A stretch of 64,000 nucleotides of DNA from Desulfuromonas sp. AOP6 (GTDB taxonomy: Bacteria; Desulfobacterota; Desulfuromonadia; Desulfuromonadales; SZUA-540). The DNA lies in contig NZ_AP022810.1 of the NCBI RefSeq assembly GCF_009731355.2, positions 1,144,001 through 1,208,000 of the forward strand, given 5' to 3'. The notes beneath the pieces were generated by a model, which was given only the letters and a program-made list of their open reading frames with translations, did not search any database and had not been told where the DNA came from. Positions 1 through 64,000 of the stretch are shown here, one piece after another. The first letter of the stretch is position 1, and every line of letters starts with the position of its first letter. A program made the position numbers and the translations under genes.

Positions 1-1
1 C

Positions 2-433
2 ACATTTGCTCCTACGGTTTTTGAGATTCCAGATGGTTATCCAGAAGATGATTTAATTGCGGTTATGATGCCCTTCTCTGCTGGATTTTCTCCAGTCTAT
101 GGTGCGATTAAGCAGGCTTGTAGTGCATCTGGGTTTAGATGTTTGAGAGCTGATGACATATGGGAGGAAAGTACGATCATACAAGATATTTTCAGCCTTA
201 TTTATCGGGCAAAGTCTGTTGTCGTTGATTTCTCCGGGAAAAATCCAAACGTAATGTATGAAACAGGTATTGCCCATACTCTTGGCAAAGTCGTTATTCC
301 CATTACCCAAAATGTATCTGATATACCATCTGACATGGGACATCATAGGGCACTATACTACCTGCACAACAACGAAGGGTTAGCCGATTTAGAGAATAAA
401 TTAGCGGCCAAACTTCGGAGCATCCGTGCTTAA
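2..433 (+). CDS. Nucleoside 2-deoxyribosyltransferase-like/TIR-like domain protein, 5' end outside window
   Basis: The reading frame is open from the left edge, so this is the C-terminal ~143 residues of a longer protein. Visible are a first strand with the pattern AVMMPF, a middle ADDIWEES stretch, and DFSGKNPNVMYETGIAH. The NPN-x-YE-TG signature with its glutamate is characteristic of nucleoside 2-deoxyribosyltransferase-like and related TIR-fold nucleotide-binding domains, which often act as NAD- or nucleotide-processing effectors at the C-terminus of anti-phage proteins. The N-terminal partner domain cannot be seen, so the role is open. The gene is AT-rich compared with the rest of the window and lies beside an AbiJ-like gene, which fits a mobile defence strip. 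The family call is from motif memory only. Confidence 0.6.
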   Translation, partial: TFAPTVFEIPDGYPEDDLIAVMMPFSAGFSPVYGAIKQACSASGFRCLRADDIWEESTIIQDIFSLIYRAKSVVVDFSGKNPNVMYETGIAHTLGKVVIPITQNVSDIPSDMGHHRALYYLHNNEGLADLENKLAAKLRSIRA

Positions 434-787
434 CAAGCCCATTCAGTCTGGGATAATTAGGATTCATCCCCCAGGTTTTATCTTTTTTTCTTGGACTGCC
501 CCGGCTTCCCAGGGGCGCTAAGAGCGCTAAAGAGAGAAACTAGGCGAAACTAGCAAAACTAAGGACACTCCCCGCTTTTTACTTCGATTGACCGGCAGTG
601 GTTAGCCGACGGACCAGACGTTGGAGTGGACGAAAGCATCCTGGGTGCTAACCGAACCCGCTTCTCAGCATGACTGAACTGCAGTGCCAGTAGGAAGGGT
701 CACTGCTGGTTTAAATATTTTATCTCGATGTGTACCGTACCGGCGCGTGGTCGCCGCTCAACTCATACCGTTGAACGTGAGGAGAAA
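434..787. other. Gene-free stretch
   Basis: No open frame with a credible start and ribosome-binding site. It contains the motif AAGGACACTCCCC near 561, an inverted relative of the GGGGGAGTGTCCCTAA repeats further right, so it is probably repeat debris between the two AT-rich genes. Confidence 0.4.
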
Positions 788-1639
788 ATGAGATTTTCTC
801 AAAGGCAAGGTATTACTCCGAAAAACAAGTTGGTCCAGAAGGAAGCAATTGATGACGATCTGAGAAATGGCCTATGGAGCCTAATTAAAATTTATTATTG
901 GGACAGATACGATCGCGACCGTCATAGTATGTATGGAAGGTGTGACTATGTCGATGGCAGCAATATGGAACACTTATTTTTCTCGTTTTACTTTCACTAT
1001 TTCAAAATGCCGACCGACACGATACATAAATATTTTTACGATGCTCTAGACTCTCTTCGAAAATATTATTTTGCCGCACAATGGTATGAAATTTTTGATT
1101 TAATTGAATTCATAGCTGAATACGGCTTTGAAGATTCAAAGGAAAGTTTTCAAAAAGCTTGTAACACTGTACTTGAAAGAGAAAATTCTGCGTACAGGTT
1201 CGTTAATGGGGTAATAACAGAAATCACATCAGACCAAGAGATACAAGCAGTAGAAGAGGCTATTGATAACGCAAAGAGCTTTAAGGGTGTAAAAAAGCAT
1301 TTGGAAACCGCCCTAGGGCTTCTTGCAAATAAGCAAAATCCTGACTACAGAAACTCAATTAAGGAATCAATTTCAGCAGTTGAATCTCTGGTCAAAAATA
1401 TTAGTACAGATGATAAGGCAACGCTTGGAAACGCGTTGAAGCAGCTTCAGGATAGCAGAGGTCTTCACCCAGCTCTTAAAAACGCATTCTCCTCTCTTTA
1501 TGGGTATACAAGTGATGCTCAAGGGATAAGGCATGCCTTAATGGAAGAATCAACGCTGACCAAAGCTGACGCAAGGTTCATGCTAGTGAGCTGTTCAGCT
1601 TTTATAAATTACATTATTGATTTGCTATCTTCAAATTAA
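788..1639 (+). CDS. AbiJ-like abortive-infection family protein
   Basis: A 283-residue cytosolic protein with no membrane segment. The N-terminus (MRFSQRQGITP, then DDDLRNGLWS and several aromatic-rich helices) resembles the AbiJ N-terminal domain 4 family. The C-terminal third, with HPALKNAFSSLYGYTSD and GIRHAL, matches the helical HEPN-like tail usually joined to it. The frame stays open 60 bases further upstream, but the start at 788 has GGAG five bases before the ATG and gives the family's usual N-terminus. The coding sequence is markedly AT-rich. The family is known from abortive-infection phage resistance; no such activity can be read from the sequence, and it stands alone apart from the deoxyribosyltransferase-like gene to its left. 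Confidence 0.65.
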   Translation: MRFSQRQGITPKNKLVQKEAIDDDLRNGLWSLIKIYYWDRYDRDRHSMYGRCDYVDGSNMEHLFFSFYFHYFKMPTDTIHKYFYDALDSLRKYYFAAQWYEIFDLIEFIAEYGFEDSKESFQKACNTVLERENSAYRFVNGVITEITSDQEIQAVEEAIDNAKSFKGVKKHLETALGLLANKQNPDYRNSIKESISAVESLVKNISTDDKATLGNALKQLQDSRGLHPALKNAFSSLYGYTSDAQGIRHALMEESTLTKADARFMLVSCSAFINYIIDLLSSN

Positions 1640-1790
1640 AACATTTAACCATTTAATTCAGCGGCCGGCGATACAGCAGTGGTGCTCGAAAAATTTCTAC
1701 TAAGCATATGACCGCTATGCCGCCGCTGAGAAATTAGGGACAATCCCCATATTATCGCTTGGGGGCGGTTAGAGCACATGCTCTTGAGGT

Positions 1791-1899
1791 ACACAAAAAG
1801 GGTCAGGCCTGACAAATGGGTTTATTCGCCTAGAAACTGCGGGCTACCCCGCAAAAATCAAACAGAATAAAAAAATGGGGGAGTGTCCCTAATTTTTCC
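1791..1899. repeat. Dispersed repeat family R1, copy A
   Basis: Begins ACACAAAAAGGGTCAGGC, continues through a TGGGTTTATT block and a GGGCTACCCCGC block and ends in GGGGGAGTGTCCC. Two further copies lie at 4444-4550 and 4650-4750, with most positions shared by eye. Confidence 0.75.
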
Positions 1900-2052
1900 T
1901 AATTTTTCCGAGGTTGGCGGTAACGATGGCGACACCTCAGGAATTTCCTGACTTTCCTTTATTTTCATTTGCGGTGGGATGGGTGAGATTAAAAAGCGTA
2001 GGGAGGAAGGTCTTCTTTTGGTGGGCTTGGTCTTGGCAGGCATTAAGAAAAA

Positions 2053-2076
2053 GGGGGAGTGTCCCTAATTTTTCCT
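2053..2076. repeat. Short repeat R3 (GGGGGAGTGTCCCTAA family)
   Basis: Same GGGGGAGTGTCCCTAATTTT string that ends R1 copy A at 1877 and copy B at 4531, here without the rest of the R1 unit. The core GGGGGAGTGTCCC is partly self-complementary. Confidence 0.6.
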
Positions 2077-2139
2077 TTTGCAAGGGCTCTTCAGAGTGCT
2101 CCCTGCCACATAGAATCACGCGCGTTCCTTTGTGCCGCC

Positions 2140-2280
2140 CCAATCAATACAACGGTGTCCATCTGTTCTGCCGATGGCCTAAGTTAGTTGCTGGATCAGG
2201 GAAGGGGCAGAATCCGGCGCTTGCCCTTTGAACCATCGCGCAAAGTATATGGGAGCGAGCGGAGCTCCAATCAATACAAC
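2140..2280. repeat. 14-bp direct repeat pair
   Basis: CCAATCAATACAAC occurs exactly at 2140-2153 and 2267-2280, 127 bp apart. No gene lies between. Function unknown. Confidence 0.5.
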
Positions 2281-2675
2281 CGGTTGATCGTGGGGTGGCT
2301 GACTATCCGACCTAGTTGCGGGTTTTCTCCCAAGAAGTCTTCGGTTCATTTCGGCCGATCGGCTCAGTCTGCTCCGCCCCTCCACTTCTGGCGCTCTTGC
2401 GCAGGAAAAGCTCCTGGTCAAAAACGATAAGAGGGGGCATGTCGCAACTATTGACAGGTTTGGTTGGAGGCAAACAAAAAAGTGCCAAGTAGGGTCCTGA
2501 CCCCATTTACGTATGGTACGGCCACTTCAACCGCACCCGTGAGTTTTTTACCCAGCTGGCTACGAGACTGACTGGCCGCTGACGGCCTAAATAACCAAAC
2601 AAAAAAAGATATTTTGTTGCAAACCCCAGGGAAAAAAGATACACAAGAAAAAGAGAAACAAGAAGGAGGTACATC

Positions 2676-3065
2676 ATGGGATACACGGACGGCAATGACA
2701 GCGTTGTAAACTGGAGCGACATAAATCGAGCCGGGGAACTTGGCTGGGCGAAAGGTAAGGCCCGGAGAGCCGAGAGGGAGGCTTTGGAGGCCCAAAGAGA
2801 GGCTGAAGAAGCGCAAGGCGTAGCACAGTCCTGGCGGAAGTCTGCACACACCCTTCGTCGGAAATTCGTTGAACTCAGCAAGAACGCACACCTGACGGCG
2901 CAGAACAGGGAGGCTTGGAAAAGGACGGCGGAGCAACTCTGGACGCTTGCCTATCCGAACAAAACAAAGGAAGAGATTCTCTTTTTGGCAAAAGCCCACC
3001 TGGAGAGGGTCAAGGCGGAGATGCCCTATGACGGCGTTGAGCTTTCTTATTGGAAAACCTGGTAA
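2676..3065 (+). CDS. Hypothetical coiled-coil protein
   Basis: A 129-residue soluble protein I do not recognise. AAGGAGG seven bases before the ATG is a near-perfect ribosome-binding site, and a strong intrinsic terminator follows 27 bases after the stop, so it is a self-contained gene. Residues ~25-80 are rich in Ala, Glu, Arg and Gln with heptad-like spacing (KARRAEREALEAQREAEEAQ), which predicts a charged coiled coil; the rest is helical and aromatic-poor apart from a YWKTW end. There is no signal peptide or membrane segment. It lies next to a conjugation-type gene fragment and repeats, so a mobile origin is possible. Confidence 0.6.
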   Translation: MGYTDGNDSVVNWSDINRAGELGWAKGKARRAEREALEAQREAEEAQGVAQSWRKSAHTLRRKFVELSKNAHLTAQNREAWKRTAEQLWTLAYPNKTKEEILFLAKAHLERVKAEMPYDGVELSYWKTW

Positions 3066-3091
3066 GAGAATTGCCCAAACCACAAAAAAAA

Positions 3092-3121
3092 CCCCGCAAT
3101 AAATGTGCGGGGTTTTTTTTG
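3092..3121 (+). terminator. Intrinsic terminator (bidirectional)
   Basis: CCCCGCA at 3092-3098 pairs with TGCGGGG at 3106-3112 around a 7-base loop and is followed by nine T residues. An A-run at 3084-3091 would serve the minus-strand gene that ends at 3145. Confidence 0.9.
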
Positions 3122-3144
3122 TTAGAAAACGCGGGTTATCGCGG

Positions 3145-3774
3145 TTATTCCAAGTCCTGTCCATTATTTGTCGTACTCAATTCCACGTCTTCTTGGCTCG
3201 GCTCATCTCCACCGCCTCCTGCACCACCGCCACCCTGCTTTTTACCACCAATGGCCTTTTTTGCACTAGTGGCCGCTTCCGCTGTAGCACCCTCAACCTT
3301 ACCACCAGCGGCCAGGGCGATGCCACGGACCCTGCTCTCGTCGGCGCCCACACCGAGATCGTCGTGCATCTGGCCGATCCAGCGAATGACCTTCTCAGGC
3401 AGGTGGGTTGTCAACCCAAAGATCTTGTGGGCAAACACAACGACCGTGCCACCCAGGATGGCGATTTGGGCAATCATAGTGATGATGCCGGTCACATTGC
3501 CTGCAGTCACGGATTCATAGTAAACCACAAAGCAATAGCCAATAAACTTGCCAACCCCGGCCATGATAACCATAGAGCAGAACAGACCGGCAACCATGAG
3601 GGGCGGCCGCGCCAGAATGCCAAACAGGAGCATGTAGCCCTGCCTGCCATATTGCCCGGCCATACCATCCCCCTCGGGGATCATGTGCGCTATACAGCCC
3701 ACAAGGGGAGCCAACGAGTTAGTCCTATATTGAGTCAAAGTCCTTTTACCCATCAGTTTTCTGCCAGACTTCAT
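3145..3774 (-). CDS. DotA/TraY-like C-terminal membrane fragment
   Basis: A 209-residue protein with two to three long hydrophobic segments (roughly residues 45-80 and 95-120). The strings IPEGDGMAG, ILARPPLMVAGLF and HLPEKVIRWIG resemble the C-terminal membrane block of DotA/TraY-family proteins, inner-membrane components of type IVB secretion and IncI-type conjugation systems. Family members are usually several hundred residues or more, so this is a short remnant or a separately expressed C-terminal domain. The last ~45 residues are a low-complexity Gly/Ser/Glu tail. Its start lies inside the end of the upstream gene (overlap 3746-3774), which suggests translational coupling. No other transfer genes are visible nearby. 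Confidence 0.5.
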   Translation of the reverse strand: MKSGRKLMGKRTLTQYRTNSLAPLVGCIAHMIPEGDGMAGQYGRQGYMLLFGILARPPLMVAGLFCSMVIMAGVGKFIGYCFVVYYESVTAGNVTGIITMIAQIAILGGTVVVFAHKIFGLTTHLPEKVIRWIGQMHDDLGVGADESRVRGIALAAGGKVEGATAEAATSAKKAIGGKKQGGGGAGGGGDEPSQEDVELSTTNNGQDLE

Positions 3775-4282
3775 GTCCGGCTCGTTTCAGAACTTTTTTA
3801 GCAAAGTCGAGCCAATCCGCGGTGACGGGATTCTCCCCCCCGCCCGACGTTATGACTTTTAGCACAGCATAGTCGAGTGCATCACTGAGGTCTTTGACGA
3901 GGGATGACTGGAGAATCCTTTTATCCTGGTGTGCGGAAGGAATGACCTCTGATTTGAAAACGCGGGTCCGCGCCAAGCTCAAGCGACCCTGGTTCCATAA
4001 AACCGTGACTGTTCCTTCGCCCTCAAAACCTAGAAATTGTGCAGCAAAACGCTGGTCGGGGTTAGAGGAATCTTCAAAATAGACAGAGTCACCTTCGGCC
4101 ACCTCCCCCTTGCAGATAGGCTTTTTATCAGCATTAAACTCAAAAATGGGAAGCCCGCAGTCGCGACATCCAATCACCATCAAAGGCCCAAGCAGGCTAT
4201 CATGATGGCTCAAGTGAATGGCGTGACCAAGGTGTGCCTTTAGTTTTTCGAAGATGACATTTTCATGGTGATATGCTGACAT
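3746..4282 (-). CDS. Hypothetical protein with CxxC motif
   Basis: A 178-residue cytosolic protein I do not recognise. GCRDCGLPIF near residue 40 could be half of a zinc site, with several histidines before it (MSAYHHEN and HLGHAIHLSHHD). The middle segment, with GDSVYFEDSS and GEGTVTVLWNQGR, looks like a small beta-barrel. It overlaps the DotA/TraY-like fragment by 29 bases, so the two are probably co-transcribed. No promoter was recognised upstream. Confidence 0.5.
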   Translation of the reverse strand: MSAYHHENVIFEKLKAHLGHAIHLSHHDSLLGPLMVIGCRDCGLPIFEFNADKKPICKGEVAEGDSVYFEDSSNPDQRFAAQFLGFEGEGTVTVLWNQGRLSLARTRVFKSEVIPSAHQDKRILQSSLVKDLSDALDYAVLKVITSGGGENPVTADWLDFAKKVLKRAGHEVWQKTDG

Positions 4283-4443
4283 AATGGTGTGATATCCCGT
4301 GATAAAAGTTTAAGAAGTGTTAGCGGACTCGAAAGAGCGGACAGAAATGAATGGCGCTAGTTTAAGGGCGGTCTCTTCCCAAGGGAAAAACGCCTAAAAT
4401 ATATGCTATAAATGGCATAATGTAAACACGCATGCGAACACAT

Positions 4444-4550
4444 ACACAAAAAGGGTCAGGCCTGGCAAATGGGTTTATTAGCCTTGGAACTGCGGGCTAC
4501 CCCACAAAAAAGTAAACAGAATAAGAAAACGGGGGAGTGTCCCTAGTTTT
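4444..4550. repeat. Dispersed repeat family R1, copy B
   Basis: Same order of blocks as copy A (ACACAAAAAGGGTCAGGC, TGGGTTTATT, GCGGGCTACCCC, GGGGGAGTGTCCCTA), followed directly by the 77-bp R2 repeat. Confidence 0.75.
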
Positions 4551-4553
4551 CAT

Positions 4554-4630
4554 CAACAATACCAGAAACCCCATCATGTCCTTCTTTTTAGCCCACGGTG
4601 CGGGTGGTGCACTTACGAGTAGAATCTACC
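4554..4630. repeat. 77-bp repeat R2, copy 1
   Basis: From CAACAATACCAG to GAATCTACC, it matches 11515-11591 at all but a handful of positions. Both copies sit at the edge of a gene-containing segment, which suggests the end of a mobile unit. Confidence 0.8.
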
Positions 4631-4649
4631 CAGAATAAGAAAAAAGTAG

Positions 4650-4750
4650 CACAAAAAGGGTCAGGCCTGACAAATGGGTTTATTCGCCTTGGAACTGGGG
4701 GCTACCCCGCAAAGAATCAAACAGAATATGAAATCGGGGGGGCGTGTCAC
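4650..4750. repeat. Dispersed repeat family R1, copy C
   Basis: Third R1 copy; its right end diverges at GGGGGG (4736-4741) and runs into the transposase remnant, so it is truncated or was broken by an insertion. Confidence 0.7.
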
Positions 4751-4828
4751 CTTCCGCAGCGACATGTTGATCGACTCGATGGCGTTGGTCGTGTAGATCA
4801 CCTTCCAGTCGGTGGCCACGGCCTTGGG
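4742..4828 (-). pseudogene. IS256-family (Mutator-type) transposase remnant
   Basis: On the minus strand the frame reads DWKVIYTTNAIESINMSLRK, which matches the highly conserved block near the C-terminus of IS256-family transposases. Only about 25 codons remain; the frame runs into R1 sequence on one side and loses similarity on the other. No terminal inverted repeats were identified. Confidence 0.75.
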
Positions 4829-4977
4829 CCTGGATAAATTTAAAAATCTTGCCCTCTCTGTCATTACGTAAAAAGTCAGCTATAATCATACAATACCTAT
4901 TCATTAGCTCATTCTAGATAGTGTACGCCATGGGTCACCATGGGGCGAGTCCAACCCAAGCTACTGAGGGGGCGGTC

Positions 4978-5385
4978 ATGAATGTCTGGTTCTATCTGAA
5001 GCTTTATCTGCTTACGGTCCCAGTCTTTTTCGCCATCGATCTTCTCTGGCTGGGCGTCATCGCCCGGGATCTCTACCAGAAAAACCTGGCCCATCTCCTG
5101 AGTCCCGCCGTCAACTGGCCGGCGGCTTTCATCTTCTACTTCATGTACATCGCCGGCATCCTGATCTTCGCCGTTCGTCCCGCCCTGGCCGATCACTCCC
5201 TCGCTAAAGCGGCCATTTGGGGGGCTCTCTTCGGGTTTTTCACCTACGCCACCTATGACCTGACCAACTTGGCCACCCTGCGGGAGTGGCCCCTGAAGAT
5301 TGTCATCATCGATATTGCCTGGGGGACTGTCCTCTGCACCCTCGTCGCCTGCGGCAGCTTTCTTATCGGGCGCTGGCTGAGCTAA
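4978..5385 (+). CDS. DUF2177 family membrane protein
   Basis: A 135-residue inner-membrane protein with four predicted helices, typical in length and pattern of DUF2177 (IDLLWLGVIARDLYQ near the N-terminus, then GALFGFFTYATYDLTNLATL). An in-frame ATG exists 57 bases upstream, but the start at 4978 follows GAGGGGGCGG and gives the family's N-terminus. First gene of a run of eight closely spaced plus-strand genes. Its biochemical function is unknown; in Proteobacteria this family co-occurs with the DUF1295, flavin oxidoreductase and cyclopropane-synthase genes found here, often under control of an extracytoplasmic sigma factor responding to singlet oxygen. No such regulator is visible in this window. 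Confidence 0.8.
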   Translation: MNVWFYLKLYLLTVPVFFAIDLLWLGVIARDLYQKNLAHLLSPAVNWPAAFIFYFMYIAGILIFAVRPALADHSLAKAAIWGALFGFFTYATYDLTNLATLREWPLKIVIIDIAWGTVLCTLVACGSFLIGRWLS

Positions 5386-5405
5386 GCCCGCCGTCGGAAT
5401 TCGCC

Positions 5406-6191
5406 ATGAACGTCTTTATCCTCGCCGCCCTCGTTCTGTTGGTCTTCATGACTTCCGTCTTCCTGCTGGCCCTGTACCTCCGGGACAACAGCATCGTGGA
5501 CATCGTCTACGGTCTCGCTTTTATCCTGGTCGGCGGTTCGGCTTACCTGGCTGCCGACAGCGGTCATCCCCGGCAGCTTCTCGCCCTTGGGCTGGTTTCC
5601 GTCTGGGGAGTGCGCCTGGCGGTTCACATTTTCCTGCGCAAGCGGGGGGAGGAGGGGGAGGACTCCCGCTACCGCCAATGGCGGGAGGAGTGGGGTTCGA
5701 CCTTCGTCTGGCGCAGTTACCTTCAGATTTTCCTTCTGCAGGGAACGGTCGTCTTTCTGGTGGCCCTTCCCGTGCTGCTGCTCATGGTGGCGCCCGGAGG
5801 AGACTTGACCCTCCTCGATCTGGCGGGTGTTCTGGTTTGGACCTTCGGTTTCGGGTATGAGGCGGTAGGGGACTGGCAGCTCCTGCGGTTCAAGAGGGAT
5901 CCGGTCAATCGTGGAAAAATTATGCAGACGGGTCTCTGGCGGACGACCCGCCACCCCAACTACTTCGGGGAGGCCACCCTGTGGTGGGGGATCTTTCTCA
6001 TCGCCCTCGGCTCCCCTGTTGGGTGGGCCGCCGTCGTCAGCCCCCTTCTGATCGATTTTCTTCTGCTCAAAGTCTCGGGCATCCCCATGCTGGAGGCCAA
6101 GTACGAGGGGAATCCCCATTTTGAATCCTACAAGGAGCGCACCAACGCCTTTTTCCCGTGGTTTCCACGAGAGGGGAGGTCGGGGCGATGA
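5406..6191 (+). CDS. DUF1295 / steroid 5-alpha-reductase-like membrane protein
   Basis: A 261-residue polytopic membrane protein with six or seven helices. [20 protein letters not shown] near residue 180 is the nucleotide- or methyl-donor-binding signature of the steroid-reductase/isoprenylcysteine-methyltransferase superfamily, and the C-terminal [13 protein letters not shown] is typical of DUF1295. The start at 5406 lies 20 bases after the previous stop; a longer frame extends upstream into the preceding gene but has the wrong N-terminus. Its stop overlaps the next start (ATGA at 6188-6191). A role in reducing or modifying a membrane lipid is inferred from the family and from neighbouring cyclopropane-synthase genes. 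Confidence 0.8.
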
Positions 6192-7471
6192 CCCAGGACC
6201 ACGCCCGTCCGGGCCAGCGGATCGCCGTCATCGGGGGAGGGGTGGCCGGCATTGTCGCCGCCCACCTCCTGCAGGAGCGGCACGAGGTCACCCTGTTCGA
6301 GAAGAACGACTATCTCGGCGGCCATACCCATACCATCGAGATCAAGGAGGGCCCCGATGCCGGCGCGGCTGTCGATACCGGTTTCATCGTTCTAAACGAC
6401 CGGACCTATCCTCTCTTTCAGACCTTTCTGAAACGGCTGGGGGTGGCCACCCGGGATTCGGAAATGTCCTTCGGCTTTCAGTGCCACCAGAGCGGGCTGG
6501 TTTACGCTGGTACCAACCTCAACGGCCTCTTTGCCCAGAGACGGAACCTCTTCAGCCCCACTTTCTTCCGTTTCCTGCAGGAAATCGGCCGATTCAACCG
6601 ACAGGCCAGCCTCGACCTGGAGGGGGGGACGGTCCACACGGTTACCCTCCGGGAGTACCTGGCCCACTGGGGGTACTCCCGGTTCCTGGTCGACAACTAC
6701 CTGGTGCCGATGGCTGCAGCCATCTGGTCCACGCCGGCCGTGCAGATCGGCGATTTTCCTGCGGTATCTTTCCTGAATTTCTTCCGCAACCACGGGCTGC
6801 TGTCCTTCCGCAACCGCCCCATCTGGAAAACGGTAGTGGGGGGGAGCCATGCCTATGTCAAGGCCTTCTCCGGTAAGTTCCGGGGGCAGCTTCACCTCCG
6901 GAGCTCCGTCCGGGCGATCGAACGCCGGCCCGAGGGGGTCCAGGTGACCCTTGCGGACGGCGAGGTCCTCTCCTTCGATCACGTCGTCCTCGCCGCCCAC
7001 GCCGACCAGAACCTGGCGATGCTCAAGGACCCGAGCCTTCTGGAAACCCGGCTCCTGTCTCCCTGGCGCTACCAGAAAAACCACACGGTCCTGCATACGG
7101 ATTCGAGCCTGCTTCCCCGGCGCCGATCCGCCTGGGCTGCCTGGAACTTCACCCGGGAGCGGGAGACGGAGCAGGACCGCCCGGTCTTCGTGACCTACTA
7201 CATGAACCGCCTGCAGGGTTTGCGCACTTCCAGGGACTACTGCGTGACCCTGAACCGTCGGGATCCCTTCGATCCGGCTACCGTCATTGCCGAGATGGAC
7301 TACCACCATCCCCTCTACGATTTTGACGCTATGGCCACCCAGAGGGAGCTGCCGGACCTCAACGGGAAGCAGAGGACCTTTTTCTGCGGCAGCTACTTCG
7401 GATACGGATTCCATGAGGACGCCGTCCGGTCCGGAGTGGCGGTGGCCAAGTCTTTCGGGATATCCCTGTGA
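6188..7471 (+). CDS. FAD-dependent amine oxidase-type oxidoreductase (COG2907-like)
   Basis: A 427-residue soluble flavoprotein. The N-terminal Rossmann motif [10 protein letters not shown] with its acidic end (LFEKN) and the following YLGGHTHT mark an FAD-binding protein of the amine oxidase/phytoene desaturase class. The conserved block [14 protein letters not shown] is typical of the subgroup that lies next to DUF1365 and cyclopropane synthase. The C-terminal [19 protein letters not shown] closes the FAD site. Start and stop overlap both neighbours by four bases (ATGA, GTGA), so translation is coupled. In organisms that make methylated furan fatty acids, flavoproteins beside a SAM-dependent lipid methylase take part in desaturation or oxidation; whether that applies here is inference. 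Confidence 0.85.
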
Positions 7472-9420
7472 ATTCCCGAATCTATCAGGGGGAGGTCAGT
7501 CATGCCCGTCTGGAACCGGTGCGCCACCAGTTCCGGTATCCGGTCTATTTCTATGCCTTCGATCTGGACGAGCTTCCCGGACTTGCCAAGGAGAATCCCC
7601 TCTTCGGGTACAACCGGCTGCGGCCCGTGGCCGTCCACGACCGGGACTACCTGACCCCTGGGGAGGAACCGATCCGGACCAAGCTGGCCAACCTCCTCCG
7701 GCAGCTGGGGCAGGGTATGGAGCTGGGTCGGGTGGTGCTGGTCACCGCCGCCCGGTATTTCAATTATGTTTTCAACCCTGCCAGCTTCTTCTACTGTCAC
7801 GACCCCGAGGGGCGTCTTGCCTGCGTGCTGGTCCAGGTCAACAATACTTTCGGTGAGATGCACCTCTACCTCCTTGCCGGGGAGACCGTTCTGCAGTCCG
7901 GGGTCCAGAAGGTTTTCCACGTTTCCCCCTTTTTTCCGAGGCGGGGCCGTTACGAGTTCCACCTGACGCCTCCGGGGGAGAACATCGATAACACGATCCG
8001 CTACTTCCAGGACGACAGACTCTCTCTGGTGGCCCGGATCCAAGGCCAGGCCAGACCCCTGACCCCCGGGAGCCTGGCCCGAACGGTGGCGAGCCATCCG
8101 CTGTGCGCCAGCCTGACCATGCCCCGCATCCTCTGGCAGGCGGCGAGACTTTATTGGCAAAGGAGACTTCCCGTGTATCACAAGCCCGTTCCCGAAAGCG
8201 CCCTGACCATCCGTCCCGTTCCGGCCGGCCTCCTCGACCGTCTCGGCGAAAAAATGGTTCTTCGGTTCCTTTCCCGTCTACCCCAAGGACGGCTGCTCCT
8301 CACCACTCCAGACCGACGGGAGTTCCGGTTCGGCTCGGGGGAAGACACTCCCCTCCGGATGCAGATCCGCGAGCCCCGCTTCTTCCGCCGCGTGATGCTC
8401 CATGGCGACGTGGGATTTGGGGAATCGTACACCGACGGCGACTGGACCACACCGGATTTGCCGGAGGTCCTCACGCTGCTTGCCGCCAATGAGGAGGCAA
8501 TGGACGACCGCAGCCTCGCCACGGCAGCGGCGGGGCGACTGGTCAACTATGTCCGCCACCTGCGGCGTCCCAACACCGTCCGGGGCAGCTCCCGCAACAT
8601 CCGGGAACACTACGACCTGAGCAACGATTTCTTCTCCATCCTCCTGGATCCCACCATGACCTACTCCTGCGGAATCTTCGAGCAGGAGACCGATTCCCTC
8701 GAACAGTCCCAGAAAAACAAGCTGCGAACCATGATCCGCAAGGCCGGGATCACAGCGGCGGACCACGTCCTCGAGATCGGCTGCGGGTGGGGGGGCTTCG
8801 CCCTCGAAGCGGTGCGTCAGACGGGCTGCCGGGTCACCGGAATCACCGTTTCCCGGGAGCAGCTCGATTTCGCCCTGCAGCGGGTGCGGGAGGCGGGCCT
8901 GGAGGATCGCATCGATCTGCGGCTCTGCGACTACCGCCACATCGAGGGGACATACTCAAAAATCGTCTCCATCGAAATGCTGGAGGCCGTGGGCCATGCC
9001 GGGCTGGGCCCTTTCTTTGCTGCCTGCGACCGGGCCCTGGCCCCCGGCGGCCGTGCGGCTATCCAGGTCATCACTATCGCCGACCGGAAATACGAGACCT
9101 ACCGCACCAGTTCCGACTGGATCCGCAAGCATATCTTTCCCGGGGGGCATGTCCCCTCCCCAGGGGCCATTTCCGCAGCGGTGAGAAACCATTCCTCCCT
9201 GGCCATCGAAGAGGTCGAAAACTACGGTCGCCACTACGCCCGAACCCTGGATATCTGGCGCAGGACCCTCCTGAAGCGTCAGGGGGAGATCCATGCCCTC
9301 GGTTTCGACGACTCTTTCGTCCGTAAGTGGGACTATTACTTTGCCTACTGTCAGGCTGGTTTCACCGCTGGACTCATCGACCTGGCCCAGTTCGTCCTCA
9401 ACAAACCGAATCGCGGCTGA
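7468..9420 (+). CDS. Fused DUF1365 - cyclopropane-fatty-acyl-phospholipid synthase
   Basis: A 650-residue fusion. Residues 1 to ~235 are a complete DUF1365 domain (start [20 protein letters not shown], later [10 protein letters not shown]). From ~255 on it is a full SAM-dependent cyclopropane synthase: [19 protein letters not shown] near 382, the SAM loop [10 protein letters not shown] near 434, and [11 protein letters not shown] near 555. These domains are usually separate adjacent genes. The start is GTG at 7468, overlapping the previous stop. Family knowledge: SAM methylates the double bond of membrane phospholipid acyl chains to give a cyclopropane or methyl branch. The domain junction shows no frameshift or internal ribosome-binding site, so a single polypeptide is expected. 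Confidence 0.9.
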
Positions 9421-9433
9421 CCCCGGAGGAACC

Positions 9434-9991
9434 ATGACACCCCTGGCAAGCAAGGTGCTGAATTTTTTCCTTTACCAGACCGGCTGGTTTTTCTGCGTCC
9501 TGGGAGCCGCCTGGGGCTACCCGATAACGGGGGCTCTTCTCTCGCTCCTCCTTATTGTCGTGCACCTGCTCCTTGCCGGGAACCGGCGAAACGAGATCCT
9601 GCTTTTGGGAAGCGCCTGTCTTCTCGGGGTGACCATCGACAGTCTCCAGCAGGGCCTGGGACTGTTCACCTTCCGGAGCGACCCCGGGTGGCCCCTATGG
9701 ATTCCCCTGTGGGTCTTTGTTATCTGGGCCCAGTTCGCGACCCTCTTCCATTACGCTCTGCGCTGGATGGCCGGCCGGTATGTGCTCGCGGCTCTCCTTG
9801 GCGGCGTGGGGGGGCCGCTGGCCTATGGGGCAGGCATGCGCCTTGGCGCCGCCTCTCTCGGCGACCTTCCCGTTCTGACCTTCCTCAGCCTTGCCCTGGT
9901 GTGGGCTTCCGTGACTCCAGCCCTACTGTGGCTCAGTGAACGTTTCGGGGAGGCCACGGGGAGCTACCGGGGCATGGGGAAAAGAGCTTGA
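9434..9991 (+). CDS. DUF2878 family membrane protein
   Basis: A 185-residue inner-membrane protein with about five hydrophobic helices and a short charged C-terminus. The order of segments (FFLYQTGWFFCVLGAAWG, LLGVTIDSLQQGLGLFTF, PLWVFVIWAQFATLFHYALRW) fits DUF2878. The start at 9434 has GGAGGA four bases upstream and lies 13 bases after the previous stop. Biochemical role unknown; it travels with the lipid-modification genes on both sides. Confidence 0.75.
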   Translation: MTPLASKVLNFFLYQTGWFFCVLGAAWGYPITGALLSLLLIVVHLLLAGNRRNEILLLGSACLLGVTIDSLQQGLGLFTFRSDPGWPLWIPLWVFVIWAQFATLFHYALRWMAGRYVLAALLGGVGGPLAYGAGMRLGAASLGDLPVLTFLSLALVWASVTPALLWLSERFGEATGSYRGMGKRA

Positions 9992-10013
9992 TTTCTGGAG
10001 AGGGGGGATAATT

Positions 10014-10586
10014 ATGGCGAATAGACATTACGGGAGGAATGTCCTGGCGGCAGCCTTGGCCATGATTCTCTTCACCAGCGCCGGGCATGCCGCAGAAATC
10101 CATGGAGTTCAGTTCCCGGACCAGGTCCATGTTAATGGCAGAGTGCTCACGATTAAGGGGACGGCCATCCTCAAGTGGGCTGGTCTCTTCAGCGTGTACG
10201 TCGGGGCCTTCTATCTCCCCGCAGAGGTTCCGGCGGACCGATGGAGGGATGATGTGGCGAAAAAGCTCGAGCTGAGCTATTTCCGGGAAATCGAAGGCGA
10301 GGACTTCGGCAAGGCATCGGACAAGCTTCTGAGGGAAAACCACTCCGAGAAGGACTACCAGATCCTCGAGTCCCGCCTGAACCTCCTCTACCGCCTTTTT
10401 CAGGACGTCAGGGCGGGGGACCGCTACGGCCTGGCCTACTCCCCGGGCGGGGGGACGGAACTGCGTCTCAACGGCCAGATCCTCGGGACCATCCCCGGTG
10501 CCGACTTCGCCGTGGCCTATTTCGGCATCTGGCTGGGGGACAATCCCATCAGCGAGGATTTCCGCGACAACCTGCTGGGCCGGTAA
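10014..10586 (+). CDS. Chalcone isomerase-like periplasmic protein
   Basis: A 190-residue protein with a cleavable signal peptide (NVLAAALAMILFTSAGHAAE, cleavage predicted after AHA-type GHA). The mature part starts IHGVQFPDQVHVNGRVLTIKG and continues with the SVYVGAFYLP block of chalcone isomerase-like proteins, whose fold also binds fatty acids. The start at 10014 follows GAGGGGGG; a longer frame into the preceding gene lacks a signal peptide. In this context a periplasmic lipid-binding or lipid-handling role is more likely than flavonoid chemistry; that is inference. Confidence 0.8.
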   Translation: MANRHYGRNVLAAALAMILFTSAGHAAEIHGVQFPDQVHVNGRVLTIKGTAILKWAGLFSVYVGAFYLPAEVPADRWRDDVAKKLELSYFREIEGEDFGKASDKLLRENHSEKDYQILESRLNLLYRLFQDVRAGDRYGLAYSPGGGTELRLNGQILGTIPGADFAVAYFGIWLGDNPISEDFRDNLLGR

Positions 10587-10604
10587 ACCACCGAGGAGAA
10601 AAAC

Positions 10605-11138
10605 ATGAAGAGCTTGAGTTCGATCCTGTGCGCCGCCTTTCTGCTGATTTTCCTTCTGCCAGGGTGCGCCTCCGTCACCGTCAGCGACTACGAGGGGCGG
10701 ACCCCTGAACTGGTTCTCGAGACTTTCTTCGACGGGCCTCTCACTGCCCATGGGGTGGTGAAGAATCGCTCCGGCAAGGTCATCCGGTATTTCACTGCCG
10801 AGATCCGGGCCTGGTGGGACGGCCCCGTGGGAACCCTGGACGAGACCTTCGTCTTCGATGACGGGGAAGTCCAGCGCCGGCTCTGGAAACTGACCCGGGA
10901 GGGGAAAGGCCGGTACACCGGCACTGCCAATGACGTGGTCGGCACCGCTCGGGGGGAGGTGGCTGGAAACAGCTTTTTCATGGAATATGTGCTGGAAGTC
11001 CCCTACAGGGGAAAAAGCCTGGAGGTGACCATCGATGACCGGATGTACCTGGTGAGCCCTGGAGTCCTGGTCAATGAATCCGAGATGCGCAAGTTCGGTA
11101 TTCGGGTGGGGGAAATCCTCCTGGTGATTCTTAAGTAG
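10605..11138 (+). CDS. DUF3833 family lipoprotein
   Basis: A 177-residue lipoprotein: the signal peptide ends in the lipobox LLPGC, so Cys21 is the predicted lipidated residue. The mature domain, with TPELVLETFFDGPLTAHGVV and FVFDDGEVQRRLWKL, matches DUF3833. GAGGAG precedes the ATG, 18 bases after the previous stop. Family members are regularly found at the end of gene sets like this one; function unknown. Confidence 0.8.
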   Translation: MKSLSSILCAAFLLIFLLPGCASVTVSDYEGRTPELVLETFFDGPLTAHGVVKNRSGKVIRYFTAEIRAWWDGPVGTLDETFVFDDGEVQRRLWKLTREGKGRYTGTANDVVGTARGEVAGNSFFMEYVLEVPYRGKSLEVTIDDRMYLVSPGVLVNESEMRKFGIRVGEILLVILK

Positions 11139-11147
11139 AAGGGTCGG

Positions 11148-11252
11148 ATGGCCGGAGATCGCAAAAAATTAAAGACGTCCCTTCAAATCCTGTACCTCCT
11201 CGGTTGGGTAGGACTAAGCGTCGCGGCGGCCCTGGTCGGGTTTGCCTCCTGA
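11148..11252 (+). CDS. 34-residue single-span membrane microprotein
   Basis: ATG at 11148 (nine bases after the stop of the DUF3833 gene, preceded by AGAAGGG) opens a 34-codon frame ending TGA at 11252. The peptide has a basic N-terminus (MAGDRKKLKTS) and one hydrophobic helix (LQILYLLGWVGLSVAAALVG), so it would insert as a small inner-membrane protein. Position, spacing and composition support it as the last gene of the lipid operon; there is no homology evidence. Confidence 0.5.
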   Translation: MAGDRKKLKTSLQILYLLGWVGLSVAAALVGFAS

Positions 11253-11285
11253 GAAATAAAGGACACTTCCCAGATTTCCGGCTGG

Positions 11286-11384
11286 CGCACGCAGAGCAAG
11301 GTTATGCTCTGCAAAGAGATAGCGCAAGTTCGCGGGATTCACTACACCACGGTCCGCAAGGTGTTCAACGGGAATAAGAACTGA
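11286..11384 (+). pseudogene. Tail of a REP/IS200-type (Y1) transposase
   Basis: An open frame without a start reads RTQSKVMLCKEIAQVRGIHY, then TTVRKVFNGNKN and a stop. It looks like the C-terminal helix-turn-helix of REP-associated Y1 transposases, which are commonly found with dispersed hairpin repeats like those around it. Only 32 codons survive. Confidence 0.45.
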
Positions 11385-11469
11385 TACTTCAAGACCTGAC
11401 CTATTTGCTTTTGCTTGGCTACCCTTAAATGGTTGATGACATAGCGCTCATGCGGCGTAAAATGCTGCT

Positions 11470-11543
11470 AGGACATGATGGGTTCCTTTCCGGTGTATTG
11501 GTTGCTCGCACTTCCAACAATACCAGAAACCCCATCATGTCCT
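11470..11543. repeat. Large imperfect inverted repeat
   Basis: AGGACATGATGGG starting at 11470 is complemented by CCCATCATGTCCT ending at 11543, and the pairing continues inward (TATTGGTTG against CAACAATACC) around a ~10-base loop. The right arm is also the left part of repeat R2 copy 2. It resembles the end palindrome of a small mobile element. Confidence 0.7.
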
Positions 11544-11591
11544 GCTTTTTAGCCCGCGGTGCGGGTGGTGCACTTACGAGGTGAATCTACC
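11515..11591. repeat. 77-bp repeat R2, copy 2
   Basis: Near-identical to 4554-4630. Here it directly precedes the glutamine amidotransferase gene. Confidence 0.8.
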
Positions 11592-11612
11592 TACAAGGAA
11601 ACAGGATTCAAA

Positions 11613-12323
11613 ATGCGAGCACATTACTTACAGCATGTACCGTTTGAGGGCTTGGGCAGTATTGAATCCTGGCTACAAAACGCGGGTTATGAAATATCAA
11701 GCACCCAATTTTTCAGCTCGGAAGTTTTGCCTGATGTTGAAGATATTGATTTCCTCGTAGTCATGGGTGGCCCGATGAGCGCTACCGATGAAACAGAATA
11801 TCCTTGGCTCATAAATGAAAAAAAGGTCATCAGAAGGGCTATTGAAGCGGGAAAACCCGTACTGGGCATTTGTTTAGGTGCCCAACTGATGGCAAACGCC
11901 ATGGGAGGCAAGGTCTTCAAAAATCCAGTGAAAGAAATTGGCTGGTTCCCCGTTTCAGCAGTTGAATCAGAAAACACTTCCGCTTTTCAGTTCCCACAAG
12001 AAATTGCAGTGTTTCACTGGCATGGTGAAACCTTCAGTCTGCCAAAAGGTGCTGTTCAAATAGCAGAAAGTAAAGGCTGTAAAAATCAAGCCTTCCAGAT
12101 TGGAAGCAATGCTATCGGGATGCAGTTCCACCTGGAAACTACGCCCCTATCTGCACGGGCAATTGTCGAAAATTGCCGAAATGAACTCGTTGAAGACGAA
12201 TATATTCAATCAGAAGCGGAAATTTTGTCCGCGCCCCAGGAGCGCTATGCATTAATAAACAGCTTAATGGACAGAGTTCTGGAGTATTTACACGCGAAGG
12301 TGGGCAAGAGGGGTCAGGTCTGA
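11613..12323 (+). CDS. Class I glutamine amidotransferase (GMP synthase-like GATase1)
   Basis: A 236-residue cytosolic protein. GICLGAQLMANAMGG carries the nucleophilic cysteine (about residue 87) and MQFHLETT the histidine and glutamate of the Cys-His-Glu triad; VVMGGPMSATDE is the usual preceding strand. It is of the stand-alone type that resembles the amidotransferase part of GMP synthase; the ammonia acceptor is unknown. The start at 11613 is preceded by AAGGAAACAGG; the frame continues 54 bases upstream into repeat R2. The gene is AT-rich relative to its neighbours, follows R2 and runs at its 3' end into GGGGTCAGGTCTGA, a relative of the R1 start, so it looks like cargo of a mobile unit. 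Confidence 0.85.
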   Translation: MRAHYLQHVPFEGLGSIESWLQNAGYEISSTQFFSSEVLPDVEDIDFLVVMGGPMSATDETEYPWLINEKKVIRRAIEAGKPVLGICLGAQLMANAMGGKVFKNPVKEIGWFPVSAVESENTSAFQFPQEIAVFHWHGETFSLPKGAVQIAESKGCKNQAFQIGSNAIGMQFHLETTPLSARAIVENCRNELVEDEYIQSEAEILSAPQERYALINSLMDRVLEYLHAKVGKRGQV

Positions 12324-12402
12324 AATGTCTTGACTTATAGTCGGCCTTTTAATGGGTGACCCCAGGGCACCGTACTTCCCGTTCCATTGGTCATGGTTGG
12401 CT

Positions 12403-12600
12403 TTAAAGATGGTCGGAGAGTTCATCCACTTTACGCTGCGCTTCCTTTTCGCTTAAGTTGTATTTCTCCTGAAGCTTTCCGACGAGCCGTTCGCGCTGAC
12501 CATCGATAAAGTCGATATCATTACCACTGAGCTCCCCCCATAGTCCTTTGAGCAGTCCTCTCAGCTGATGCCACCGGGCTTTGAATTCCTTGTTATCCAT
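12403..12600 (-). CDS. CsbD-like stress protein
   Basis: A 65-residue hydrophilic protein with the CsbD pattern: KEFKARWHQLRGLLKGLWG, then DIDFIDGQRERLVGKLQEKY and a C-terminal helix. An in-frame ATG lies 12 bases upstream, but GAGGG at proper distance favours the start at 12600. CsbD proteins are abundant general-stress proteins of unknown mechanism. It lies downstream of three transporter genes on the same strand. Confidence 0.85.
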   Translation of the reverse strand: MDNKEFKARWHQLRGLLKGLWGELSGNDIDFIDGQRERLVGKLQEKYNLSEKEAQRKVDELSDHL

Positions 12601-12746
12601 GGTTTCCCTCATTCCTCTCGAAAATTGGTCATGCCAAGTTCTCTTCCTATTTCATTCTATCGGATAGTTCGGGGAAGCCAATCAGTTACACTTTGATTTG
12701 CGTCCTGTCTTTGGCCTTAAGCGGGCCCTATCGATGTAAAATGAGT

Positions 12747-15413
12747 TTATTTATGGAATCGAATGCGGAGCTTCACTGCCTGTCCGACTGCCAGGGGTAT
12801 GAGGCTGGCGCCAAGAATCAGCAGCCATTCCCGCGGGCTTGGGGCGACCAGTCCGAGAATTTTCGAGAGGCCTGGCAGGTAGATGGCCGAAAGCAGCAAG
12901 CCGATGCCGAGACCGATCGCGCCCCAGATATGGGGATTGGTGGTAATCTCGTTGCGCAGCACGGGGCTGGCGGGATCGCGCATATTGAAGACGTGCCACA
13001 GGCGGGCCAGCACCAGGGAGGAGAAGGAGATGGTGACAGCACGTTCGGCGGGTATCTCCCAATGCACCAGGGCCACGGCAAACGCTCCCAAAACGGCGAT
13101 GGTAAATATCAGGGTGTAGCCGCCGATGCCCAGCCAGTGTTTGCGGGTCAGCACCGGCTCCTTGGGGTCGCGCGGCGGCTGCTGCATGATCCGCGGGCGG
13201 GCTTCCCCCATACCCAGCGCCAGGGCGGGAAAAACATCGCCAATCAGGTTGATGTAGAGGATCTGCAGCGGCAGCAGGGGAAGCGGTGCCCCGACCAGCG
13301 TCGCCAGGGTGATGATGGCGACCTCGCTGACGTTGCCGGAGATCAGGTAGGTGATAAAATTGCGGATGTTGTTGAAAATGCCGCGCCCGTACCGGATCGC
13401 CAACACGATGGTGCCGAAGCGGTCATCCTTGAGGACCATGTCGGCCGCCTCTTTGGCGACCTGGGTGCCCCGTTTCCCCATCGCCACACCGATGTCGGCC
13501 TTTTTAAGTGCCGGCGCATCGTTGACCCCGTCGCCGGTCATGGCGACGATCTCCCCCTTGTCCCGATAAAGGGAGATCAACGAAAGCTTCTGCTCGGGCG
13601 TAACCCGCGCAAAGATGGAGGCCTGCACAATTTTTTCCTGTTCCTCGGGCGAAAGAGATTCGGTGTCCTGCAGGATCTCTCCTTTGAGGGTTTTGGATGC
13701 ATCCGCCTCAAGGCCGACTGCCGCGGCAATCCCCCGGGCGGTGGCGGGATGATCGCCCGTCACCATAATGACCCGTATGCCGGCGCTGGCGCATTCCTTC
13801 AGGGCGTCGGCCACATCCTGGCGCGGAGGATCGTGCAGGGCGGCAAACCCCAGCAGGGTCAGATCGCCGTAGGGGTCCTCGTCTTTGCTGTCGATCTCTT
13901 TAGCGGCCAGGGCCATCAGCCGCATGCCCTCTTCGGCCAGCGCCCGGTTCTGCTCCACCCATTCACGGCGCCCCTGCTGCGACAGCTCAACCACCTCGTC
14001 TTCCTCCGCTACGCGGGTGCAGCATCCCAGCACCGCTTCCGGCGCGCCCTTGACCGCCACCAGAATCTCACCCTCGTATTCGTGAAAGGTCGCCATCATC
14101 ATCGTTTCGGCACTGAAGGCTTCCTCGCGGATTTCGGAATAATCTTTCAGCAGTTCCTGGCGATGCACTCCCGCCGCTCCAGCGACGCGTAGCAGGGCGG
14201 TCTCGGTGGGATCTCCCAGTTCCTCTTCCTGGTTGAGGGAGGCGTTGTTGCACAGCACACCAACCCGCAGGATTTTCTGCAGGCGCGCGTCCTGCTTCGG
14301 GTCGGGCCCCTCCTCTTCGTCGATCTCAATCTCTTTTCCGGACAGGATGAAGCGGCGTACCCGCATGCGGTTTTCGGTCAGGGTACCGGTTTTATCCGTG
14401 AAGATGACGGTCGTCGCACCCAGGGTTTCCACCGCGGAGAGGCGGCTGATCAGGGCATTGTGTTCGGCCATGCGCCACATGCCGCGCGCCAGGGCGATGG
14501 TGGCCACCACCGGCAGCCCTTCCGGCACGGCGGCGATGGCCATGGCAATGGCGGTCTCCAGCACCAACGCCACGTCCCTTCCGCCGATCAGTCCGGCCGC
14601 CGCTACCACAATGCCCATTACCAAGGTGAGCAGCACAAGGCGCCGCCCCAGCCGCTCCAGCCGTTTTTCCAGCGGCGTCATTTCATCTTCGGCCTCCTGC
14701 ACCAGGCCGGCGATGGTGCCAATTTCTGTATTCATGCCGGTGGCAGTGACAATGCCGGCTCCAGAACCCGAGGTGACGGCGGTGCCTTTGAACAGCATGT
14801 TGGCGCGCTCGGCCAGGGGAGTGGATCGGTCGAGGGGAGCTGTCGTCTTCGGAGCAGGGACGGATTCTCCTGTCAGGGCGGATTCATCTGCCCGCAGCCG
14901 GTTTGCTTCGAATAGACGCAGATCGGCCGGGACGAGGTCGCCTGCGTCGATCTGTACCACATCTCCCGGTACCAGCTTGGCGGCAGAAATCTCACTGTCC
15001 TGCCCATCCCGTTGGACGCGGGCGCTAACGCGCTCCAGGCGTTGCAGCGCTTCCATCGAGCGGGTCGCCTTGAGTTCGGTGATAAAGCCAATCGCCGCGT
15101 TGAGCACGAGCGCAATCGCCACGGCAACGCTTTCGAGCCATTCGCCGAACAGAAAGGCGGCGGCCGACGCGACGCCGAGCAGGATGATCACCAGGCTCTT
15201 GAACTGATTGACCAGAAGTTTCCAGATGGTGACCTTCTGTTTCTGACGCAGCCGGTTGGGGCCGTAGACGTGACGCTGCCGACGAACCTGCTCGGCGCTC
15301 AGCCCCTGTTCCGGGTCAAGGTCAAAGTGTTTGGCAGCTTCCTCTGCCGGAAGAGCCCAGGGGGATTGAATCTGTTCGCGCTTTTTGTTTTGGCTCTCCG
15401 ATTTTTCAGGCAT
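12747..15413 (-). CDS. P2-type cation-transporting ATPase
   Basis: An 888-residue inner-membrane pump of the calcium/sodium-type ATPase family (COG0474). In order: cation-ATPase N-terminal domain (ALPAEEAAKHFDLDPEQGLS), actuator domain with LTGES, TM4 PEGLP, phosphorylation site DKTGTLT, nucleotide domain with KGAPE, hinge TGDGVNDAPALKKADIGVAM, and TM5-TM10 with NLIGDVFPALALG. The TM6 aspartate is kept, but the usual Thr-Asp pair of calcium pumps is Gly-Asp, so the ion cannot be fixed from sequence. A GTG six bases further upstream is also possible as the start. It lies 60 bases after the CopB-type pump on the same strand. Confidence 0.85.
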   Translation of the reverse strand: MPEKSESQNKKREQIQSPWALPAEEAAKHFDLDPEQGLSAEQVRRQRHVYGPNRLRQKQKVTIWKLLVNQFKSLVIILLGVASAAAFLFGEWLESVAVAIALVLNAAIGFITELKATRSMEALQRLERVSARVQRDGQDSEISAAKLVPGDVVQIDAGDLVPADLRLFEANRLRADESALTGESVPAPKTTAPLDRSTPLAERANMLFKGTAVTSGSGAGIVTATGMNTEIGTIAGLVQEAEDEMTPLEKRLERLGRRLVLLTLVMGIVVAAAGLIGGRDVALVLETAIAMAIAAVPEGLPVVATIALARGMWRMAEHNALISRLSAVETLGATTVIFTDKTGTLTENRMRVRRFILSGKEIEIDEEEGPDPKQDARLQKILRVGVLCNNASLNQEEELGDPTETALLRVAGAAGVHRQELLKDYSEIREEAFSAETMMMATFHEYEGEILVAVKGAPEAVLGCCTRVAEEDEVVELSQQGRREWVEQNRALAEEGMRLMALAAKEIDSKDEDPYGDLTLLGFAALHDPPRQDVADALKECASAGIRVIMVTGDHPATARGIAAAVGLEADASKTLKGEILQDTESLSPEEQEKIVQASIFARVTPEQKLSLISLYRDKGEIVAMTGDGVNDAPALKKADIGVAMGKRGTQVAKEAADMVLKDDRFGTIVLAIRYGRGIFNNIRNFITYLISGNVSEVAIITLATLVGAPLPLLPLQILYINLIGDVFPALALGMGEARPRIMQQPPRDPKEPVLTRKHWLGIGGYTLIFTIAVLGAFAVALVHWEIPAERAVTISFSSLVLARLWHVFNMRDPASPVLRNEITTNPHIWGAIGLGIGLLLSAIYLPGLSKILGLVAPSPREWLLILGASLIPLAVGQAVKLRIRFHK

Positions 15414-15473
15414 TGGCACCCACCCGTTTCATGAGTGTTTTTGCGGAAAATTTATCTCGGGAAACGGTAGCCA

Positions 15474-17489
15474 TCATTTCAATTTAAGCATTCTGGCGTT
15501 AACGGCGACGATGACGGTGGACAGGGACATGATAAGCGCGCCCATCGCCGGTGAAATGACAATCCCCCAGCGTATGGCGACGCCGGCGGCCAGGGGGATG
15601 GCAAAGACATTGTAACCGGTGGCCCAGATGAGGTTCTGCACGGTTTTGCTGTACGTGGCCTTGGAGAGGCGGAAGATGTTGGCCACGTCCCGGGGATTTG
15701 AATGGACAAGGACGATATCTGCCGTTTCGATGGCCACATCGGTCCCGGCCCCGACCGCAATTCCCAGATCGGCTTCCGCCAGCGCCGGGGCATCATTGAT
15801 ACCGTCACCGGTCATGGCAACCTTGAAGCCTTTATCCCGCAGCTCCCTGACTTTTGCGGCTTTGTCCTCGGGGAGGACTTCGGCAAAATAATCGTCGATC
15901 TTCAACGTCTTGGCCACGGCGGCAGCTACTTCCTCCTTGTCCCCCGTCATCATCATGGGGCGGATTTCCATATCACGCAGGGTTTTAAGGGCCTCAGCCG
16001 ATTCTTCACGAATCGTGTCCCCCAGGGCGATGGCGCCGACGGCGGTATCGTCCTCTACAACGAAGACCACGGTGCGGCCCTGGTCGTGGTGTTCCTGCAG
16101 CGGCTCTGCATCGTATGCGATGTTGTTTTTGTCAAGATAACCGGGGGCCATCACCCGGATCGACCGTCCTTCGACTTTTCCCTGAATACCCTGGCCCTTG
16201 ATGGCTTCAAAATTCTCAACTTCGGGCACTTTCATGTCGCGCTTTTTCACTTCCTGCAGAATGCCTGCGGCGATGGGATGTTCAGAGCGGCTTTCAAGGG
16301 CCGCTGCCAACCGCAGGATTTCTTTTTCATCCTGGTCGCCAAAGACAATGACACCGCCGACCTCAAATTTCCCTTCGGTGAGGGTTCCGGTTTTATCGAA
16401 AACGACCACGTCGATATGGCGTGCTGCTTCAAAGGCGTTACGCTCACGGATCAGCAGGCCGTTCTTAGCCGCCAGACTGGTAGAGGTGGCGACCACCAGA
16501 GGGATTGCCAGCCCCAGGGCATGCGGGCAGGTAATGACCATGACGGTCACCATGCGCTCCATGGCGTCGACGAAGGGGGAACCGATAAGGAGCCAGGCCG
16601 CAAGAGTGGTGAAGCCGACCGTGATAGCGATGACGGTCAGCCAGAATGCGGCCCGGTCTGCAAGTCCCTGTGACCTGGATTTGGATTCCTGGGCGGCGCG
16701 TACCGTTTCGATCACCTGGGAAAGAAACGTATCTTCGCCGACTTTCTCCGCTTCCACCGTCAGAGTTCCGTCGCCGTTAATGGTGCCGCCGATGACCTCC
16801 TCGCCTTCTTCCTTGCGCACTGGGCGAGACTCGCCGGTCACCATCGATTCATCGACCCGGGAAGATCCTTCCTTGACCGTACCGTCCGTGGGAATCTTCT
16901 CGCCGGGCTTGACCACGAACCGATCCCCTTTTTCGAGTTGGTCGACCGGCACATCTTCGGTTGATCCCTCCTCATCCAACCGATGTGCCTCGGTCGGCAT
17001 AAGCTTGACCAACTCGTTCAGCGCCTTAGAGGCCCCCATGACCGATTTCATCTCGATCCAATGACCGAGAAGCATGATGTCGATCAGGGTGGCCAGTTCC
17101 CAGAAAAAGACCTTGCCCGGCATCCCCAGCGCGACCGCCGCGGAATAGAAATAGGCCACGCTGATCGCCAAGGCGATCAGGGTCATCATCCCCGGTTGCT
17201 TCTCTTTGATTTCGTCATAGAGGCCGGTCAGGAATGGTTTGCCGCCATAAAAATAGATAGCTGAGGAGAAAGCCAGCAGCACATAGTGGTCCCCGGGGAA
17301 GGAGATGACCTTGGCAAGGCCAAAGAGGGACTGAAGCATCGGCGAGAGAATCAGGATGGGAACCGTCAGCACCAGGCTGATCCAGAAGCGCCGCCGGAAG
17401 TCGGCAGCCATCATGGCATGATGGTTCTCATGATCTTCATGTTCTTGGTGGTGCGGATGATTGTTTTCCTGTTCGGATTCTTTAGTCAT
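15474..17489 (-). CDS. copB: P1B-type copper-exporting ATPase (CopB class)
   Basis: A 671-residue inner-membrane metal pump. The N-terminus is short and His-rich (NNHPHHQEHEDHENHH) rather than carrying CxxC metal domains, and the TM6 motif is CPH (ITCPHALGL), both hallmarks of the CopB subclass. DKTGTLTEGK (phosphorylation), TGES, SEHPIAAGIL and GDGINDAPALAEADLG are all present, so it appears functional. AAAGGAGAG precedes the ATG. Family knowledge: ATP-driven export of Cu (reported for Cu(II)/Ag(I)) from the cytosol. It lies between mgtE and the P2-type pump on the minus strand, separated by about 50 bases on each side, which suggests one metal-handling transcription unit. Confidence 0.85.
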   Translation of the reverse strand: MTKESEQENNHPHHQEHEDHENHHAMMAADFRRRFWISLVLTVPILILSPMLQSLFGLAKVISFPGDHYVLLAFSSAIYFYGGKPFLTGLYDEIKEKQPGMMTLIALAISVAYFYSAAVALGMPGKVFFWELATLIDIMLLGHWIEMKSVMGASKALNELVKLMPTEAHRLDEEGSTEDVPVDQLEKGDRFVVKPGEKIPTDGTVKEGSSRVDESMVTGESRPVRKEEGEEVIGGTINGDGTLTVEAEKVGEDTFLSQVIETVRAAQESKSRSQGLADRAAFWLTVIAITVGFTTLAAWLLIGSPFVDAMERMVTVMVITCPHALGLAIPLVVATSTSLAAKNGLLIRERNAFEAARHIDVVVFDKTGTLTEGKFEVGGVIVFGDQDEKEILRLAAALESRSEHPIAAGILQEVKKRDMKVPEVENFEAIKGQGIQGKVEGRSIRVMAPGYLDKNNIAYDAEPLQEHHDQGRTVVFVVEDDTAVGAIALGDTIREESAEALKTLRDMEIRPMMMTGDKEEVAAAVAKTLKIDDYFAEVLPEDKAAKVRELRDKGFKVAMTGDGINDAPALAEADLGIAVGAGTDVAIETADIVLVHSNPRDVANIFRLSKATYSKTVQNLIWATGYNVFAIPLAAGVAIRWGIVISPAMGALIMSLSTVIVAVNARMLKLK

Positions 17490-17539
17490 GCAACTCTCCT
17501 TTGAAATGAACAGGCTGCGCTCGCACAGCCGTTTTCACG

Positions 17540-18862
17540 TCACAGGTTCAAAACGGTCTTCGCAATCAGGAAATAGACCAGCAGGCCGGTGGCGTCGACG
17601 ATGGTGGTTACAAAAGGGGCGCTGGCCACGGCCGGGTCGACGCCGAAGAATCGGGCGGCAAGCGGCATCATGGAGCCGACCACGGAGGCCAGGGTACAGA
17701 TGGACAAAAGAGTCAGGGAAACCACCAGGGCCAGTGCGTGCCCCGCATACAGACTGACCGGCAGGTAACTGAGCAGGCCCAGCATAGTGCCGAGCAGGAA
17801 GCCGACGCGCCCTTCCCGCAGGATGGTGCGGATAAAGTCGCTCGGCTGGACGTCTCCGATGGCCATGCCGCGCACGATGGTGGTGGAGGACTGGGCGCCG
17901 GCGTTGCCGCCGGTACCGATCAGCAACGGGATAAACAGCGCCAGGCTGACCGCCGTTTCCAGCGTCGACTCAAAAAAGGTGAGTACTTGCACGGTCAAGG
18001 AGGCGGCGAAAATCAGCACGACCAGCCACAGCACCCGCGACTTCGCCAGGCGAAAGTCCGAAACGGAAAAGTAGGGCCGCCCCAGCGGCTCGGCACCGCC
18101 GGAACGGGCCAGATCCTCGCTTTCCTCCAGGGTCAGAACATCCATGGCATCGTCAACGGTCACGATCCCCAGCAGCATGCCATCTTCGTCAACGACGGGC
18201 ACGGCCAGCAGGTCTGCCGCCTGCAGCAGACGGGCGACCTCTTCCTGGTCAGCGTCCGGTTCGACGGCATGAGGGTCTTTGTGCATGATTTCAGCGACCT
18301 GTCGTTCGGAATCGCCGAGCACCAGGTCACTCAGTTCGCACAGCCCCACCAGTCGGTTCTGTTTGTCGGTTACGGGCAAGGTGTGAATGGTTTCGGCCTT
18401 GCGACCGTTTTTGCGGATATAATCCAGTGCCTCCAGGACCGTCATCAACGGGCTCAGAGCCAGAAATTCAGGGCTCATGATGCGCCCGGCGGACTCTTCC
18501 GGATAGCTGAGCAGCTGGTTGGTGAGTCGCCGCTCCTCAGCGCTCAGCTCCGTCAGGTATCCTTCCACCACTTCGGCGGGGAGTTCGTTGAACAGCCGCG
18601 CCCGGTCGTCTGGATCGAGTTCTTCCACGAGAAAGACGGCGATTTCCCGCGCTGTCACTGCCAGCATCCGTTCCTGCTGAGCGACGTTGAGCTGTCTGAA
18701 AACATCGAGGGCTTGCTCTCGGTTTATCTGCCGGAAAAGGGTCTCCTGCTGGCTTGGCTCCAGGCGGGCCGTTTCTTCAGCGATCTGCAGCGGCGTTTTG
18801 TCACTGAGCCAGGCCTTGATTTCACCGGGATTTGTAAATTTCCAGCTTTTATCCGTCTTCAA
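17540..18862 (-). CDS. mgtE: MgtE magnesium transporter
   Basis: A 440-residue protein of standard MgtE length: N-terminal superhelical domain (ELDPDDRARLFNELPAEVVEGYL), a CBS pair around residues 135-255, the amphipathic plug helix and a five-helix membrane domain containing the pore signature LIGTGGNAGAQSSTTIVRG. The first codon is TTG, supported by GGAGG seven bases upstream. It carries Mg2+ inward, with the CBS region acting as the magnesium sensor in family members. Upstream gene of the copB/P2-ATPase run. No M-box-type leader was recognised in the ~215 bases before it. Confidence 0.9.
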   Translation of the reverse strand: MKTDKSWKFTNPGEIKAWLSDKTPLQIAEETARLEPSQQETLFRQINREQALDVFRQLNVAQQERMLAVTAREIAVFLVEELDPDDRARLFNELPAEVVEGYLTELSAEERRLTNQLLSYPEESAGRIMSPEFLALSPLMTVLEALDYIRKNGRKAETIHTLPVTDKQNRLVGLCELSDLVLGDSERQVAEIMHKDPHAVEPDADQEEVARLLQAADLLAVPVVDEDGMLLGIVTVDDAMDVLTLEESEDLARSGGAEPLGRPYFSVSDFRLAKSRVLWLVVLIFAASLTVQVLTFFESTLETAVSLALFIPLLIGTGGNAGAQSSTTIVRGMAIGDVQPSDFIRTILREGRVGFLLGTMLGLLSYLPVSLYAGHALALVVSLTLLSICTLASVVGSMMPLAARFFGVDPAVASAPFVTTIVDATGLLVYFLIAKTVLNL

Positions 18863-19078
18863 AATCGCCTCCGGTTGATCAGCAGTCTCTTTGGTGGATA
18901 CACGTCTACTGGCTTTTATTTGTAACAGATCAAGAGGATACGGCCAGCACTCAAGCCCGAATTCGGTTAGGAAGGAGGAAAATCCGGTTTAGGCGGAAAA
19001 AGGGGATCCCTTCATGGGGGCAAGGTTCCTGGTGCCGGAGTCTCACCAAAAGGCAAGGCCCCCTCGAAACTCACGATT

Positions 19079-21232
19079 TTAATCCTCTCCGCCCGCTTTC
19101 TGGGTCTTCTTGTCCACCTTCAAAAGAATTCGGGAAAGCAGGAAGCCGATCGCAAAGATCACGGCGGCGACGAGGATCAACGAGAGGGTCGTTGTCCAGT
19201 CCGGAGTTTCGATCGCCGCCTTGGCGCGGTCGGTCAGCAGGGCAATACCGATGATTCCCGGAGTCATTCCGGCCAGGGTGCCGATGACGAAATCCCAAAA
19301 CCGGATATGTGAGGCTCCGGCCACCAGATTGACCACGGTAAAAGGAGCCACCGGGACAATCCGCACAAAAAGCATGGTCAGGATTCCCCGTTTGGCCAGG
19401 CGCTGACTTACCCTGTTAATTCTTTTGCCGGCCAGCCTGCGGACCGTGTTTCTGCCCAGCAGGCTCCCCAGCCCGTAACCGGCCAGAGCGCACAAAAGGG
19501 AACCGGTCAAGGAATAAGCAAACCCGGAATAGGGTCCAAAAACCAGGATTGCCACAACGATCAGGACCGTAACCGGAACCATCAGCAGGCCGAAGACGAT
19601 GAAGCTGAAAATAATCAAAGGCGGCGCCATGGGCAATTCACTCAGGCGTGTTGCGTAATGAAGCAAGGTTTCAGGATTCAGCCATTCATTCAGAGGGGTA
19701 AATCGCCAGGCTGCGGCAAGGCCGAACAGCAGTAACAGAACTGAAACCCACACTATGGTTCTGCGGCCGGCCGGTTTAAACTGCTGATGGGGGACAAAGT
19801 GATTGAGGAAGCGCTCGGCGTCGATTGGCTGTTCCGGGTCGGCCAGGCTGAGATCCTCCAGAATCTGGGGGTCCGGATCGGTCAGGTGCGGTTCCAGGGG
19901 CCTCAGGGAGCGGCCATTGCCGCAAAGCATCTCGATGCCGCGTCGCACCGATCCCTGCTGGTCGATCCGGGTGGCGACCTCGGCAGCATCACAGCCGAGA
20001 TGCTGGCTGAGCAGGCGATTTCGGAAAGCACGCACGACCGACGTCACCCGCGTATCATCTGGCGCCGCTTCCAGGGCCAGATCACATTCCGTATCCAGCC
20101 CCATGGAGCGATTATTCAGGTTCGCGGACCCGATCCGCAGAAATCGATCATCGATGATCATGAGCTTCGCGTGCAGGTTGATCGATAGCTCGTCCAGTTC
20201 AGGCTGATTGGCGTAATAGACAGAGAAGCGTCCGTGGCGATCTGCCTCCCGCAGGGTCCTGATCAATGCGACACGCATGGTGTCCATTACTTGCTGAGAC
20301 AACCAGCCATCGACTGTCAAGGGCAACACCAGAATGACCTCCGGGCCATCCACGTCCGCGAGTTTTTCTTTCAGGGCCTCACAGATCGCTGCTGACGTGA
20401 AGTATTGATTCTCGATGTAGATATAATCTCTGGCCGCTGCAATCGCGTCGAGATACAGCTGCTTGACCTCGTAAATCCCCTCGATGCCCCCAAACGGCGG
20501 TTGCGTCCGTGCAATGGCAACATCCACGTTCTCCAAGGCGACAGACAATTGATCCGGCCACAGCTCTGGACCAGCTTTCGGAACCGGCAGGTCTTCGCCG
20601 GTCGCGCGCTGCCAGCGTTCCCGGGCCAAGTATCCAAGCTCCGCCGCGGCTGGACCGGATACCGCCATCTGTACATCGTGGTAGGGCCTGATCGGCAAGG
20701 AGGTACCGTCAACCGTGGCACGGCGCGGGTCATCGGGACGATGTTTCGGGGTGTCCCAGCGTCCGCGGGTCAGGTCGAGCCCGCCGGCAAAAGCGAGCTG
20801 GTCATCCAGCACCACCACTTTTTGATGATGGGAAGAACCGAGGGGACATTGGTCGTCCAAGTGGAAGCGGAGGTGTTTGTGACTGTTGACTTCAAGTTTG
20901 TAGATTGGCAACCATTCGCGATCGAGCGCAAACAGCAAGACAAAGTCCCAGTTGAGAATGCAGGCTCGCAACCGTGGCTTTTCATTCAGTAGGTGATTGA
21001 GCAGGTCCCCCAGGGCCGTCGGATATTTGGGCGATCCCTGTTTTGGGGGGGGAATCAGGTGCAGGTGGCTGTAGATATCCCAGGAGAGAATCAGGATCTG
21101 CTGCTCCGCACGCGGCAGGCTTTCATAAAGGGCCTGAAAATAATCGGCGCCGTCAATCAGCAGGGCCACTTTATCGGCCCGGCAGATTTTCCAGCAATTC
21201 CGGCCGGGCTGGAGAATTCTTGACGATTCCAT
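19079..21232 (-). CDS. Phospholipase D-like / VTT-domain fusion membrane protein
   Basis: A 717-residue protein combining two halves. Residues ~10-470 form a phospholipase D superfamily domain with both HKD motifs: HHQKVVVLDD near 136 and HAKLMIIDD near 354, followed by GSANLNNRSMG. Residues ~500-715 form a VTT (TVP38/TMEM64, DedA-like) membrane domain with five to six helices, including LVFGPYSGFAYSLTGSLLCA and FVRIVPVAPFTVVNLVAG. The start at 21232 is an ATG with GGGAGA upstream; an upstream GTG would add 13 residues without a ribosome-binding site. The known classes suggest phosphatidyl transfer or hydrolysis coupled to a lipid-scramblase-like membrane domain; the substrate is unknown. Confidence 0.85.
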   Translation of the reverse strand: MESSRILQPGRNCWKICRADKVALLIDGADYFQALYESLPRAEQQILILSWDIYSHLHLIPPPKQGSPKYPTALGDLLNHLLNEKPRLRACILNWDFVLLFALDREWLPIYKLEVNSHKHLRFHLDDQCPLGSSHHQKVVVLDDQLAFAGGLDLTRGRWDTPKHRPDDPRRATVDGTSLPIRPYHDVQMAVSGPAAAELGYLARERWQRATGEDLPVPKAGPELWPDQLSVALENVDVAIARTQPPFGGIEGIYEVKQLYLDAIAAARDYIYIENQYFTSAAICEALKEKLADVDGPEVILVLPLTVDGWLSQQVMDTMRVALIRTLREADRHGRFSVYYANQPELDELSINLHAKLMIIDDRFLRIGSANLNNRSMGLDTECDLALEAAPDDTRVTSVVRAFRNRLLSQHLGCDAAEVATRIDQQGSVRRGIEMLCGNGRSLRPLEPHLTDPDPQILEDLSLADPEQPIDAERFLNHFVPHQQFKPAGRRTIVWVSVLLLLFGLAAAWRFTPLNEWLNPETLLHYATRLSELPMAPPLIIFSFIVFGLLMVPVTVLIVVAILVFGPYSGFAYSLTGSLLCALAGYGLGSLLGRNTVRRLAGKRINRVSQRLAKRGILTMLFVRIVPVAPFTVVNLVAGASHIRFWDFVIGTLAGMTPGIIGIALLTDRAKAAIETPDWTTTLSLILVAAVIFAIGFLLSRILLKVDKKTQKAGGED

Positions 21233-21328
21233 AGGTTCTCCCGTTGTCGCTGCACTGAAGGGGAGGGCCACGGCTCTAAGTTGGTCGTGAGTCGGTCACA
21301 AAACCCGAACAGGTGAACGTGGGGGACG

Positions 21329-21988
21329 TTACTGAATGCTGATTACCCCGAGTTGAATCGCGTATTGCGCCATTTGAGCCGAGTTCTCCAGGTTCAGTTT
21401 TTTCTTGATCGCCGCACGGTGCTTGGCGACGGTTTTCGGACTGATATATAAAATCTCTGAAATATGAGCCGTTTGGCGCCCCATGGCCAGCAATCGAAAA
21501 ACCTGTTTTTCGCGGTCACTTAAGGCCTGATACTTGCCTAAAGGGTCGCCCTCCTCATCCCGATGGGCCAAATAAAAACGGATAATAGAGGGATTCAGGG
21601 CCGCACTCAACGCATAGCCGCCTCCATGCACCTCATGGATAGCGGCGACCAGTTCGGAAGCCTGGGCACATTTAAGAAGATATCCGCGCGCGCCTGCTTT
21701 TAAGGCGCGATATATGGAGACTTCTTCGCTCTTCTCCGTGAAAATGACTATCGGCAGGTCTTTTCGCGTCTCCTGGTAGAGACGGATTGCCTCCACACCG
21801 GCCATGTCCGGCAGGTGCAGATCCATGACAACCACATCGATAGCCAGTTCGCGGAGCAAATGAAGGCCGGTTATTCCGGCAGCCGCAGTCGCTGAGACCT
21901 CGACGTCGGTGTAATCCTCAAGTAGCAGCTCAAGACCAGCGCCCACGACGGGGTGCTGATCGACAATCAGAAGATGTAACGGGCTCAA
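21329..21988 (-). CDS. Orphan LuxR/NarL-family response regulator
   Basis: A 219-residue two-domain regulator. The receiver domain has the phospho-acceptor Asp56 in VVMDLHLPD, IFTEKSEE for the conserved Thr and LLKCA for the Lys; the usual acidic pair near residue 10 is reduced to a single Asp (LIVDQHP). The LuxR-type helix-turn-helix occupies ~152-210 (LSDREKQVFRLLAMGRQT, ISPKTVAKHRAAIKKKL). The start codon is TTG with AAGGAG seven bases upstream. No histidine kinase is adjacent, and the nearest gene on the same strand is the phospholipase D-VTT fusion ~95 bases downstream, a possible target. Confidence 0.85.
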   Translation of the reverse strand: MSPLHLLIVDQHPVVGAGLELLLEDYTDVEVSATAAAGITGLHLLRELAIDVVVMDLHLPDMAGVEAIRLYQETRKDLPIVIFTEKSEEVSIYRALKAGARGYLLKCAQASELVAAIHEVHGGGYALSAALNPSIIRFYLAHRDEEGDPLGKYQALSDREKQVFRLLAMGRQTAHISEILYISPKTVAKHRAAIKKKLNLENSAQMAQYAIQLGVISIQ

Positions 21989-22267
21989 TCTGCGCTCCTT
22001 AGAAACCTGTGGGAGAAAAGTATGTCGACCTGAAGAGGTAGATTGCTACCCTCAAGAGTAGCATTCTGCTCATTGCCAGACTTACCTGAATGGCTAAACT
22101 TTACCATGAGTCAGTTTTTTAGCCAGTCTACCAAGAGACCTGAAAAGATGGCTTCCAGGCAGGTGAGAATCGCGCAAACAGGAAACAGGAGATCGCCATT
22201 TGCTTTCGAATCTTGAAAAGAGCCGAAGCAGGAAAAGATCTCGCAACCCAATGAAAGGATGGGTGAA

Positions 22268-22441
22268 ATGACAGAGTATAAAGACAGATTTAGTGACGCG
22301 TCCGAAGAGCAAACCAAAAAATCTGCTTTTGTTTGTGAAAGCTGCAAAACCGAATACAGCAAAGAGGATGCGAAAGAAAAAGGCAAAACCTGTTGCGGCA
22401 GGTCCATGAAAGAACTGGTTCAGGAAGGTTTCGGACCCTAA
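22268..22441 (+). CDS. Small cysteine-rich (zinc-ribbon-like) protein
   Basis: A 57-residue hydrophilic protein with CESCKTEYSKEDAKEKGKTC and an immediately adjacent second Cys, giving four cysteines in CxxC...CC spacing suited to one Zn or Fe site. AAAGGA eight bases upstream supports the ATG at 22268 rather than the one nine bases earlier. I do not recognise a named family. It is an isolated gene between a response regulator and acpH, both on the other strand. Confidence 0.6.
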   Translation: MTEYKDRFSDASEEQTKKSAFVCESCKTEYSKEDAKEKGKTCCGRSMKELVQEGFGP

Positions 22442-22555
22442 GTGACTTGAACCTTGTCACATAGCCGACAATCATGACCTGCGATCTGTGCCACAGCTCA
22501 ATCTACCGGCCTGACGAGGGGAAGGTTGCGGAAAAAAAAGGGGATCTGCTCGCGG

Positions 22556-23152
22556 CTACCACCGATGGCAGGTCCCTTTTTGCGCAAAGCAGCAGCGGGC
22601 GTCGGCCAGAAATTCCCGGAAATCTTCTTCCAGCTCCTCCCGGTGTTCTTCCAGGTCACGCATGGCCTGCGCCATGGGCAGTGGTCGTTTAAGGCGCTGG
22701 GACACTCTTTCGAGTACGCGGCCTATCACTGCGGGCTCCCGATAGGATACCAGCCAGTTGTGTTCGATCATCCGAGGTGCGATGCGCTGCAGTCCTTCGG
22801 CGAGCTGGTCGTGGTGGATGCGCAGCAGATGGTAGATGCTGGCGGCAAAGTCTTCGAGGGGGATGGGGGAAAATTCGCTCCAGTGTTGGGCGAGGAAGTG
22901 ATCGTAAAAAATGTCGACCAGAATGCCGCGGCAGTGGCCGTAGTCATGGTGCAGGCGGATTTTGCTGCGGCGAAAGGCGGGGTGGTTGTGGGCGAAGCTG
23001 TCGAGCTGGCGGTGCTGGTGCAGGCCGTGCCGGATGGCGGGGGGATAGCGGTCGTCCAGGCGACCTTTGACGAAGTCCCCCATGAGGTTGCCGAGCAGGC
23101 AAGGGGGCTCGGGGTCGGACAGGTAAAGGTGAAAAAGATAGTTCACCGGCAT
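22556..23152 (-). CDS. acpH: Acyl-carrier-protein phosphodiesterase (AcpH-like)
   Basis: A 198-residue HD-like hydrolase. The N-terminus MPVNYLFHLYLSDPEPPCLLG, followed by NLMGDFVKG, and later FYDHFLAQHW and DFREFLADAR match AcpH, which removes the 4'-phosphopantetheine group from acyl carrier protein. The first ATG is placed at 23152, where family similarity begins; upstream codons are low-complexity Arg/Ala. It follows the TPR gene by 26 bases on the same strand. Confidence 0.85.
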   Translation of the reverse strand: MPVNYLFHLYLSDPEPPCLLGNLMGDFVKGRLDDRYPPAIRHGLHQHRQLDSFAHNHPAFRRSKIRLHHDYGHCRGILVDIFYDHFLAQHWSEFSPIPLEDFAASIYHLLRIHHDQLAEGLQRIAPRMIEHNWLVSYREPAVIGRVLERVSQRLKRPLPMAQAMRDLEEHREELEEDFREFLADARCCFAQKGTCHRW

Positions 23153-23178
23153 TCCCTGATGAAAGAATGCTGCCCGTC

Positions 23179-24309
23179 TCAATTGGCGACGGGCAGCCCT
23201 TTCAGGTTGTCTTGCGCGAGCTGACGCGATTCGCTGCCGTGGGAAATTTCGTCGAGAATAAGCCGATAAAAACGGCGGGCGCCATCGACACACTGCTCCT
23301 GCAACAGCAGGGCGCTGACTTCGGCGATGATCTTGGGATTGTCCCCTTCGTGGGAGTGAAAGCCCCGGTACAGGTCAAGGGCTTCATCCAGCTCGCCCTG
23401 CAGAAAGCGCAGCTTGGCCAGCCCGATCTGGGCGTATTTGTCGAAACCGTTCCTGAGGATGCCGAGGTAGGTCTTTTCGGCCCGGTCGAATTCACCGAGG
23501 TTGCGGTAGGCGTCTCCCAGGCGTGAGAGCATGTTGACCGTGCCCTCATGTTTTTCGAGGATGCGTTCCCAGGTGGCGATGGCCGTGCGGTATTCGCGTT
23601 TCCAGCGGTAGTAGTTGCCAAGACCGTAGAGGGCGTAGGGGTTGTGACTGTCGATTTCGACGGCCTTGGCGTAGAAGTCCTTGGCCTTTTCGAAGTCGAA
23701 GCGTTTCCAGTAAAGGTTGCCGACGATGGTGAGGATATTGATAAGCTCGGGGCGGCGCGCCAGCACCTTTTCATAGTATTCGATAGCTTTGGTTTCGTGC
23801 CCCTGTTTGTGGTAGAGGTCGGCGATGCCCATGAGAGTGTAGTGGTCGCGCGGATTGAGCTTGAAGGCCTGCTGGTAGTGTTTTTCCGAGTCGCCGAAGT
23901 GACCCATCATCTTGAGACCGTCGGCGATGCGGGTGATGACGAAGATGTCGTTGGGGCGCAGGCGCAGGTAGGTCTGCCAGAGGACCACGGCTTCCGGGAA
24001 CTGCTTGAGTTCGCGCAGGGCATCCCCTAAACCCCTCAGGGCGAAGAGGTTTTTGCCGTCGGCCTTGAGCACCTTCTGGTAGTAGGGGATCGATTCTTCC
24101 ATGGCACCCAGGCTGCGGCAGGCATCGCCCATGCCGGTGAGGGCGTAGGCGTTTTCCGGTTCCATTTCAAGGGCCTGGGCAAAGGCCTCTTTGGCCTGGT
24201 GCCATTTGTGGGCCTTGGCCAGTTGGTGACCTGTGCGGGTGAGTTCAACGACCTTGCGGTGCTGATGGCTTTTGGTGGCGGGGCGGGTCTGATCGTTGCC
24301 TTTATCCAT
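23179..24309 (-). CDS. Tetratricopeptide-repeat protein
   Basis: A 376-residue soluble protein built almost entirely of TPR units: about eight to nine 34-residue repeats run from residue ~20 to ~320 with the usual W/L-G-Y-A-F-A-P positions (for example AKEAFAQALEMEPENAYALT and KAIEYYEKVLARRPELINIL). There is no signal peptide or membrane helix, so it should be a cytosolic scaffold for protein-protein contacts. It lies upstream of acpH in a minus-strand series with a lipoprotein and an MshEN-domain protein; the partner is unknown. Confidence 0.85.
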   Translation of the reverse strand: MDKGNDQTRPATKSHQHRKVVELTRTGHQLAKAHKWHQAKEAFAQALEMEPENAYALTGMGDACRSLGAMEESIPYYQKVLKADGKNLFALRGLGDALRELKQFPEAVVLWQTYLRLRPNDIFVITRIADGLKMMGHFGDSEKHYQQAFKLNPRDHYTLMGIADLYHKQGHETKAIEYYEKVLARRPELINILTIVGNLYWKRFDFEKAKDFYAKAVEIDSHNPYALYGLGNYYRWKREYRTAIATWERILEKHEGTVNMLSRLGDAYRNLGEFDRAEKTYLGILRNGFDKYAQIGLAKLRFLQGELDEALDLYRGFHSHEGDNPKIIAEVSALLLQEQCVDGARRFYRLILDEISHGSESRQLAQDNLKGLPVAN

Positions 24310-24386
24310 CGGATGGTTTTACCTTTCTTCATTTTCCGACGTCGCGCGTCGGTTCTTCCCGTTCAATTCATCATTTGTTCATCATT

Positions 24387-24728
24387 TTAGTGCGGCAGAG
24401 GTTCTGCCCATTCGATCTCCACCCGCGTTCCCCACATGTGAAAGCCGATGGATGCTGCTATGTTGCGGGCCTGGCCGCGAATACGCAAGCCATCCTGTTT
24501 GACGCTGGCCGGCAGGTTGACGGGGTCAAGCCGATCGCCGTCGTCCGTGACAATGCCGAAAAAGCCCCCTTCGAGGGGTACGTAGGTCACCGATCCGATG
24601 AAGGAAAAGGTGTTCACCGGTTCTTCCTTCAACTCGGCGGCTTTGAGACTGGCCCTCTCTCTGGTGCAGGCGGCGCCGAGCAGGAGCACGGTGAGAATGA
24701 TGAGGATGGACCCCAGTCGCTGCGTCAT
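24387..24728 (-). CDS. Hypothetical lipoprotein
   Basis: A 113-residue protein with a type II signal peptide: hydrophobic LGSILIILTVLLLGAAC ends in a lipobox with Cys21. The mature part is a small, mostly beta domain (NTFSFIGSVTYVPLEGGFFG, then IRGQARNIAASIGFHMWG) reminiscent of an OB-fold, but I do not recognise a family. It lies 3 bases after the MshEN gene, so it is almost surely co-transcribed with it. Confidence 0.65.
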   Translation of the reverse strand: MTQRLGSILIILTVLLLGAACTRERASLKAAELKEEPVNTFSFIGSVTYVPLEGGFFGIVTDDGDRLDPVNLPASVKQDGLRIRGQARNIAASIGFHMWGTRVEIEWAEPLPH

Positions 24729-24731
24729 GGC

Positions 24732-25871
24732 TCACATCATCCTGATCTTGCTTTTGAGGATGAGTACCTCAAAAGCCATGGCGGCCTTGATATTGAGCTG
24801 CTGCAGTTCAAGAATCCATTTTTCATCCACTTCCCGTTCACTGGTGACAAACAGGGTCCCGATCAGGCGGCCATGAACGATGAGGGGCGCGAGCAGCACA
24901 GCGGAGGGGACACGATTGCCCAGTTCCTTGAGCAGGAGGGAATTGAAGGGCGCACGGGGCACGGGCCCAAGGTAATAGCTGTGGCTGTCGTGGATGGTCT
25001 TGAGAATGGAGGGCTCATCGAGAGGCACGCAGAGCGTGTCGAAGCCTGGCACCGGGCGGCCGCCGACGCAGGCCTTCCAGCCGTAGGCATTGTCATTGCG
25101 CAGTAGAAAGAGGGCGCAGCAGTCGAATTCGCCACCGAGATATTCAACCAGGATATCAGCGATCTCTTCGCGGTCGCCGCACTCGGCCAGTTGCTCGGCC
25201 ACCGAACCCAGGGTGTAGGGTTCAATCTCCTCCGGTTCTTCTTCAGGCTGAAGTTCCTGCCGGGTTGGCTCGGCTGGAGGAACCTGTTTTTCGCCAGCGG
25301 GAGCCGGTTTTTTTGAAGGTGTCGCCCCTTCGGTAGAGGATTCAGGAATATCCCAAAGCTCGTCATCTTCAGGGAGAGACGGCGGGGTGGCGGCTATCCC
25401 CTTGTTTTTGTCAGCGAGGGAGCGAACGAAACGTTCTTTGGGCTGGATGCTGTAATAGCGATCCAGCGCTTTGACGATGTGAAGTTCGGGAGCGACGACA
25501 GGCTGAACAATATAGCCGGTATTAAAGGCAATCTCATCAATGGCCGTAAAATTGGAGGGATCGGCCATGGCCAGTATCAGGCGATTGTTTTCGAGGCGAA
25601 TGGGAATGACACTGTATTTTTCGGCCACGCGCGCCGGGATGAGCTGGAGAATGGTGAAGACGGCGTGGTCCAGCTCCTCGGGCTCTATCGTGGGCACCCC
25701 GAGCTTTTTGCTGAGAACCCTGGCGATGTCCTCCTCTTTGAGAAAGCCGAGCTCCAGCAGGTTGGTGCCCAGGCGACCGCCATAGAGAACTTGATTTCGC
25801 AGTCCTTCTTCAAGTTGCGAGGCTGTCAGCAGCTTTTCTTCGATCAGCAATTCTCCGAGACGAATTTTCAT
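24732..25871 (-). CDS. MshEN (GspE N-terminal) domain protein with C-terminal GAF-like domain
   Basis: A 379-residue soluble protein. Residues ~1-145 are an MshEN/GspE-N domain (IRLGELLIEEKLLTASQLEE, later FLKEEDIARVLSKKLGVPTI and AMADPSNFTAIDEIAFNTG), known in other proteins to bind cyclic di-GMP or to dock secretion ATPases. Residues ~150-215 are an acidic Pro/Glu-rich linker. Residues ~220-379 resemble a GAF sensor domain (DCCALFLLRND, LLAPLIVHGRLIGTLFVTSE). There is no ATPase domain, so it is not itself a secretion motor. Its neighbours are an M23 peptidase upstream and a lipoprotein downstream. Confidence 0.75.
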   Translation of the reverse strand: MKIRLGELLIEEKLLTASQLEEGLRNQVLYGGRLGTNLLELGFLKEEDIARVLSKKLGVPTIEPEELDHAVFTILQLIPARVAEKYSVIPIRLENNRLILAMADPSNFTAIDEIAFNTGYIVQPVVAPELHIVKALDRYYSIQPKERFVRSLADKNKGIAATPPSLPEDDELWDIPESSTEGATPSKKPAPAGEKQVPPAEPTRQELQPEEEPEEIEPYTLGSVAEQLAECGDREEIADILVEYLGGEFDCCALFLLRNDNAYGWKACVGGRPVPGFDTLCVPLDEPSILKTIHDSHSYYLGPVPRAPFNSLLLKELGNRVPSAVLLAPLIVHGRLIGTLFVTSEREVDEKWILELQQLNIKAAMAFEVLILKSKIRMM

Positions 25872-25916
25872 AAAATATCAAGCCATTCGGGTGAGGGGTG
25901 AATGCATGGTGAAGGA

Positions 25917-27245
25917 TCAGTTGCGTTCAGATTCTGTCGTGTCTTGCGCGGCTGCTGCCATTTTTGATCCCGTGGAAATATCCCTGTTCTGAAAAGAGGC
26001 CAGGTGCGGGGCGATCAACGCCTGGAATTGCGCCATGTTCTCGGCAGAGACAGGCGCCGAGGCCGGGGCCTTGATGCGGGCCGGGTTGATGGGCGCCCCG
26101 TTCTTGCGCATGCGGAAGCACAGATGGGGGCCGGTGGCCAGGCCAGTGCTGCCGACGTAGCCGATGACCTGTCCCTGGCTGACATGCCGCCCGTTGCGCA
26201 TGCCGCGGGCGAAGCCATTCATGTGCAGGTAGATACTTTCGTATGAGCCGTTGTGGCGGATTTTGATGTAATTGCCGTTTGCCCGGGTGTAGCCCTTGGC
26301 GATGATGGTGCCGTCGCCGACACTTTTGATGGGAGTTCCGACGGGGGCGGCATAGTCGATGGCCGGATGGGATTTCCAGGTTTTGGTAATGGGGTGGAAC
26401 CGCTTCATGGAAAAGCCCGAGGAGATGCGGGAAAAGGACAGGGGCGCTTTGAGGAAGGCCTTGCGTACGCTTTTGCCCTCGGCGTCGTAGTAGGACGGAT
26501 TCTGTTGACCGTCCTGAAAGAGGAAGGCCTGGAAGAGGTTGCCCTGGTTGGTGAACTGCGCCGCCAGCACGCGGCCGTAACCGGCAAAGCTGCCTTCGCG
26601 GAAGCGTTTTTCGAGGATGGCCTGAAAGCTGTCCCCTTCGCGGATGTCGAGGATGAAGTCGATGTCCCAGGCAAAGATGTCGGCCAGGGTCATGGCCAGT
26701 TCTGGCCCTTCGCCGCTGTCAGTAACCGCCTCGAAGAGGCTGGAGGTGATGATGCCGCCGACGCGTTCGATGCGTACGGTGTATTCAATAGGAACGCGCG
26801 CTACGTCAAAGCTGTCCTCGGCCCGGCGCACCAGGAGCTGGTCGTCGGCGTTGATCTCGTACTCAAAGGATTCGAAGGCTCCGTCGCGCAAGATGAGTTT
26901 GTAGGGTTGTTCGACGCAGATTTTCGACAGGGGGAAGATGTCACGGCAGCGGCGGTCGAGATGGAGAATCTCTGCCGGGGAGAGGTGCTCGCCCAGCAGG
27001 GTGGTGACGGAATCGCCGGGGCGAACAGTTCCTTCGATCACTTCCTTGGTGATTTCGGGGAAGGTCGGCGTGGTGATTTCCTGGTCCGTGTTCGTGTGGG
27101 CTTCAAGGGGCGAAACGGTGGGGCGGTTTATCAGCAGCAGAGGTGTCAGCACCAAGCCGGCCAGCAGCAGCACCCAGAAAAAACGGGGTCGTTTATTGGC
27201 GCGGCTGCGTTGATAACTTTTGGGGGGATTAAAGTCGCGGTTCAC
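25917..27245 (-). CDS. M23 family (LytM-type) peptidoglycan endopeptidase
   Basis: A 442-residue bitopic protein: basic N-terminus (RSRANKRPR), one membrane segment (FFWVLLLAGLVLTPLLLI), a LysM/OapA-like periplasmic region (VRPGDSVTTLLGEHLSPAEI) and a C-terminal M23 domain. Zinc-site features are SHPAIDYAAPVGTPIKSVGDG (His and Asp) and GPHLCFRM. In most M23 enzymes the latter is HxH; here the second His is Cys, which could still bind zinc but departs from the canonical site. The first codon is GTG, preceded by AGAGG. It is divergent from the PepT-like gene. Expected role: cutting cross-links in the periplasmic wall, or a degenerate regulator. Confidence 0.85.
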   Translation of the reverse strand: MNRDFNPPKSYQRSRANKRPRFFWVLLLAGLVLTPLLLINRPTVSPLEAHTNTDQEITTPTFPEITKEVIEGTVRPGDSVTTLLGEHLSPAEILHLDRRCRDIFPLSKICVEQPYKLILRDGAFESFEYEINADDQLLVRRAEDSFDVARVPIEYTVRIERVGGIITSSLFEAVTDSGEGPELAMTLADIFAWDIDFILDIREGDSFQAILEKRFREGSFAGYGRVLAAQFTNQGNLFQAFLFQDGQQNPSYYDAEGKSVRKAFLKAPLSFSRISSGFSMKRFHPITKTWKSHPAIDYAAPVGTPIKSVGDGTIIAKGYTRANGNYIKIRHNGSYESIYLHMNGFARGMRNGRHVSQGQVIGYVGSTGLATGPHLCFRMRKNGAPINPARIKAPASAPVSAENMAQFQALIAPHLASFQNRDISTGSKMAAAAQDTTESERN

Positions 27246-27317
27246 GCGCTGCCTCTACAGGATATGCCAGTGAAGTGCTTGGTCTTAGGTTTCACCGGAG
27301 AGTCTGTTTCATCGGTA

Positions 27318-27347
27318 TTGCCTTGTGCGGGCAGTCGGGGGTATGCT
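27318..27347 (+). promoter_or_regulatory. Candidate sigma-70 promoter for the peptidase gene
   Basis: TTGCCT at 27318-27323 and TATGCT at 27342-27347 with an 18-base spacer, 56 bases before the ATG at 27403. Confidence 0.35.
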
Positions 27348-27402
27348 ACCAGCTTTATTGCGGTCTTGTCCAGTCTCAGGTTTTCTGTCAAGAGGATAAA
27401 CA

Positions 27403-28539
27403 ATGATCAATCAACAACGGCTTGCTGACGAATTTGCCCGACTGGCCTCCATCTCCAGCCCCTCCTTCCGGGAAGGGGCGATCTCCCGCTACCTGAGCGA
27501 GCGCCTGCGCCTGCTTGGCGCCGAGGTGCGCGATGATGGCGCCGGGCCGAAGGTGGGGAGTGAAAGCGGCAATCTCATCGCCTTTTTTCCCGCCCGCGGC
27601 AAAGAGACCGAGCCGCTGATGCTGTCGGTACATATGGATACGGTGGAACCGGCCGAGGGGGTGCAGCCTGTCCTTAAGGATGGCGTATTCACCAGCGCCG
27701 GCGAGACAGTACTCGGGGCCGACGACAAGGCAGGCATCGCCGAAATAGTGGAGGCGATTCAGGTGCTGCAGGAAAGGAATATTCCCTATGGTCCGCTGGA
27801 GGTGGTGATCACTGTCTGTGAGGAAGTGGGACTGCTCGGCGCCAAAAATCTGGACTTTGGCCTGATCCGTTCCCGCCGGGGTCTGGCCCTTGATACCTCC
27901 GGGGTCGATCTGGCTATTCATCGCGCCCCCTGCGCCAATAAAATCCGTTTTGAGGTGCGCGGTCGTGAAGCCCATGCCGGCATTGCGCCGGAGATGGGAC
28001 TCTCCGCCATCGCCGTGGCCGCGCGGGCGATCGATCGCATGCGCCTGGGCCGCATCGATGAGGAGACGACGGCCAACATGGGGACGATCCGCGGCGGGCA
28101 GGCCACCAACATCGTGCCCCGCAGCGTCGTGCTCGAAGGGGAGGCCCGCAGTCACAGCCGCCCGAAGCTGGAGCAGCAGACGGCCCACATGATCGACTGT
28201 TTCAAAGAAGCGGCCCGGGAGCTGACCCGTGACATTGGCGGCAGCCCGGTCTGCGCCGAGGTCGTCACGGAAGTGATGTCCGACTATCCGCTCATGGCGG
28301 TGCCACGGGACGCGAGCATCGTGCAGCTGGTCGAGGCCGCCAGCATCGCTTTGGGGCGTACTATCGAAGTGAAAGGTGCCGGCGGCGGCAGCGATGCCAA
28401 TATCTTCAATGGCAAGGGGATCGAAACGATCATTCTCGGTACCGGCATGAGCAACGTGCATTCGGTCGACGAGTTCGTGCGGGTCGAGGATATGGTCCGC
28501 GTCAGCGAACTGCTGGTTGAAATCATCCGCCAGGCCTAG
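27403..28539 (+). CDS. M20-family PepT-like metallopeptidase
   Basis: A 378-residue cytosolic dizinc peptidase. Metal and catalytic motifs are present: SVHMDTVEP (His and catalytic Asp), LGADDKAGIAE (bridging Asp), CEEVGLLGA (catalytic Glu pair) and a final NVHSVDEFV His. The lid domain contains REAHAGIAPEMG. The length and lid fit the PepT-like/tripeptidase branch of M20. AAGAGGA precedes the ATG. It starts a plus-strand series with an aminotransferase and hrpB. Confidence 0.85.
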   Translation: MINQQRLADEFARLASISSPSFREGAISRYLSERLRLLGAEVRDDGAGPKVGSESGNLIAFFPARGKETEPLMLSVHMDTVEPAEGVQPVLKDGVFTSAGETVLGADDKAGIAEIVEAIQVLQERNIPYGPLEVVITVCEEVGLLGAKNLDFGLIRSRRGLALDTSGVDLAIHRAPCANKIRFEVRGREAHAGIAPEMGLSAIAVAARAIDRMRLGRIDEETTANMGTIRGGQATNIVPRSVVLEGEARSHSRPKLEQQTAHMIDCFKEAARELTRDIGGSPVCAEVVTEVMSDYPLMAVPRDASIVQLVEAASIALGRTIEVKGAGGGSDANIFNGKGIETIILGTGMSNVHSVDEFVRVEDMVRVSELLVEIIRQA

Positions 28540-28549
28540 GAGCATCTTT

Positions 28550-29725
28550 GTGAAATTTCCCCTGTCACCCGATATCCGGCAAGTTCACTTTCCCCCCATC
28601 TCCGAGGTCAAATCCTGGATTGCCGGGCGCCATTTCCCCGCTGAGCGGCCCCTGGTCGACCTCTGCCAGGCCGTCCCCGATTATCCGCCGGCCCCGGAAT
28701 TGATCGATTATCTGGCCGGCTGTCTGGCTGATCCACTGACTTCGCGCTACACCCCCGATGAAGGGCTGCCCGAGGTAAGGCAGGCAATCTGCGCCTGGTA
28801 TGAGCGCCTGTATGGGGCGGCACTGCAGCCGAGCGACCTCTGCCTGAGCATCGGCGCCAGTCAGGCTTTCTGGCTGGCCATGGTGACGCTCTGCCGGGCC
28901 GGCGATGAGGTGATTGTGCAGACGCCTTATTATTTCGATCACGCCATGGCTCTGGATATCCTCGGCCTGAAGGCGGTCTATACCCCCTTTGACGAGGCGG
29001 ATGCGGGCCTGCCCGATGTGGACCTTATCGCGTCACTTATCACGCCGCGCACTCGGGCCATTGTGCTGGTGACGCCGAGCAATCCCACGGGGGCGGTGAC
29101 GCCGCCCGCGACGCTGGTAAGGTTGTTTGAGCTGGCCCGCGAGCGCGGCCTCGCCCTGGTGCTGGACGAAACCTACCACGCCTTTCTGCCCGGCGGCGCC
29201 TGCCCGCACGACCTGTTCAGTCGGCCCCATTGGGGTGAAAACCTGGTGCACATCGCCTCCTTCGGCAAAACCTTTGCCCTGACCGGCTACCGGGCCGGCA
29301 TGCTGGTTGCCTCGGAAGAGTTCATTCATCACGCCCTCAAGGCGCAGGACACCATGGCGGTCTGTCAGCCCCGCCTGACCCAGCTGGCTGTGGGCTACGG
29401 TGTGGCGCATCTCGACACCTGGGTGGCGGCCAATCGCGACATGATGCAGCGCCGCCATGACCTCTTTCGCGCCGAATTCCTGCAGCCCGGCAACCCCTTC
29501 AAGCTGGTGGCCAGTGGCGGCTTTTTCGCCTGGGTTCGCCACCCCTGGCCGGGACAGAGCGGGCGGCAGGTGGCCAGGCGTCTGGCCGACGAGGCCAATC
29601 TCATCTGTCTGCCGGGAGAAGTGTTCGGTCCCGGTCTGGAGAATTACCTGCGTCTGGCCTTCGGCAACATCCACGAAGACCGTATCGCCGAAGCGGTGTG
29701 CCGTTTCCGCGACTTTCCTGTCTGA
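28550..29725 (+). CDS. PLP-dependent class I/II aminotransferase
   Basis: A 391-residue fold-type I enzyme. The PLP lysine is in ASFGKTFALTGYRAGML; upstream are SNPTG (substrate loop) and VLDETYHAF (the Asp that pairs with the pyridine nitrogen), and IGASQAFWLA is the cofactor-phosphate loop. The closest classes are methionine/aspartate-type aminotransferases; the substrate cannot be assigned. The start is GTG at 28550 with TAGGAGC upstream, ten bases after the peptidase stop, so the two are in one operon. The stop overlaps the hrpB start by one base. Confidence 0.85.
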   Translation: MKFPLSPDIRQVHFPPISEVKSWIAGRHFPAERPLVDLCQAVPDYPPAPELIDYLAGCLADPLTSRYTPDEGLPEVRQAICAWYERLYGAALQPSDLCLSIGASQAFWLAMVTLCRAGDEVIVQTPYYFDHAMALDILGLKAVYTPFDEADAGLPDVDLIASLITPRTRAIVLVTPSNPTGAVTPPATLVRLFELARERGLALVLDETYHAFLPGGACPHDLFSRPHWGENLVHIASFGKTFALTGYRAGMLVASEEFIHHALKAQDTMAVCQPRLTQLAVGYGVAHLDTWVAANRDMMQRRHDLFRAEFLQPGNPFKLVASGGFFAWVRHPWPGQSGRQVARRLADEANLICLPGEVFGPGLENYLRLAFGNIHEDRIAEAVCRFRDFPV

Positions 29726-32235
29726 TGTCCACTTCCCTGCCCGTCGACAGTCTGCTGCCTGACCTGCGCCGTGCCCTGCGTGATGCCGGCGCCGTGGTGC
29801 TGCAGGCCCCCCCCGGCGCCGGCAAGACGACGCGTGTGCCGCCGGCTTTGCTCGACGAGCCCTGGTTGCAGGGGCGCCGCATCCTCATGCTGGAACCGCG
29901 GCGGCTGGCGGCGACGAACGCCGCCCGCTACATGGCCTCCCGTCAGGGGGAAGAGGTGGGGAAGACAGTGGGCTACACCATTCGGTTTGATCGCAAGGTC
30001 ACGGCGCAGACCCGCATCGAGGTGGTCACCGAGGGCATTCTGACCCGCCGGCTGCAGAGCGATCCCCTGCTGGAAGATGTGGGGCTGATCATCTTCGACG
30101 AATTCCACGAACGCAACCTTCATTCTGATCTGGCTCTGGCCTTATGCCGCGACGCCCAGATGGGATTGCGCGACGATCTCAAGATTCTGGTCATGTCCGC
30201 TACCCTCGACGCCGGTCCGGTGGCCGGGCTTCTGGGCGGGGCGCCGCTTCTCACGAGCGAGGGACGCAGTTATCCTGTCGATGTGCGTTATCTGCCGAGG
30301 ACGCCTCAGGGAGCCGTGGCCGACTATACGGTGGCGGCCGTGCGGCGGGCGCTTAGCGAAACGGCCGGAGACGTCCTCGTCTTTCTGCCCGGGGCCAGGG
30401 AGATACGCCGCTGTCAGCAGCGGTTGCAGGCTGATGGCAGTCTGGCCGCCGTTGAAATCTGCCCCCTCTACGCGGGGCTCCCTTTTGCGGCCCAGGAAAA
30501 GGCCATCCTCCCCGGCAAGGGGCGGCGGGTGGTGCTGGCGACCAACATCGCCGAAACGAGCCTGACTATCGAGGGGGTCAGGGTCGTGGTGGACAGCGGT
30601 CTGGAGCGCCGCCCCCGCTTCGATGCGGCCGCCGGGCTTTCCCGCCTCGACACGGTGAATATTTCGGTGGCCAGCGCTACGCAACGGGCGGGACGGGCCG
30701 GCCGTCTGGCGCCGGGTATCTGTTACCGGCTGTGGACGGAAGCCTCCCACAACAGCCTGTTGCCCTTCGCGCCACCGGAAATCCGCGTGGCCGACCTTTC
30801 GGGCCTGGCTTTGGAGCTGGCTCTGTGGGGGGTGCCCGACCCCGGTCAGCTGGCCTGGCTGGATCCACCCCCCGCCGGGGCGCTCAAGGCGGCCCGCGAG
30901 CTGCTCGTGGAGCTGGGGGCGCTGGACGACAAAGGACGGGTGACGGAGGAAGGTAGACGCCTGGCCCGCTTCCCCGTCGAGGTGCGTCTGGCCCGACTGC
31001 TGCTGACCGGTGAGAAGCTGGGCGTCTGGCCGCTGGCCTGCGATCTGGCGGCGCTGCTCTCGGAACGCGACCTGTTGGCGTCGACCCCCGGCGCGGCCAT
31101 GGCCAGCGACAGTGATCTCCTTGACCGCCTTGAGGTGTTGGCGCGCTGGCGGGAACATCCGCATGCTGAGGACACCGAGAGACGGGGCGTTGCCGCCGTT
31201 GAACGTACCGCCCGGCAGCTGCGCCGCTTGGGTCCACAACAAGACAGGGTAGAGGCGCCTGACCTGGAGACGGTGGGGCGTCTGCTGATCGCCGCTTTCC
31301 CCGACCGTATTGCCTGCGAACGGCAAGAGGGGAGCGGTCGTTATCTGCTGGCCAACGGCCAGGGCGTGCGCTTGTCGCCACGTAGCCGCGTGCACGGGCA
31401 GCGCTGGCTCGTGGCCGTGGAGGTGACGTCAGGAAATCAGGGGGAAGGGGAAATCCATCTGGCCAGCGCCCTGCCTGGGGAAATCATCGAGGCGGATTTC
31501 CGGGCCAGGTTGCCCTGGCAGCGGCGGGTAGAGTGGGATGCCCGCCAGCAGCGGGTTCAGGCCGTCGAGGAACAGCGTCTTGGCGCCCTGGTGCTGGGTT
31601 CACGGCCCATCAAGGCATCGGAGGAAGAAATGGCTGGGGCGGTACTGGCCGGGGTTCGCCAGCTGGGGCTGGAATGTCTGTCCTGGTCGGATGCCGACCG
31701 GCAGCTCGCGGCTCGTGTTCGCTTGCTGGCGCGGGTGTTTCCGGAAGAAAATTGGCCCGCCATGGACGAAGAGAGCCTGCTCGAATCCCTGGAGAGCTGG
31801 CTGGCTCCCTGGCTGGGGAGGGTTCGAACCCGGGCCGAGCTGGCCCGGGTCGATGTAGGGGCGGCTTTGGCAGGTCTGCTGGACTGGCCACGGCGCCAGC
31901 GTCTGGAGCAGCTGGCGCCCACTCACCTTCTGGTGCCGAGCGGGTCGCGGTTGGCTATTGATTATGTCGCCGGCGACCAGCCCGTGCTTGCCGTTAAACT
32001 GCAGGAACTTTTCGGACTGGCGGAAACGCCTCGCCTTGCCGGCAAGCGGGTGCCTCTGCTGCTTCACCTGCTGTCACCGGCCAGGCGACCGATTCAGGTA
32101 ACTACCGATTTGAAAAATTTCTGGGACAGCGTCTATCCCGAGGTCAAAAAAGAGCTCAAGGGACGCTATCCCAAACATCCCTGGCCCGATGATCCCTGGA
32201 CGGCCGCTCCGACCCGCCATACCCGCCGGCGCTGA
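29725..32235 (+). CDS. hrpB: ATP-dependent helicase HrpB
   Basis: An 836-residue DEAH-type helicase of normal HrpB length. Walker A APPGAGKTTRVP lies near residue 40, motif II is DEFHERN, motif III is MSATLD, and motifs V/VI are ATNIAETSLTIEGV and SATQRAGRAGR. The C-terminal third is the HrpB-specific domain ending with WDSVYPEVKKELKGRYPKHP, a signature of the family. The ATG overlaps the aminotransferase TGA (TGATG). Family knowledge: RNA helicase-like protein of unsettled function. Confidence 0.93.
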   Translation: MSTSLPVDSLLPDLRRALRDAGAVVLQAPPGAGKTTRVPPALLDEPWLQGRRILMLEPRRLAATNAARYMASRQGEEVGKTVGYTIRFDRKVTAQTRIEVVTEGILTRRLQSDPLLEDVGLIIFDEFHERNLHSDLALALCRDAQMGLRDDLKILVMSATLDAGPVAGLLGGAPLLTSEGRSYPVDVRYLPRTPQGAVADYTVAAVRRALSETAGDVLVFLPGAREIRRCQQRLQADGSLAAVEICPLYAGLPFAAQEKAILPGKGRRVVLATNIAETSLTIEGVRVVVDSGLERRPRFDAAAGLSRLDTVNISVASATQRAGRAGRLAPGICYRLWTEASHNSLLPFAPPEIRVADLSGLALELALWGVPDPGQLAWLDPPPAGALKAARELLVELGALDDKGRVTEEGRRLARFPVEVRLARLLLTGEKLGVWPLACDLAALLSERDLLASTPGAAMASDSDLLDRLEVLARWREHPHAEDTERRGVAAVERTARQLRRLGPQQDRVEAPDLETVGRLLIAAFPDRIACERQEGSGRYLLANGQGVRLSPRSRVHGQRWLVAVEVTSGNQGEGEIHLASALPGEIIEADFRARLPWQRRVEWDARQQRVQAVEEQRLGALVLGSRPIKASEEEMAGAVLAGVRQLGLECLSWSDADRQLAARVRLLARVFPEENWPAMDEESLLESLESWLAPWLGRVRTRAELARVDVGAALAGLLDWPRRQRLEQLAPTHLLVPSGSRLAIDYVAGDQPVLAVKLQELFGLAETPRLAGKRVPLLLHLLSPARRPIQVTTDLKNFWDSVYPEVKKELKGRYPKHPWPDDPWTAAPTRHTRRR

Positions 32236-32244
32236 CCTGTCGGC

Positions 32245-35199
32245 TCAGATTCTCTCAATGGGGAAAGCAGCCTCGCCCAGTTCGGCGTTGGCCTTCTGTA
32301 GCTGCTCCTCCCCCGAAACCACCGCCACGGAACTATCCTGCCATCCCTGTTTCAGGTAGGTATCGGCCGCTCTTTGCAGGGCTTCCCTGTTGACAGCCAA
32401 CAGGCGCTGTCGAAAGGTCTGGCGCATGGCCAGGGTCAATCCCTGCAGCTGATGGTTGAACTCCCGTGAAGCCTTGCCGCCGGGAGAGAGTGGGCGATCC
32501 AGGTCGCTGAAGGAGGCCAGAATGGCTTCCTTGATCTCTTCGTCAGAGTATTTTCCGGCGATCGCCCAGTCCACGGCCTGTTCGTAAACCTTCAGCGTGC
32601 GCGTCAGTTGAGGGTCGCGATAGGACAGCATAGAGAAGAGACCGGCTTCCGGATCAGCACCAGCCAGGCCGCCATAGGCGCCGCCTTTTTCACGAATCTC
32701 CCGATGCAGAAAATTGGCTCGCAGCAGTTTGGCGAGCACCATCAGCGGCGCCGCGTCCGCTTGCGTGTAGGTGCCGGTGCGAAAAATCTGGGCCACATAA
32801 GAGACAGGGACGGCGGCCGCACATCCTTTGCGCGCGCTGACCGGGGTGAAGGGTGCGCGGGCGGCAGGAGTCGCCGGGGTTTTGGACAGGCTTTTGAGGA
32901 ATCCGGCAACGGCTGGTCGAATAGCCTCGAAGGTCTCCGCTTCGGCCGTCAGGGCACAGCGCATCCCGTCATTTCCCAAAAGGAGGCCGGCCAGAGCCCG
33001 CATTTTTTCGGCCAAATCCGCCAACTCTGCCGGTGTCTTCGCTGCGATCTTTTTAACGAAGCGGACCTGGCTGATGCCGGTCCATTCTTCCCGCAATTTT
33101 CCTCCCTCGGTCAGCTGGCTGGCGGCCAGACGGGCGGCGTAGGTGTGGCCTGAGCCTGGGATGGAATTCTCCATGGAAGTTTTAATCTGGTTGATGACCG
33201 TGTGCAGCCGGGTCAGGTCGGAAAAATCCGGGGCGTTAAAGAGGTCGGTGAGAATGGCGAACATTTTCTCCTGATTACGCCGCAAGGCCTTACCGCGCAC
33301 ACTGATGACCATTCGGGGTGAATCCATGGCCTGAGGGTTCTCAAGAATGCTGGCTGAGGCCCGAATCCCGCCCGTGGCCGCCGACATCCGTTCAGCCATT
33401 TCCAGGTAGCTCAGGCCGGCCGCGCCAATCTGGGGAAGCAGGGCGCAGAAGAGGGGAACAAAGGGACGAAGGTCGGCGGGGATGTGAGAGCCTTCCGTCT
33501 GCGCCGAGAAATAGACGATCCCGTTGGTCGGCTGGTCGAACCAAGTGAGTTCCACCCCTTCAACCTTTTCTTCGCGGGAATGAACGGATCTTTCCTCGGC
33601 CGGGATATCGCTGAGCTCCAGCGTCGGCAGCACAGAAAGATCTTCCTCCATCTCCTGGGCCTCCTGCAGTTCCCGAGCCTGCTCGACAATCTGCTGTTTC
33701 TGCCCGGGGGTGAGGCGGGCGGCGAGTGCCTGGAGATTGTCGGCGACCTCTTTATCTTCCCGTACCTTGCGCTCCGGATCGGGCGTCAGGGTCAGAGTGA
33801 CCCGGTGAGAATTGTCGAGCAAATAGCGGCGGATGAGATTCTGGAAGAAGGGCCCGGCGGCCACCTCGGCTCGCAGACGTTCGAGGTCGCGGGTCAGCAG
33901 CAGCGGGGTCACCGGATCGCCGCTGTGAATCCAGGGGCCGAGCAGGCGCATGAGCAGCAGCAGGGCGTAGGGATACTGATCCCCCGTCACCTCCCGATGG
34001 GCAAACTCCAGTTGATGGATGGCGGCCTCGACGCGTTCTTCGGGAAAGCCCTTGTCGGCAGCCTCCTGTAACGTTTCCAGGATGAGGGCTTCAATCTTGT
34101 CCGTATGCTCCGGTTCCGTTCCCTGCAGGCCGACGGCGAAAAAAGTCTCGCGGTTGTCATCATGATAGCCGGTGACAGGAGAGAGATTCTGTCCCAGCTT
34201 CGATTCGATCAACGCTTTGTACAGAGGGGCGGCCGAATTGCCCAGCAGCAGGGTAGACAGCACCTGCAAGGCGACACGGTTGAAGTTGTCCGCCGCAGGG
34301 CAGGTGAGCCAGGCCGTCTGCACCAGGGTGCGGTTTTCCAGGGGCTCTGCCGGGTCGGCCGGATAGGTCTCGGTGAGCTTTCGGGGCTGTTCGAAACGCA
34401 TTTCGTCGGGCACAGCCGTGTCGAGCGCCTTGGCGTCGAAATGGCGCAGCGCCAGATTTTCAATAGTCTCCAGGTGCTTCTCCAGGGGGAGGTGCCCGTA
34501 GGTGAAGAAATAGGCGTTGGCGGGATGGTAGTAGGTGGCGTGGAATTCCCGCAGCTCTTCCCAGGTCAGGTTGGGGATGTCCGAGGGTTCGCCACCGGAG
34601 TTCTTGCCGTAGGTGGTGGTGGGGTACAGAGCTCCGCTCAGGCGACGATGGCTAAGGGAAGAGGGGTCGGCCATGGCCCCTTTCATTTCGTTGTAGACCA
34701 CGCCCTTGTATTCGAGGGGCGATTCGGGGTTGTCAGCCTCCTGAAATTCGAGGCGATGTCCTTCCTGTCGGAAGTCCCGTTCGAGCAGGCGGGGGAAAAA
34801 AGCCGCATCGAGGTAGATGGCCATGAGATTGTAGAAATCTTTCTCATTCTGGCTGGCAAAGGGGTAGAGGGTCCAGTCGCTCGATGTCAGCGCGTTCATG
34901 AAGGTGTTGAGGCTGCGCTTGAGCATGCTGAAAAACGGATCCCGCACCGGGAAGTTCCTGGAGCCGCACAGTACCGTATGTTCCAGAATGTGAGCGACGC
35001 CCGTCGAGTCCATGGGGGTGGTGTGAAAACCGACGCCAAAGAGATTGTTGTCATCCTCTGTTTCCATGTGAACCATGCGGGCCCCGGTCCTGTCATGCCG
35101 CAACTGGATGAGGCGGGCGTTCAGTTCAGGCAGCGGGGTCATGTCGATAAGAGTGAAGCCGTGAAGTTTCTGCCCTGGCTGAAGGCTGTGGTCGGACAT
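32245..35199 (-). CDS. M16C presequence-protease-type metallopeptidase
   Basis: A 984-residue soluble zinc protease with the inverted zinc motif HILEH near residue 70 (HxxEH) and the downstream ENL/ENE region replaced by FYNLMAIYLDAAFFP, as in the PreP/Cym1 branch. Two tandem M16 halves joined by a helical hairpin (~residues 430-560) fit the length. The C-terminal half has the LREKGGAYGG substrate-binding motif. The start at 35199 is chosen because GGAGGTAACACC precedes it and similarity starts right after; the open frame extends 45 codons further but into sequence without similarity. Expected role: degradation of unfolded peptides. It converges with hrpB, with 9 bases between the stops. Confidence 0.9.
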   Translation of the reverse strand: MSDHSLQPGQKLHGFTLIDMTPLPELNARLIQLRHDRTGARMVHMETEDDNNLFGVGFHTTPMDSTGVAHILEHTVLCGSRNFPVRDPFFSMLKRSLNTFMNALTSSDWTLYPFASQNEKDFYNLMAIYLDAAFFPRLLERDFRQEGHRLEFQEADNPESPLEYKGVVYNEMKGAMADPSSLSHRRLSGALYPTTTYGKNSGGEPSDIPNLTWEELREFHATYYHPANAYFFTYGHLPLEKHLETIENLALRHFDAKALDTAVPDEMRFEQPRKLTETYPADPAEPLENRTLVQTAWLTCPAADNFNRVALQVLSTLLLGNSAAPLYKALIESKLGQNLSPVTGYHDDNRETFFAVGLQGTEPEHTDKIEALILETLQEAADKGFPEERVEAAIHQLEFAHREVTGDQYPYALLLLMRLLGPWIHSGDPVTPLLLTRDLERLRAEVAAGPFFQNLIRRYLLDNSHRVTLTLTPDPERKVREDKEVADNLQALAARLTPGQKQQIVEQARELQEAQEMEEDLSVLPTLELSDIPAEERSVHSREEKVEGVELTWFDQPTNGIVYFSAQTEGSHIPADLRPFVPLFCALLPQIGAAGLSYLEMAERMSAATGGIRASASILENPQAMDSPRMVISVRGKALRRNQEKMFAILTDLFNAPDFSDLTRLHTVINQIKTSMENSIPGSGHTYAARLAASQLTEGGKLREEWTGISQVRFVKKIAAKTPAELADLAEKMRALAGLLLGNDGMRCALTAEAETFEAIRPAVAGFLKSLSKTPATPAARAPFTPVSARKGCAAAVPVSYVAQIFRTGTYTQADAAPLMVLAKLLRANFLHREIREKGGAYGGLAGADPEAGLFSMLSYRDPQLTRTLKVYEQAVDWAIAGKYSDEEIKEAILASFSDLDRPLSPGGKASREFNHQLQGLTLAMRQTFRQRLLAVNREALQRAADTYLKQGWQDSSVAVVSGEEQLQKANAELGEAAFPIERI

Positions 35200-35327
35200 G
35201 GTGTTACCTCCTGGAAAAAGCGTGAATCCGAAAAGTTTAACGCAGCTTTGCGGGATGTCATAGGAAAAATGCAGGTGGAAGATTGGCAGAAGGGTGAAGC
35301 GAGATGCGGTTGGGTCGGCAAAAAAAA

Positions 35328-35354
35328 ACTCCACGACAGCATCGTGGAGTTTTT
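35328..35354 (-). terminator. Terminator of the cold-shock gene
   Basis: ACTCCACGA (35328-35336) pairs with TCGTGGAGT (35342-35350) around CAGCA. On the minus strand the stem is followed by at least seven T residues (A-run 35321-35327), 20 bases past the cold-shock stop codon. Confidence 0.88.
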
Positions 35355-35374
35355 GGGGGTGTCAAAGTCTCGGA

Positions 35375-35575
35375 TCAGACCTTCATGACGTTAGCTGCCT
35401 GAGGGCCCTTCTGGCCCTGAACAACTTCAAAGGTTACCCGGTCGCCTTCGGCCAGGGATTTGAACCCTTCGGACTGGATAGAAGAGAAGTGAACAAATAC
35501 ATCGGGTCCATTGTCCTGCTCAATGAAGCCGAAACCCTTAGCGTCGTTGAACCATTTTACAGTACCTTCAGCCAT
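35375..35575 (-). CDS. cspA: Cold-shock protein (CspA family)
   Basis: A 66-residue single-domain OB-fold protein: [15 protein letters not shown] (RNP1) and DVFVHFSSI (RNP2) are intact, with [18 protein letters not shown] completing the fold. It binds single-stranded RNA/DNA and acts as an RNA chaperone. AAGGAG sits 8 bases before the ATG. The leader is unusual in having a complete intrinsic-terminator hairpin about 70 bases upstream of the start (35646-35679). Cold-shock genes often carry long structured leaders, but whether transcription reads through this one is not known. Confidence 0.95.
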
Positions 35576-35639
35576 TTCTTTTTACTCCTTTTTTCCAAAT
35601 CTGGGACCAGTTTTCGTGTGCCGGGTCGTTGGGGCCGCC

Positions 35640-35679
35640 ATCAAAAAAACCGCCCAGACCTTGTGGTCTGTGCGGTTTT
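35640..35679 (-). terminator. Terminator-like hairpin upstream of cspA
   Basis: On the minus strand AAAACCGC, a 2-base mismatch and AGACC pair with GGTCT and GCGGTTTT, followed by a run of T residues (A-run 35643-35649). It points in the direction of cspA, so it would end a transcript that begins further upstream, between here and ~36200. Confidence 0.8.
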
Positions 35680-36232
35680 GGGAGAACTGCGGACAGCCAG
35701 AACGGACTCGAACACACTAGCTAAAAAATTTGCCTAATCCTGTTACCATAGGGCCAGTGCAAAAGCAAGAAAAAAATCCCGGAATTCTGAGTGAAAGCCG
35801 GTGGATAGGGGCGGGCGTCTTCTTTTTATGAGGAGCCTTGGGGGTTCTGGTCGTAACTTTATGAGGCGCGAATATATGCGTATTTATGCTGAGGTGACAA
35901 AAAATGTTTTGCGAAGAGGGGTTACGTCTTTAGAGTGCCGCCCAATTATGAAAATATAAAAATGTTTTAAAATGTCTTGACGTGAACGTAAGAAGGAAGT
36001 ATATGTCCTGATATGCATAGAAAAAGACACTAAAAAGAACCTTGAATTACCGCATTGAAAAAAGAGTAAATTTTTTGGAAAGTCTTAAGGGTAGAATAAT
36101 GTTCTAAATTCGTTGATTTGTTGAGCTATCTGGCGTATAAAATGACCCTGCGTTTTGCCGGGTTCTTGCTGCCACCTTGATACCCCTCCCGGCCCGCGTT
36201 GACACTGTCCATGGCACCTGAAAGGAGAATGT
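35680..36232. other. Long intergenic region between cspA and the FadL-type gene
   Basis: AT-rich, with no coding frame of note. It must hold the promoters of both divergent genes; only the plus-strand candidate at 35977-36005 was recognised. Source of a presumed minus-strand transcript ended at 35646. Confidence 0.5.
35977..36005 (+). promoter_or_regulatory. Sigma-70-type promoter for the FadL-type porin gene
   Basis: TTGACG at 35977-35982 and TATATG at 36000-36005 with the optimal 17-base spacer. The mRNA leader would be about 220 bases long. Confidence 0.55.
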
Positions 36233-37576
36233 ATGAAGTATTTTATCCGTTGGTCCGTCACCGTTTTTCTTGTACTGGCCCTGGCCAGTCCCGCCTTCTC
36301 GGCCGGGTTCGCTCTCATCGAACAGAGCGTCAGCGGTTTGGGCAACGCCTTTGCCGGCTCCGCCGCTACCGGTGAAGACGCCAGCACCATCTTTTTCAAC
36401 CCGGCGGCTCTGACTCTGCTCGAAGGGCAGCAGGTGGTAGCCGGCGCGCATGTGATCGTGCCTTCGGCGAAGTTCAGCAAAGACAGCTCCATGACCATCT
36501 CTGGTGGAAACAGTGGGGATGCGGGCGTGGTTGGTGTGGCCCCGAATCTCTATTACGCCGCCAATCTGAACAATGGCTGGTCGGTCGGTCTGGGCATCTT
36601 CGCTCCTTTCGGCCTGGCCACCGAGTACGATAAAGACTGGGTCGGTCGCTACCACGCGGTAGAGTCGGACGTGATGACCATTAACATCAACCCTACGGTG
36701 GCTTATCGGGTCAACGAAAACCTCAGCCTCGGTGCCGGGGTGAGCGCCCAGTATATTGATGTTACTTTAAGTCAGATGATAGATCTGGGTAAAATTGCGT
36801 ATGCTTTAGATCCGGTGAATATTCCTATTCAAGCGGTTTCAAACCCTGATGCCGATATATTCGCGGATATGACAGCTGATGACTGGGGGTATGGTTTCAA
36901 TCTTGGAGCGCTCTATGAGTTCAATGAAAATACCCGCATTGGCGTCACCTACAGATCCCGTATTAAGCATACGGTGAAAGGGGATGTCAAATTTAGTCAG
37001 CAGAACCCTGATTCTGGGTTGGGCATTGTATTGGCTGGCGCCGCTGCCTCCCGTTTTCCAAATCAGGGGGTTGAGGGCGATATCACCCTGCCGGCCAGTG
37101 CTTCTCTGAGCGCTTACCATCGCATTAATGCCCAGTGGGTCGTGATGGCGGATATCATGTGGACGGAATGGAGCACATTTGACAAGTTGGTTATCGAGTT
37201 CGACGGAGATGTCCCGGACTCGCTCACTACCGAAAATTGGGATGATAACTGGCGTTATTCTGTCGGGGCCAACTATACACCCAACGATCGTCTTGTTCTG
37301 CGCGGCGGTCTGGCCTTCGACGAAACACCCATCCCGGATTCGAAGCACCGTACCCCGCGTATTCCGGGGGAGGATCGCTTTTGGGTGGCTTTTGGTGCTG
37401 GCTACAAACTCACGAACCAAATGAATCTCGATTTTGGCTACGCTCACCTTTTTGTGAAGGACTCCAAGATCGCAAAGGATGGTCTTGATGAGGAAGATCT
37501 TCTCAGGGGCGCCTTGTATGGGGAATACGAAAACTCCGTAGATATTGTCAGCGCCCAGCTAAGCTACAGCTTCTAA
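36233..37576 (+). CDS. FadL/OmpP1/TodX-type outer-membrane porin
   Basis: A 447-residue outer-membrane beta-barrel. The signal peptide (TVFLVLALASPAFSA) is followed by the FadL-typical hatch GFALIEQSVSGLGNAFAGSA and by FFNPAALTLLEGQQV. LGIFAPFGLATEYDKDWVGRY is the conserved FadL extracellular/substrate region, and the protein ends in an aromatic residue (AQLSYSF), as needed for barrel insertion. AAAGGAG precedes the ATG. Family members take up long-chain fatty acids or other hydrophobic compounds. A terminator lies directly downstream, so it is monocistronic. Codon composition drops in GC in the middle third (residues ~175-290), possibly a recombined loop region. Confidence 0.92.
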   Translation: MKYFIRWSVTVFLVLALASPAFSAGFALIEQSVSGLGNAFAGSAATGEDASTIFFNPAALTLLEGQQVVAGAHVIVPSAKFSKDSSMTISGGNSGDAGVVGVAPNLYYAANLNNGWSVGLGIFAPFGLATEYDKDWVGRYHAVESDVMTININPTVAYRVNENLSLGAGVSAQYIDVTLSQMIDLGKIAYALDPVNIPIQAVSNPDADIFADMTADDWGYGFNLGALYEFNENTRIGVTYRSRIKHTVKGDVKFSQQNPDSGLGIVLAGAAASRFPNQGVEGDITLPASASLSAYHRINAQWVVMADIMWTEWSTFDKLVIEFDGDVPDSLTTENWDDNWRYSVGANYTPNDRLVLRGGLAFDETPIPDSKHRTPRIPGEDRFWVAFGAGYKLTNQMNLDFGYAHLFVKDSKIAKDGLDEEDLLRGALYGEYENSVDIVSAQLSYSF

Positions 37577-37601
37577 AATAAACCTAAGCTCTACCAAACA
37601 A

Positions 37602-37641
37602 AAAGAGGCGGCTCCCTTGAGTGGGAACCGCCTCTTTCTTT
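37602..37641 (+). terminator. Intrinsic terminator (bidirectional)
   Basis: AAAGAGGCGG pairs with CCGCCTCTTT, with an inner CCC/GGG stack, and is followed by a T-rich stretch. It lies between the convergent porin and ferritin-like genes and has A/T runs on both sides. Confidence 0.9.
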
Positions 37642-37663
37642 TAGTGATTAAATTTATTCGACG

Positions 37664-38131
37664 TCAGGCGGGCAGGCCGAAGATGTCGGCGTAGTCGTCG
37701 CGGATGACCTCAAAGTGGTGGTGGGTTGAATTGGCGTTGGCCAGGTAGATGGCCTTGACTTCAGGGTCGGTCATCTGTTCGGCCACTTCGCGCAGGTGCT
37801 TCTCCAGGGCCTCTTCTTCGTCGAGAGCCAGTTCCATGGCTTTACGCTCATCGAAGTCGCCCATCATGATTTTCTGCAGGGCTTTCCACCAGGTAGACTC
37901 GGTGTCGGGAGGAGACTGGATGAACTCGTCGAAAGAGGGGATGTCGCCGCCTTTATAGATGTTGTAGAAAGAATGGGCGTGCTGGGCTTCTTCGCGGGCC
38001 AGCAGTTCGAAGGTCTTTTTGGCTTTTTCGTCGCTCATCTTTTCGGCGCCGTATTTGTAGAAGTCCATGGCGTCTTTTTCCGTCTTCATGGCCTCCTTGA
38101 TCGCTTTCTGTACATTGATTTTCTGAGTCAT
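37664..38131 (-). CDS. Ferritin-like (rubrerythrin-type) protein without rubredoxin domain
   Basis: A 155-residue four-helix protein. Diiron-ligand candidates are MKTEKDAMDFYKYGAEKM, LLAREEAQHAHSFYNIYKGG (ExxH) and ALDEEEALEKHLREVAEQM, with a final NSTHHHFEVI. The C-terminal rubredoxin domain of full rubrerythrins is absent. The start at 38131 has AGAGAGGA upstream; an upstream ATG is not near a ribosome-binding site. Probable role: peroxide or oxygen defence or iron handling in an anaerobe; the electron donor is not evident. Confidence 0.85.
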   Translation of the reverse strand: MTQKINVQKAIKEAMKTEKDAMDFYKYGAEKMSDEKAKKTFELLAREEAQHAHSFYNIYKGGDIPSFDEFIQSPPDTESTWWKALQKIMMGDFDERKAMELALDEEEALEKHLREVAEQMTDPEVKAIYLANANSTHHHFEVIRDDYADIFGLPA

Positions 38132-38389
38132 GGCAATCCTCTCTTTGAAATGAATGGAAAGTGTCTTTAAATCTAACACAGATTAAATGTTGTGCTCGCT
38201 TGCGGGGCTTTCGCCGGCGGTATATTAACATTCCCTGTTGGGGGCTTGTCAAAGTTTTTTCGTCTTTCCCCGGCAAAAGACGGGCTTTCTGCCGCCCCTT
38301 CCGGAGAGTCACCTCTCCAGGCTTTTCAAGTCCCCGGTGATTGGCCGTTAACAGCGTTTTTTTTTTGCATTTTTTTCAAACGACGTTTA

Positions 38390-38409
38390 GTATACTGCAT
38401 GCTGTATAC
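38390..38409 (+). promoter_or_regulatory. Palindromic operator overlapping a -10-like box upstream of sdh
   Basis: GTATACTGCATGCTGTATAC is a 20-base dyad, perfect except for the two T positions flanking the central GCATGC. It overlaps TATACT (38391-38396), the best -10 candidate before the sdh cluster; the only -35 candidate, TTGCAT at 38365, is 20 bases away. Likely site for a dimeric repressor or activator, identity unknown. Confidence 0.5.
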
Positions 38410-38499
38410 CGGAGAGAGATCCTCGTTTTGAGGAGTCCACTTGTTCTGGAGCCTTCGCGCTCGCTCATTTTTTTTATTGAATCAGGAAGGGGTAAACAC

Positions 38500-38641
38500 A
38501 TGCAGATCTTTACCAAGTGGCGGGGGCCTCCATGGCCTGAACAGTTCGCAGGGTGCGAGAACCATCGGCATCTTCTTCTTCCCTTTGATGGGAGTGTCAT
38601 TAATCCTCATTGCTCTTGAATATCTTTCCAAGGGAAAATAA
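38500..38641 (+). pseudogene. Small single-span membrane protein before sdhC, interrupted by a one-base shift
   Basis: ATG at 38500 has GGAAGGGG upstream and begins MQIFTKWRG. That frame runs into a G5 run (38522-38526) and then unrelated sequence. In the neighbouring frame, the same region continues as GLNSSQGARTIGIFFFPLMG and VSLILIALEYLSKGK to a TAA at 38639-38641, two bases before sdhC. Removing one G joins the halves into a 46-residue protein with one strong membrane helix. It is either a sequencing or assembly error in the G-run, a disabled gene, or programmed slippage. Position and ribosome-binding site suggest that it belongs to the sdh operon. Confidence 0.5.
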
Positions 38642-38643
38642 TT

Positions 38644-39321
38644 ATGCAACTGCTAAATAGTTCTGTGGGTAGAAAGATCATAATGGCGGTTACTGGTCTG
38701 CTCCTGATCAGTTTCGTTGTTATACACCTGCTCGGCAACTCCTCGGTTTTCTTCGGGGCTGACGGGATCAACGCCTATGCCAAGCATCTTCACGATCTTG
38801 GTCCCCTGGTCTGGGTCTTCCGTCTGATCATGCTGACCCTGTTTGCGCTGCACATCTGGTTCGGGTTGCAGCTCACTCTCGAAAACAGCGCCGCCAAGCC
38901 TATCGGCTATGCTCAGAAAAAGCGTCTTCGCACGACTTTTGCTGCTGAAACCATGATTGTCAGCGGTGTGGCCATCCTGGCTTTTGTTGTTTACCACCTG
39001 CTTCATTTCACCGTTCAGGTGACCAACCCTGAGATCTCAGCCGGAAACCTTCCTCTGGACGCCATGAATCGCCCTGACGTTTTTACCATGGTTGTTCTTA
39101 GTTTCCAGAAGACCTTTATCGCCCTGGTTTACGCTGTGGCCATGCTCTTCCTCCTTTTCCACGTGAGCCACGGTTTCCAGAGCTTCTTCCAGACACTGGG
39201 ATTGAACAGCAAGAAGTCTCTTCCTGTTTTCGGCAAAATCAGCAAAGGGCTGGCTCTGGTCCTCTTTGTCGGTTACCTGTCCATTCCTGTTCTGATTTTT
39301 GTCGGCTTAGTTAAAATTTAG
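38644..39321 (+). CDS. sdhC: Succinate dehydrogenase/fumarate reductase cytochrome b subunit
   Basis: A 225-residue inner-membrane protein with five predicted helices, of the single-subunit diheme type (as in Wolinella and Geobacter). Histidines placed inside helices, in [27 protein letters not shown] and LFHVSHGFQ, can serve as ligands for two b hemes. It anchors SdhAB and exchanges electrons with menaquinone. It starts two bases after the small interrupted frame and ten bases before sdhA, so it is the first well-formed gene of the operon. Confidence 0.92.
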
Positions 39322-39331
39322 GGGGTTCATC

Positions 39332-41248
39332 GTGATTCTAGATGGCAAATGTCCTACCGGACCAATTGAAACTTCGTGGGATAGACACCGCTTTAACATG
39401 AAGCTGGTCAATCCCGCCAACAAGCGTAAATTCAAGATCCTGATGGTCGGCACCGGCCTCGCCGGTGGTGCTGGCGCAGCTACTTTGGGTGAACTGGGCT
39501 ACAACGTTCACGCTTTCTGCTACCAGGACAGCGCTCGTCGTGCTCACTCCATTGCCGCACAGGGCGGGATCAACGCCGCCAAGAACTACCCGAACGACGG
39601 CGACAGCATCTATCGTCTGTTCTATGACACCATCAAGGGCGGCGACTTCCGTGCCCGTGAGGCCGACGTCTGGCGTCTGTCTCAGGTGTCCAACAACATT
39701 ATCGACCAGTGCGTCGCTCAGGGCGTGCCTTTCGCCCGCGACTATGCCGGTTACCTCGACAACCGCTCCTTCGGCGGTGCCCAGGTTTCCCGTACCTTCT
39801 ATGCTCGTGGTCAGACCGGCCAGCAGCTGCTGCTGGGCGCCTACTCGGCCCTGTCCCGTCAGGTGAAGACCGGTTCGGTGGTCATGCACCCCCGCACCGA
39901 AATGCTCGACCTGGTCGTCGTCGATGGTGTAGCCCGCGGTATCACCGTGCGCAACCTCATTACCGGCGAGATCGAGTCTCACTGGGGGGACGCCGTGGTT
40001 CTGGCTACCGGCGGCTATGTCAACGTTTTCTATCTTTCGACCAACGCCATGGGCTGCAGCGTCACCGCTGCCTGGAAAGCCGCCAAAAAGGGCGCTTTCT
40101 TCGCCAACCCCTGCTACACCCAGATTCACCCGACCTGCATCCCGCAGCACGGCGAGCATCAGTCCAAACTGACCCTGATGTCCGAGTCCCTGCGTAACGA
40201 CGGTCGCTGCTGGGTTCCCAAGAAGAAGGAAGATACGGACAAAAATCCCAACGACATCCCCGAAGAGGATCGCGACTACTACCTGGAGCGTAAATACCCC
40301 TCCTTCGGCAACCTGGCTCCCCGCGACATCGCTTCCCGTGCCGCTAAAGAGCAGTGCGACGATGAGCGCGGCGTCGGCCCTGGCAAGCGCGGTGTCTATC
40401 TCGACTACGCTTCGTCGATTGCCCGCGTCGGCGAGGACACGATTCGTGAGCGTTACGGCAATCTCTTCGAAATGTACGAGAAGATCACCGACGAGAACGC
40501 CTACAAAGTGCCCATGCGTATTTACCCGGCTCCCCACTACTCCATGGGTGGTCTGTGGGTCGACTACAACTGCATGAGCAACGTTCCCGGCCTGTTCGTT
40601 CTCGGTGAAGCCAACTTCTCCGTGCACGGCGCCAACCGCCTTGGTGCTTCTGCTCTCATGCAGGGTCTGGCGGACGGCTACTTTGTTATTCCTTACACCA
40701 TAGCCAACTACCTGGCCACCGTTACTCCCGGCCAGATCAAGGACGATCATCCCGAGTTCAAGAAATCCCGCGAGGACGTCAGCAAGCAGGCAGAAAAGCT
40801 GCTGTCCATCAATGGCAAGAAGACGGTCAGCGAGATGCACCGTGAGCTTGGCAAGATCATGTGGGAGAACGTCGGCATGGCGCGCAGCGAGCAGAGCCTC
40901 AAAGACGCTCTCAAGCGCATCCCGGCTCTTCGCGAAGAGTTCTGGAAGAACGTCAAGGTCACCGGTTCCGGAGCTGAGTTCAACCAGCAGCTGGAGAACG
41001 CCGGTCGCCTGGCCGACTTCCTTGAATTCGCAGAAGTAATGACCCGTGACGCCCTGCACCGCAAGGAATCTTGCGGTGGCCATTTCCGTACGGAGTACCA
41101 GACCGAAGACGGCGAGGCGATGCGCGACGATGAGAACTTTGCTTATGTCGGCGCCTGGGAGTTCAAAGGGGTTGAGAAGGAGCCTGAGCTGCACAAGGAG
41201 CCCCTCAAATTCGAAAACGTCAAACTGGCTGTAAGGAGTTACAAATAA
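39332..41248 (+). CDS. sdhA: Succinate dehydrogenase/fumarate reductase flavoprotein
   Basis: A 638-residue catalytic subunit. The first codon is GTG with GGGGG upstream; the N-terminal extension before the FAD fold ([20 protein letters not shown]) is the form found in Geobacter-type enzymes. Key motifs: [20 protein letters not shown] (dinucleotide fold), [15 protein letters not shown] (His for covalent FAD), QIHPTC, and [20 protein letters not shown]. It interconverts succinate and fumarate on the cytoplasmic face. In this group one enzyme may work in both directions; the sequence does not decide. It overlaps sdhB by one base. Confidence 0.95.
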
Positions 41249-41988
41249 TGAACCTGACTCTATACGTATGGCGCCAAACGAACCCGAAGGACAAGGGTAA
41301 AATGGAGCAATACGAAGCGAAAAACGTCAGCCCTGATCAGTCTTTCCTTGAAATGCTCGATGATGTCAACGAAGAGCTGATCAAAACCGGGCGCGATCCC
41401 ATCGCTTTCGACCACGACTGCCGCGAAGGTATCTGCGGTATGTGCTCCCAGGTAATTAACGGCCAGCCCCACGGCCCCCAGGAGAAGACGACGGTTTGTC
41501 AGCTACACATGCGTCAGTTCAGTGACGGCGACAAAATCTTCATCGAGCCCTGGCGCGCCCGTGCCTTCCCCCTTGTTCGTGACCTGGTGGTGGATCGTGG
41601 TGCCCTGGATGCCATTATTCAGGCCGGCGGTTACACTTCGGCTCACACCGGTGGCGTTGCTGACGGTAATGCGCTGCCTATCGGCAAAATTGCCGCTGAC
41701 TATGCCATGGACGCCGCTGAGTGCATCGGTTGCGGGGCTTGCGTGGCTTCGTGCCCCAACAGCTCGGCCATGCTTTTCACCGGTGCCAAGGTTTCCCAGT
41801 TGGCTGTCCTGCCTCAGGGTGAAGTGGAAGCCGCTCGCCGCGTTAAGGATATGACGACTGAGGCTTCGGTCAACGGTTTCGGCAACTGCACCAACCACTA
41901 CGAGTGTGAAGCGGCCTGTCCCAAGGGCATCAGTGTCAGCTTCATTGCCAAACTCAACCGGGAGTACATCAAGTCTTTGGCCCAATAA
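41248..41988 (+). CDS. sdhB: Succinate dehydrogenase/fumarate reductase iron-sulfur subunit
   Basis: A 246-residue protein with ligands for three clusters: [2Fe-2S] in [10 protein letters not shown] plus a later Cys (TTVCQLH), [4Fe-4S] in [13 protein letters not shown], and [3Fe-4S] in [15 protein letters not shown]. It passes electrons between the SdhA flavin and the SdhC hemes. AAGGAG precedes the ATG, which overlaps the sdhA stop. A strong terminator 46 bases after the stop ends the operon. Confidence 0.95.
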
Positions 41989-42034
41989 GGCCGCACAAGA
42001 CTGTCCCTTCCATTGGATACAATGGGTTTTTATG

Positions 42035-42066
42035 GAGGCGGGTCATTTGGCCCGCCTCTTTTTTTT
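42035..42066 (+). terminator. Terminator of the sdh operon
   Basis: GAGGCGGG (42035-42042) pairs with CCCGCCTC (42051-42058), followed by eight T residues. Confidence 0.92.
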
Positions 42067-42104
42067 CTGTGAGGGGGAAAGACCCCTTTTTCAGCAGAAA
42101 AAGA

Positions 42105-42755
42105 TCAGGCGAGGAAATTGAGCAGGGAACCAGGGCTGGGCAGGGAAATAGGGTCGGTCTGGGAAGGGCCATAGGTGCGCAAAACGGCCTGGCGAGTCGC
42201 TGGAGTTTCAACCGGGCCTGTTTCTGGAATGAAAGACGAATCCGAGGCGAAGACGCTGGTCTGGGCCTGGATTTCGGATCGGGCCTCGATGGACATCCGG
42301 CTGGCTTTGGCTGCGATGAGACGATCTGCGGAGGAGGGCTGGGCGGGTGCCAGCGCCGCGGCTCGGATAATTTGCGCTTTTTGTAGAGTTGCTTCAGGGT
42401 CCCCGGGAACAGGTGATACGTCAATACTGACTTCTCCACCGGTGGCGTACTGGGTGCCATCGGGGCCACGGGTGTAGGTGAAGGATGGAGCCGCCGCATA
42501 GGGTCCACCCATGGCGGCGTGGGCAGCTTCATGGGCCCGAACTTCCCGGTCACGGCGGGCCAATTTGGCCAACTCCTGTGCCTCTCGGCTCAGGCTCACC
42601 TCATCCCGGGGCGTTGAATCGCTGCTCGTCGACGAGGACGCATCGCTGCGCCGGTCAGAGACTCCCGGTGATCTTCGACTCTGGATTTTTTCCTGAGAAG
42701 AGGGAACGGCGACGGGAACCAGAGGATATGTCAATGTAGCTGCGATTTCATCCAT
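42105..42755 (-). CDS. SprA-related putative metalloprotease
   Basis: A 216-residue protein. A disordered Ser/Arg-rich N-terminus (~residues 1-55) is followed by the SprA-related domain: SREAQELAKLARRDREVRAH, then the zinc-type HEAAH motif, GGPYAAAPSFTYTRGPDG and a helical block with ATLQKAQIIRAAALAPAQPS. The C-terminal ~70 residues are low-complexity. No signal peptide is seen. The family is widespread in Proteobacteria with no established function; protease activity is inferred only from the HExxH-like motif. Confidence 0.75.
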   Translation of the reverse strand: MDEIAATLTYPLVPVAVPSSQEKIQSRRSPGVSDRRSDASSSTSSDSTPRDEVSLSREAQELAKLARRDREVRAHEAAHAAMGGPYAAAPSFTYTRGPDGTQYATGGEVSIDVSPVPGDPEATLQKAQIIRAAALAPAQPSSADRLIAAKASRMSIEARSEIQAQTSVFASDSSFIPETGPVETPATRQAVLRTYGPSQTDPISLPSPGSLLNFLA

Positions 42756-43021
42756 GCCGTAGAATTTCCAACGGGATATCTGGTCGTGCGTTGTCGATTG
42801 GGGCGAATGCTTTAATGAGTAATAGAGCTGAATATAGCCCAGGTCTGTTCCAAGTGCAAGATTTAGTGTCGCTTTCCCCGGTGGGGATAAGAGTCCTGAA
42901 CCTGTTGATGGTTGCCTTCGTGGCAGACGATGGTATCTTTGCGAAGGTACCTTTTGTCAAGGGAACAGGATAGATTTCAGTCATTCTTGTTTAATACGTC
43001 CGCAAAGCAACAGGAGGAGAC

Positions 43022-44185
43022 ATGCAGGGTTTTACATTCTGGAATCCGACGAAAATTGTTTTTGGAAAAGATACTGTTGAACAGGTCGGCAAGCAGGCGT
43101 CCAGGTTCGGCAAGAAGGTGTTGATGGTCTATGGCCAGTCAAGCATCAAGAAAACTGGTGTTTACGACCTGGTAAAAAAATCCCTGGAGAAGGCTTCGTT
43201 GCAGGTCGTTGAGTTCGCCGGCGTTAAATCCAACCCGGTGCTTTCCCATGTGCGGGACGGGGTCAGGCTCGCCAGGGAGCAGCAGGTCGATCTGATTGTC
43301 GCTGTCGGCGGCGGCAGTGTCATAGATGAGTCGAAAGCGATCGCCGCCGGTGCCAGAACGGACGGGGATGTCTGGGACTTTTTCATTGACAAGGCCATTG
43401 TCAATGACGCCTTGCCCATCGTCACCGTGCTCACATTGGCGGCGACCGCCTCTGAAATGAACTCGGGGGGCGTGGTTACCAACGAGGAGACGGGTCAGAA
43501 ATTCAATATCGGCTCGCCCCATCTTTTCCCCAAGGTCTCGATTTTGGACCCGACCCTGACGTATACGGTGCCGGCCAACTACACGGCCTATTCCGGGGTG
43601 GATGCCATCTGTCACCTGGTGGAAGGGTATTTTACCGCTGCCGACCCCAATACACCTCTGCAGGATCGTCTGGTCGAGTCCCTGGTCAAGACCGTCATGG
43701 AGAGCACCGACCGCATTCTGGTCAATCCCCGTGATTATGAAGCGCGAGCCACCATGATGTGGTCGGCTACCCTTGCCCTCAACGGTTTGATTCCGGCGGG
43801 AATAGGCCCCTTCGGGTTCCCCAATCATATGATCGAACATTCCCTGAGTGCCCTCTACGACATTGCCCACGGCGCCGGTCTCTCTATCGTGCTGCCGGCT
43901 TGGATGACCTATACCGCTACCCGCGCTCCCGAAAAGTTCGCCAGGTTCGGCCGGGAAATTTTCGGGATTATTGAGCCGGATGATCAGAAAGCGGCCGCCA
44001 AGGGAACGGCCGCCCTGAAAAGCTGGTTTGAACATATCGGCAGCCCAACCACACTTTCGGCGGCCGACATCCCCGCGGCAGACATATCAAAGATTGCCGC
44101 CAATGCCGTCATGCTGGCCCAAAAATGGCGTCTGGATGATTATACAGAGGAGATCATCGGGGAGATATTGCAGCTGGCTCGCTAG
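43022..44185 (+). CDS. Iron-containing (type III) alcohol dehydrogenase
   Basis: A 387-residue cytosolic oxidoreductase. GGGSVIDESKAIA is the nucleotide-binding loop of Fe-ADHs, and metal ligands are in the central block (AICHLVEGYF, GFPNHMIEHSLSALYDIAHG AGL region), giving the expected Asp/His set. FWNPTKIVFGK at the N-terminus and the overall length fit the butanol dehydrogenase/YqhD-like branch, which reduces aldehydes with NAD(P)H. GGAGGAG precedes the ATG. It converges with the histidine kinase gene; no operon partner. Confidence 0.92.
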   Translation: MQGFTFWNPTKIVFGKDTVEQVGKQASRFGKKVLMVYGQSSIKKTGVYDLVKKSLEKASLQVVEFAGVKSNPVLSHVRDGVRLAREQQVDLIVAVGGGSVIDESKAIAAGARTDGDVWDFFIDKAIVNDALPIVTVLTLAATASEMNSGGVVTNEETGQKFNIGSPHLFPKVSILDPTLTYTVPANYTAYSGVDAICHLVEGYFTAADPNTPLQDRLVESLVKTVMESTDRILVNPRDYEARATMMWSATLALNGLIPAGIGPFGFPNHMIEHSLSALYDIAHGAGLSIVLPAWMTYTATRAPEKFARFGREIFGIIEPDDQKAAAKGTAALKSWFEHIGSPTTLSAADIPAADISKIAANAVMLAQKWRLDDYTEEIIGEILQLAR

Positions 44186-44213
44186 TTAATAGTCCGGGCG
44201 GGGGAAGGTAGTG

Positions 44214-46175
44214 CTATTCCTTTTGGGGGAGTTTCACACGGAAAAGGCTGCCTTCCCCTTCCCGGCTTTCTACTTCGATTTTGCCCCCCATGCTTTGTAC
44301 GATACCGTAGGCAGTAGATAGTCCCAGCCCGGTGCCGTGTTTTTTACTGGTAAAAAACGGATTGAAAATCGCACTGCGAATATTCTCCGGTATGCCAGGT
44401 CCCGTATCCTGTACGGTCACTTCCATAGCATTATTCTCCAGTCGTGTTTCCAAAGTCAGGACACCCGCGCCAGCCATGGCCTGCAGGGCATTGAGCAGCA
44501 GGTTGGTAAAAACCTGACGCAATCTCTCCTCGTCCGTTATCAGCGGCGGCAAATCAGCGCCAAATCTACGCACGATCTCAATCGTTCCCAAGGTGACCTG
44601 ATGGCTGACCTGGGCAACAATTTCGTCAAGCAGTCTGTTGACATCGACAGGCCGGGGATGAATGGCCTGCTCACGGGCGAAGGTGAGCATGTTCTGGGTG
44701 ATGCGGGAAATCCGTTCGGTCTGTTTCAGGATTTCTTCCGCCTCTTCCCGTCCTTCGGTGCCTGCCGGCAACTCCATCAGCAGAATTTCGACGTTGCCCC
44801 GGATGATGGCGGCGGGGTTGTTGATTTCATGGGCAACGCCGGCGGCCAGGGAGCCTACGGCGGCCAGTTTTTCGCTACGCAGCAGCTCGTCCCGTGTGCT
44901 GATCAGTTCGCGGTTTCTTTCTTCGAGCTGGCTGGTCCGTTCACGGACCTTCACTTCCAGTTGCTGATTCAGAATATTCAACTGGGTTTCCCTCTCATGG
45001 AGAGCGGCCGCCATGTGATTGAAGGTGCGGGTGAGGTGGCCTATTTCGTCACGGCTGGTAGCCGGCAACTGCAGGTGTTTTTCTCCTTCGGCCACCCGTT
45101 GGGCCATGGTGTCAAGAGCCAGGATGGGCCGACTCAGGTGGCGTGAAATTTCGCGGGCCAGCAGATAACCGAGACCGCTGCCGAGAAGCAGGAGGCCGAA
45201 CAGGATGGCCGCCACCCTCGCTTTAAGGGCCATGAAAGGTTTTTCCAGCAGACCGACGTACAGAGCGCCGATGGGTTGTCCGTCGATATCCAGAATGGGT
45301 TCATAGGCGGTCAGGTACCATTCGTCGATGACGCGGGCTCGTCCCAGCCAACTCTGCTTTTCCACCAGCACCGCCTTGGCCACCTGCGGCGAAACCTGGG
45401 TTCCCAGGGCGCGACTGCCGTCATCCAGGCGTATCGTGGTGGCGATGCGCCGATCATCCAGAAAGATGGTGGCGCTGCCGCGTTCTATCCCGTTAAACTT
45501 TTCCTCGCCGTAAATGATCCTTTGGATTTCGTCCACCAGGCTCAGGTGTTTGTTGAGCAATTTTCCTCCATAGAGAAACCCCAGAACATTGCCACTCTTG
45601 TCTCTGACGGGCGCCACGCTGATCAGAAACAACCCTCTGGTTTCAAAGGCATCAGACGGTTTCTCGCCGTCGATGAGGGCGAGACGGGCTTTACGTGCGA
45701 GACCAGGGGAGAGCGTCTGCATCTGCTCAGCACTGAGAAGGGCTGTGCCGGCAAAGCTCCCCTGATAAAGCGATTTTTTCATGAATTTTGAAAAGACCTC
45801 GCTCTGCTGACCGGGGTGCTGGGTCTGGCCCAGAGGATCGCTGATGCCGAGGATGTCCAGCTGTTCCCGCCGTTCAATGGCCTCCAGCTCGTCGAGCAGT
45901 TGTGTTCGCTGACCCTGGCTCAGTGAACGGGAGGTGGCTTCGGAGTGGGCCGTGAAGCGAACGACATCGCGGATGCGTTCGAGCTCGCGCAGGTAGACGG
46001 CCCGGGCCGAATCCATTTCATTCTGAACCCGTTTCTGGGTATCGCCGACGATATAGGCATTGATGAGATAAACGATGGCGACGGTGACCAGTATCAAAAC
46101 GACGATCAATGGGGCCAGCGCCGCCAGAGTCAGTTTGCCACGAATGGAGAGCGGGCGGGGGAAGGGCTGGCTCAT
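44214..46175 (-). CDS. Membrane sensor histidine kinase (NtrB-like partner of the sigma-54 activator)
   Basis: A 653-residue kinase. TM1 at ~15-38, a ~280-residue periplasmic single-Cache sensor domain ([37 protein letters not shown]), TM2 at ~325-345, HAMP, a coiled coil, HisKA with [13 protein letters not shown] (phospho-acceptor His), and an ATPase domain with N, G1 ([10 protein letters not shown]) and G2 ([12 protein letters not shown]) boxes. The ATG overlaps the upstream regulator's stop by four bases (ATGA), so kinase and regulator are one operon. The periplasmic Cache domain suggests sensing of a small organic acid, and formate is a plausible ligand given the divergent formate dehydrogenase; this is inference. 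Confidence 0.9.
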
Positions 46176-47554
46176 GGGGTGTCAGCCTCTTCCGGTGTCG
46201 GCAGATCGAATTCCTTGATTTTGCGGTCGAGAGTTTTTCTGGTGATGCCCAAAAGCAGGGCCGCCTGACTCTTATTGCCCCCGGTTTTCTTCATAGCCCG
46301 GTTGATCTGACGCCGTTCCGCCTCTCGCAGGCTCAGAGGCATATCGGTCGTGTCGGCTACAGAGGCAGGCGCTTGCGTGGCGCTGAGTCGGATAGGCAGC
46401 AGGTCGATCGTGATCTCATTGTCGAGGGCAAGAATGGCTGCCCGCTCGATGACGTTCTGCAACTCGCGGATGTTGCCGGGCCAGTGATAGTTCTGCAGAA
46501 CTTCCAGCGCCTCGGGGGCAATGCCCTGGAGGTTTTTTTTCATCTTCTGAACCATTCTGTCGAGAAAGTGCCGGGCCAGCGGGATAATATCCTCACGCCG
46601 CTCCCGCAACGGCGGGAGATGCAGACAGATGACGTTGAGGCGGTAATAGAGGTCTTCACGAAAGCGCCCTTCGGCCACCTCTTTTTCCAGATCCTTGTTG
46701 GTGACAGCAATGAAGCGCACATCGACCTTCTTGGGTCGGGTGGCGCCGACGGGAATAAACTCGCCCTCCTGAATGACGCGCAGCAGCTTGGCCTGCAGGC
46801 CGGGGCTGATATCGCCCACTTCGTCCAGAAAGAGGGTGCCGCCATCCGCTTCCTCCAGAAAGCCCTTCTGGGACTGCAGGGCCCCGGTGAAGGAGCCTTT
46901 GACGTGGCCGAAGAGCTGGCTTTCGAGCAGGGTTTCCGACAGGGCGGCGCAGTTGATGGCCAGAAAGCGGTTACCGGCGCGGGGACTGGCGTAGTGGATG
47001 GTACCGGCAATGAGTTCTTTACCGGTGCCGCTTTCACCCAGTACCAGAATGTTGGCATCGCTGGCGGCCACACGCAACGCCAGTTCGTAGACCTGCCGGA
47101 ATTTATCGCTCACGAAGATGGGTTTTCCCGGCGTGTGGCGTTCCTGCAGTTCTTTTTTGAGGGACAGGTTCTCTTCCCGCAGTTTTTCGCGCTCCATGGC
47201 GTGAATGAGCAGGGTCTGCAGCTTTTCCTGGGGAAAAGGCTTGCTCAGATAGTCATAGGCGCCAATCTTCATGGCTTCGACCGCCGAGTCAATGGTGCCG
47301 TGACCCGTCATCATGATGACGGGCAATTCGGGGCGTAGACTCCGGATGCGGGTCAGTGCTTCAATACCATCCATCTCGGGCATTTTCACGTCAAGCAGGA
47401 CGAGATCACATTCCGAATCGGGCTGCCCCAGAAACTTCAGCATCAGCACGGGATCGGCAAAAGTTTCTGTCTCGTAACCCCAGCCCGTCAGCATTTTGCT
47501 CAGGTAGCGGCGCATGCCGTCTTCGTCATCTGCCACGATGATTCTTTTAGCCAT
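46172..47554 (-). CDS. NtrC-family sigma-54-dependent response regulator
   Basis: A 460-residue activator: receiver domain (phospho-acceptor Asp55 in VLLDVKMPEMDG), AAA+ domain with Walker A GESGTGKE (173-180), the sigma-54-contacting loop as GSFTGA (220-225, where GAFTGA is most common), Walker B GGTLFLDEVGD, and a Fis-type helix-turn-helix near the C-terminus (NKSQAALLLGITRKTLDRKI). It is transcribed away from fdnG; the intervening 334 bases hold a dyad GGGTCGATATGACCC and a near-perfect sigma-54 promoter facing fdnG. The most economical reading is that this protein, phosphorylated by the downstream kinase, activates fdnG and fdhD-mobA. Confidence 0.92.
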   Translation of the reverse strand: MAKRIIVADDEDGMRRYLSKMLTGWGYETETFADPVLMLKFLGQPDSECDLVLLDVKMPEMDGIEALTRIRSLRPELPVIMMTGHGTIDSAVEAMKIGAYDYLSKPFPQEKLQTLLIHAMEREKLREENLSLKKELQERHTPGKPIFVSDKFRQVYELALRVAASDANILVLGESGTGKELIAGTIHYASPRAGNRFLAINCAALSETLLESQLFGHVKGSFTGALQSQKGFLEEADGGTLFLDEVGDISPGLQAKLLRVIQEGEFIPVGATRPKKVDVRFIAVTNKDLEKEVAEGRFREDLYYRLNVICLHLPPLRERREDIIPLARHFLDRMVQKMKKNLQGIAPEALEVLQNYHWPGNIRELQNVIERAAILALDNEITIDLLPIRLSATQAPASVADTTDMPLSLREAERRQINRAMKKTGGNKSQAALLLGITRKTLDRKIKEFDLPTPEEADTP

Positions 47555-47673
47555 GATTTCTCCCGGAAGGTTTTAAGGATTTTTATAATAAGCACAAATT
47601 ATTCCAGATGGGAAGAGGCTTGGCCAGGGTGCGGTCCGGTCTCTGCGCGAGGAGTATTCGCGCGCTCGTCGTT

Positions 47674-47688
47674 GGGTCGATATGACCC
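47674..47688 (+). promoter_or_regulatory. Putative upstream activator site of the fdn operon
   Basis: GGGTCGATATGACCC: 5-bp arms around 5 bases, extending imperfectly on both sides (GTT/GAC). A half-site ATGACCC follows at 47702-47708. It lies 122 bases before the -24 element, a normal distance for an NtrC-type enhancer. The same dyad recurs before fdhD-mobA. Confidence 0.6.
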
Positions 47689-47809
47689 GACAAGAGAAAA
47701 AATGACCCACCTGGATCTCTTCATTTCTGGAGGTAAAGGAGAGGTCGATATTGGGCGCAGGCAGTTTCCATGCGGACTGAAGAGGAACAATCTGAGGGGT
47801 ATACCCCAT

Positions 47810-47825
47810 TGGCACGGAGGTTGCC
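47810..47825 (+). promoter_or_regulatory. Sigma-54 promoter of the formate dehydrogenase operon
   Basis: TGGCACGGAGGTTGCC matches the consensus TGGCACG-N4-TTGCW except for the last base; GG and GC are separated by exactly 10 bases. Transcription would start near 47836, ~53 bases before the fdnG ATG. Confidence 0.88.
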
Positions 47826-47888
47826 AATGGCAGGAGAGATCCACGTGACCACGTATCGGTCGTTGTATACCATTCAAGGAGAGAGTGC

Positions 47889-50800
47889 ATGGGTGTTACA
47901 AGAAGAAGTTTTCTCAAGGGAAGCGGCTTGGCTGCCGCGGGCCTGGCTGTTTCGGGAAAGCCTGCTCGTGCCGGGGTGGACAGCCCCGAGCTGCGCACGA
48001 AGGGCCTGCAGACCTCGACCACCGTCTGCCCGTACTGCGCGGTCGGTTGCGGTATGATCGTTCACACCAAAAACGGTAAGGTTGTCAACATTGAAGGGGA
48101 TCCGGAACATCCCATCAATCAAGGCGCGCTTTGTTCCAAGGGGAGCGCCCTCTTTCAGGTGGCCAACAACGAACGCCGGCTGACCAAGGTGCAGTACCGC
48201 GCTCCCGGCAGCGACCGTTGGGAGGAGAAATCCTGGGACTGGGCAATGAATCGTATTGCCGAGCTGATGAAGGATTCCCGCGACCGCCACTTCGTGAAAG
48301 CGGAGAAGCGTAACGGCAAGGAATATGTCGTCAACCGCAATGAGGGCATGGCCTTTTTAGGCGCCGCCGCTCTCGACAATGAAGAGTGCTACCTCTGGGG
48401 CAAGTTCGCCCGCGCCATGGGGGTCAGTTACCTGGAACACCAGGCCCGAATATGACACAGCGCCACGGTTGCCGGTCTGGCAGCCTCCTTTGGCCGCGGT
48501 GCCATGACCAATCATTGGAACGACATCCAGCACGCGGACGTCATCCTCTGTATTGGCTCCAACCCCGCTGAAAATCACCCGATTTCTTTTAAATACGTCG
48601 AAAAGGCGATGGATAATGGCGCGACTCTCATCAGCGTCGATCCCCGCTATACCCGGACCTCCTCCAAGGCCGATATTTATGCCCAGCTGCGTCCTGGCAC
48701 CGATATCGCCTTTATGGGAGGTCTGATCAACCACGTGTTGCAGAACGACCTGATCCAGAAGGATTACGTCGTGCAGTACACCAACGCTTCCTTCATCGTC
48801 GATGACGCCTTCGATTTCAACGAGGGTATCTTCAGCGGCTACAACGCTGAAACCTTCAGTTACGAGAAGGACAGCTGGAAATACAGGACCGACAAGGACG
48901 GCAACGCCCTGCGCGACCATACCCTGCAGGATCCCCGTTGTGTCTATCAGCTGATGAAGAAACACTATACCCGCTATACTCCGGCCATGGTCTGCGAGAT
49001 CACGGGGACGGCCATTCAGGACTATATGGCGGTAGCCCGTACCTTCTGCGCTACCGGGCGGCCCGACAAGGCCGCCACTATCATGTACGCCATGGGAACC
49101 ACCCAGCATACCTACGGCACCCAGAACGTGCGCTCCTACGCCATGCTGCAGCTGTTGCTCGGCAACGTCGGCATCGCCGGCGGCGGCATCAATGCCTTGC
49201 GTGGTGAATCCAACGTGCAGGGGTCGACGGACTACGCCATCCTGTACCACATTCTGCCGGGTTATCTGAAAGTGCCCGACTTCAACCATGTCGACTACGC
49301 GACCTATCTCGACAAGGTCACCCCGAAGAGCAGCGACCCCAACAGCGCCAACTGGTGGAGCAATACGCCCAAATACATGACCAGCCTGCTCAAGGCTTAC
49401 TGGGGTGAGCATGCCACGGCGAAAAATGACTTCTGCTACGACTATCTGCCGAAGAAGAGCGACAACTACTCTTTTATCATGCTCATGGATCGTCTGCAGG
49501 CGGGCGGTTTTGATGGGCTCTTCTGTATGGGGACGAACCCCATCGTCGGCGGACCCGATACCAACGCCATCTCCAGCGGTCTGGATCAGCTCAAGTGGCT
49601 GGTCGCCGCTGATCTTTGGGAGACGGAGACGTCTATTTTCTGGAAACGTCCCGGCGTCGATCCCAAGAAAATCGACACCGAAGTCTTTCTGCTGCCGGCC
49701 GCTTCCAGTGTCGAGAAACAGGGGAGCATCTCCAACTCGGGGCGCTGGGCTCAGTGGCGCTACAAGGCGGTCGATCCTCCCGGTGAGGCGGAAAGTGACG
49801 CCTTTATCGTCGACCAGATGTTCAAGCGCCTCAAGGCTCTTTACGAAAAGGGTGGGGTATTTCCCGAACCCATCGTCAATCTGGCCTGGAACTATGGCGA
49901 CGGCCACGAGCCGGATATCGACATGGTCGCCAGGGAGTGCAACGGCCAGTTCACCCGCGACGTGGAGATCAAAGGCAAGCTCTACAAGAAGGGGCAGCAG
50001 GTGCCCAGCTTCGCCTTCCTGCAGGATGACGGTTCCACCCTCAGCGGCAACTGGCTCTACTGCGGATCTTTCACCGAGGCAGGCAACATGATGCAGCGCC
50101 GGGGGCTGGAAGATCCTACCGGTCTGGAAATGTATCACAACTGGGCCTGGTGCTGGCCGGTCAACCGTCGCATTCTCTACAATCGCGCCTCCGTTGACCT
50201 GGATGGCAGGCCGCTCAATCCGAAAAAAACGGTTATCGCCTGGAACGCTCTCACCCGCAAATGGGAAGGGGATGTCCCTGACGGCGGCTGGGCCCCCATG
50301 AATGAGGATGGTACGAAAAATCCTTTTATCATGATCCCGGAAGGCTATGGCCGTCTTTTCGCCGCCGGCCTGGCGGATGGCCCCTTGCCTGAGCACTATG
50401 AGCCCATGGAGAGTCCTGTTTCCAACATGATGAGTCCGCAGCAGTGCAATCCGGCTGTCGCTATCCCGGCCAAGCTCAGCAACGTCGACAAGTTCCCCTA
50501 TGTCGGTACCACCTACCGGGTATCCGAACACTGGCAGGCCGGGGCCATGACCCGTAACCTGCCCTGGCTGGTCGAGCTGGTCCCGGATATGTTCGTGGAA
50601 ATCAGCGAGCAGCTGGCGGACTGGAAAGGGCTCAAGAACGGGGACGTTGTGACCGTCTCCTCCGAGCGTGGCAGCATTCAGGCCAAGGCGTTGGTGACTT
50701 CGCGCATCAAGCCGCTGCGCGTCAGTGGTCGTCTCATCGAGCAGGTCGGTCTGCCCTGGCATTTCGGTTTCGGCGGTATGGCCCGGGGGGACAGCGCCAA

Positions 50801-50894
50801 TGTGTTGACGACGGCGGTGGGTTGCGCCAACACCACCATCCCCGAGTACAAGGCCTTTTTGTGCAACATTGAGAAAGGGGGGAGGGCGGCATGA
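47889..50894 (+). CDS. fdnG: Formate dehydrogenase catalytic subunit, selenocysteine-containing, Tat-exported
   Basis: A 1001-residue protein if the in-frame TGA at 48453-48455 is read as selenocysteine (residue 189). The flanks, EHQARI before and HSATVAGLAASFGRGAMTNH after, match the Sec site of FdnG-type enzymes, and a GGTCT-loop hairpin follows. The N-terminus carries a twin-arginine signal (TRRSFLKG). The [4Fe-4S] ligands are CPYCAVGCGMIV and a later GALCSKG; GSNPAENHP and the C-terminal molybdopterin-dinucleotide-binding domain follow. It oxidises formate at a Mo- or W-bis-pterin site in the periplasm. AAGGAG precedes the ATG. The stop overlaps fdnH by four bases. An annotation pipeline would probably split this gene at the TGA. 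Confidence 0.95.
48453..48485 (+). promoter_or_regulatory. Selenocysteine codon and bacterial SECIS hairpin
   Basis: TGA at 48453-48455. GGTTGCC (48467-48473) pairs with GGCAGCC (48479-48485), one G-T wobble, closing a five-base loop GGTCT (48474-48478) that starts 18 bases after the TGA. GGUCU is the SelB-recognised loop of Escherichia coli fdh SECIS elements. Confidence 0.88.
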
Positions 50895-51733
50895 GTTCGC
50901 GCACCGATTTTTCCCAGGATAAAGCTTTTTTGATCGATATGACCAAGTGCACCGGCTGCCGTGGTTGTCAGGTGGCCTGCAAGCAGTGGAACCAGCTGGA
51001 GGCGGAGGAGACGTCTTTTTTCAGCGGCGAGGGCTATCAGAACCCGCCCGCCATGTCGGAAAAGACCCTGACCCGCATCAAGTTCCGCGACTACCAGAAG
51101 AACGGACAGAACGAGTTCGCCTTCTACAAAGAGATGTGCATGCACTGCAACGAGCCGGCCTGCGCCTCCGTCTGCCCTGTCGGCGCCTTCGTGAAGACGA
51201 CGGAAGGACCTGTCGTTTACAAGGCCGATCGCTGCATCGGCTGCCGCTTCTGCATGATCGCCTGTCCCTTTGGCATTCCCAAGTACGAGTGGAGCAAGGC
51301 CTTTCCGTTGGTGAAGAAATGCACCGGCTGCTACAGCCGCGTCAGAGAAGGGTTGAAGCCCGCCTGCGCCACGGCCTGCCCGACGGCCATTACCTATGGT
51401 CCGCGCAAAGAGATGATCAAGGAGGCCGAAAGGCGTCTGACCGAGCATCCGCAGCGCTACATCCACAAGGTCTACGGTAAGGATGAGGCGGGGGGCACCA
51501 GCGTCATCTACCTGACGAGCCTGCCCTTTGATGAACTCGGCTTCAAGCCGGTCACCATGCGGTCACTGCCCGGTTATACCTGGCAGGCCCTGCGTCTGGT
51601 GCCGGCGGCTTTCCTCGCCGTGGGTGGCGGCTTGTCGGCTATTTCCTGGATCAACCACCGTAAAGAACGTCTGCGGAAAGAACGGGAGGAGGCCGCGACG
51701 GCTCTGACTTCTTCCGAGCACAAGGAGGATTAA
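50891..51733 (+). CDS. fdnH: Formate dehydrogenase iron-sulfur subunit
   Basis: A 280-residue ferredoxin-like subunit with four CxxCxxC/CxxCxxxC clusters: CTGCRGCQVACKQWN, CMHCNEPACASVCPVGAF, CIGCRFCMIACPFGIP and CTGCYSRVREGLKPACATAC. A single C-terminal membrane segment (LVPAAFLAVGGGLSAISWI, ~235-255) anchors it, as in FdnH. It has no Tat signal of its own, so it would be co-exported with FdnG. It relays electrons from FdnG to the membrane subunit. It overlaps fdnG by ATGA; the next gene starts 4 bases after its stop. Confidence 0.93.
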   Translation: MSSRTDFSQDKAFLIDMTKCTGCRGCQVACKQWNQLEAEETSFFSGEGYQNPPAMSEKTLTRIKFRDYQKNGQNEFAFYKEMCMHCNEPACASVCPVGAFVKTTEGPVVYKADRCIGCRFCMIACPFGIPKYEWSKAFPLVKKCTGCYSRVREGLKPACATACPTAITYGPRKEMIKEAERRLTEHPQRYIHKVYGKDEAGGTSVIYLTSLPFDELGFKPVTMRSLPGYTWQALRLVPAAFLAVGGGLSAISWINHRKERLRKEREEAATALTSSEHKED

Positions 51734-51737
51734 AGCG

Positions 51738-52958
51738 ATGACTGCCGCCAGATATGTTGTCAATGAAATCAAGGGCTACCACCTGTTTGTCAAGTTTCTC
51801 ATCGCCCTGGTGGTTATCGCCGCCCTCGCTTCAATGGTCCGTTTCGTCTTCGGGCTGGGCGCCACTACCAATCTTGATGATACCTACCCTTGGGGTCTGT
51901 GGATCAGCTTCGACGTCGTCACCGCCGTGCCGCTGGCCGCCGGTGCTTTTACCCTGGGTGCCATCGTCCACTGCTTCAATATCAAGAAGCTGGAGCCGCT
52001 GGTGCGTCCGGCCATCGTCACCGGTTTTCTCGGCTATTCGCTCGTCTGTATCGGTCTGCTGCTCGACCTTGGCCAGCCCCACAAAGGCTGGCACGTGCTG
52101 CGCTACTGGAATCTGCACTCGCCCATGTTCGAAGTGTCCATGTGCGTCATGGCCTACACGACCGTACTCTTTCTCGAATTCCTTTCGCCCGTAGCGGAGA
52201 AGTTCGGCTGGCATGTGCCCCTGCGGGTGTTGCGTTGGCTGGAAATGCCCCTGGTCATTCTGGCTGCGGCCATCTCCACCTTGCACCAGAGCTCTCTCGG
52301 CACCTTCTTTCTTATCGCCGTCGACAAGTTGCACAACCTCTGGTACAACCCGCTGCTGCCGCTGCTTTTCTGGGTGAGCGCCATCTCTACTGGCATGGCC
52401 ATCATCATCCTGGAAGCCACGGCCAGTCACAAGTGGATGGGACAGCCCAACGAAGGAGTGCTGTTGCGCACGCTGGCCCAGATTCTCCCCTGGGCCCTTG
52501 GCTTCTATATTGCCCTGCGGATCTACAGTCTGCTGGCACTTTCGGAGGGGCCTTTCTTCGACCGACCCGGACTTACCCTCTCTTTCGTTCTGGAGTTCGG
52601 TGTTGGTTTCATTCTGCCTTTCATCCTCTTGACCCTGAAGTCGGTCAGGGAAAATGATCGCAGCCGGGCCATTGCCGCCGGCCTGGTCATCTTCGGCCTG
52701 GTGCTCAACCGCTTCAACGTTTCGATGATCGGCATGATGGACCCCAACAATATCTACCTCCCGTCCATCATCGAGACCCTGGTCACCCTGGGTATCATCG
52801 CGGCGCATATCCTGTTTTTTGTGCTCATCGCCAAATATTTTCCGATCTTTGAGCACCATCCGGAAACGGTTGACTATTCTCTGCCGGATACTTTCCGCCG
52901 TATCGACAGCGCCAAACCGGAGGTGCCTGGCGAGACCGTTTCCTCATCTGGAAACTGA
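51738..52958 (+). CDS. NrfD/HybB-type membrane subunit of the formate dehydrogenase
   Basis: A 406-residue integral membrane protein with about ten helices, of the NrfD/PsrC/HybB superfamily (TYPWGLWISFDVVTAVPLAA, LVCIGLLLDLGQPHKGWHVL, LNRFNVSMIGM). It replaces the small cytochrome b (FdnI) of the Escherichia coli enzyme; the superfamily binds quinone and has no heme. In this context it should pass electrons from the iron-sulfur subunit to menaquinone. Located 4 bases after the preceding stop and followed by a strong hairpin, so it closes the operon. Confidence 0.9.
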   Translation: MTAARYVVNEIKGYHLFVKFLIALVVIAALASMVRFVFGLGATTNLDDTYPWGLWISFDVVTAVPLAAGAFTLGAIVHCFNIKKLEPLVRPAIVTGFLGYSLVCIGLLLDLGQPHKGWHVLRYWNLHSPMFEVSMCVMAYTTVLFLEFLSPVAEKFGWHVPLRVLRWLEMPLVILAAAISTLHQSSLGTFFLIAVDKLHNLWYNPLLPLLFWVSAISTGMAIIILEATASHKWMGQPNEGVLLRTLAQILPWALGFYIALRIYSLLALSEGPFFDRPGLTLSFVLEFGVGFILPFILLTLKSVRENDRSRAIAAGLVIFGLVLNRFNVSMIGMMDPNNIYLPSIIETLVTLGIIAAHILFFVLIAKYFPIFEHHPETVDYSLPDTFRRIDSAKPEVPGETVSSSGN

Positions 52959-52983
52959 AGTACGTTATTTAGAAAACATTGCA

Positions 52984-53025
52984 AACGAACAAGGCCCGCA
53001 GTTGACAGTGCGGGCCTTGTTCGTT
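52984..53025 (+). terminator. Terminator hairpin of the fdn operon
   Basis: A perfect 17-bp stem, AACGAACAAGGCCCGCA (52984-53000) with its complement at 53009-53025, around an 8-base loop. The U-tract is poor, but the A-T end pairs and the stem length favour termination. Confidence 0.85.
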
Positions 53026-53127
53026 CCGGGAAAGACTGCAATCATTGAAAAGAAGCAGGCAAAGTATTCCTGTCAAAGATTTGGGTAATGACCATAATAT
53101 CGCCGTCGGGATTGGCGTCATATGGGC

Positions 53128-53161
53128 GGGTCATAATAACCCATATGGGTCACCATGACCC
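53128..53161 (+). promoter_or_regulatory. Tandem putative activator sites before fdhD-mobA
   Basis: GGGTCATAATAACCC (53128-53142, one arm base off) and GGGTCACCATGACCC (53147-53161, perfect 5-bp arms), centres 19 bp apart. They are the same dyad as at 47674-47688, located 45 bases before a sigma-54-like element. Confidence 0.6.
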
Positions 53162-53204
53162 GCCCTCTGGCTGGGAAAAAAGCCTTTTGACGGCGTTCAA
53201 GGGT

Positions 53205-53220
53205 CGGCATGTTTTCTGCT
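53205..53220 (+). promoter_or_regulatory. Candidate sigma-54 promoter of fdhD-mobA
   Basis: CGGCATGTTTTCTGCT keeps GG and GC exactly 10 bases apart and 9 of the 12 specified consensus bases. Start of transcription would be near 53231, 43 bases before the ATG. Confidence 0.6.
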
Positions 53221-53273
53221 TTATGGAACTGAGTTTTTACTGTCCCATCGAACGCAAGAAGCGGGGAGATCAT

Positions 53274-54701
53274 ATGGAGCAGGGGATCATCACGCGGGTG
53301 AATAAAGGGGAGGTCAGCCTCAGCGAGCGTGCCGTCGTGCAGGAATTTCCCCTGCGACTGACGGTCAATGGGCGTGAACTGGCCACCCTGATTGCCTCGC
53401 CTCATCAACTCAACTATCTTGTGGCCGGTTTCTTCCGTCTGCAGGGAATGGTCACCACCCTCGACGATATTCTCAGCCTGGGTATATGCAGTGATTTCGG
53501 CGCCGCTCGGGTGCAGCTGCGTCAGGATATTCCCCTCGATCTCAGGCCCGTGCTGACCTCCGGTTGCGGAACGGGGATTACCTTCGATTTTCCCGTTGAG
53601 ATCGCCGAGGCTTCGTCAGCCGTTATTCGAGGCGGGAGGACATTCACGCCCGAAGCGGTTTTATCTCTCATGCGTCAGTTGCAGCACCACGCTGAAGGTT
53701 ATCGTCGCCATGGCGGCATGCATTCGGCCGCAGTGGGCGATGGTGAGAAGATGCTCCTCTATGCCGAGGATATCGGCCGCCACAACACCCTCGATCGCAT
53801 CGCCGGCGAAGCCCTTTTCAAGGGGGTCGAGCTGTCAGGTAAGCTGCTGGTTACTTCCGGGAGGGTGTCCACCGAGATGGTGGCGAAGGCGGCCCGCCTT
53901 GGTATCGTCGCCATCGCCTCACGCACCTCGCCCACCGACATGGCCGTGCGTTTGAGCGAGCAGGTCGGCATCTGCCTCATCGGCTATGTGCGTGGTGAAA
54001 CGATGGAGATTTACAGCCAGGCCCGTCGCATGCGTCTCCAGAGTGGTGAACAGCGCCTCGCTGGCGTCACCGGAGTTATCCTGGCCGGTGGGGAAAGCCG
54101 CCGCATGGGGAGTGACAAGTCGCTGCTTCCTATCGATGGTGCCCGCTTTATCGATCATATCTACCGGCGTCTGACCCTCCTCTTCGATGAAGTGATTATC
54201 GTCACCAACTCGCCCGACCTCTACGCCGACATTCCCTGCCGCAAGGTTCCCGATCTTTATCGCGCCCAGGGCTCCCTGGCCGGCATTCATTCAGGCCTGC
54301 AGCATGCAAGCCACCAGCGCATTTTCGTGGTGGCCTGCGACATGCCTCTCGTCTCCCCGGCTGTGGTCCGGCGCCTTTGTCTTGCTGACAGGTCGGGAGA
54401 TGTCGTCATCCCTTGCGGAGAGCACGGCTTCGAGCCGCTCCACGCCGTCTATGGCAAGGGCTGCCTGCCCGCCATGGAAAAGACGCTGGCCCGAGGGGAG
54501 CGACGTATTGTAGCCTTTTTTGAGGAGGTGAGGGTCGCCCAGGTGCCGCTGACGGATTTTGCCGAACTCGATCCGCAGGGACTCTCCTTCCGCAACATCA
54601 ACACCCCGCAGGAATATTTCCACTTGCGGGAAAAGCAGGTCTCGGGGAATACTGCGAACCAGGTGGATGCGACCAGCATCCGCATGGGGCAGAAAGGATA
54701 A
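53274..54701 (+). CDS. FdhD-MobA fusion: formate dehydrogenase sulfurtransferase and molybdopterin guanylyltransferase
   Basis: A 475-residue bifunctional protein. Residues 1-~265 are FdhD (RLTVNGRELATLIASPHQLN, HGGMHSAAV, YAEDIGRHNTLDRIAGEAL, TSGRVSTEMVAKAARLGIVA), which carries sulfur to the cofactor of formate dehydrogenase. The active-site region reads TSGCGTG with one cysteine instead of the CxxC of the Escherichia coli protein. Residues ~275-475 are MobA: GVILAGGESRRMGSDKSLLP (GTP site) and VACDMPLVSP. MobA attaches GMP to molybdopterin. The start is set at 53274 by GGGGAGAT; the frame is open 62 codons further upstream but crosses the predicted promoter. It lies directly after the fdn operon and before the riboswitch. 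Confidence 0.92.
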   Translation: MEQGIITRVNKGEVSLSERAVVQEFPLRLTVNGRELATLIASPHQLNYLVAGFFRLQGMVTTLDDILSLGICSDFGAARVQLRQDIPLDLRPVLTSGCGTGITFDFPVEIAEASSAVIRGGRTFTPEAVLSLMRQLQHHAEGYRRHGGMHSAAVGDGEKMLLYAEDIGRHNTLDRIAGEALFKGVELSGKLLVTSGRVSTEMVAKAARLGIVAIASRTSPTDMAVRLSEQVGICLIGYVRGETMEIYSQARRMRLQSGEQRLAGVTGVILAGGESRRMGSDKSLLPIDGARFIDHIYRRLTLLFDEVIIVTNSPDLYADIPCRKVPDLYRAQGSLAGIHSGLQHASHQRIFVVACDMPLVSPAVVRRLCLADRSGDVVIPCGEHGFEPLHAVYGKGCLPAMEKTLARGERRIVAFFEEVRVAQVPLTDFAELDPQGLSFRNINTPQEYFHLREKQVSGNTANQVDATSIRMGQKG

Positions 54702-54750
54702 GCACCGATATCGGGCTATTTTGGGCCTGCACACAATTCAATAAATAAAA

Positions 54751-54868
54751 TCTCCGAACCGTATCGCCTACAGGGGCAACCCCAGGGCGACCGGTCGTTG
54801 GGTCCGGCTGGAAACGGCCGTGCCTCCCTTTTGGAAAGGAGAGCATCCGTAAACCCCACCGGTGGGGT
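54751..54868 (+). promoter_or_regulatory. Molybdenum/tungsten cofactor (Moco RNA) riboswitch
   Basis: A structured leader with CTCCGAACC, a CGCC...GGGCG helix capped by AGGGGCAACCCCA, GACCGG, TCCGGCTGGAAACGGCCGTG and CCTCC paired with GGAG, which resembles the Moco RNA motif, including the GGGCAACCC-type hairpin and the GACCGG/CCGG pairing. It precedes tungstate-transport and pterin-cofactor genes, the known context, and is followed by an intrinsic terminator, so it probably controls by premature termination. Versions before tup genes have been proposed to sense the tungsten cofactor. Called from memory of the motif; not scored against the Rfam model. Confidence 0.75.
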
Positions 54869-54873
54869 AGTCA

Positions 54874-54905
54874 GGGGCCTTTTCCAATGGGAAGGCTCCT
54901 TTTTT
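54874..54905 (+). terminator. Riboswitch expression-platform terminator
   Basis: GGGGCCTTTTCC (54874-54885) pairs with GGGAAGGCTCC (54889-54899), followed by T6. It lies 38 bases before the tupA start and just after the ACCCCACCGGTGGGGT hairpin (54852-54867), which can compete with it. Confidence 0.85.
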
Positions 54906-54942
54906 ATGGGGATATTCCCCCTCACTACTTCACGGAGTATTT

Positions 54943-55752
54943 ATGAGGATCTGGAAATTTTGTCTGTTGTCTGTTGTCTGTTTTTTGCTGCTGGGCGCTG
55001 GCCCGGCCTTGTCGCTGGAACATTTGCGTCTCGCCACCACGACCTCGACGGAGAACTCCGGATTGCTGCGGGCCTTGTTGCCCCCCTTCGAACAGGCACA
55101 TACCTGCCAGGTCGACGTGATTGCCGTCGGCACCGGCAAGGCCCTCAAACTGGGCGAGGCGGGGGATGTTGATGTGGTGCTGGTGCATGCCCGTGCCCTC
55201 GAAGAAGCCTTCATCGCCGCCGGCCACGGGATCGACCGCCGGGACGTTATGTACAACGACTTCGTTCTGCTCGGCCCCCCCGCCGATCCCGCCGGTATCG
55301 CCGGCATGGGCGATGTCGCCGCGGCGATGGAAAAAATTGCCGCCTCGGATAGTACCTTTGTTTCCCGCGGGGACAAATCCGGCACGCATCACAAGGAACT
55401 CGAACTCTGGCAGGCGGCCGGTCTTACCCCTGCCGGCAAGGGCTACGTCGAGGCCGGGCTCGGCATGGGTGAGGTCATCAATATGGCCACGGAGCTGCAG
55501 GGGTATACGCTGGCGGATCGGGGCACCTATGTGGCCTATCGCAGCAAGACGGACCTGGAAATCCTGGTGGAAGGGGACGAGCGCCTGTTTAATCCCTATG
55601 GGGTGATCGCCGTCAATCCGCAGAAGCACCCGCATGTCAAAATCGACCTGGCGACCGCTTTCATGGATTACCTGGTGTCTCCCCAGGGACAAGAGATCAT
55701 CGCCGACTACAGCAAGAACGGCGAGCCTCTTTTCTTTATTTACGCAAAGTAG
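54943..55752 (+). CDS. tupA: Tungstate ABC transporter substrate-binding protein
   Basis: A 269-residue periplasmic binding protein. Signal peptide LLSVVCFLLLGAGPALS is followed by the TupA signature ATTTSTENSGLLRALLPPFE; later SRGDKSGTHHKELELW and YTLADRGTYVAY complete the oxyanion-binding protein fold. TupA proteins bind tungstate with higher preference than molybdate. First gene of a nine-gene plus-strand operon, translated from an ATG with CGGAG upstream after the riboswitch-terminator leader. Confidence 0.9.
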   Translation: MRIWKFCLLSVVCFLLLGAGPALSLEHLRLATTTSTENSGLLRALLPPFEQAHTCQVDVIAVGTGKALKLGEAGDVDVVLVHARALEEAFIAAGHGIDRRDVMYNDFVLLGPPADPAGIAGMGDVAAAMEKIAASDSTFVSRGDKSGTHHKELELWQAAGLTPAGKGYVEAGLGMGEVINMATELQGYTLADRGTYVAYRSKTDLEILVEGDERLFNPYGVIAVNPQKHPHVKIDLATAFMDYLVSPQGQEIIADYSKNGEPLFFIYAK

Positions 55753-55758
55753 ACGTTC

Positions 55759-56445
55759 TTGGACTTTATTTTCATCTCCCTGCAGAAAGCCCTGGCCCTG
55801 ATTCTGGCCTTTGACGGCGAAGTTTTCATCACGGTATGGACCTCGCTCTATACGTCCCTGGTCGCTATCGTGCTGGCCGCGATCGTGGCCATTCCCTTTG
55901 GCGCCCTGGTCGGGATCAGCCGCTTCCGGGGGCGGGGACTGGTACTGACCCTGCTCAATACCCTCATGGCCCTGCCGACGGTGGTGGTTGGCCTGGTACT
56001 CTACGGCTTTCTCAGCCGCCAGGGGCCCCTGGGGGAGTGGGGTCTGCTCTTTACCCCGGCTGCCATGATTCTCGGTCAGATGGTGCTGGCGACACCCATT
56101 GTGGCCAACTACACCCTGGCCGCCGTGGTGGGGGCTGATTCCCGCATTCTGAGCACGGCCCTCACCTTGGGGGCGGGCAGGTTGCGGGGCGTTTGGATGC
56201 TGCTGCGGGAAGTGCGTTTTGGCGTCATGGCGGCAGTTATCGCCGGGTTCGGCCGGGTCATCGCCGAGGTGGGCGTGGCCATGATGCTTGGCGGCAATAT
56301 TCGCCATCATACCCGCACCATGACCACGGCCATCGCCCTAGAAACGAGTAAGGGGGAGTTTGCTTTCGGACTGGCTCTTGGCTTGATTCTGCTCGGGGTG
56401 GCGCTTTTCGTCAACCTGGCCATGCATGTTCTGCAACAGAGGTGA
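55759..56445 (+). CDS. tupB: Tungstate ABC transporter permease
   Basis: A 228-residue inner-membrane permease with five to six helices and the EAA-type loop (ADSRILSTALTLGAGRLRGV, FGRVIAEVGVAMMLGGNIRH). The length and order fit TupB. The first codon is TTG, 6 bases after the tupA stop, with no clear ribosome-binding site; coupling to tupA translation is likely. A later start would cut into the first helix. Confidence 0.88.
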   Translation: MDFIFISLQKALALILAFDGEVFITVWTSLYTSLVAIVLAAIVAIPFGALVGISRFRGRGLVLTLLNTLMALPTVVVGLVLYGFLSRQGPLGEWGLLFTPAAMILGQMVLATPIVANYTLAAVVGADSRILSTALTLGAGRLRGVWMLLREVRFGVMAAVIAGFGRVIAEVGVAMMLGGNIRHHTRTMTTAIALETSKGEFAFGLALGLILLGVALFVNLAMHVLQQR

Positions 56446-56448
56446 CCT

Positions 56449-57138
56449 ATGCAACCGATTCTTTCCCTGGAATATATCCAGGTCTCCGTGGGGACAGCCT
56501 TTCGCCTGGAAATCGACACCTTGGCTATTGAAGCGGGGGGGCTGTACTGTTTGACTGGCCCGAACGGTGCCGGCAAGACAACCCTGCTGCGCCTGTTGGC
56601 TCTGCTGAGTCCCCCGGCGCGCGGCATCCTGCGGTTCGACGGCAGAGCCGTAGTCTATCGCGGCGGCATGGCGGCGGCCAACCTGCGTCGCGAGGTGACT
56701 TTGGTCCAGCAGGCGCCCTATCTTTTCCAAGGGAGCGTCTACGACAATATGGCGTTCGGTCTGGACTTGCGGAAAATAGCCTCTGCCCAGCGGCCCGTCC
56801 GCATTGCAGCAGCGCTTGAATCGGTTGGGCTGGCGGGATTTGCCCAGCGCTCTGCCAGGGAACTTTCCGGCGGGGAGATCCAGCGGGTGGCTTTGGCCCG
56901 CGCTTTGGTGCTGCAGCCCAGGGTGCTGCTTCTCGATGAGCCGCTCGCCAATATCGATGTGGGGCACCTGGGCCAGTTCGAGAAACGGCTCCGGGATCTC
57001 TGCACGGAACAGGGTATGACCATCGTCATGTCCACTCACGACCCAGGCCAGCCCGAACGGCTTGGCAGTAAAGTCATTGCACTGGACAGGGGCCGGCTGA
57101 CCAGTGAGGTATCCTGTCCGCTGAAGAGGGCGATGTGA
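56449..57138 (+). CDS. tupC: Tungstate ABC transporter ATP-binding protein
   Basis: A 229-residue ATPase: Walker A TGPNGAGKTTLLRLL, Q-loop VQQAPYLFQ, signature ELSGGEIQRVALARAL, Walker B VLLLDEPLANID and the H-loop MSTHD. It energises TupAB. The ATG lies 3 bases after the tupB stop with AGAGGTG upstream; moeA follows after 13 bases. Confidence 0.92.
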   Translation: MQPILSLEYIQVSVGTAFRLEIDTLAIEAGGLYCLTGPNGAGKTTLLRLLALLSPPARGILRFDGRAVVYRGGMAAANLRREVTLVQQAPYLFQGSVYDNMAFGLDLRKIASAQRPVRIAAALESVGLAGFAQRSARELSGGEIQRVALARALVLQPRVLLLDEPLANIDVGHLGQFEKRLRDLCTEQGMTIVMSTHDPGQPERLGSKVIALDRGRLTSEVSCPLKRAM

Positions 57139-57151
57139 AGGAGTCTCAAAA

Positions 57152-58345
57152 ATGGTGATAAGTTTCGACGAAGCCCGACAGGTCATTCTGGACCAGGCTC
57201 GGCCTCTTGGCAGGGAACGTGTTTCCCTCACTGAGGCCTGCGGGCGGGTGCTGGCCGAGGACATGCGTGCCCCCTGGGATCTGCCGGCCTGGGACAATTC
57301 GGCCATGGACGGATTCGCTGTGCGCTCTCAGGATTGCCAGGCCGCTGCGACTCTCCAGATCAGTGGCTATATCCCCGCCGGCGCCCAGACCCACGACAGG
57401 GTGGAGGAGGGCTGCGCCATCCGCATCATGACCGGCGCGCCCCTGCCGGCCGGAGCGGACGCGGTGGTGCCCGTGGAAGAGGTTGCCGAGGCAGATGGCA
57501 CCCTCACCCTGACGGCCAGGGTTGATCCGGGGCAACATATCCGTCGCCAAGGGGAGGATGTCGCCCGAGGCGAGCCTTTTATGCCCGCCGGTAGTCGCCT
57601 GCGTCCGGACGGCATCAATCTGCTGGCCTCTTTCGGACAGGCCTTCGTGCCCGTATTCCGGCGTCCACGGGTAGCTATCCTCTCCACGGGAGACGAGCTG
57701 GTGGAACTCGGCGAAACTCCGGCGCCGGGACAGATCATCAACAGCAATTCCCTGTCGCTGGCTGCCGCCGTTCGCGAATCAGGCGGCGAACCGTTGTTGC
57801 TGGGGATCGCCCGAGATGAGGTGGACTGTCTGCGCGCGAAGCTTGCGGAAGGATTGAAGGCCGATATCCTCATTACCTCGGCCGGCGTGTCGGCCGGGGA
57901 CAGGGACCTGGTGCGCGAGGTGCTCGCAGACCTCGGTGTGCGCGAACTCTTTTGGAAGGTGGCCATAAAACCGGGGCATCCCACCGCCTTTGGGGTCAAG
58001 GACGACTGCCTGGTTTTCTCGTTGCCGGGCAACCCCGTTTCCACTCTGATGACCTTTGAGTTTCTGGTGAAGCCGGCCCTGGGGCGTATATGCGGCGGTG
58101 TGGACGCAACAAAACCAAGCGTCCGGGCCGTTTTGCGGGAGTCGACCAAAAAAAAGAAGGGGCGACTGCAATTCATGCGGGTCGCCCTGACGCAGGAGGG
58201 GGATGTCCTCTACGCTACCAGCGCCGGGAATCAGCATACGGGGATGGTTTCCACCATGGTTCGAGCCGAAGGGATCGCTGTTCTGCCGGCCGACGCCGAC
58301 CGCGCTGAAGCGGGAACCCTGGTGGAGGTTCATCTTCTGGGCTAG
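57152..58345 (+). CDS. moeA: Molybdopterin molybdenumtransferase MoeA
   Basis: A 397-residue protein with all MoeA domains: WDNSAMDGFAV near residue 50, GAPLPAGADAVVPVEE, AILSTGDELVELGETPAPGQ (MogA-like domain), SAGVSAGDRDLVREVL and FSLPGNPVSTLMTFEFLVKP. It inserts molybdate or tungstate into adenylylated pyranopterin. GGAG precedes the ATG. Its position right after tupABC links metal import to insertion; archaeal-type and delta-proteobacterial operons of this kind often serve tungsten enzymes. Confidence 0.95.
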   Translation: MVISFDEARQVILDQARPLGRERVSLTEACGRVLAEDMRAPWDLPAWDNSAMDGFAVRSQDCQAAATLQISGYIPAGAQTHDRVEEGCAIRIMTGAPLPAGADAVVPVEEVAEADGTLTLTARVDPGQHIRRQGEDVARGEPFMPAGSRLRPDGINLLASFGQAFVPVFRRPRVAILSTGDELVELGETPAPGQIINSNSLSLAAAVRESGGEPLLLGIARDEVDCLRAKLAEGLKADILITSAGVSAGDRDLVREVLADLGVRELFWKVAIKPGHPTAFGVKDDCLVFSLPGNPVSTLMTFEFLVKPALGRICGGVDATKPSVRAVLRESTKKKKGRLQFMRVALTQEGDVLYATSAGNQHTGMVSTMVRAEGIAVLPADADRAEAGTLVEVHLLG

Positions 58346-58390
58346 TTTAGCTACCACTGAAAAGACGCGGTACGAAAAGGATAGATCTGC

Positions 58391-59368
58391 ATGAAACTTT
58401 TTGACGGCTTCCACCGCAAAGTCAATTATCTGCGCTTGTCGGTGACCGATCGCTGCAATTTGCGCTGCCGATACTGTATGCCGGCGGCGGGCGTCTCCAA
58501 ACTCGGCCACAACGATATCCTCAGCTACGAGGCGCTCCAGTGTGTGTCACGGGCGGCCGTGTCTTTGGGTATCGAGAAGATTCGTATCACCGGTGGCGAA
58601 CCGCTGGTGCGCAAAGGGCTCCTCCCCTTTCTGCATGAGCTCTCGGCCCTGCCGGGCCTTAAAGAACTGGTGCTGACGACCAATGGCACCCTGTTGCCTG
58701 AGCTGGCTACCGAATTGAAGGCCGCCGGGGTAAAACGGGTGAATATCAGCCTCGATTCTCTGCAGCCCGACCGTTTTCGCCGTATCACGCGCGGCGGCGA
58801 CCTGGCTCGGGTGCTGGCGGGAATCGCCGCCGCCGAGGCTGCTGGAATCGCCGTCAAGCTCAATATGGTGGTCATGCGGGGCATCAATGACGACGAAGTG
58901 GTGGATTTCGCGGCCATGGCGCACGGCAAAGCGTTGAGCGTCCGTTTTATCGAATACATGCCCAATATTCAGGACGCCGGCTGGCAGGCGCAGATCGTGC
59001 GCGGTCAGGAGATTCTGGAGCGCATCGGGAAAAAATTTTCCTATCAGGAGCTGAGGCGCGGCACTCTCTGTGGGCCGTCCCGCGACTACCACCTTGAGGG
59101 CGCCAGCGGCAGCATCGGCATCATCACCCCGGTTTCCAACCATTTCTGCGACAGTTGCAACCGTATCCGGGTGACCGCGACCGGGCTGGCGCGTAGCTGC
59201 CTTTTTTCCGGCGAAGCCGTCAACCTGCGCCCTGTTCTGCTGGGAGGTGATGTCCAGGCCGTGCAGCAGGTCCTGCTTGATATCGTCAAGGACAAGGTTT
59301 CCGGACATCGTCTCGATGATGAAAAAGAGCGCGGTCCGGCCTTCTGCATGTCTTCTATCGGCGGCTAG
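58391..59368 (+). CDS. moaA: GTP 3',8-cyclase MoaA
   Basis: A 325-residue radical-SAM enzyme. The N-terminal cluster motif is CNLRCRYC (Cys22, 26, 29); the C-terminal cluster ligands are in FCDSCNRIRVTATGLARSC; ITGGEPLVRKG is the SAM-binding GGE motif; the protein ends in Gly-Gly as required for activity in studied homologues. It makes 3',8-cyclo-GTP from GTP, the first step of cofactor synthesis, with MoaC (same operon) taking the second. Confidence 0.95.
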   Translation: MKLFDGFHRKVNYLRLSVTDRCNLRCRYCMPAAGVSKLGHNDILSYEALQCVSRAAVSLGIEKIRITGGEPLVRKGLLPFLHELSALPGLKELVLTTNGTLLPELATELKAAGVKRVNISLDSLQPDRFRRITRGGDLARVLAGIAAAEAAGIAVKLNMVVMRGINDDEVVDFAAMAHGKALSVRFIEYMPNIQDAGWQAQIVRGQEILERIGKKFSYQELRRGTLCGPSRDYHLEGASGSIGIITPVSNHFCDSCNRIRVTATGLARSCLFSGEAVNLRPVLLGGDVQAVQQVLLDIVKDKVSGHRLDDEKERGPAFCMSSIGG

Positions 59369-59400
59369 AAGGCGCTTCATTCACACGAGGAGTAAAACCC

Positions 59401-59856
59401 ATGGAACCATCGGTGGTAGCGGTCTGTATCAGTGAAAACAAAGGCGAACAGAAAAAGCCGGTTGACGTAGCCCTTCTCAAGGAAAACCATGGTATTGTCG
59501 GCGATGCCCATGTCGGTGACTGGGACAGGCAGGTCAGCCTGCTGGCCGAAGAGAGTATCGACACCATGCGGGCTAAAGGCTTGAGTCTGGGCTCTGGTGA
59601 CTTTGCCGAAAACATCGTTACCCGGGGAGTCGCCTTGACGGCCCTTCCCATTGGCAGCCGCCTGACCCTGGGCGAGGCGCTACTGGAGATCACGCGTATC
59701 GGCAAGGAATGCCACAGCCGCTGCGCCATCTACTACCAGGCCGGAGACTGCGTCATGCCGCGGGAAGGCATCTTCGCCCGCGTTCTCAAGGGCGGAGTCG
59801 TACGGGCTGGCGACCGCATTCAACTGCAAGCGGGCGGTCGCGAATCTTCCAACTGA
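59401..59856 (+). CDS. Stand-alone MOSC domain protein
   Basis: A 151-residue protein consisting of one MOSC domain. Visible are GIVGDAHVGDWDRQVSLLAE near the start, FAENIVTRGVALTALPIGSR, and GKECHSRCAIYYQAGDCVMP, where the first cysteine of CHSRC corresponds to the conserved MOSC cysteine. MOSC proteins carry sulfur or bind the Mo/W cofactor; here it may carry or protect the cofactor for formate dehydrogenase. Located 32 bases after moaA with GAGGAG upstream. Confidence 0.9.
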   Translation: MEPSVVAVCISENKGEQKKPVDVALLKENHGIVGDAHVGDWDRQVSLLAEESIDTMRAKGLSLGSGDFAENIVTRGVALTALPIGSRLTLGEALLEITRIGKECHSRCAIYYQAGDCVMPREGIFARVLKGGVVRAGDRIQLQAGGRESSN

Positions 59857-59904
59857 GGTCATTTTTAACCATTTGCACCCCATCAGCTTACGAAGGAGAT
59901 AAAC

Positions 59905-60093
59905 ATGTTTGGACTCGGTACACAGGAACTGCTCATTATTCTCGTGCTGGTCATGGTCGTTTTCGGCGCCGGCAAGCTGCCCCAGGTCGGCAGCGCCCTT
60001 GGCAAAGGCATCCGCAACTTCAAGTCTGGCATTAAAGAAGAGCCTCTGGAAGAGGCGCAGCGCGTCGATGAGTCGTCGGAGAAGAACGCCTGA
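59905..60093 (+). CDS. tatA: Twin-arginine translocase subunit TatA
   Basis: A 62-residue protein with a single membrane helix ([18 protein letters not shown]), the FG-x-K-P hinge and a basic amphipathic helix ([17 protein letters not shown]) followed by an acidic tail: the TatA/E plan. It forms the pore for folded Tat substrates. No tatC or tatB lies nearby. Its place inside the cofactor operon, and the Tat signal on FdnG, suggest that it serves export of cofactor-loaded enzymes. AAGGAG precedes the ATG. Confidence 0.93.
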
Positions 60094-60134
60094 TATTGTC
60101 AACCTGAAAAACTATTCTCATGCAGGAGCGAATG

Positions 60135-60617
60135 ATGTCCTTCAACCATTTCGACGAGCAGGGCCAGGCCATCATGGTCGACGTCAGCGCCAAGGAGCCG
60201 ACGCTGCGCCGCGCTGTCGTTGGCGCCTCCGTCTCCATGAACCCTTCGACGCTGCAGAGTATTCGCCAGGGGGAAATGAAGAAGGGGGATGTCCTTGCCG
60301 TGGCCAGGCTGGCAGGGATCGCCGCCGCCAAGAAGACCCCCGACCTCATTCCGCTCGCCCATCCTTTGGCCTTGCATGCGGTGGGCATCGAATTCTTCAT
60401 TGATGAAGAAAACCACCACATTCGTATCGAGGCGACTGTCAAGGCGGTGGAGCGCACCGGCGTGGAGATGGAAGCCATGGTAGCGGCTTCCGTCGCGGCG
60501 CTAACCATCTACGACATGTGTAAAGGGGTGGATCGCGGCATCACCATTGGCGAACTGGCGTTGCTCCTTAAAGAGGGGGGCAAGAGCGGCTTGTATCGAA
60601 GGGAAGAGCAGGGATGA
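60135..60617 (+). CDS. moaC: Cyclic pyranopterin monophosphate synthase MoaC
   Basis: A 160-residue protein with MoaC's VDVSAKEPTLRRAVVGASVS, KKTPDLIPLAHPLAL and AMVAASVAALTIYDMCKG (active-site region). It converts 3',8-cyclo-GTP to cyclic pyranopterin monophosphate. GGAG at 60124-60127 best supports the ATG at 60135; ATGs at 60120 and 60132 are alternatives. It overlaps the next gene by ATGA. Confidence 0.95.
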   Translation: MSFNHFDEQGQAIMVDVSAKEPTLRRAVVGASVSMNPSTLQSIRQGEMKKGDVLAVARLAGIAAAKKTPDLIPLAHPLALHAVGIEFFIDEENHHIRIEATVKAVERTGVEMEAMVAASVAALTIYDMCKGVDRGITIGELALLLKEGGKSGLYRREEQG

Positions 60618-61102
60618 AGGCCGTGATTCTCACCATCAGCGACAAAGGCTCGCGGGGGGAGCGAATCGATACCAGCGGTCCGGCCCTGGAGCAGTGGCTG
60701 GGCGAGCGGGGGGTAGCAACTGCCGCGCTGGAAATCATCCCTGACGAAGAAACGCAGATCGCCGCCCGCCTGATTCATTGGACCGAGCAGGTTGCGCCCC
60801 ACCTGCTGTTGACCACCGGCGGCACCGGCGTTTCTCCCCGTGACGTCACCCCCGAGGCCACCCAACGGGTGATCGACCGCCTGATACCGGGTCTAGCCGA
60901 ACTCATGCGACTCCGCAGCCTGCAGATCACCCCCCGGGCCGCCCTGTCCCGCGCCGTGGCGGGCATCCGTCAGGGCACGCTCATCCTCAATCTCCCAGGA
61001 AGTCCCAAGGGGGCTTTGGAGAATCTCGAGGCCGTCTGGCCCGCCATTCCCCATGCCGTCGCCAAAATCCGTGGTGATCAGACGGACTGCGCCATACCCT
61101 GA
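60614..61102 (+). CDS. mog: Molybdopterin adenylyltransferase (Mog/MoaB)
   Basis: A 162-residue MogA-like protein: LTISDKGSRGERIDTSGPAL at the start, LLTTGGTGVSPRDVTPEAT (substrate-binding loop) in the middle and LILNLPGSPKGALENLEAV at the end. It adenylylates the dithiolene cofactor before MoeA inserts the metal. Last gene of the tup-moa operon; an intrinsic terminator follows 39 bases later. moaD, moaE and moeB homologues are not in this window, so the sulfur-insertion step must be encoded elsewhere. Confidence 0.93.
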   Translation: MKAVILTISDKGSRGERIDTSGPALEQWLGERGVATAALEIIPDEETQIAARLIHWTEQVAPHLLLTTGGTGVSPRDVTPEATQRVIDRLIPGLAELMRLRSLQITPRAALSRAVAGIRQGTLILNLPGSPKGALENLEAVWPAIPHAVAKIRGDQTDCAIP

Positions 61103-61141
61103 CCGCTTTTTTTGCCAAACCCTTTCTTTTCCCCTTTTATG

Positions 61142-61165
61142 AGCCCTGTTTTTCAGGGCTTTTTC
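61142..61165 (+). terminator. Terminator of the tup-moa operon
   Basis: AGCCCTG (61142-61148) pairs with CAGGGCT (61154-61160) around TTTTT, followed by a T-run. Confidence 0.9.
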
Positions 61166-61745
61166 TTTGGGTCGCTTCTGTTTAACGCCTTTGGTGAAAT
61201 CACCTTCCCCACGGAAAGCGCTCCGTTTATTCCTTTGAAACATTGCCGAGACTTAATTAATGATGAGGCTGTGTTTTGGCTTTTTTCGCGCTTTTGTAGG
61301 GGTTTCACCGACAAAAGCTTGCGTTTGTCCTCTCAGGCATTAAACTTAACGCATCGAGCAAGCACCCTGCATTCTGTTGCAAATGATGGTGCGTATCCGG
61401 TTTAATTCGTTGATGTTACACAGGTAAAGCAAATTCATTTTTTGGTGAAGAAGCTATAAGTGGGACCATTTATTCACGCGACGAATCCACTGGGAACGCC
61501 ATTGGCAGCATGGTTGTGGTTTGAAAAACTTAATGGGTGTTTTGCCCTACGAAGGGTGGGGGAATTGACCAGATTGTATGGCATTTAGCCGATTTGATTT
61601 CGGGCCTCTGAATTTCTGGTGACTCTAAGTAGCGCTTTTAAAATGAGAAAGTCCTTATGTCTTAATTGTTGCCAATGTGGGTATAGACCCTGCATGTGAC
61701 TCGGGACGTATTAAACCTCAGGGTTTTCACGGCTTTGAGTATTTC
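61166..61745. other. Gene-free stretch before the NHL gene
   Basis: About 580 bases of lower GC content without a supported gene. A sigma-54-like TGGCAGCATGGTTGTG (61503) lacks the GC of the -12 box. The promoter of the downstream cytochrome cluster probably lies here, but none could be assigned. Confidence 0.4.
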
Positions 61746-62738
61746 ATGCAGGTGATAGGTGCCTCCCTGGATAAAACAATCATCATTCAAAGATACTCCT
61801 TAATCGTTGTTGCTTTTTGTTTAGTCGGGTGCTTTTCTCCCGGCCTTTTCGCCGCGGAAGACATTTTGCCCTTGCGCATCACTGCGCAGGCCGTTTTGAA
61901 GCTTGACGCCAAGGGCCTGGAGCTTCGCTATCCCGGCGCCATTTTTTACGATAGCGCACAAGATGAAATGGTTGTCATCGACTCGGGTAACAATCAGCTG
62001 GTGGTCTATTCTCTCGATTTTTTCCCGAAATATTGTTTTGGCAAGGGACGTGGTCTTCAGGCCGTTATGAACTACTTCATCCATGATGACCGCGCCTATG
62101 CTCTTCTCGGTCAAACGGATGAACGCAAAGGGGGACTCATACGACAGTTTGATAGAGCGCTTCTCCCGGTTCAGGACATCGTCTTTCACGGCTTTGCCGG
62201 CGCTGAGATTTTTATTCCTCGTGAGATGACCGTTGGCTCTAACGGCAAGCTCTATGTGGCCGGCAATGACGATCACGGCTGCATCGTTCTGGATTCATCT
62301 GGACGTTTTTCCCATGTGTTGCAACCTTTCGACGAGGTCTTGGGTGTCAAGGAGAAGGTCAAGATCAATTCCGTAGTGCGGGGGGCAAGCGGTCGCCTGT
62401 ATCTTCTCAGCGAAGAGGTGAGTAAGGTCTTTGTGTATGATGAAAATGAGAATTTTCTTTATCAGTTCGGTCAAAAAGGAGGGGTGCAGGGCAAATTGTC
62501 CAGGCCACGAGGCCTTGCTGTCGATGAAGAGAACGGACGGATATTTATCGTCGACTTCATGCGCCACGCCGTCTCTGTCTACTCCCTGCAGGGAGATTTT
62601 CTCCTTGAACTTGGCGGCATGGGGGGGGAGCGGGGCTGGTTTTACTTTCCGTCCGACGTGGCGTTGGACCGGTACGGACGTTTATGGGTGACTGATACCT
62701 TCAATCAGCGTGTTCAGGTCTTTAGTGTTAAAAATTGA
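61746..62738 (+). CDS. NHL-repeat beta-propeller protein, exported
   Basis: A 330-residue protein with an N-terminal hydrophobic export segment (SLIVVAFCLVGCFSPGLFA) followed by NHL-type blades: YPGAIFYDSAQDEMVVIDSG, LSRPRGLAVDEENGRIFIVD and FYFPSDVALDRYGRLWVTDT are the clearest. The start is uncertain: ATG at 61746 is chosen, though its ribosome-binding site is weak and the export segment then begins ~15 residues in; a GTG at 61677 is less likely. NHL proteins of this kind regularly accompany multiheme cytochromes in Desulfuromonadales and may act as periplasmic or outer-surface scaffolds. The 12-heme cytochrome starts 58 bases after its stop. Confidence 0.75.
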   Translation: MQVIGASLDKTIIIQRYSLIVVAFCLVGCFSPGLFAAEDILPLRITAQAVLKLDAKGLELRYPGAIFYDSAQDEMVVIDSGNNQLVVYSLDFFPKYCFGKGRGLQAVMNYFIHDDRAYALLGQTDERKGGLIRQFDRALLPVQDIVFHGFAGAEIFIPREMTVGSNGKLYVAGNDDHGCIVLDSSGRFSHVLQPFDEVLGVKEKVKINSVVRGASGRLYLLSEEVSKVFVYDENENFLYQFGQKGGVQGKLSRPRGLAVDEENGRIFIVDFMRHAVSVYSLQGDFLLELGGMGGERGWFYFPSDVALDRYGRLWVTDTFNQRVQVFSVKN

Positions 62739-62796
62739 GGGAATGTCCCTCTATTGTTGAAATTCCATCATGAAATCACAGGAAACAGGAGGAAAA

Positions 62797-63597
62797 ATGA
62801 ATAGATTTGCCACGATGATCTTCGGTATGGCGCTGGTCCTTATGGCCGGTACGGCCATTGGAGCTGAGGAAGCCGCCAAACATGTTGTACCCCTCGAACT
62901 CAAGGATTGCGTCAAGTGCCATATGCAGGCTGTACGGGATGTCAATACCAGGGGAGGCAAGCACCAGACGGCTGTTAGCTGTCAGGATTGCCATCTCGAG
63001 CATCCCCCCATGGGCACTAATGCGATTCCAGAATGCGGCATGTGCCATGATGCGAGCGAAAAGGCCCACTACGCACTGGAAAACTGCCAATCCTGTCATA
63101 ACCCCCATTACCCCATGGAAATGGATTTCACGCAGATCGCCTCGGTGAAGCCTGTCTGCCTGACCTGCCACGCCGGACCTGGACAGGAAATGCAAGCCTA
63201 TCCCAGCATGCATGCCCAGCTTGACTGTAAGGAATGCCATCTCACTCACGGCCAGGCTACAGCCTGTAACGAGTGTCATGCCCCCCATTCGAGCGATATG
63301 ACCTATCAGGACTGTCTGCTCTGCCACAAACCCCATATGCCCCTGGTTGTAAAGTACGGCGACAATTTGCCGTCGCCTCTATGCGGCAGCTGCCATGGCG
63401 ATGTCAGTCAGAATCTGGCCAACACCTCCAGAAAGCATGGTGCCCTGCTGTGTGCCTACTGCCACAAAGGTCAGCATAAGGTAGTGCCTGAGTGCAGTAC
63501 CTGTCATGGATTGCCCCATGGCAGTGCCATGCACAGCAAGTTTCCTAATTGCCTCGATTGTCATCTCGACGCCCATGCCTTGGACATGCCCAAGTAA
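62797..63597 (+). CDS. Periplasmic 12-heme c-type cytochrome
   Basis: A 266-residue protein with a signal peptide (GMALVLMAGTAIGAEE) and twelve CxxCH heme sites (in order CVKCH, CQDCH, CGMCH, CQSCH, CLTCH, CKECH, CNECH, CLLCH, CGSCH, CAYCH, CSTCH, CLDCH), about one heme per 20 residues. There are many additional His residues for bis-His ligation. GGAGG precedes the ATG at 62797. Such cytochromes carry electrons across the periplasm, for example towards extracellular acceptors; the partner here is the NHL protein upstream and another cytochrome downstream. Confidence 0.92.
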   Translation: MNRFATMIFGMALVLMAGTAIGAEEAAKHVVPLELKDCVKCHMQAVRDVNTRGGKHQTAVSCQDCHLEHPPMGTNAIPECGMCHDASEKAHYALENCQSCHNPHYPMEMDFTQIASVKPVCLTCHAGPGQEMQAYPSMHAQLDCKECHLTHGQATACNECHAPHSSDMTYQDCLLCHKPHMPLVVKYGDNLPSPLCGSCHGDVSQNLANTSRKHGALLCAYCHKGQHKVVPECSTCHGLPHGSAMHSKFPNCLDCHLDAHALDMPK

Positions 63598-63604
63598 TAT
63601 GAAC

Positions 63605-63628
63605 GGGGGCGGTTTGACGACCGCCCCC
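63605..63628 (+). terminator. Strong hairpin between the two cytochrome genes
   Basis: GGGGGCGGT (63605-63613) pairs with ACCGCCCCC (63620-63628) around TTGACG. There is no T-run after it, so it may stabilise or attenuate rather than terminate; it leaves the downstream cytochrome possibly at a lower level. Confidence 0.5.
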
Positions 63629-63681
63629 GAGTCTCACCCGATTTCCTTATGGGGAATCTTGAAATGAACAGGGGATACCAG

Positions 63682-64000
63682 ATGAAAAACAGGAAGTCAT
63701 ATTCTCTCTATATATTAGTCGTACTGCTGATTGCAGGGAGCGGTCCGTTCATCGTTGGAGGAGCGCTGGTGCATGCCGCTTCCACCGATGAGGCCGCCGG
63801 CGTCTACCAGCAGCCGGTCAAGCCTCTGACTACTCTTGACTGCGCCCAGTGTCACATGACGGTCTTCACGGATATTCGGGATGGCGGTGGCAAGCATCAG
63901 CTGCACTGTGCCCAATGTCATGAGACCTTCCACACCTGGAAGCCCGGACGCGATTGGCAACAGGTTGTTCCCCAATGCGCTACTTGCCATGGCGAGACGC
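63682..64000 (+). CDS. Multiheme c-type cytochrome, 3' end outside window
   Basis: At least 106 residues, cut by the window edge. An N-terminal membrane/signal segment (LYILVVLLIAGSGPFIVGGA) is followed by three CxxCH sites so far (CAQCH, CAQCH, CATCH). The first pair, with FTDIRDGGGKHQLHC between, parallels the start of the preceding 12-heme cytochrome (RDVNTRGGKHQTAVSC), so the two are likely paralogues. Another ATG at 63664 is possible; AGGGGA favours 63682. Confidence 0.88.
   Translation, partial: MKNRKSYSLYILVVLLIAGSGPFIVGGALVHAASTDEAAGVYQQPVKPLTTLDCAQCHMTVFTDIRDGGGKHQLHCAQCHETFHTWKPGRDWQQVVPQCATCHGET

Follow-up and report, generated by a model that had tools for sequence, protein, structure and literature searches.

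A putative two-component sigma-54 regulon for formate dehydrogenase in Desulfuromonas sp. AOP6 and related bacteria

Layout of the formate dehydrogenase locus

The window, that is, the whole stretch of 64,000 nucleotides of Desulfuromonas sp. AOP6 analysed here, contains genes for a formate dehydrogenase, a regulator and a sensor kinase, and a fusion gene for cofactor maturation, with the following features (in window coordinates):

44214..46175, minus strand: sensor histidine kinase gene (Pfam, AlphaFold2 model, PDB matches)
46172..47554, minus strand: NtrC-type response regulator gene (Pfam, orthologues, comparison of the helix-turn-helix, HTH)
47673..47689: Dyad 1 before fdnG, TGGGTCGATATGACCCG, centre 142 bp from the -12 element
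47693..47709: weaker second site before fdnG, one strong half, 8.5 bits, 122 bp from the -12 element
47810..47824, plus strand: sigma-54 (-24/-12) element of fdnG, TGGCACGGAGGTTGC
47889..50894, plus strand: fdnG, formate dehydrogenase catalytic subunit (Pfam)
50891..51733, plus strand: fdnH-like iron-sulfur subunit gene
51738..52958, plus strand: NrfD-type membrane subunit gene
53127..53143: Dyad 2 before fdhD-mobA, CGGGTCATAATAACCCA, 83 bp from the -12 element
53146..53162: Dyad 3 before fdhD-mobA, TGGGTCACCATGACCCG, 64 bp from the -12 element
53205..53219, plus strand: sigma-54 (-24/-12) element of fdhD-mobA, CGGCATGTTTTCTGC
53274..54701, plus strand: fdhD-mobA fusion gene (chosen start)

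An earlier note on this DNA had described the activator and kinase genes as divergent from fdnG, and the coordinates and strands listed bear this out. Residue 189 of fdnG is an in-frame TGA, read as selenocysteine. For the fdhD-mobA fusion, the listed open reading frame starts at 53088, 5' of Dyads 2 and 3; the start at 53274 was chosen instead because it is preceded by GGGGAG and because alignments of relatives begin mostly at residues 1-10. FdhD and MobA sulfurate and complete the molybdenum or tungsten cofactor.

The regulator comprises a receiver, a sigma-54 AAA+ domain and a Fis-type HTH (Pfam PF00072, PF00158 and PF02954, all above the cut-offs). The kinase gene overlaps the end of the regulator gene and, in most type-A loci, a kinase match follows the regulator, the exceptions being contigs that end early. 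The GAFTGA loop is a feature of NtrC-type sigma-54 activators; the regulator in the window reads GSFTGA, one residue off, and a second-type relative reads GAFTGA itself. The recognition helix TRKTLDRKI, or a close variant, is kept among these regulators and is unlike that of paralogues at 41-48% identity; the exception is the regulator of G103, where the HTH is quite different, yet the dyads are kept. A similar helix is also present in relatives at 51-56% identity that adjoin other genes. Among viral contigs, one distant relative was found.

Dyads and sigma-54 elements in the window and in related genomes

Both promoters contain GG at -24 and GC at -12 at the fixed spacing, with dyads upstream. 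The element at 47810, previously rated near-perfect, matches the core bases in 10 of 10 positions. The one at 53205, previously called good, has GG and GC intact and matches 7 of the 10 core bases, and it was not among the matches of a consensus scan allowing up to two mismatches, so that it would be weak if taken alone. The same 15 bases are found, without a change, in the sibling genome G002.

The GGGTC-N5-GACCC dyads are real, being exact at 47674-47688 and 53147-53161 and carrying one mismatch at 53128-53142. The window shows no enrichment of dyads when up to two mismatches are allowed (41 observed versus 46.27 expected), exact dyads number 8 genome-wide versus 6 for the reversed control, and two more exact dyads in the window, at 6936 and 33789, lie inside long open frames and not near promoters. 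Given these unremarkable counts, it is placement and conservation, as what exceeds chance, that decide; simple counting was dropped for lack of enrichment, and held-out scoring was used instead, with a weight matrix built from the fdnG promoters of genera other than this one. Applied to the window, this matrix returned the same three dyads as the top three sites (20.2, 17.2 and 14.5 bits); there are three sites of at least 14 bits, whereas 40 random sequences with matching dinucleotide composition have 0.375 on average. The weaker site at 47693-47709 is located 20 bp downstream of Dyad 1, often the spot of the second dyad in relatives.

The earlier note had made its reading depend on the dyads before fdnG being conserved wherever the activator is kept, and this is what we found in 23 of 24 such regions under leave-one-family-out scoring. 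Sites and promoters co-occur with the regulator: an intact sigma-54 element precedes fdnG in all 24 regions from genomes encoding the regulator and in none of the 5 from genomes without it, and a second type of fdnG, adjoining the same regulator family, has an intact element in 15 of 16 regions versus 0 of 3 controls, one of which (L219) is the second-type fdnG of G135, a genome with a type-A regulator elsewhere. Genomes without a regulator match, with assemblies that are 59-100% complete, lack the dyads in their fdnG regions (5 of type A and 2 of the second type). Distances of about 142 and 122 bp to the -12 element prevail among the fdnG dyads, also in genomes that carry the type-A regulator gene at an unlinked position: G043, G044, G046 and G047 retain dyads and sigma-54 element with the regulator on another contig or at least 17 kb away. 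For Desulfogranum L070, the only region not belonging to the order, the dyad test failed (p 0.236), and L170 has neither dyads nor an intact sigma-54 element. Both G013 copies, which are control regions, have the word TGGCAC at the typical distance together with a broken -12 GC, so the absence of the element in those controls may reflect decay.

The counts include L153, where the contig stops right after the start codon so that fdnG itself is not seen (the L153 and L154 regions were cut out by hand), and the fdnG of G048, which was counted as "with regulator", the regulators found in that genome being second-type or more distant. Left out were duplicates of G-handle genomes (L067, L068, L069, L071, L088 and L095), L158, where the contig ends before the promoter, regulator loci without an adjoining fdnG, and fdnG fragments without a start (G001, G007 and the second copy in G124).

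Conservation of the dyads before fdhD, also proposed earlier, held for a minority of loci. Outside the window, fdhD-mobA has its own dyads and sigma-54 element in 6 of 26 loci; the other 20, four of them from genomes without the regulator, contain no dyad and no site above 4.8 bits, so that co-regulation there would be possible by read-through only.

Elsewhere in the genome, the pattern TGKRTM-N5-KAYMCA was set aside given that it misses the dyads of the window itself, where one outer position is C or G. The pattern YGGRTM-N5-KAYCCR occurs at 14 places versus 7 in the control and, in the sibling genome, at 8 versus 9. Among 16 stretches examined outside the window (all 12 further YGGRTM-N5-KAYCCR places and 4 from other dyad and pattern scans), only G000:212288 combines a strong site with a sigma-54 element of 8 or more. 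This is the best extra site in the genome (21.4 bits) and precedes a gene for a small ribbon-helix-helix-like protein, which may be a third target. A scan of 30 orthologue regions detected the sigma-54 element of this gene in every one, including 17 from genomes in which no regulator was detected, so that another activator may be reading related sites. The score of the site, however, follows the presence of the regulator: p<0.05, usually with the site about 120 bp from -12, was reached in 12 of 13 regions from genomes with the regulator and in 2 of 17 without, where the two groups are also different families, many sites have other half-sites, and G001, whose assembly is incomplete and includes a type-A-like kinase, was counted as lacking the regulator. 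A site at G000:352043 (18.8 bits) was dropped: it has no sigma-54 element and, judged by eye, resembles a Fur box beside a Fur-like gene.

The kinase sensor and its candidate ligand

The kinase consists of a two-module periplasmic Cache sensor, HAMP, HisKA and HATPase_c (Pfam; AlphaFold2 model). Module 2, membrane-proximal in the model, is an sCache_3_3 domain (PF17202, 106.6 bits, cut-off 28.8) that matches two chemoreceptor domains crystallised with formate, 8py0 (E 5.3e-08) and 8py1 (3e-05), and below E 0.1 the sensor region has no PDB sequence matches other than these two formate complexes. In structure comparison, module 2 aligns with 8py1 at Z 16.6 (rmsd 1.5 over 126) and with 8py0 at Z 16.0 (rmsd 2.0 over 151); a McpB chain, itself a model, scores on a par with the formate domains (Z 15.9), and Foldseek ranked LuxQ above them.

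R243, T246 and T259 of the kinase align with the R/T/T residues of 8py0 and 8py1 and are invariant across a 9-sequence alignment. Their spacing (R, T at +3, T at +16) is that of R142, T145 and T158 in PacF, which affect formate binding, as cited from another paper in PMC12501870. Formate binding by an sCache_3_3 domain that carries the reported residues is described in PMC12415202, and, in the related formate receptor Atu0526, changing the conserved arginine is described as abolishing chemotaxis but raising the affinity for formate (PMC8698456). The R/T/T pattern, scored with a regular expression and by eye, is common in sCache_3_3 domains across the order and so says more about the domain family than about this kinase; the only other sCache_3_3 match in the same genome (L252, 33.6 bits) lacks it. 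The 8py0, 8py1 and PacF modules, although of the same Cache type with the same residues, belong to chemotaxis receptors, whereas here the module is part of a histidine kinase and is the membrane-proximal one of two in the model. By homology of this module, the periplasmic signal postulated in the earlier note can be named as, putatively, formate.

A proposed formate dehydrogenase regulon and its alternatives

We consider it probable that this locus forms a two-component sigma-54 regulon for formate dehydrogenase, with formate as its most likely signal. The membrane kinase, with formate as the presumed ligand of its periplasmic Cache sensor, would phosphorylate the NtrC-type regulator, which would bind, upstream of -24/-12 promoters, pairs of TGGGTC-N5-GACCCA dyads (more loosely, TGKRTM-N5-KAYMCA) spaced by about two helical turns. 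The regulator would activate two units: the selenocysteine formate dehydrogenase operon, divergent from its own gene, and fdhD-mobA, which has a second promoter and the product of which should sulfurate and complete the molybdenum or tungsten cofactor of that enzyme. Retention of the fdnG dyads in relatives and their absence from fdnG regions without a detected regulator support the formate regulon proposed in the earlier note.

The strongest alternative, clearly less probable but to be taken seriously, is a real regulon with a signal other than formate, either another small carboxylate or whatever the distal Cache module senses. The distal module, which aligns with and resembles CitA domains that bind citrate (Z 14.8), could have another ligand; the R/T/T pattern is shared across the domain family; and the second fdnG type, at locus L179, combines the same kind of DNA site with a quite different sensor, namely, a Peripla_BP_6 protein and a kinase without a Cache match. 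Against this, the sensor matches no PDB sequence below E 0.1 other than the two formate complexes, and the target genes are those for formate dehydrogenase and its maturation factor. It is improbable that the dyads are read by a different protein, such as another sigma-54 activator or a redox regulator, and merely neighbour the activator gene: the gene at G000:212288, with its element in genomes without the regulator, and the similar helix of more distant regulators would fit such a reader, but the distance of the dyads to the sigma-54 elements is fairly fixed, and the dyads are missing from the fdnG regions of genomes without a regulator match. That the dyads are short, G+C-rich palindromes that happen to lie next to ordinary sigma-54 promoters is hardly credible, given that, despite the lack of enrichment in simple counts, this is already contradicted by the held-out and leave-one-family-out scoring and by similar placement across families.

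The proposed formate-responsive regulon has a counterpart in FhlA of Escherichia coli, a sigma-54 activator through which formate-metabolising genes respond to formate. FhlA senses formate itself and is a one-component rather than a two-component regulator; the regulator described here, by contrast, has a receiver and no other sensor domain above the cut-off, and is accompanied by a separate membrane kinase. In anoxic habitats, formate serves as an important carrier of electrons from one species to another.

In Geobacter sulfurreducens (GSU0777-GSU0781), the fdnG promoter was mapped as RpoN-dependent by primer extension fdnG and FdhD belong to one operon and, as here, an activator gene is located upstream (PMC2725144). 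In what it says of fdnG, that account, at which the literature searched on formate dehydrogenase control in the Desulfuromonadales group stops, gives RpoN dependence and the upstream activator gene without a binding site or signal, both of which are proposed here. For the sigma-54 regulons of Desulfovibrio vulgaris, activator sites and -24/-12 elements were likewise predicted by comparison, with regulators of pyruvate formate-lyase among those covered (PMC4641369); "fdn" does not occur in the main text. No description of the regulator or of the dyad site was found in the open-access literature searched on regulators and fdn. For the present locus, a regulator can be named together with its proposed DNA site and targets and a probable ligand; synthesis of the enzyme and completion of its cofactor would be tied together by one signal, and the system may offer a formate-sensing switch.

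A broader interpretation, which we regard as about equally likely to be right or wrong, is that a periplasmic formate-sensing two-component system with a code of its own, the paired TGGGTC-N5-GACCCA dyads, extends across the Desulfuromonadales, with the output half kept and the input exchanged. The output half would comprise the regulator family, the site and the sigma-54 promoters of fdnG and, sometimes, fdhD-mobA, and the input would be, depending on the fdnG type, either the formate-type Cache kinase or a periplasmic binding protein with a different kinase.

The formate dehydrogenase locus and its proposed regulator

The comparative evidence gives good support to a formate dehydrogenase regulon in which an NtrC-type regulator would act, through GGGTC-N5-GACCC-type dyads, on sigma-54 (-24/-12) promoters, and conservation makes this link between regulator, dyad and promoter very probable. 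The genes concerned (window positions) are:

44214-46175, minus strand, kinase (sCache_3_3, HAMP, HisKA and HATPase_c domains)
46172-47554, minus strand, NtrC-type regulator (receiver, sigma-54 AAA+ and Fis-type HTH domains)
divergent operon: fdnG (catalytic subunit, TGA at residue 189), iron-sulfur subunit, NrfD-type subunit
after this operon, in order: fdhD-mobA fusion, PBP_like_2 protein and transporter genes, moeA, moaA-like gene, MOSC gene

The sigma-54 contact loop of the window regulator reads GSFTGA, not GAFTGA. The transporter genes after fdhD-mobA we take to be tup-like, and the moaA-like name is likewise our own reading. The stretch behind fdhD-mobA (54943-59856), with tungstate-transporter-like genes, moeA, the moaA-like gene and the MOSC gene, suggests that genes supplying metal and cofactor are clustered with those of the formate dehydrogenase; the window scan with the palindromic matrix described below found no site of at least 12 bits before these genes.

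Among named organisms, the regulator is most closely related to proteins of Desulfuromonadales, e.g. Malonomonas rubra, and of one Desulfogranum. Of 136 genomes in the order, 40, including the own genome, contain a match (E up to 1e-140). In most type-A loci (those of the window's kind) with enough contig, regulator and fdnG lie face to face, and fdhD-mobA, often accompanied by tup-like genes, comes behind fdnG. In one family (L161, L164, L165, L169, L174), a TusA/YedF-like gene (identified by eye), not fdnG, adjoins the type-A regulator and kinase.

For Geobacter sulfurreducens, excerpts of one paper report RpoN dependence of fdnG (GSU0777) by primer extension and note an activator gene upstream of it (PMC2725144). 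According to excerpts of another study, FdnG was 38.8-fold higher with hydrogen than with acetate, FdnH was 25.9-fold higher with formate than with acetate, and FdhD/MobA (GSU0780) was not detected (PMC7894505). Our search of open-access papers on regulators and fdn turned up no account of the dyad or its regulator. The chain from signal to cofactor is unusually complete and testable.

Conservation of the dyads and promoters

The dyads noted earlier at 47674, 53128 (with one mismatch) and 53147 are all present, as are both sigma-54 elements (47810, 53205). The window corresponds to G000:C1:1144001-1208000. Across the own genome (one contig, 3.27 Mb), the exact dyad is not over-represented (8 copies vs 6 for the reversed control), and two further exact copies in the window both lie inside long open frames; the claim therefore rests on conservation.

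The test set comprised 24 type-A fdnG upstream regions, drawn from 23 other genomes with a regulator of the window's family (fdnG 76-89% identical to that of the window where measured). All 24 contain a sigma-54 element with at least 8 of 10 core matches, and an intact element was found in none of the five fdnG regions of four genomes without the regulator (G005, G012, G013 twice, G019). Upstream of both G013 copies (L214, L215), a TGGCAC word stands at the usual distance, 84 bp before fdnG, but the GC at -12 is broken; this may be a sigma-54 promoter that has decayed in a genome with no detected regulator. Among regions of the second fdnG type (about 51-59% identical), the element is present in 15 of 16 beside the regulator and in none of three that lack an adjacent regulator. 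For all controls, "without" a regulator means that none was detected, as not every assembly is complete (G012, 59%; G073, 70%; G005, 86%). Locus L170, where neither dyad nor sigma-54 element was found, counts against the link.

A palindromic matrix (consensus TGGGTcat.atgACCCA), built from the 24 regions without use of the own genus, scores the window dyads at 20.2 bits (fdnG) and 17.2 and 14.5 bits (fdhD), those of the sibling genome at 20.2, 17.7 and 17.3 bits, and nothing in eight control regions above 5.5 bits. Of the 16 second-type regions, 14 reached p 0.005, the lowest value that 200 shuffles allow, one had p 0.0498 and one gave no site. The matrix search was seeded from the dyad of the earlier note and so did not begin blind. 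Left-out families, by contrast, were scored blind, and with their own family left out, 23 of the 24 type-A regions passed at p <0.05, upholding the proposed retention of dyads before fdnG in regulator-bearing genomes. The sole failure is the single region from outside the order. In two-site regions, the distance from the -12 GC to the site centres is mostly 140-145 bp for one and 121-124 bp for the other (171 and 150 bp in G026). By eye, the fdnG regions of L150, L151, L160, L168 and others share further words between dyads and promoter, namely a TGTTTT...AAAACA inverted repeat and, directly before the -24, CCGTAAAC; neither was seen in the window's own fdnG promoter.

The inclusion of fdhD-mobA held in part. 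Among 26 other loci with a readable upstream region, six (G002, the sibling genome, and G043, G044, G046, G103, G104) combine a dyad of 11.4-18.8 bits with a sigma-54 element that lies 60-85 bp ahead of the start and has 7 or 8 matches. The remaining 20, four of them from genomes without the regulator, have no site above 4.8 bits. Sigma-54 words with 7 of 10 matches also precede fdhD in L159 and L221. In the 14 type-A loci lacking the fdhD element, fdhD follows nrfD at 41-245 bp and may therefore, as we infer from this spacing, be reached by read-through.

In G043, G044, G046 and G047, no regulator gene shares the promoter region of fdnG, and the type-A regulator and kinase are on another contig or at least 17 kb away; the dyads and sigma-54 element are present all the same. 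In the first three, the neighbouring cluster holds a second-type regulator gene, and either regulator may act at these dyads. G103 (640 contigs) counts against the link: its regulator (L168:128-1489) is 62% identical overall with a C-terminal HTH, including the recognition helix, strongly unlike the family, yet both fdnG and fdhD retain their upstream dyads.

The sensor and its probable ligand

Modelled with AlphaFold2 (mean pLDDT 83.7, 9 sequences), residues 1-331 of the kinase form two Cache-like modules, at about residues 108-206 and 211-310. By sequence, residues 202-311 match 8py0 (E 5.3e-08) and 8py1 (3e-05), chemoreceptor domains "in complex with formate", which occupy ranks 2-4 in Foldseek, behind LuxQ, and lead a second structure comparison (8py1, Z 16.6; 8py0, Z 16.0), tied with a modelled McpB chain (15.9). 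R243, T246 and T259, invariant across the 9-sequence alignment, align with R, T and T of both domains and are spaced (+3/+16) like PacF R142, T145 and T158, residues that, in the excerpted text, affect formate binding (PMC12501870); according to an excerpt of another paper, an sCache_3_3 domain that carries the reported residues binds formate (PMC12415202). We consider formate the likely ligand of the kinase sensor and stop short of calling it proven because the R/T/T pattern is widespread among sCache_3_3 domains of the order and, according to part of a report on Atu0526, the conserved arginine is dispensable for binding (PMC8698456).

At the second-type locus L179, a DNA site of this kind goes with another sort of input, encoded by two genes behind the regulator:

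L179:10324-11604, Peripla_BP_6 periplasmic binding protein
L179:11601-13565, kinase whose long sensor region gave no Cache match

A candidate third target

Among 16 stretches of the own genome examined outside the window, the highest-scoring site (G000:212288, 21.4 bits) is 122 bp away from the -12 of a sigma-54 element that precedes a small gene (G000:C1:212288-212672; L240, L283). The 60-residue product is ribbon-helix-helix-like, with Pfam matches below the cut-off, and has relatives in 75 of the 136 genomes; the sigma-54 element precedes the gene in all 30 regions scanned. Site scores follow the regulator, with p <0.05 in 12 of 13 regions with it vs 2 of 17 without, but the two groups also come from different families, and other half-sites are frequent. 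The small gene is a candidate third target, or a candidate target of a related activator.
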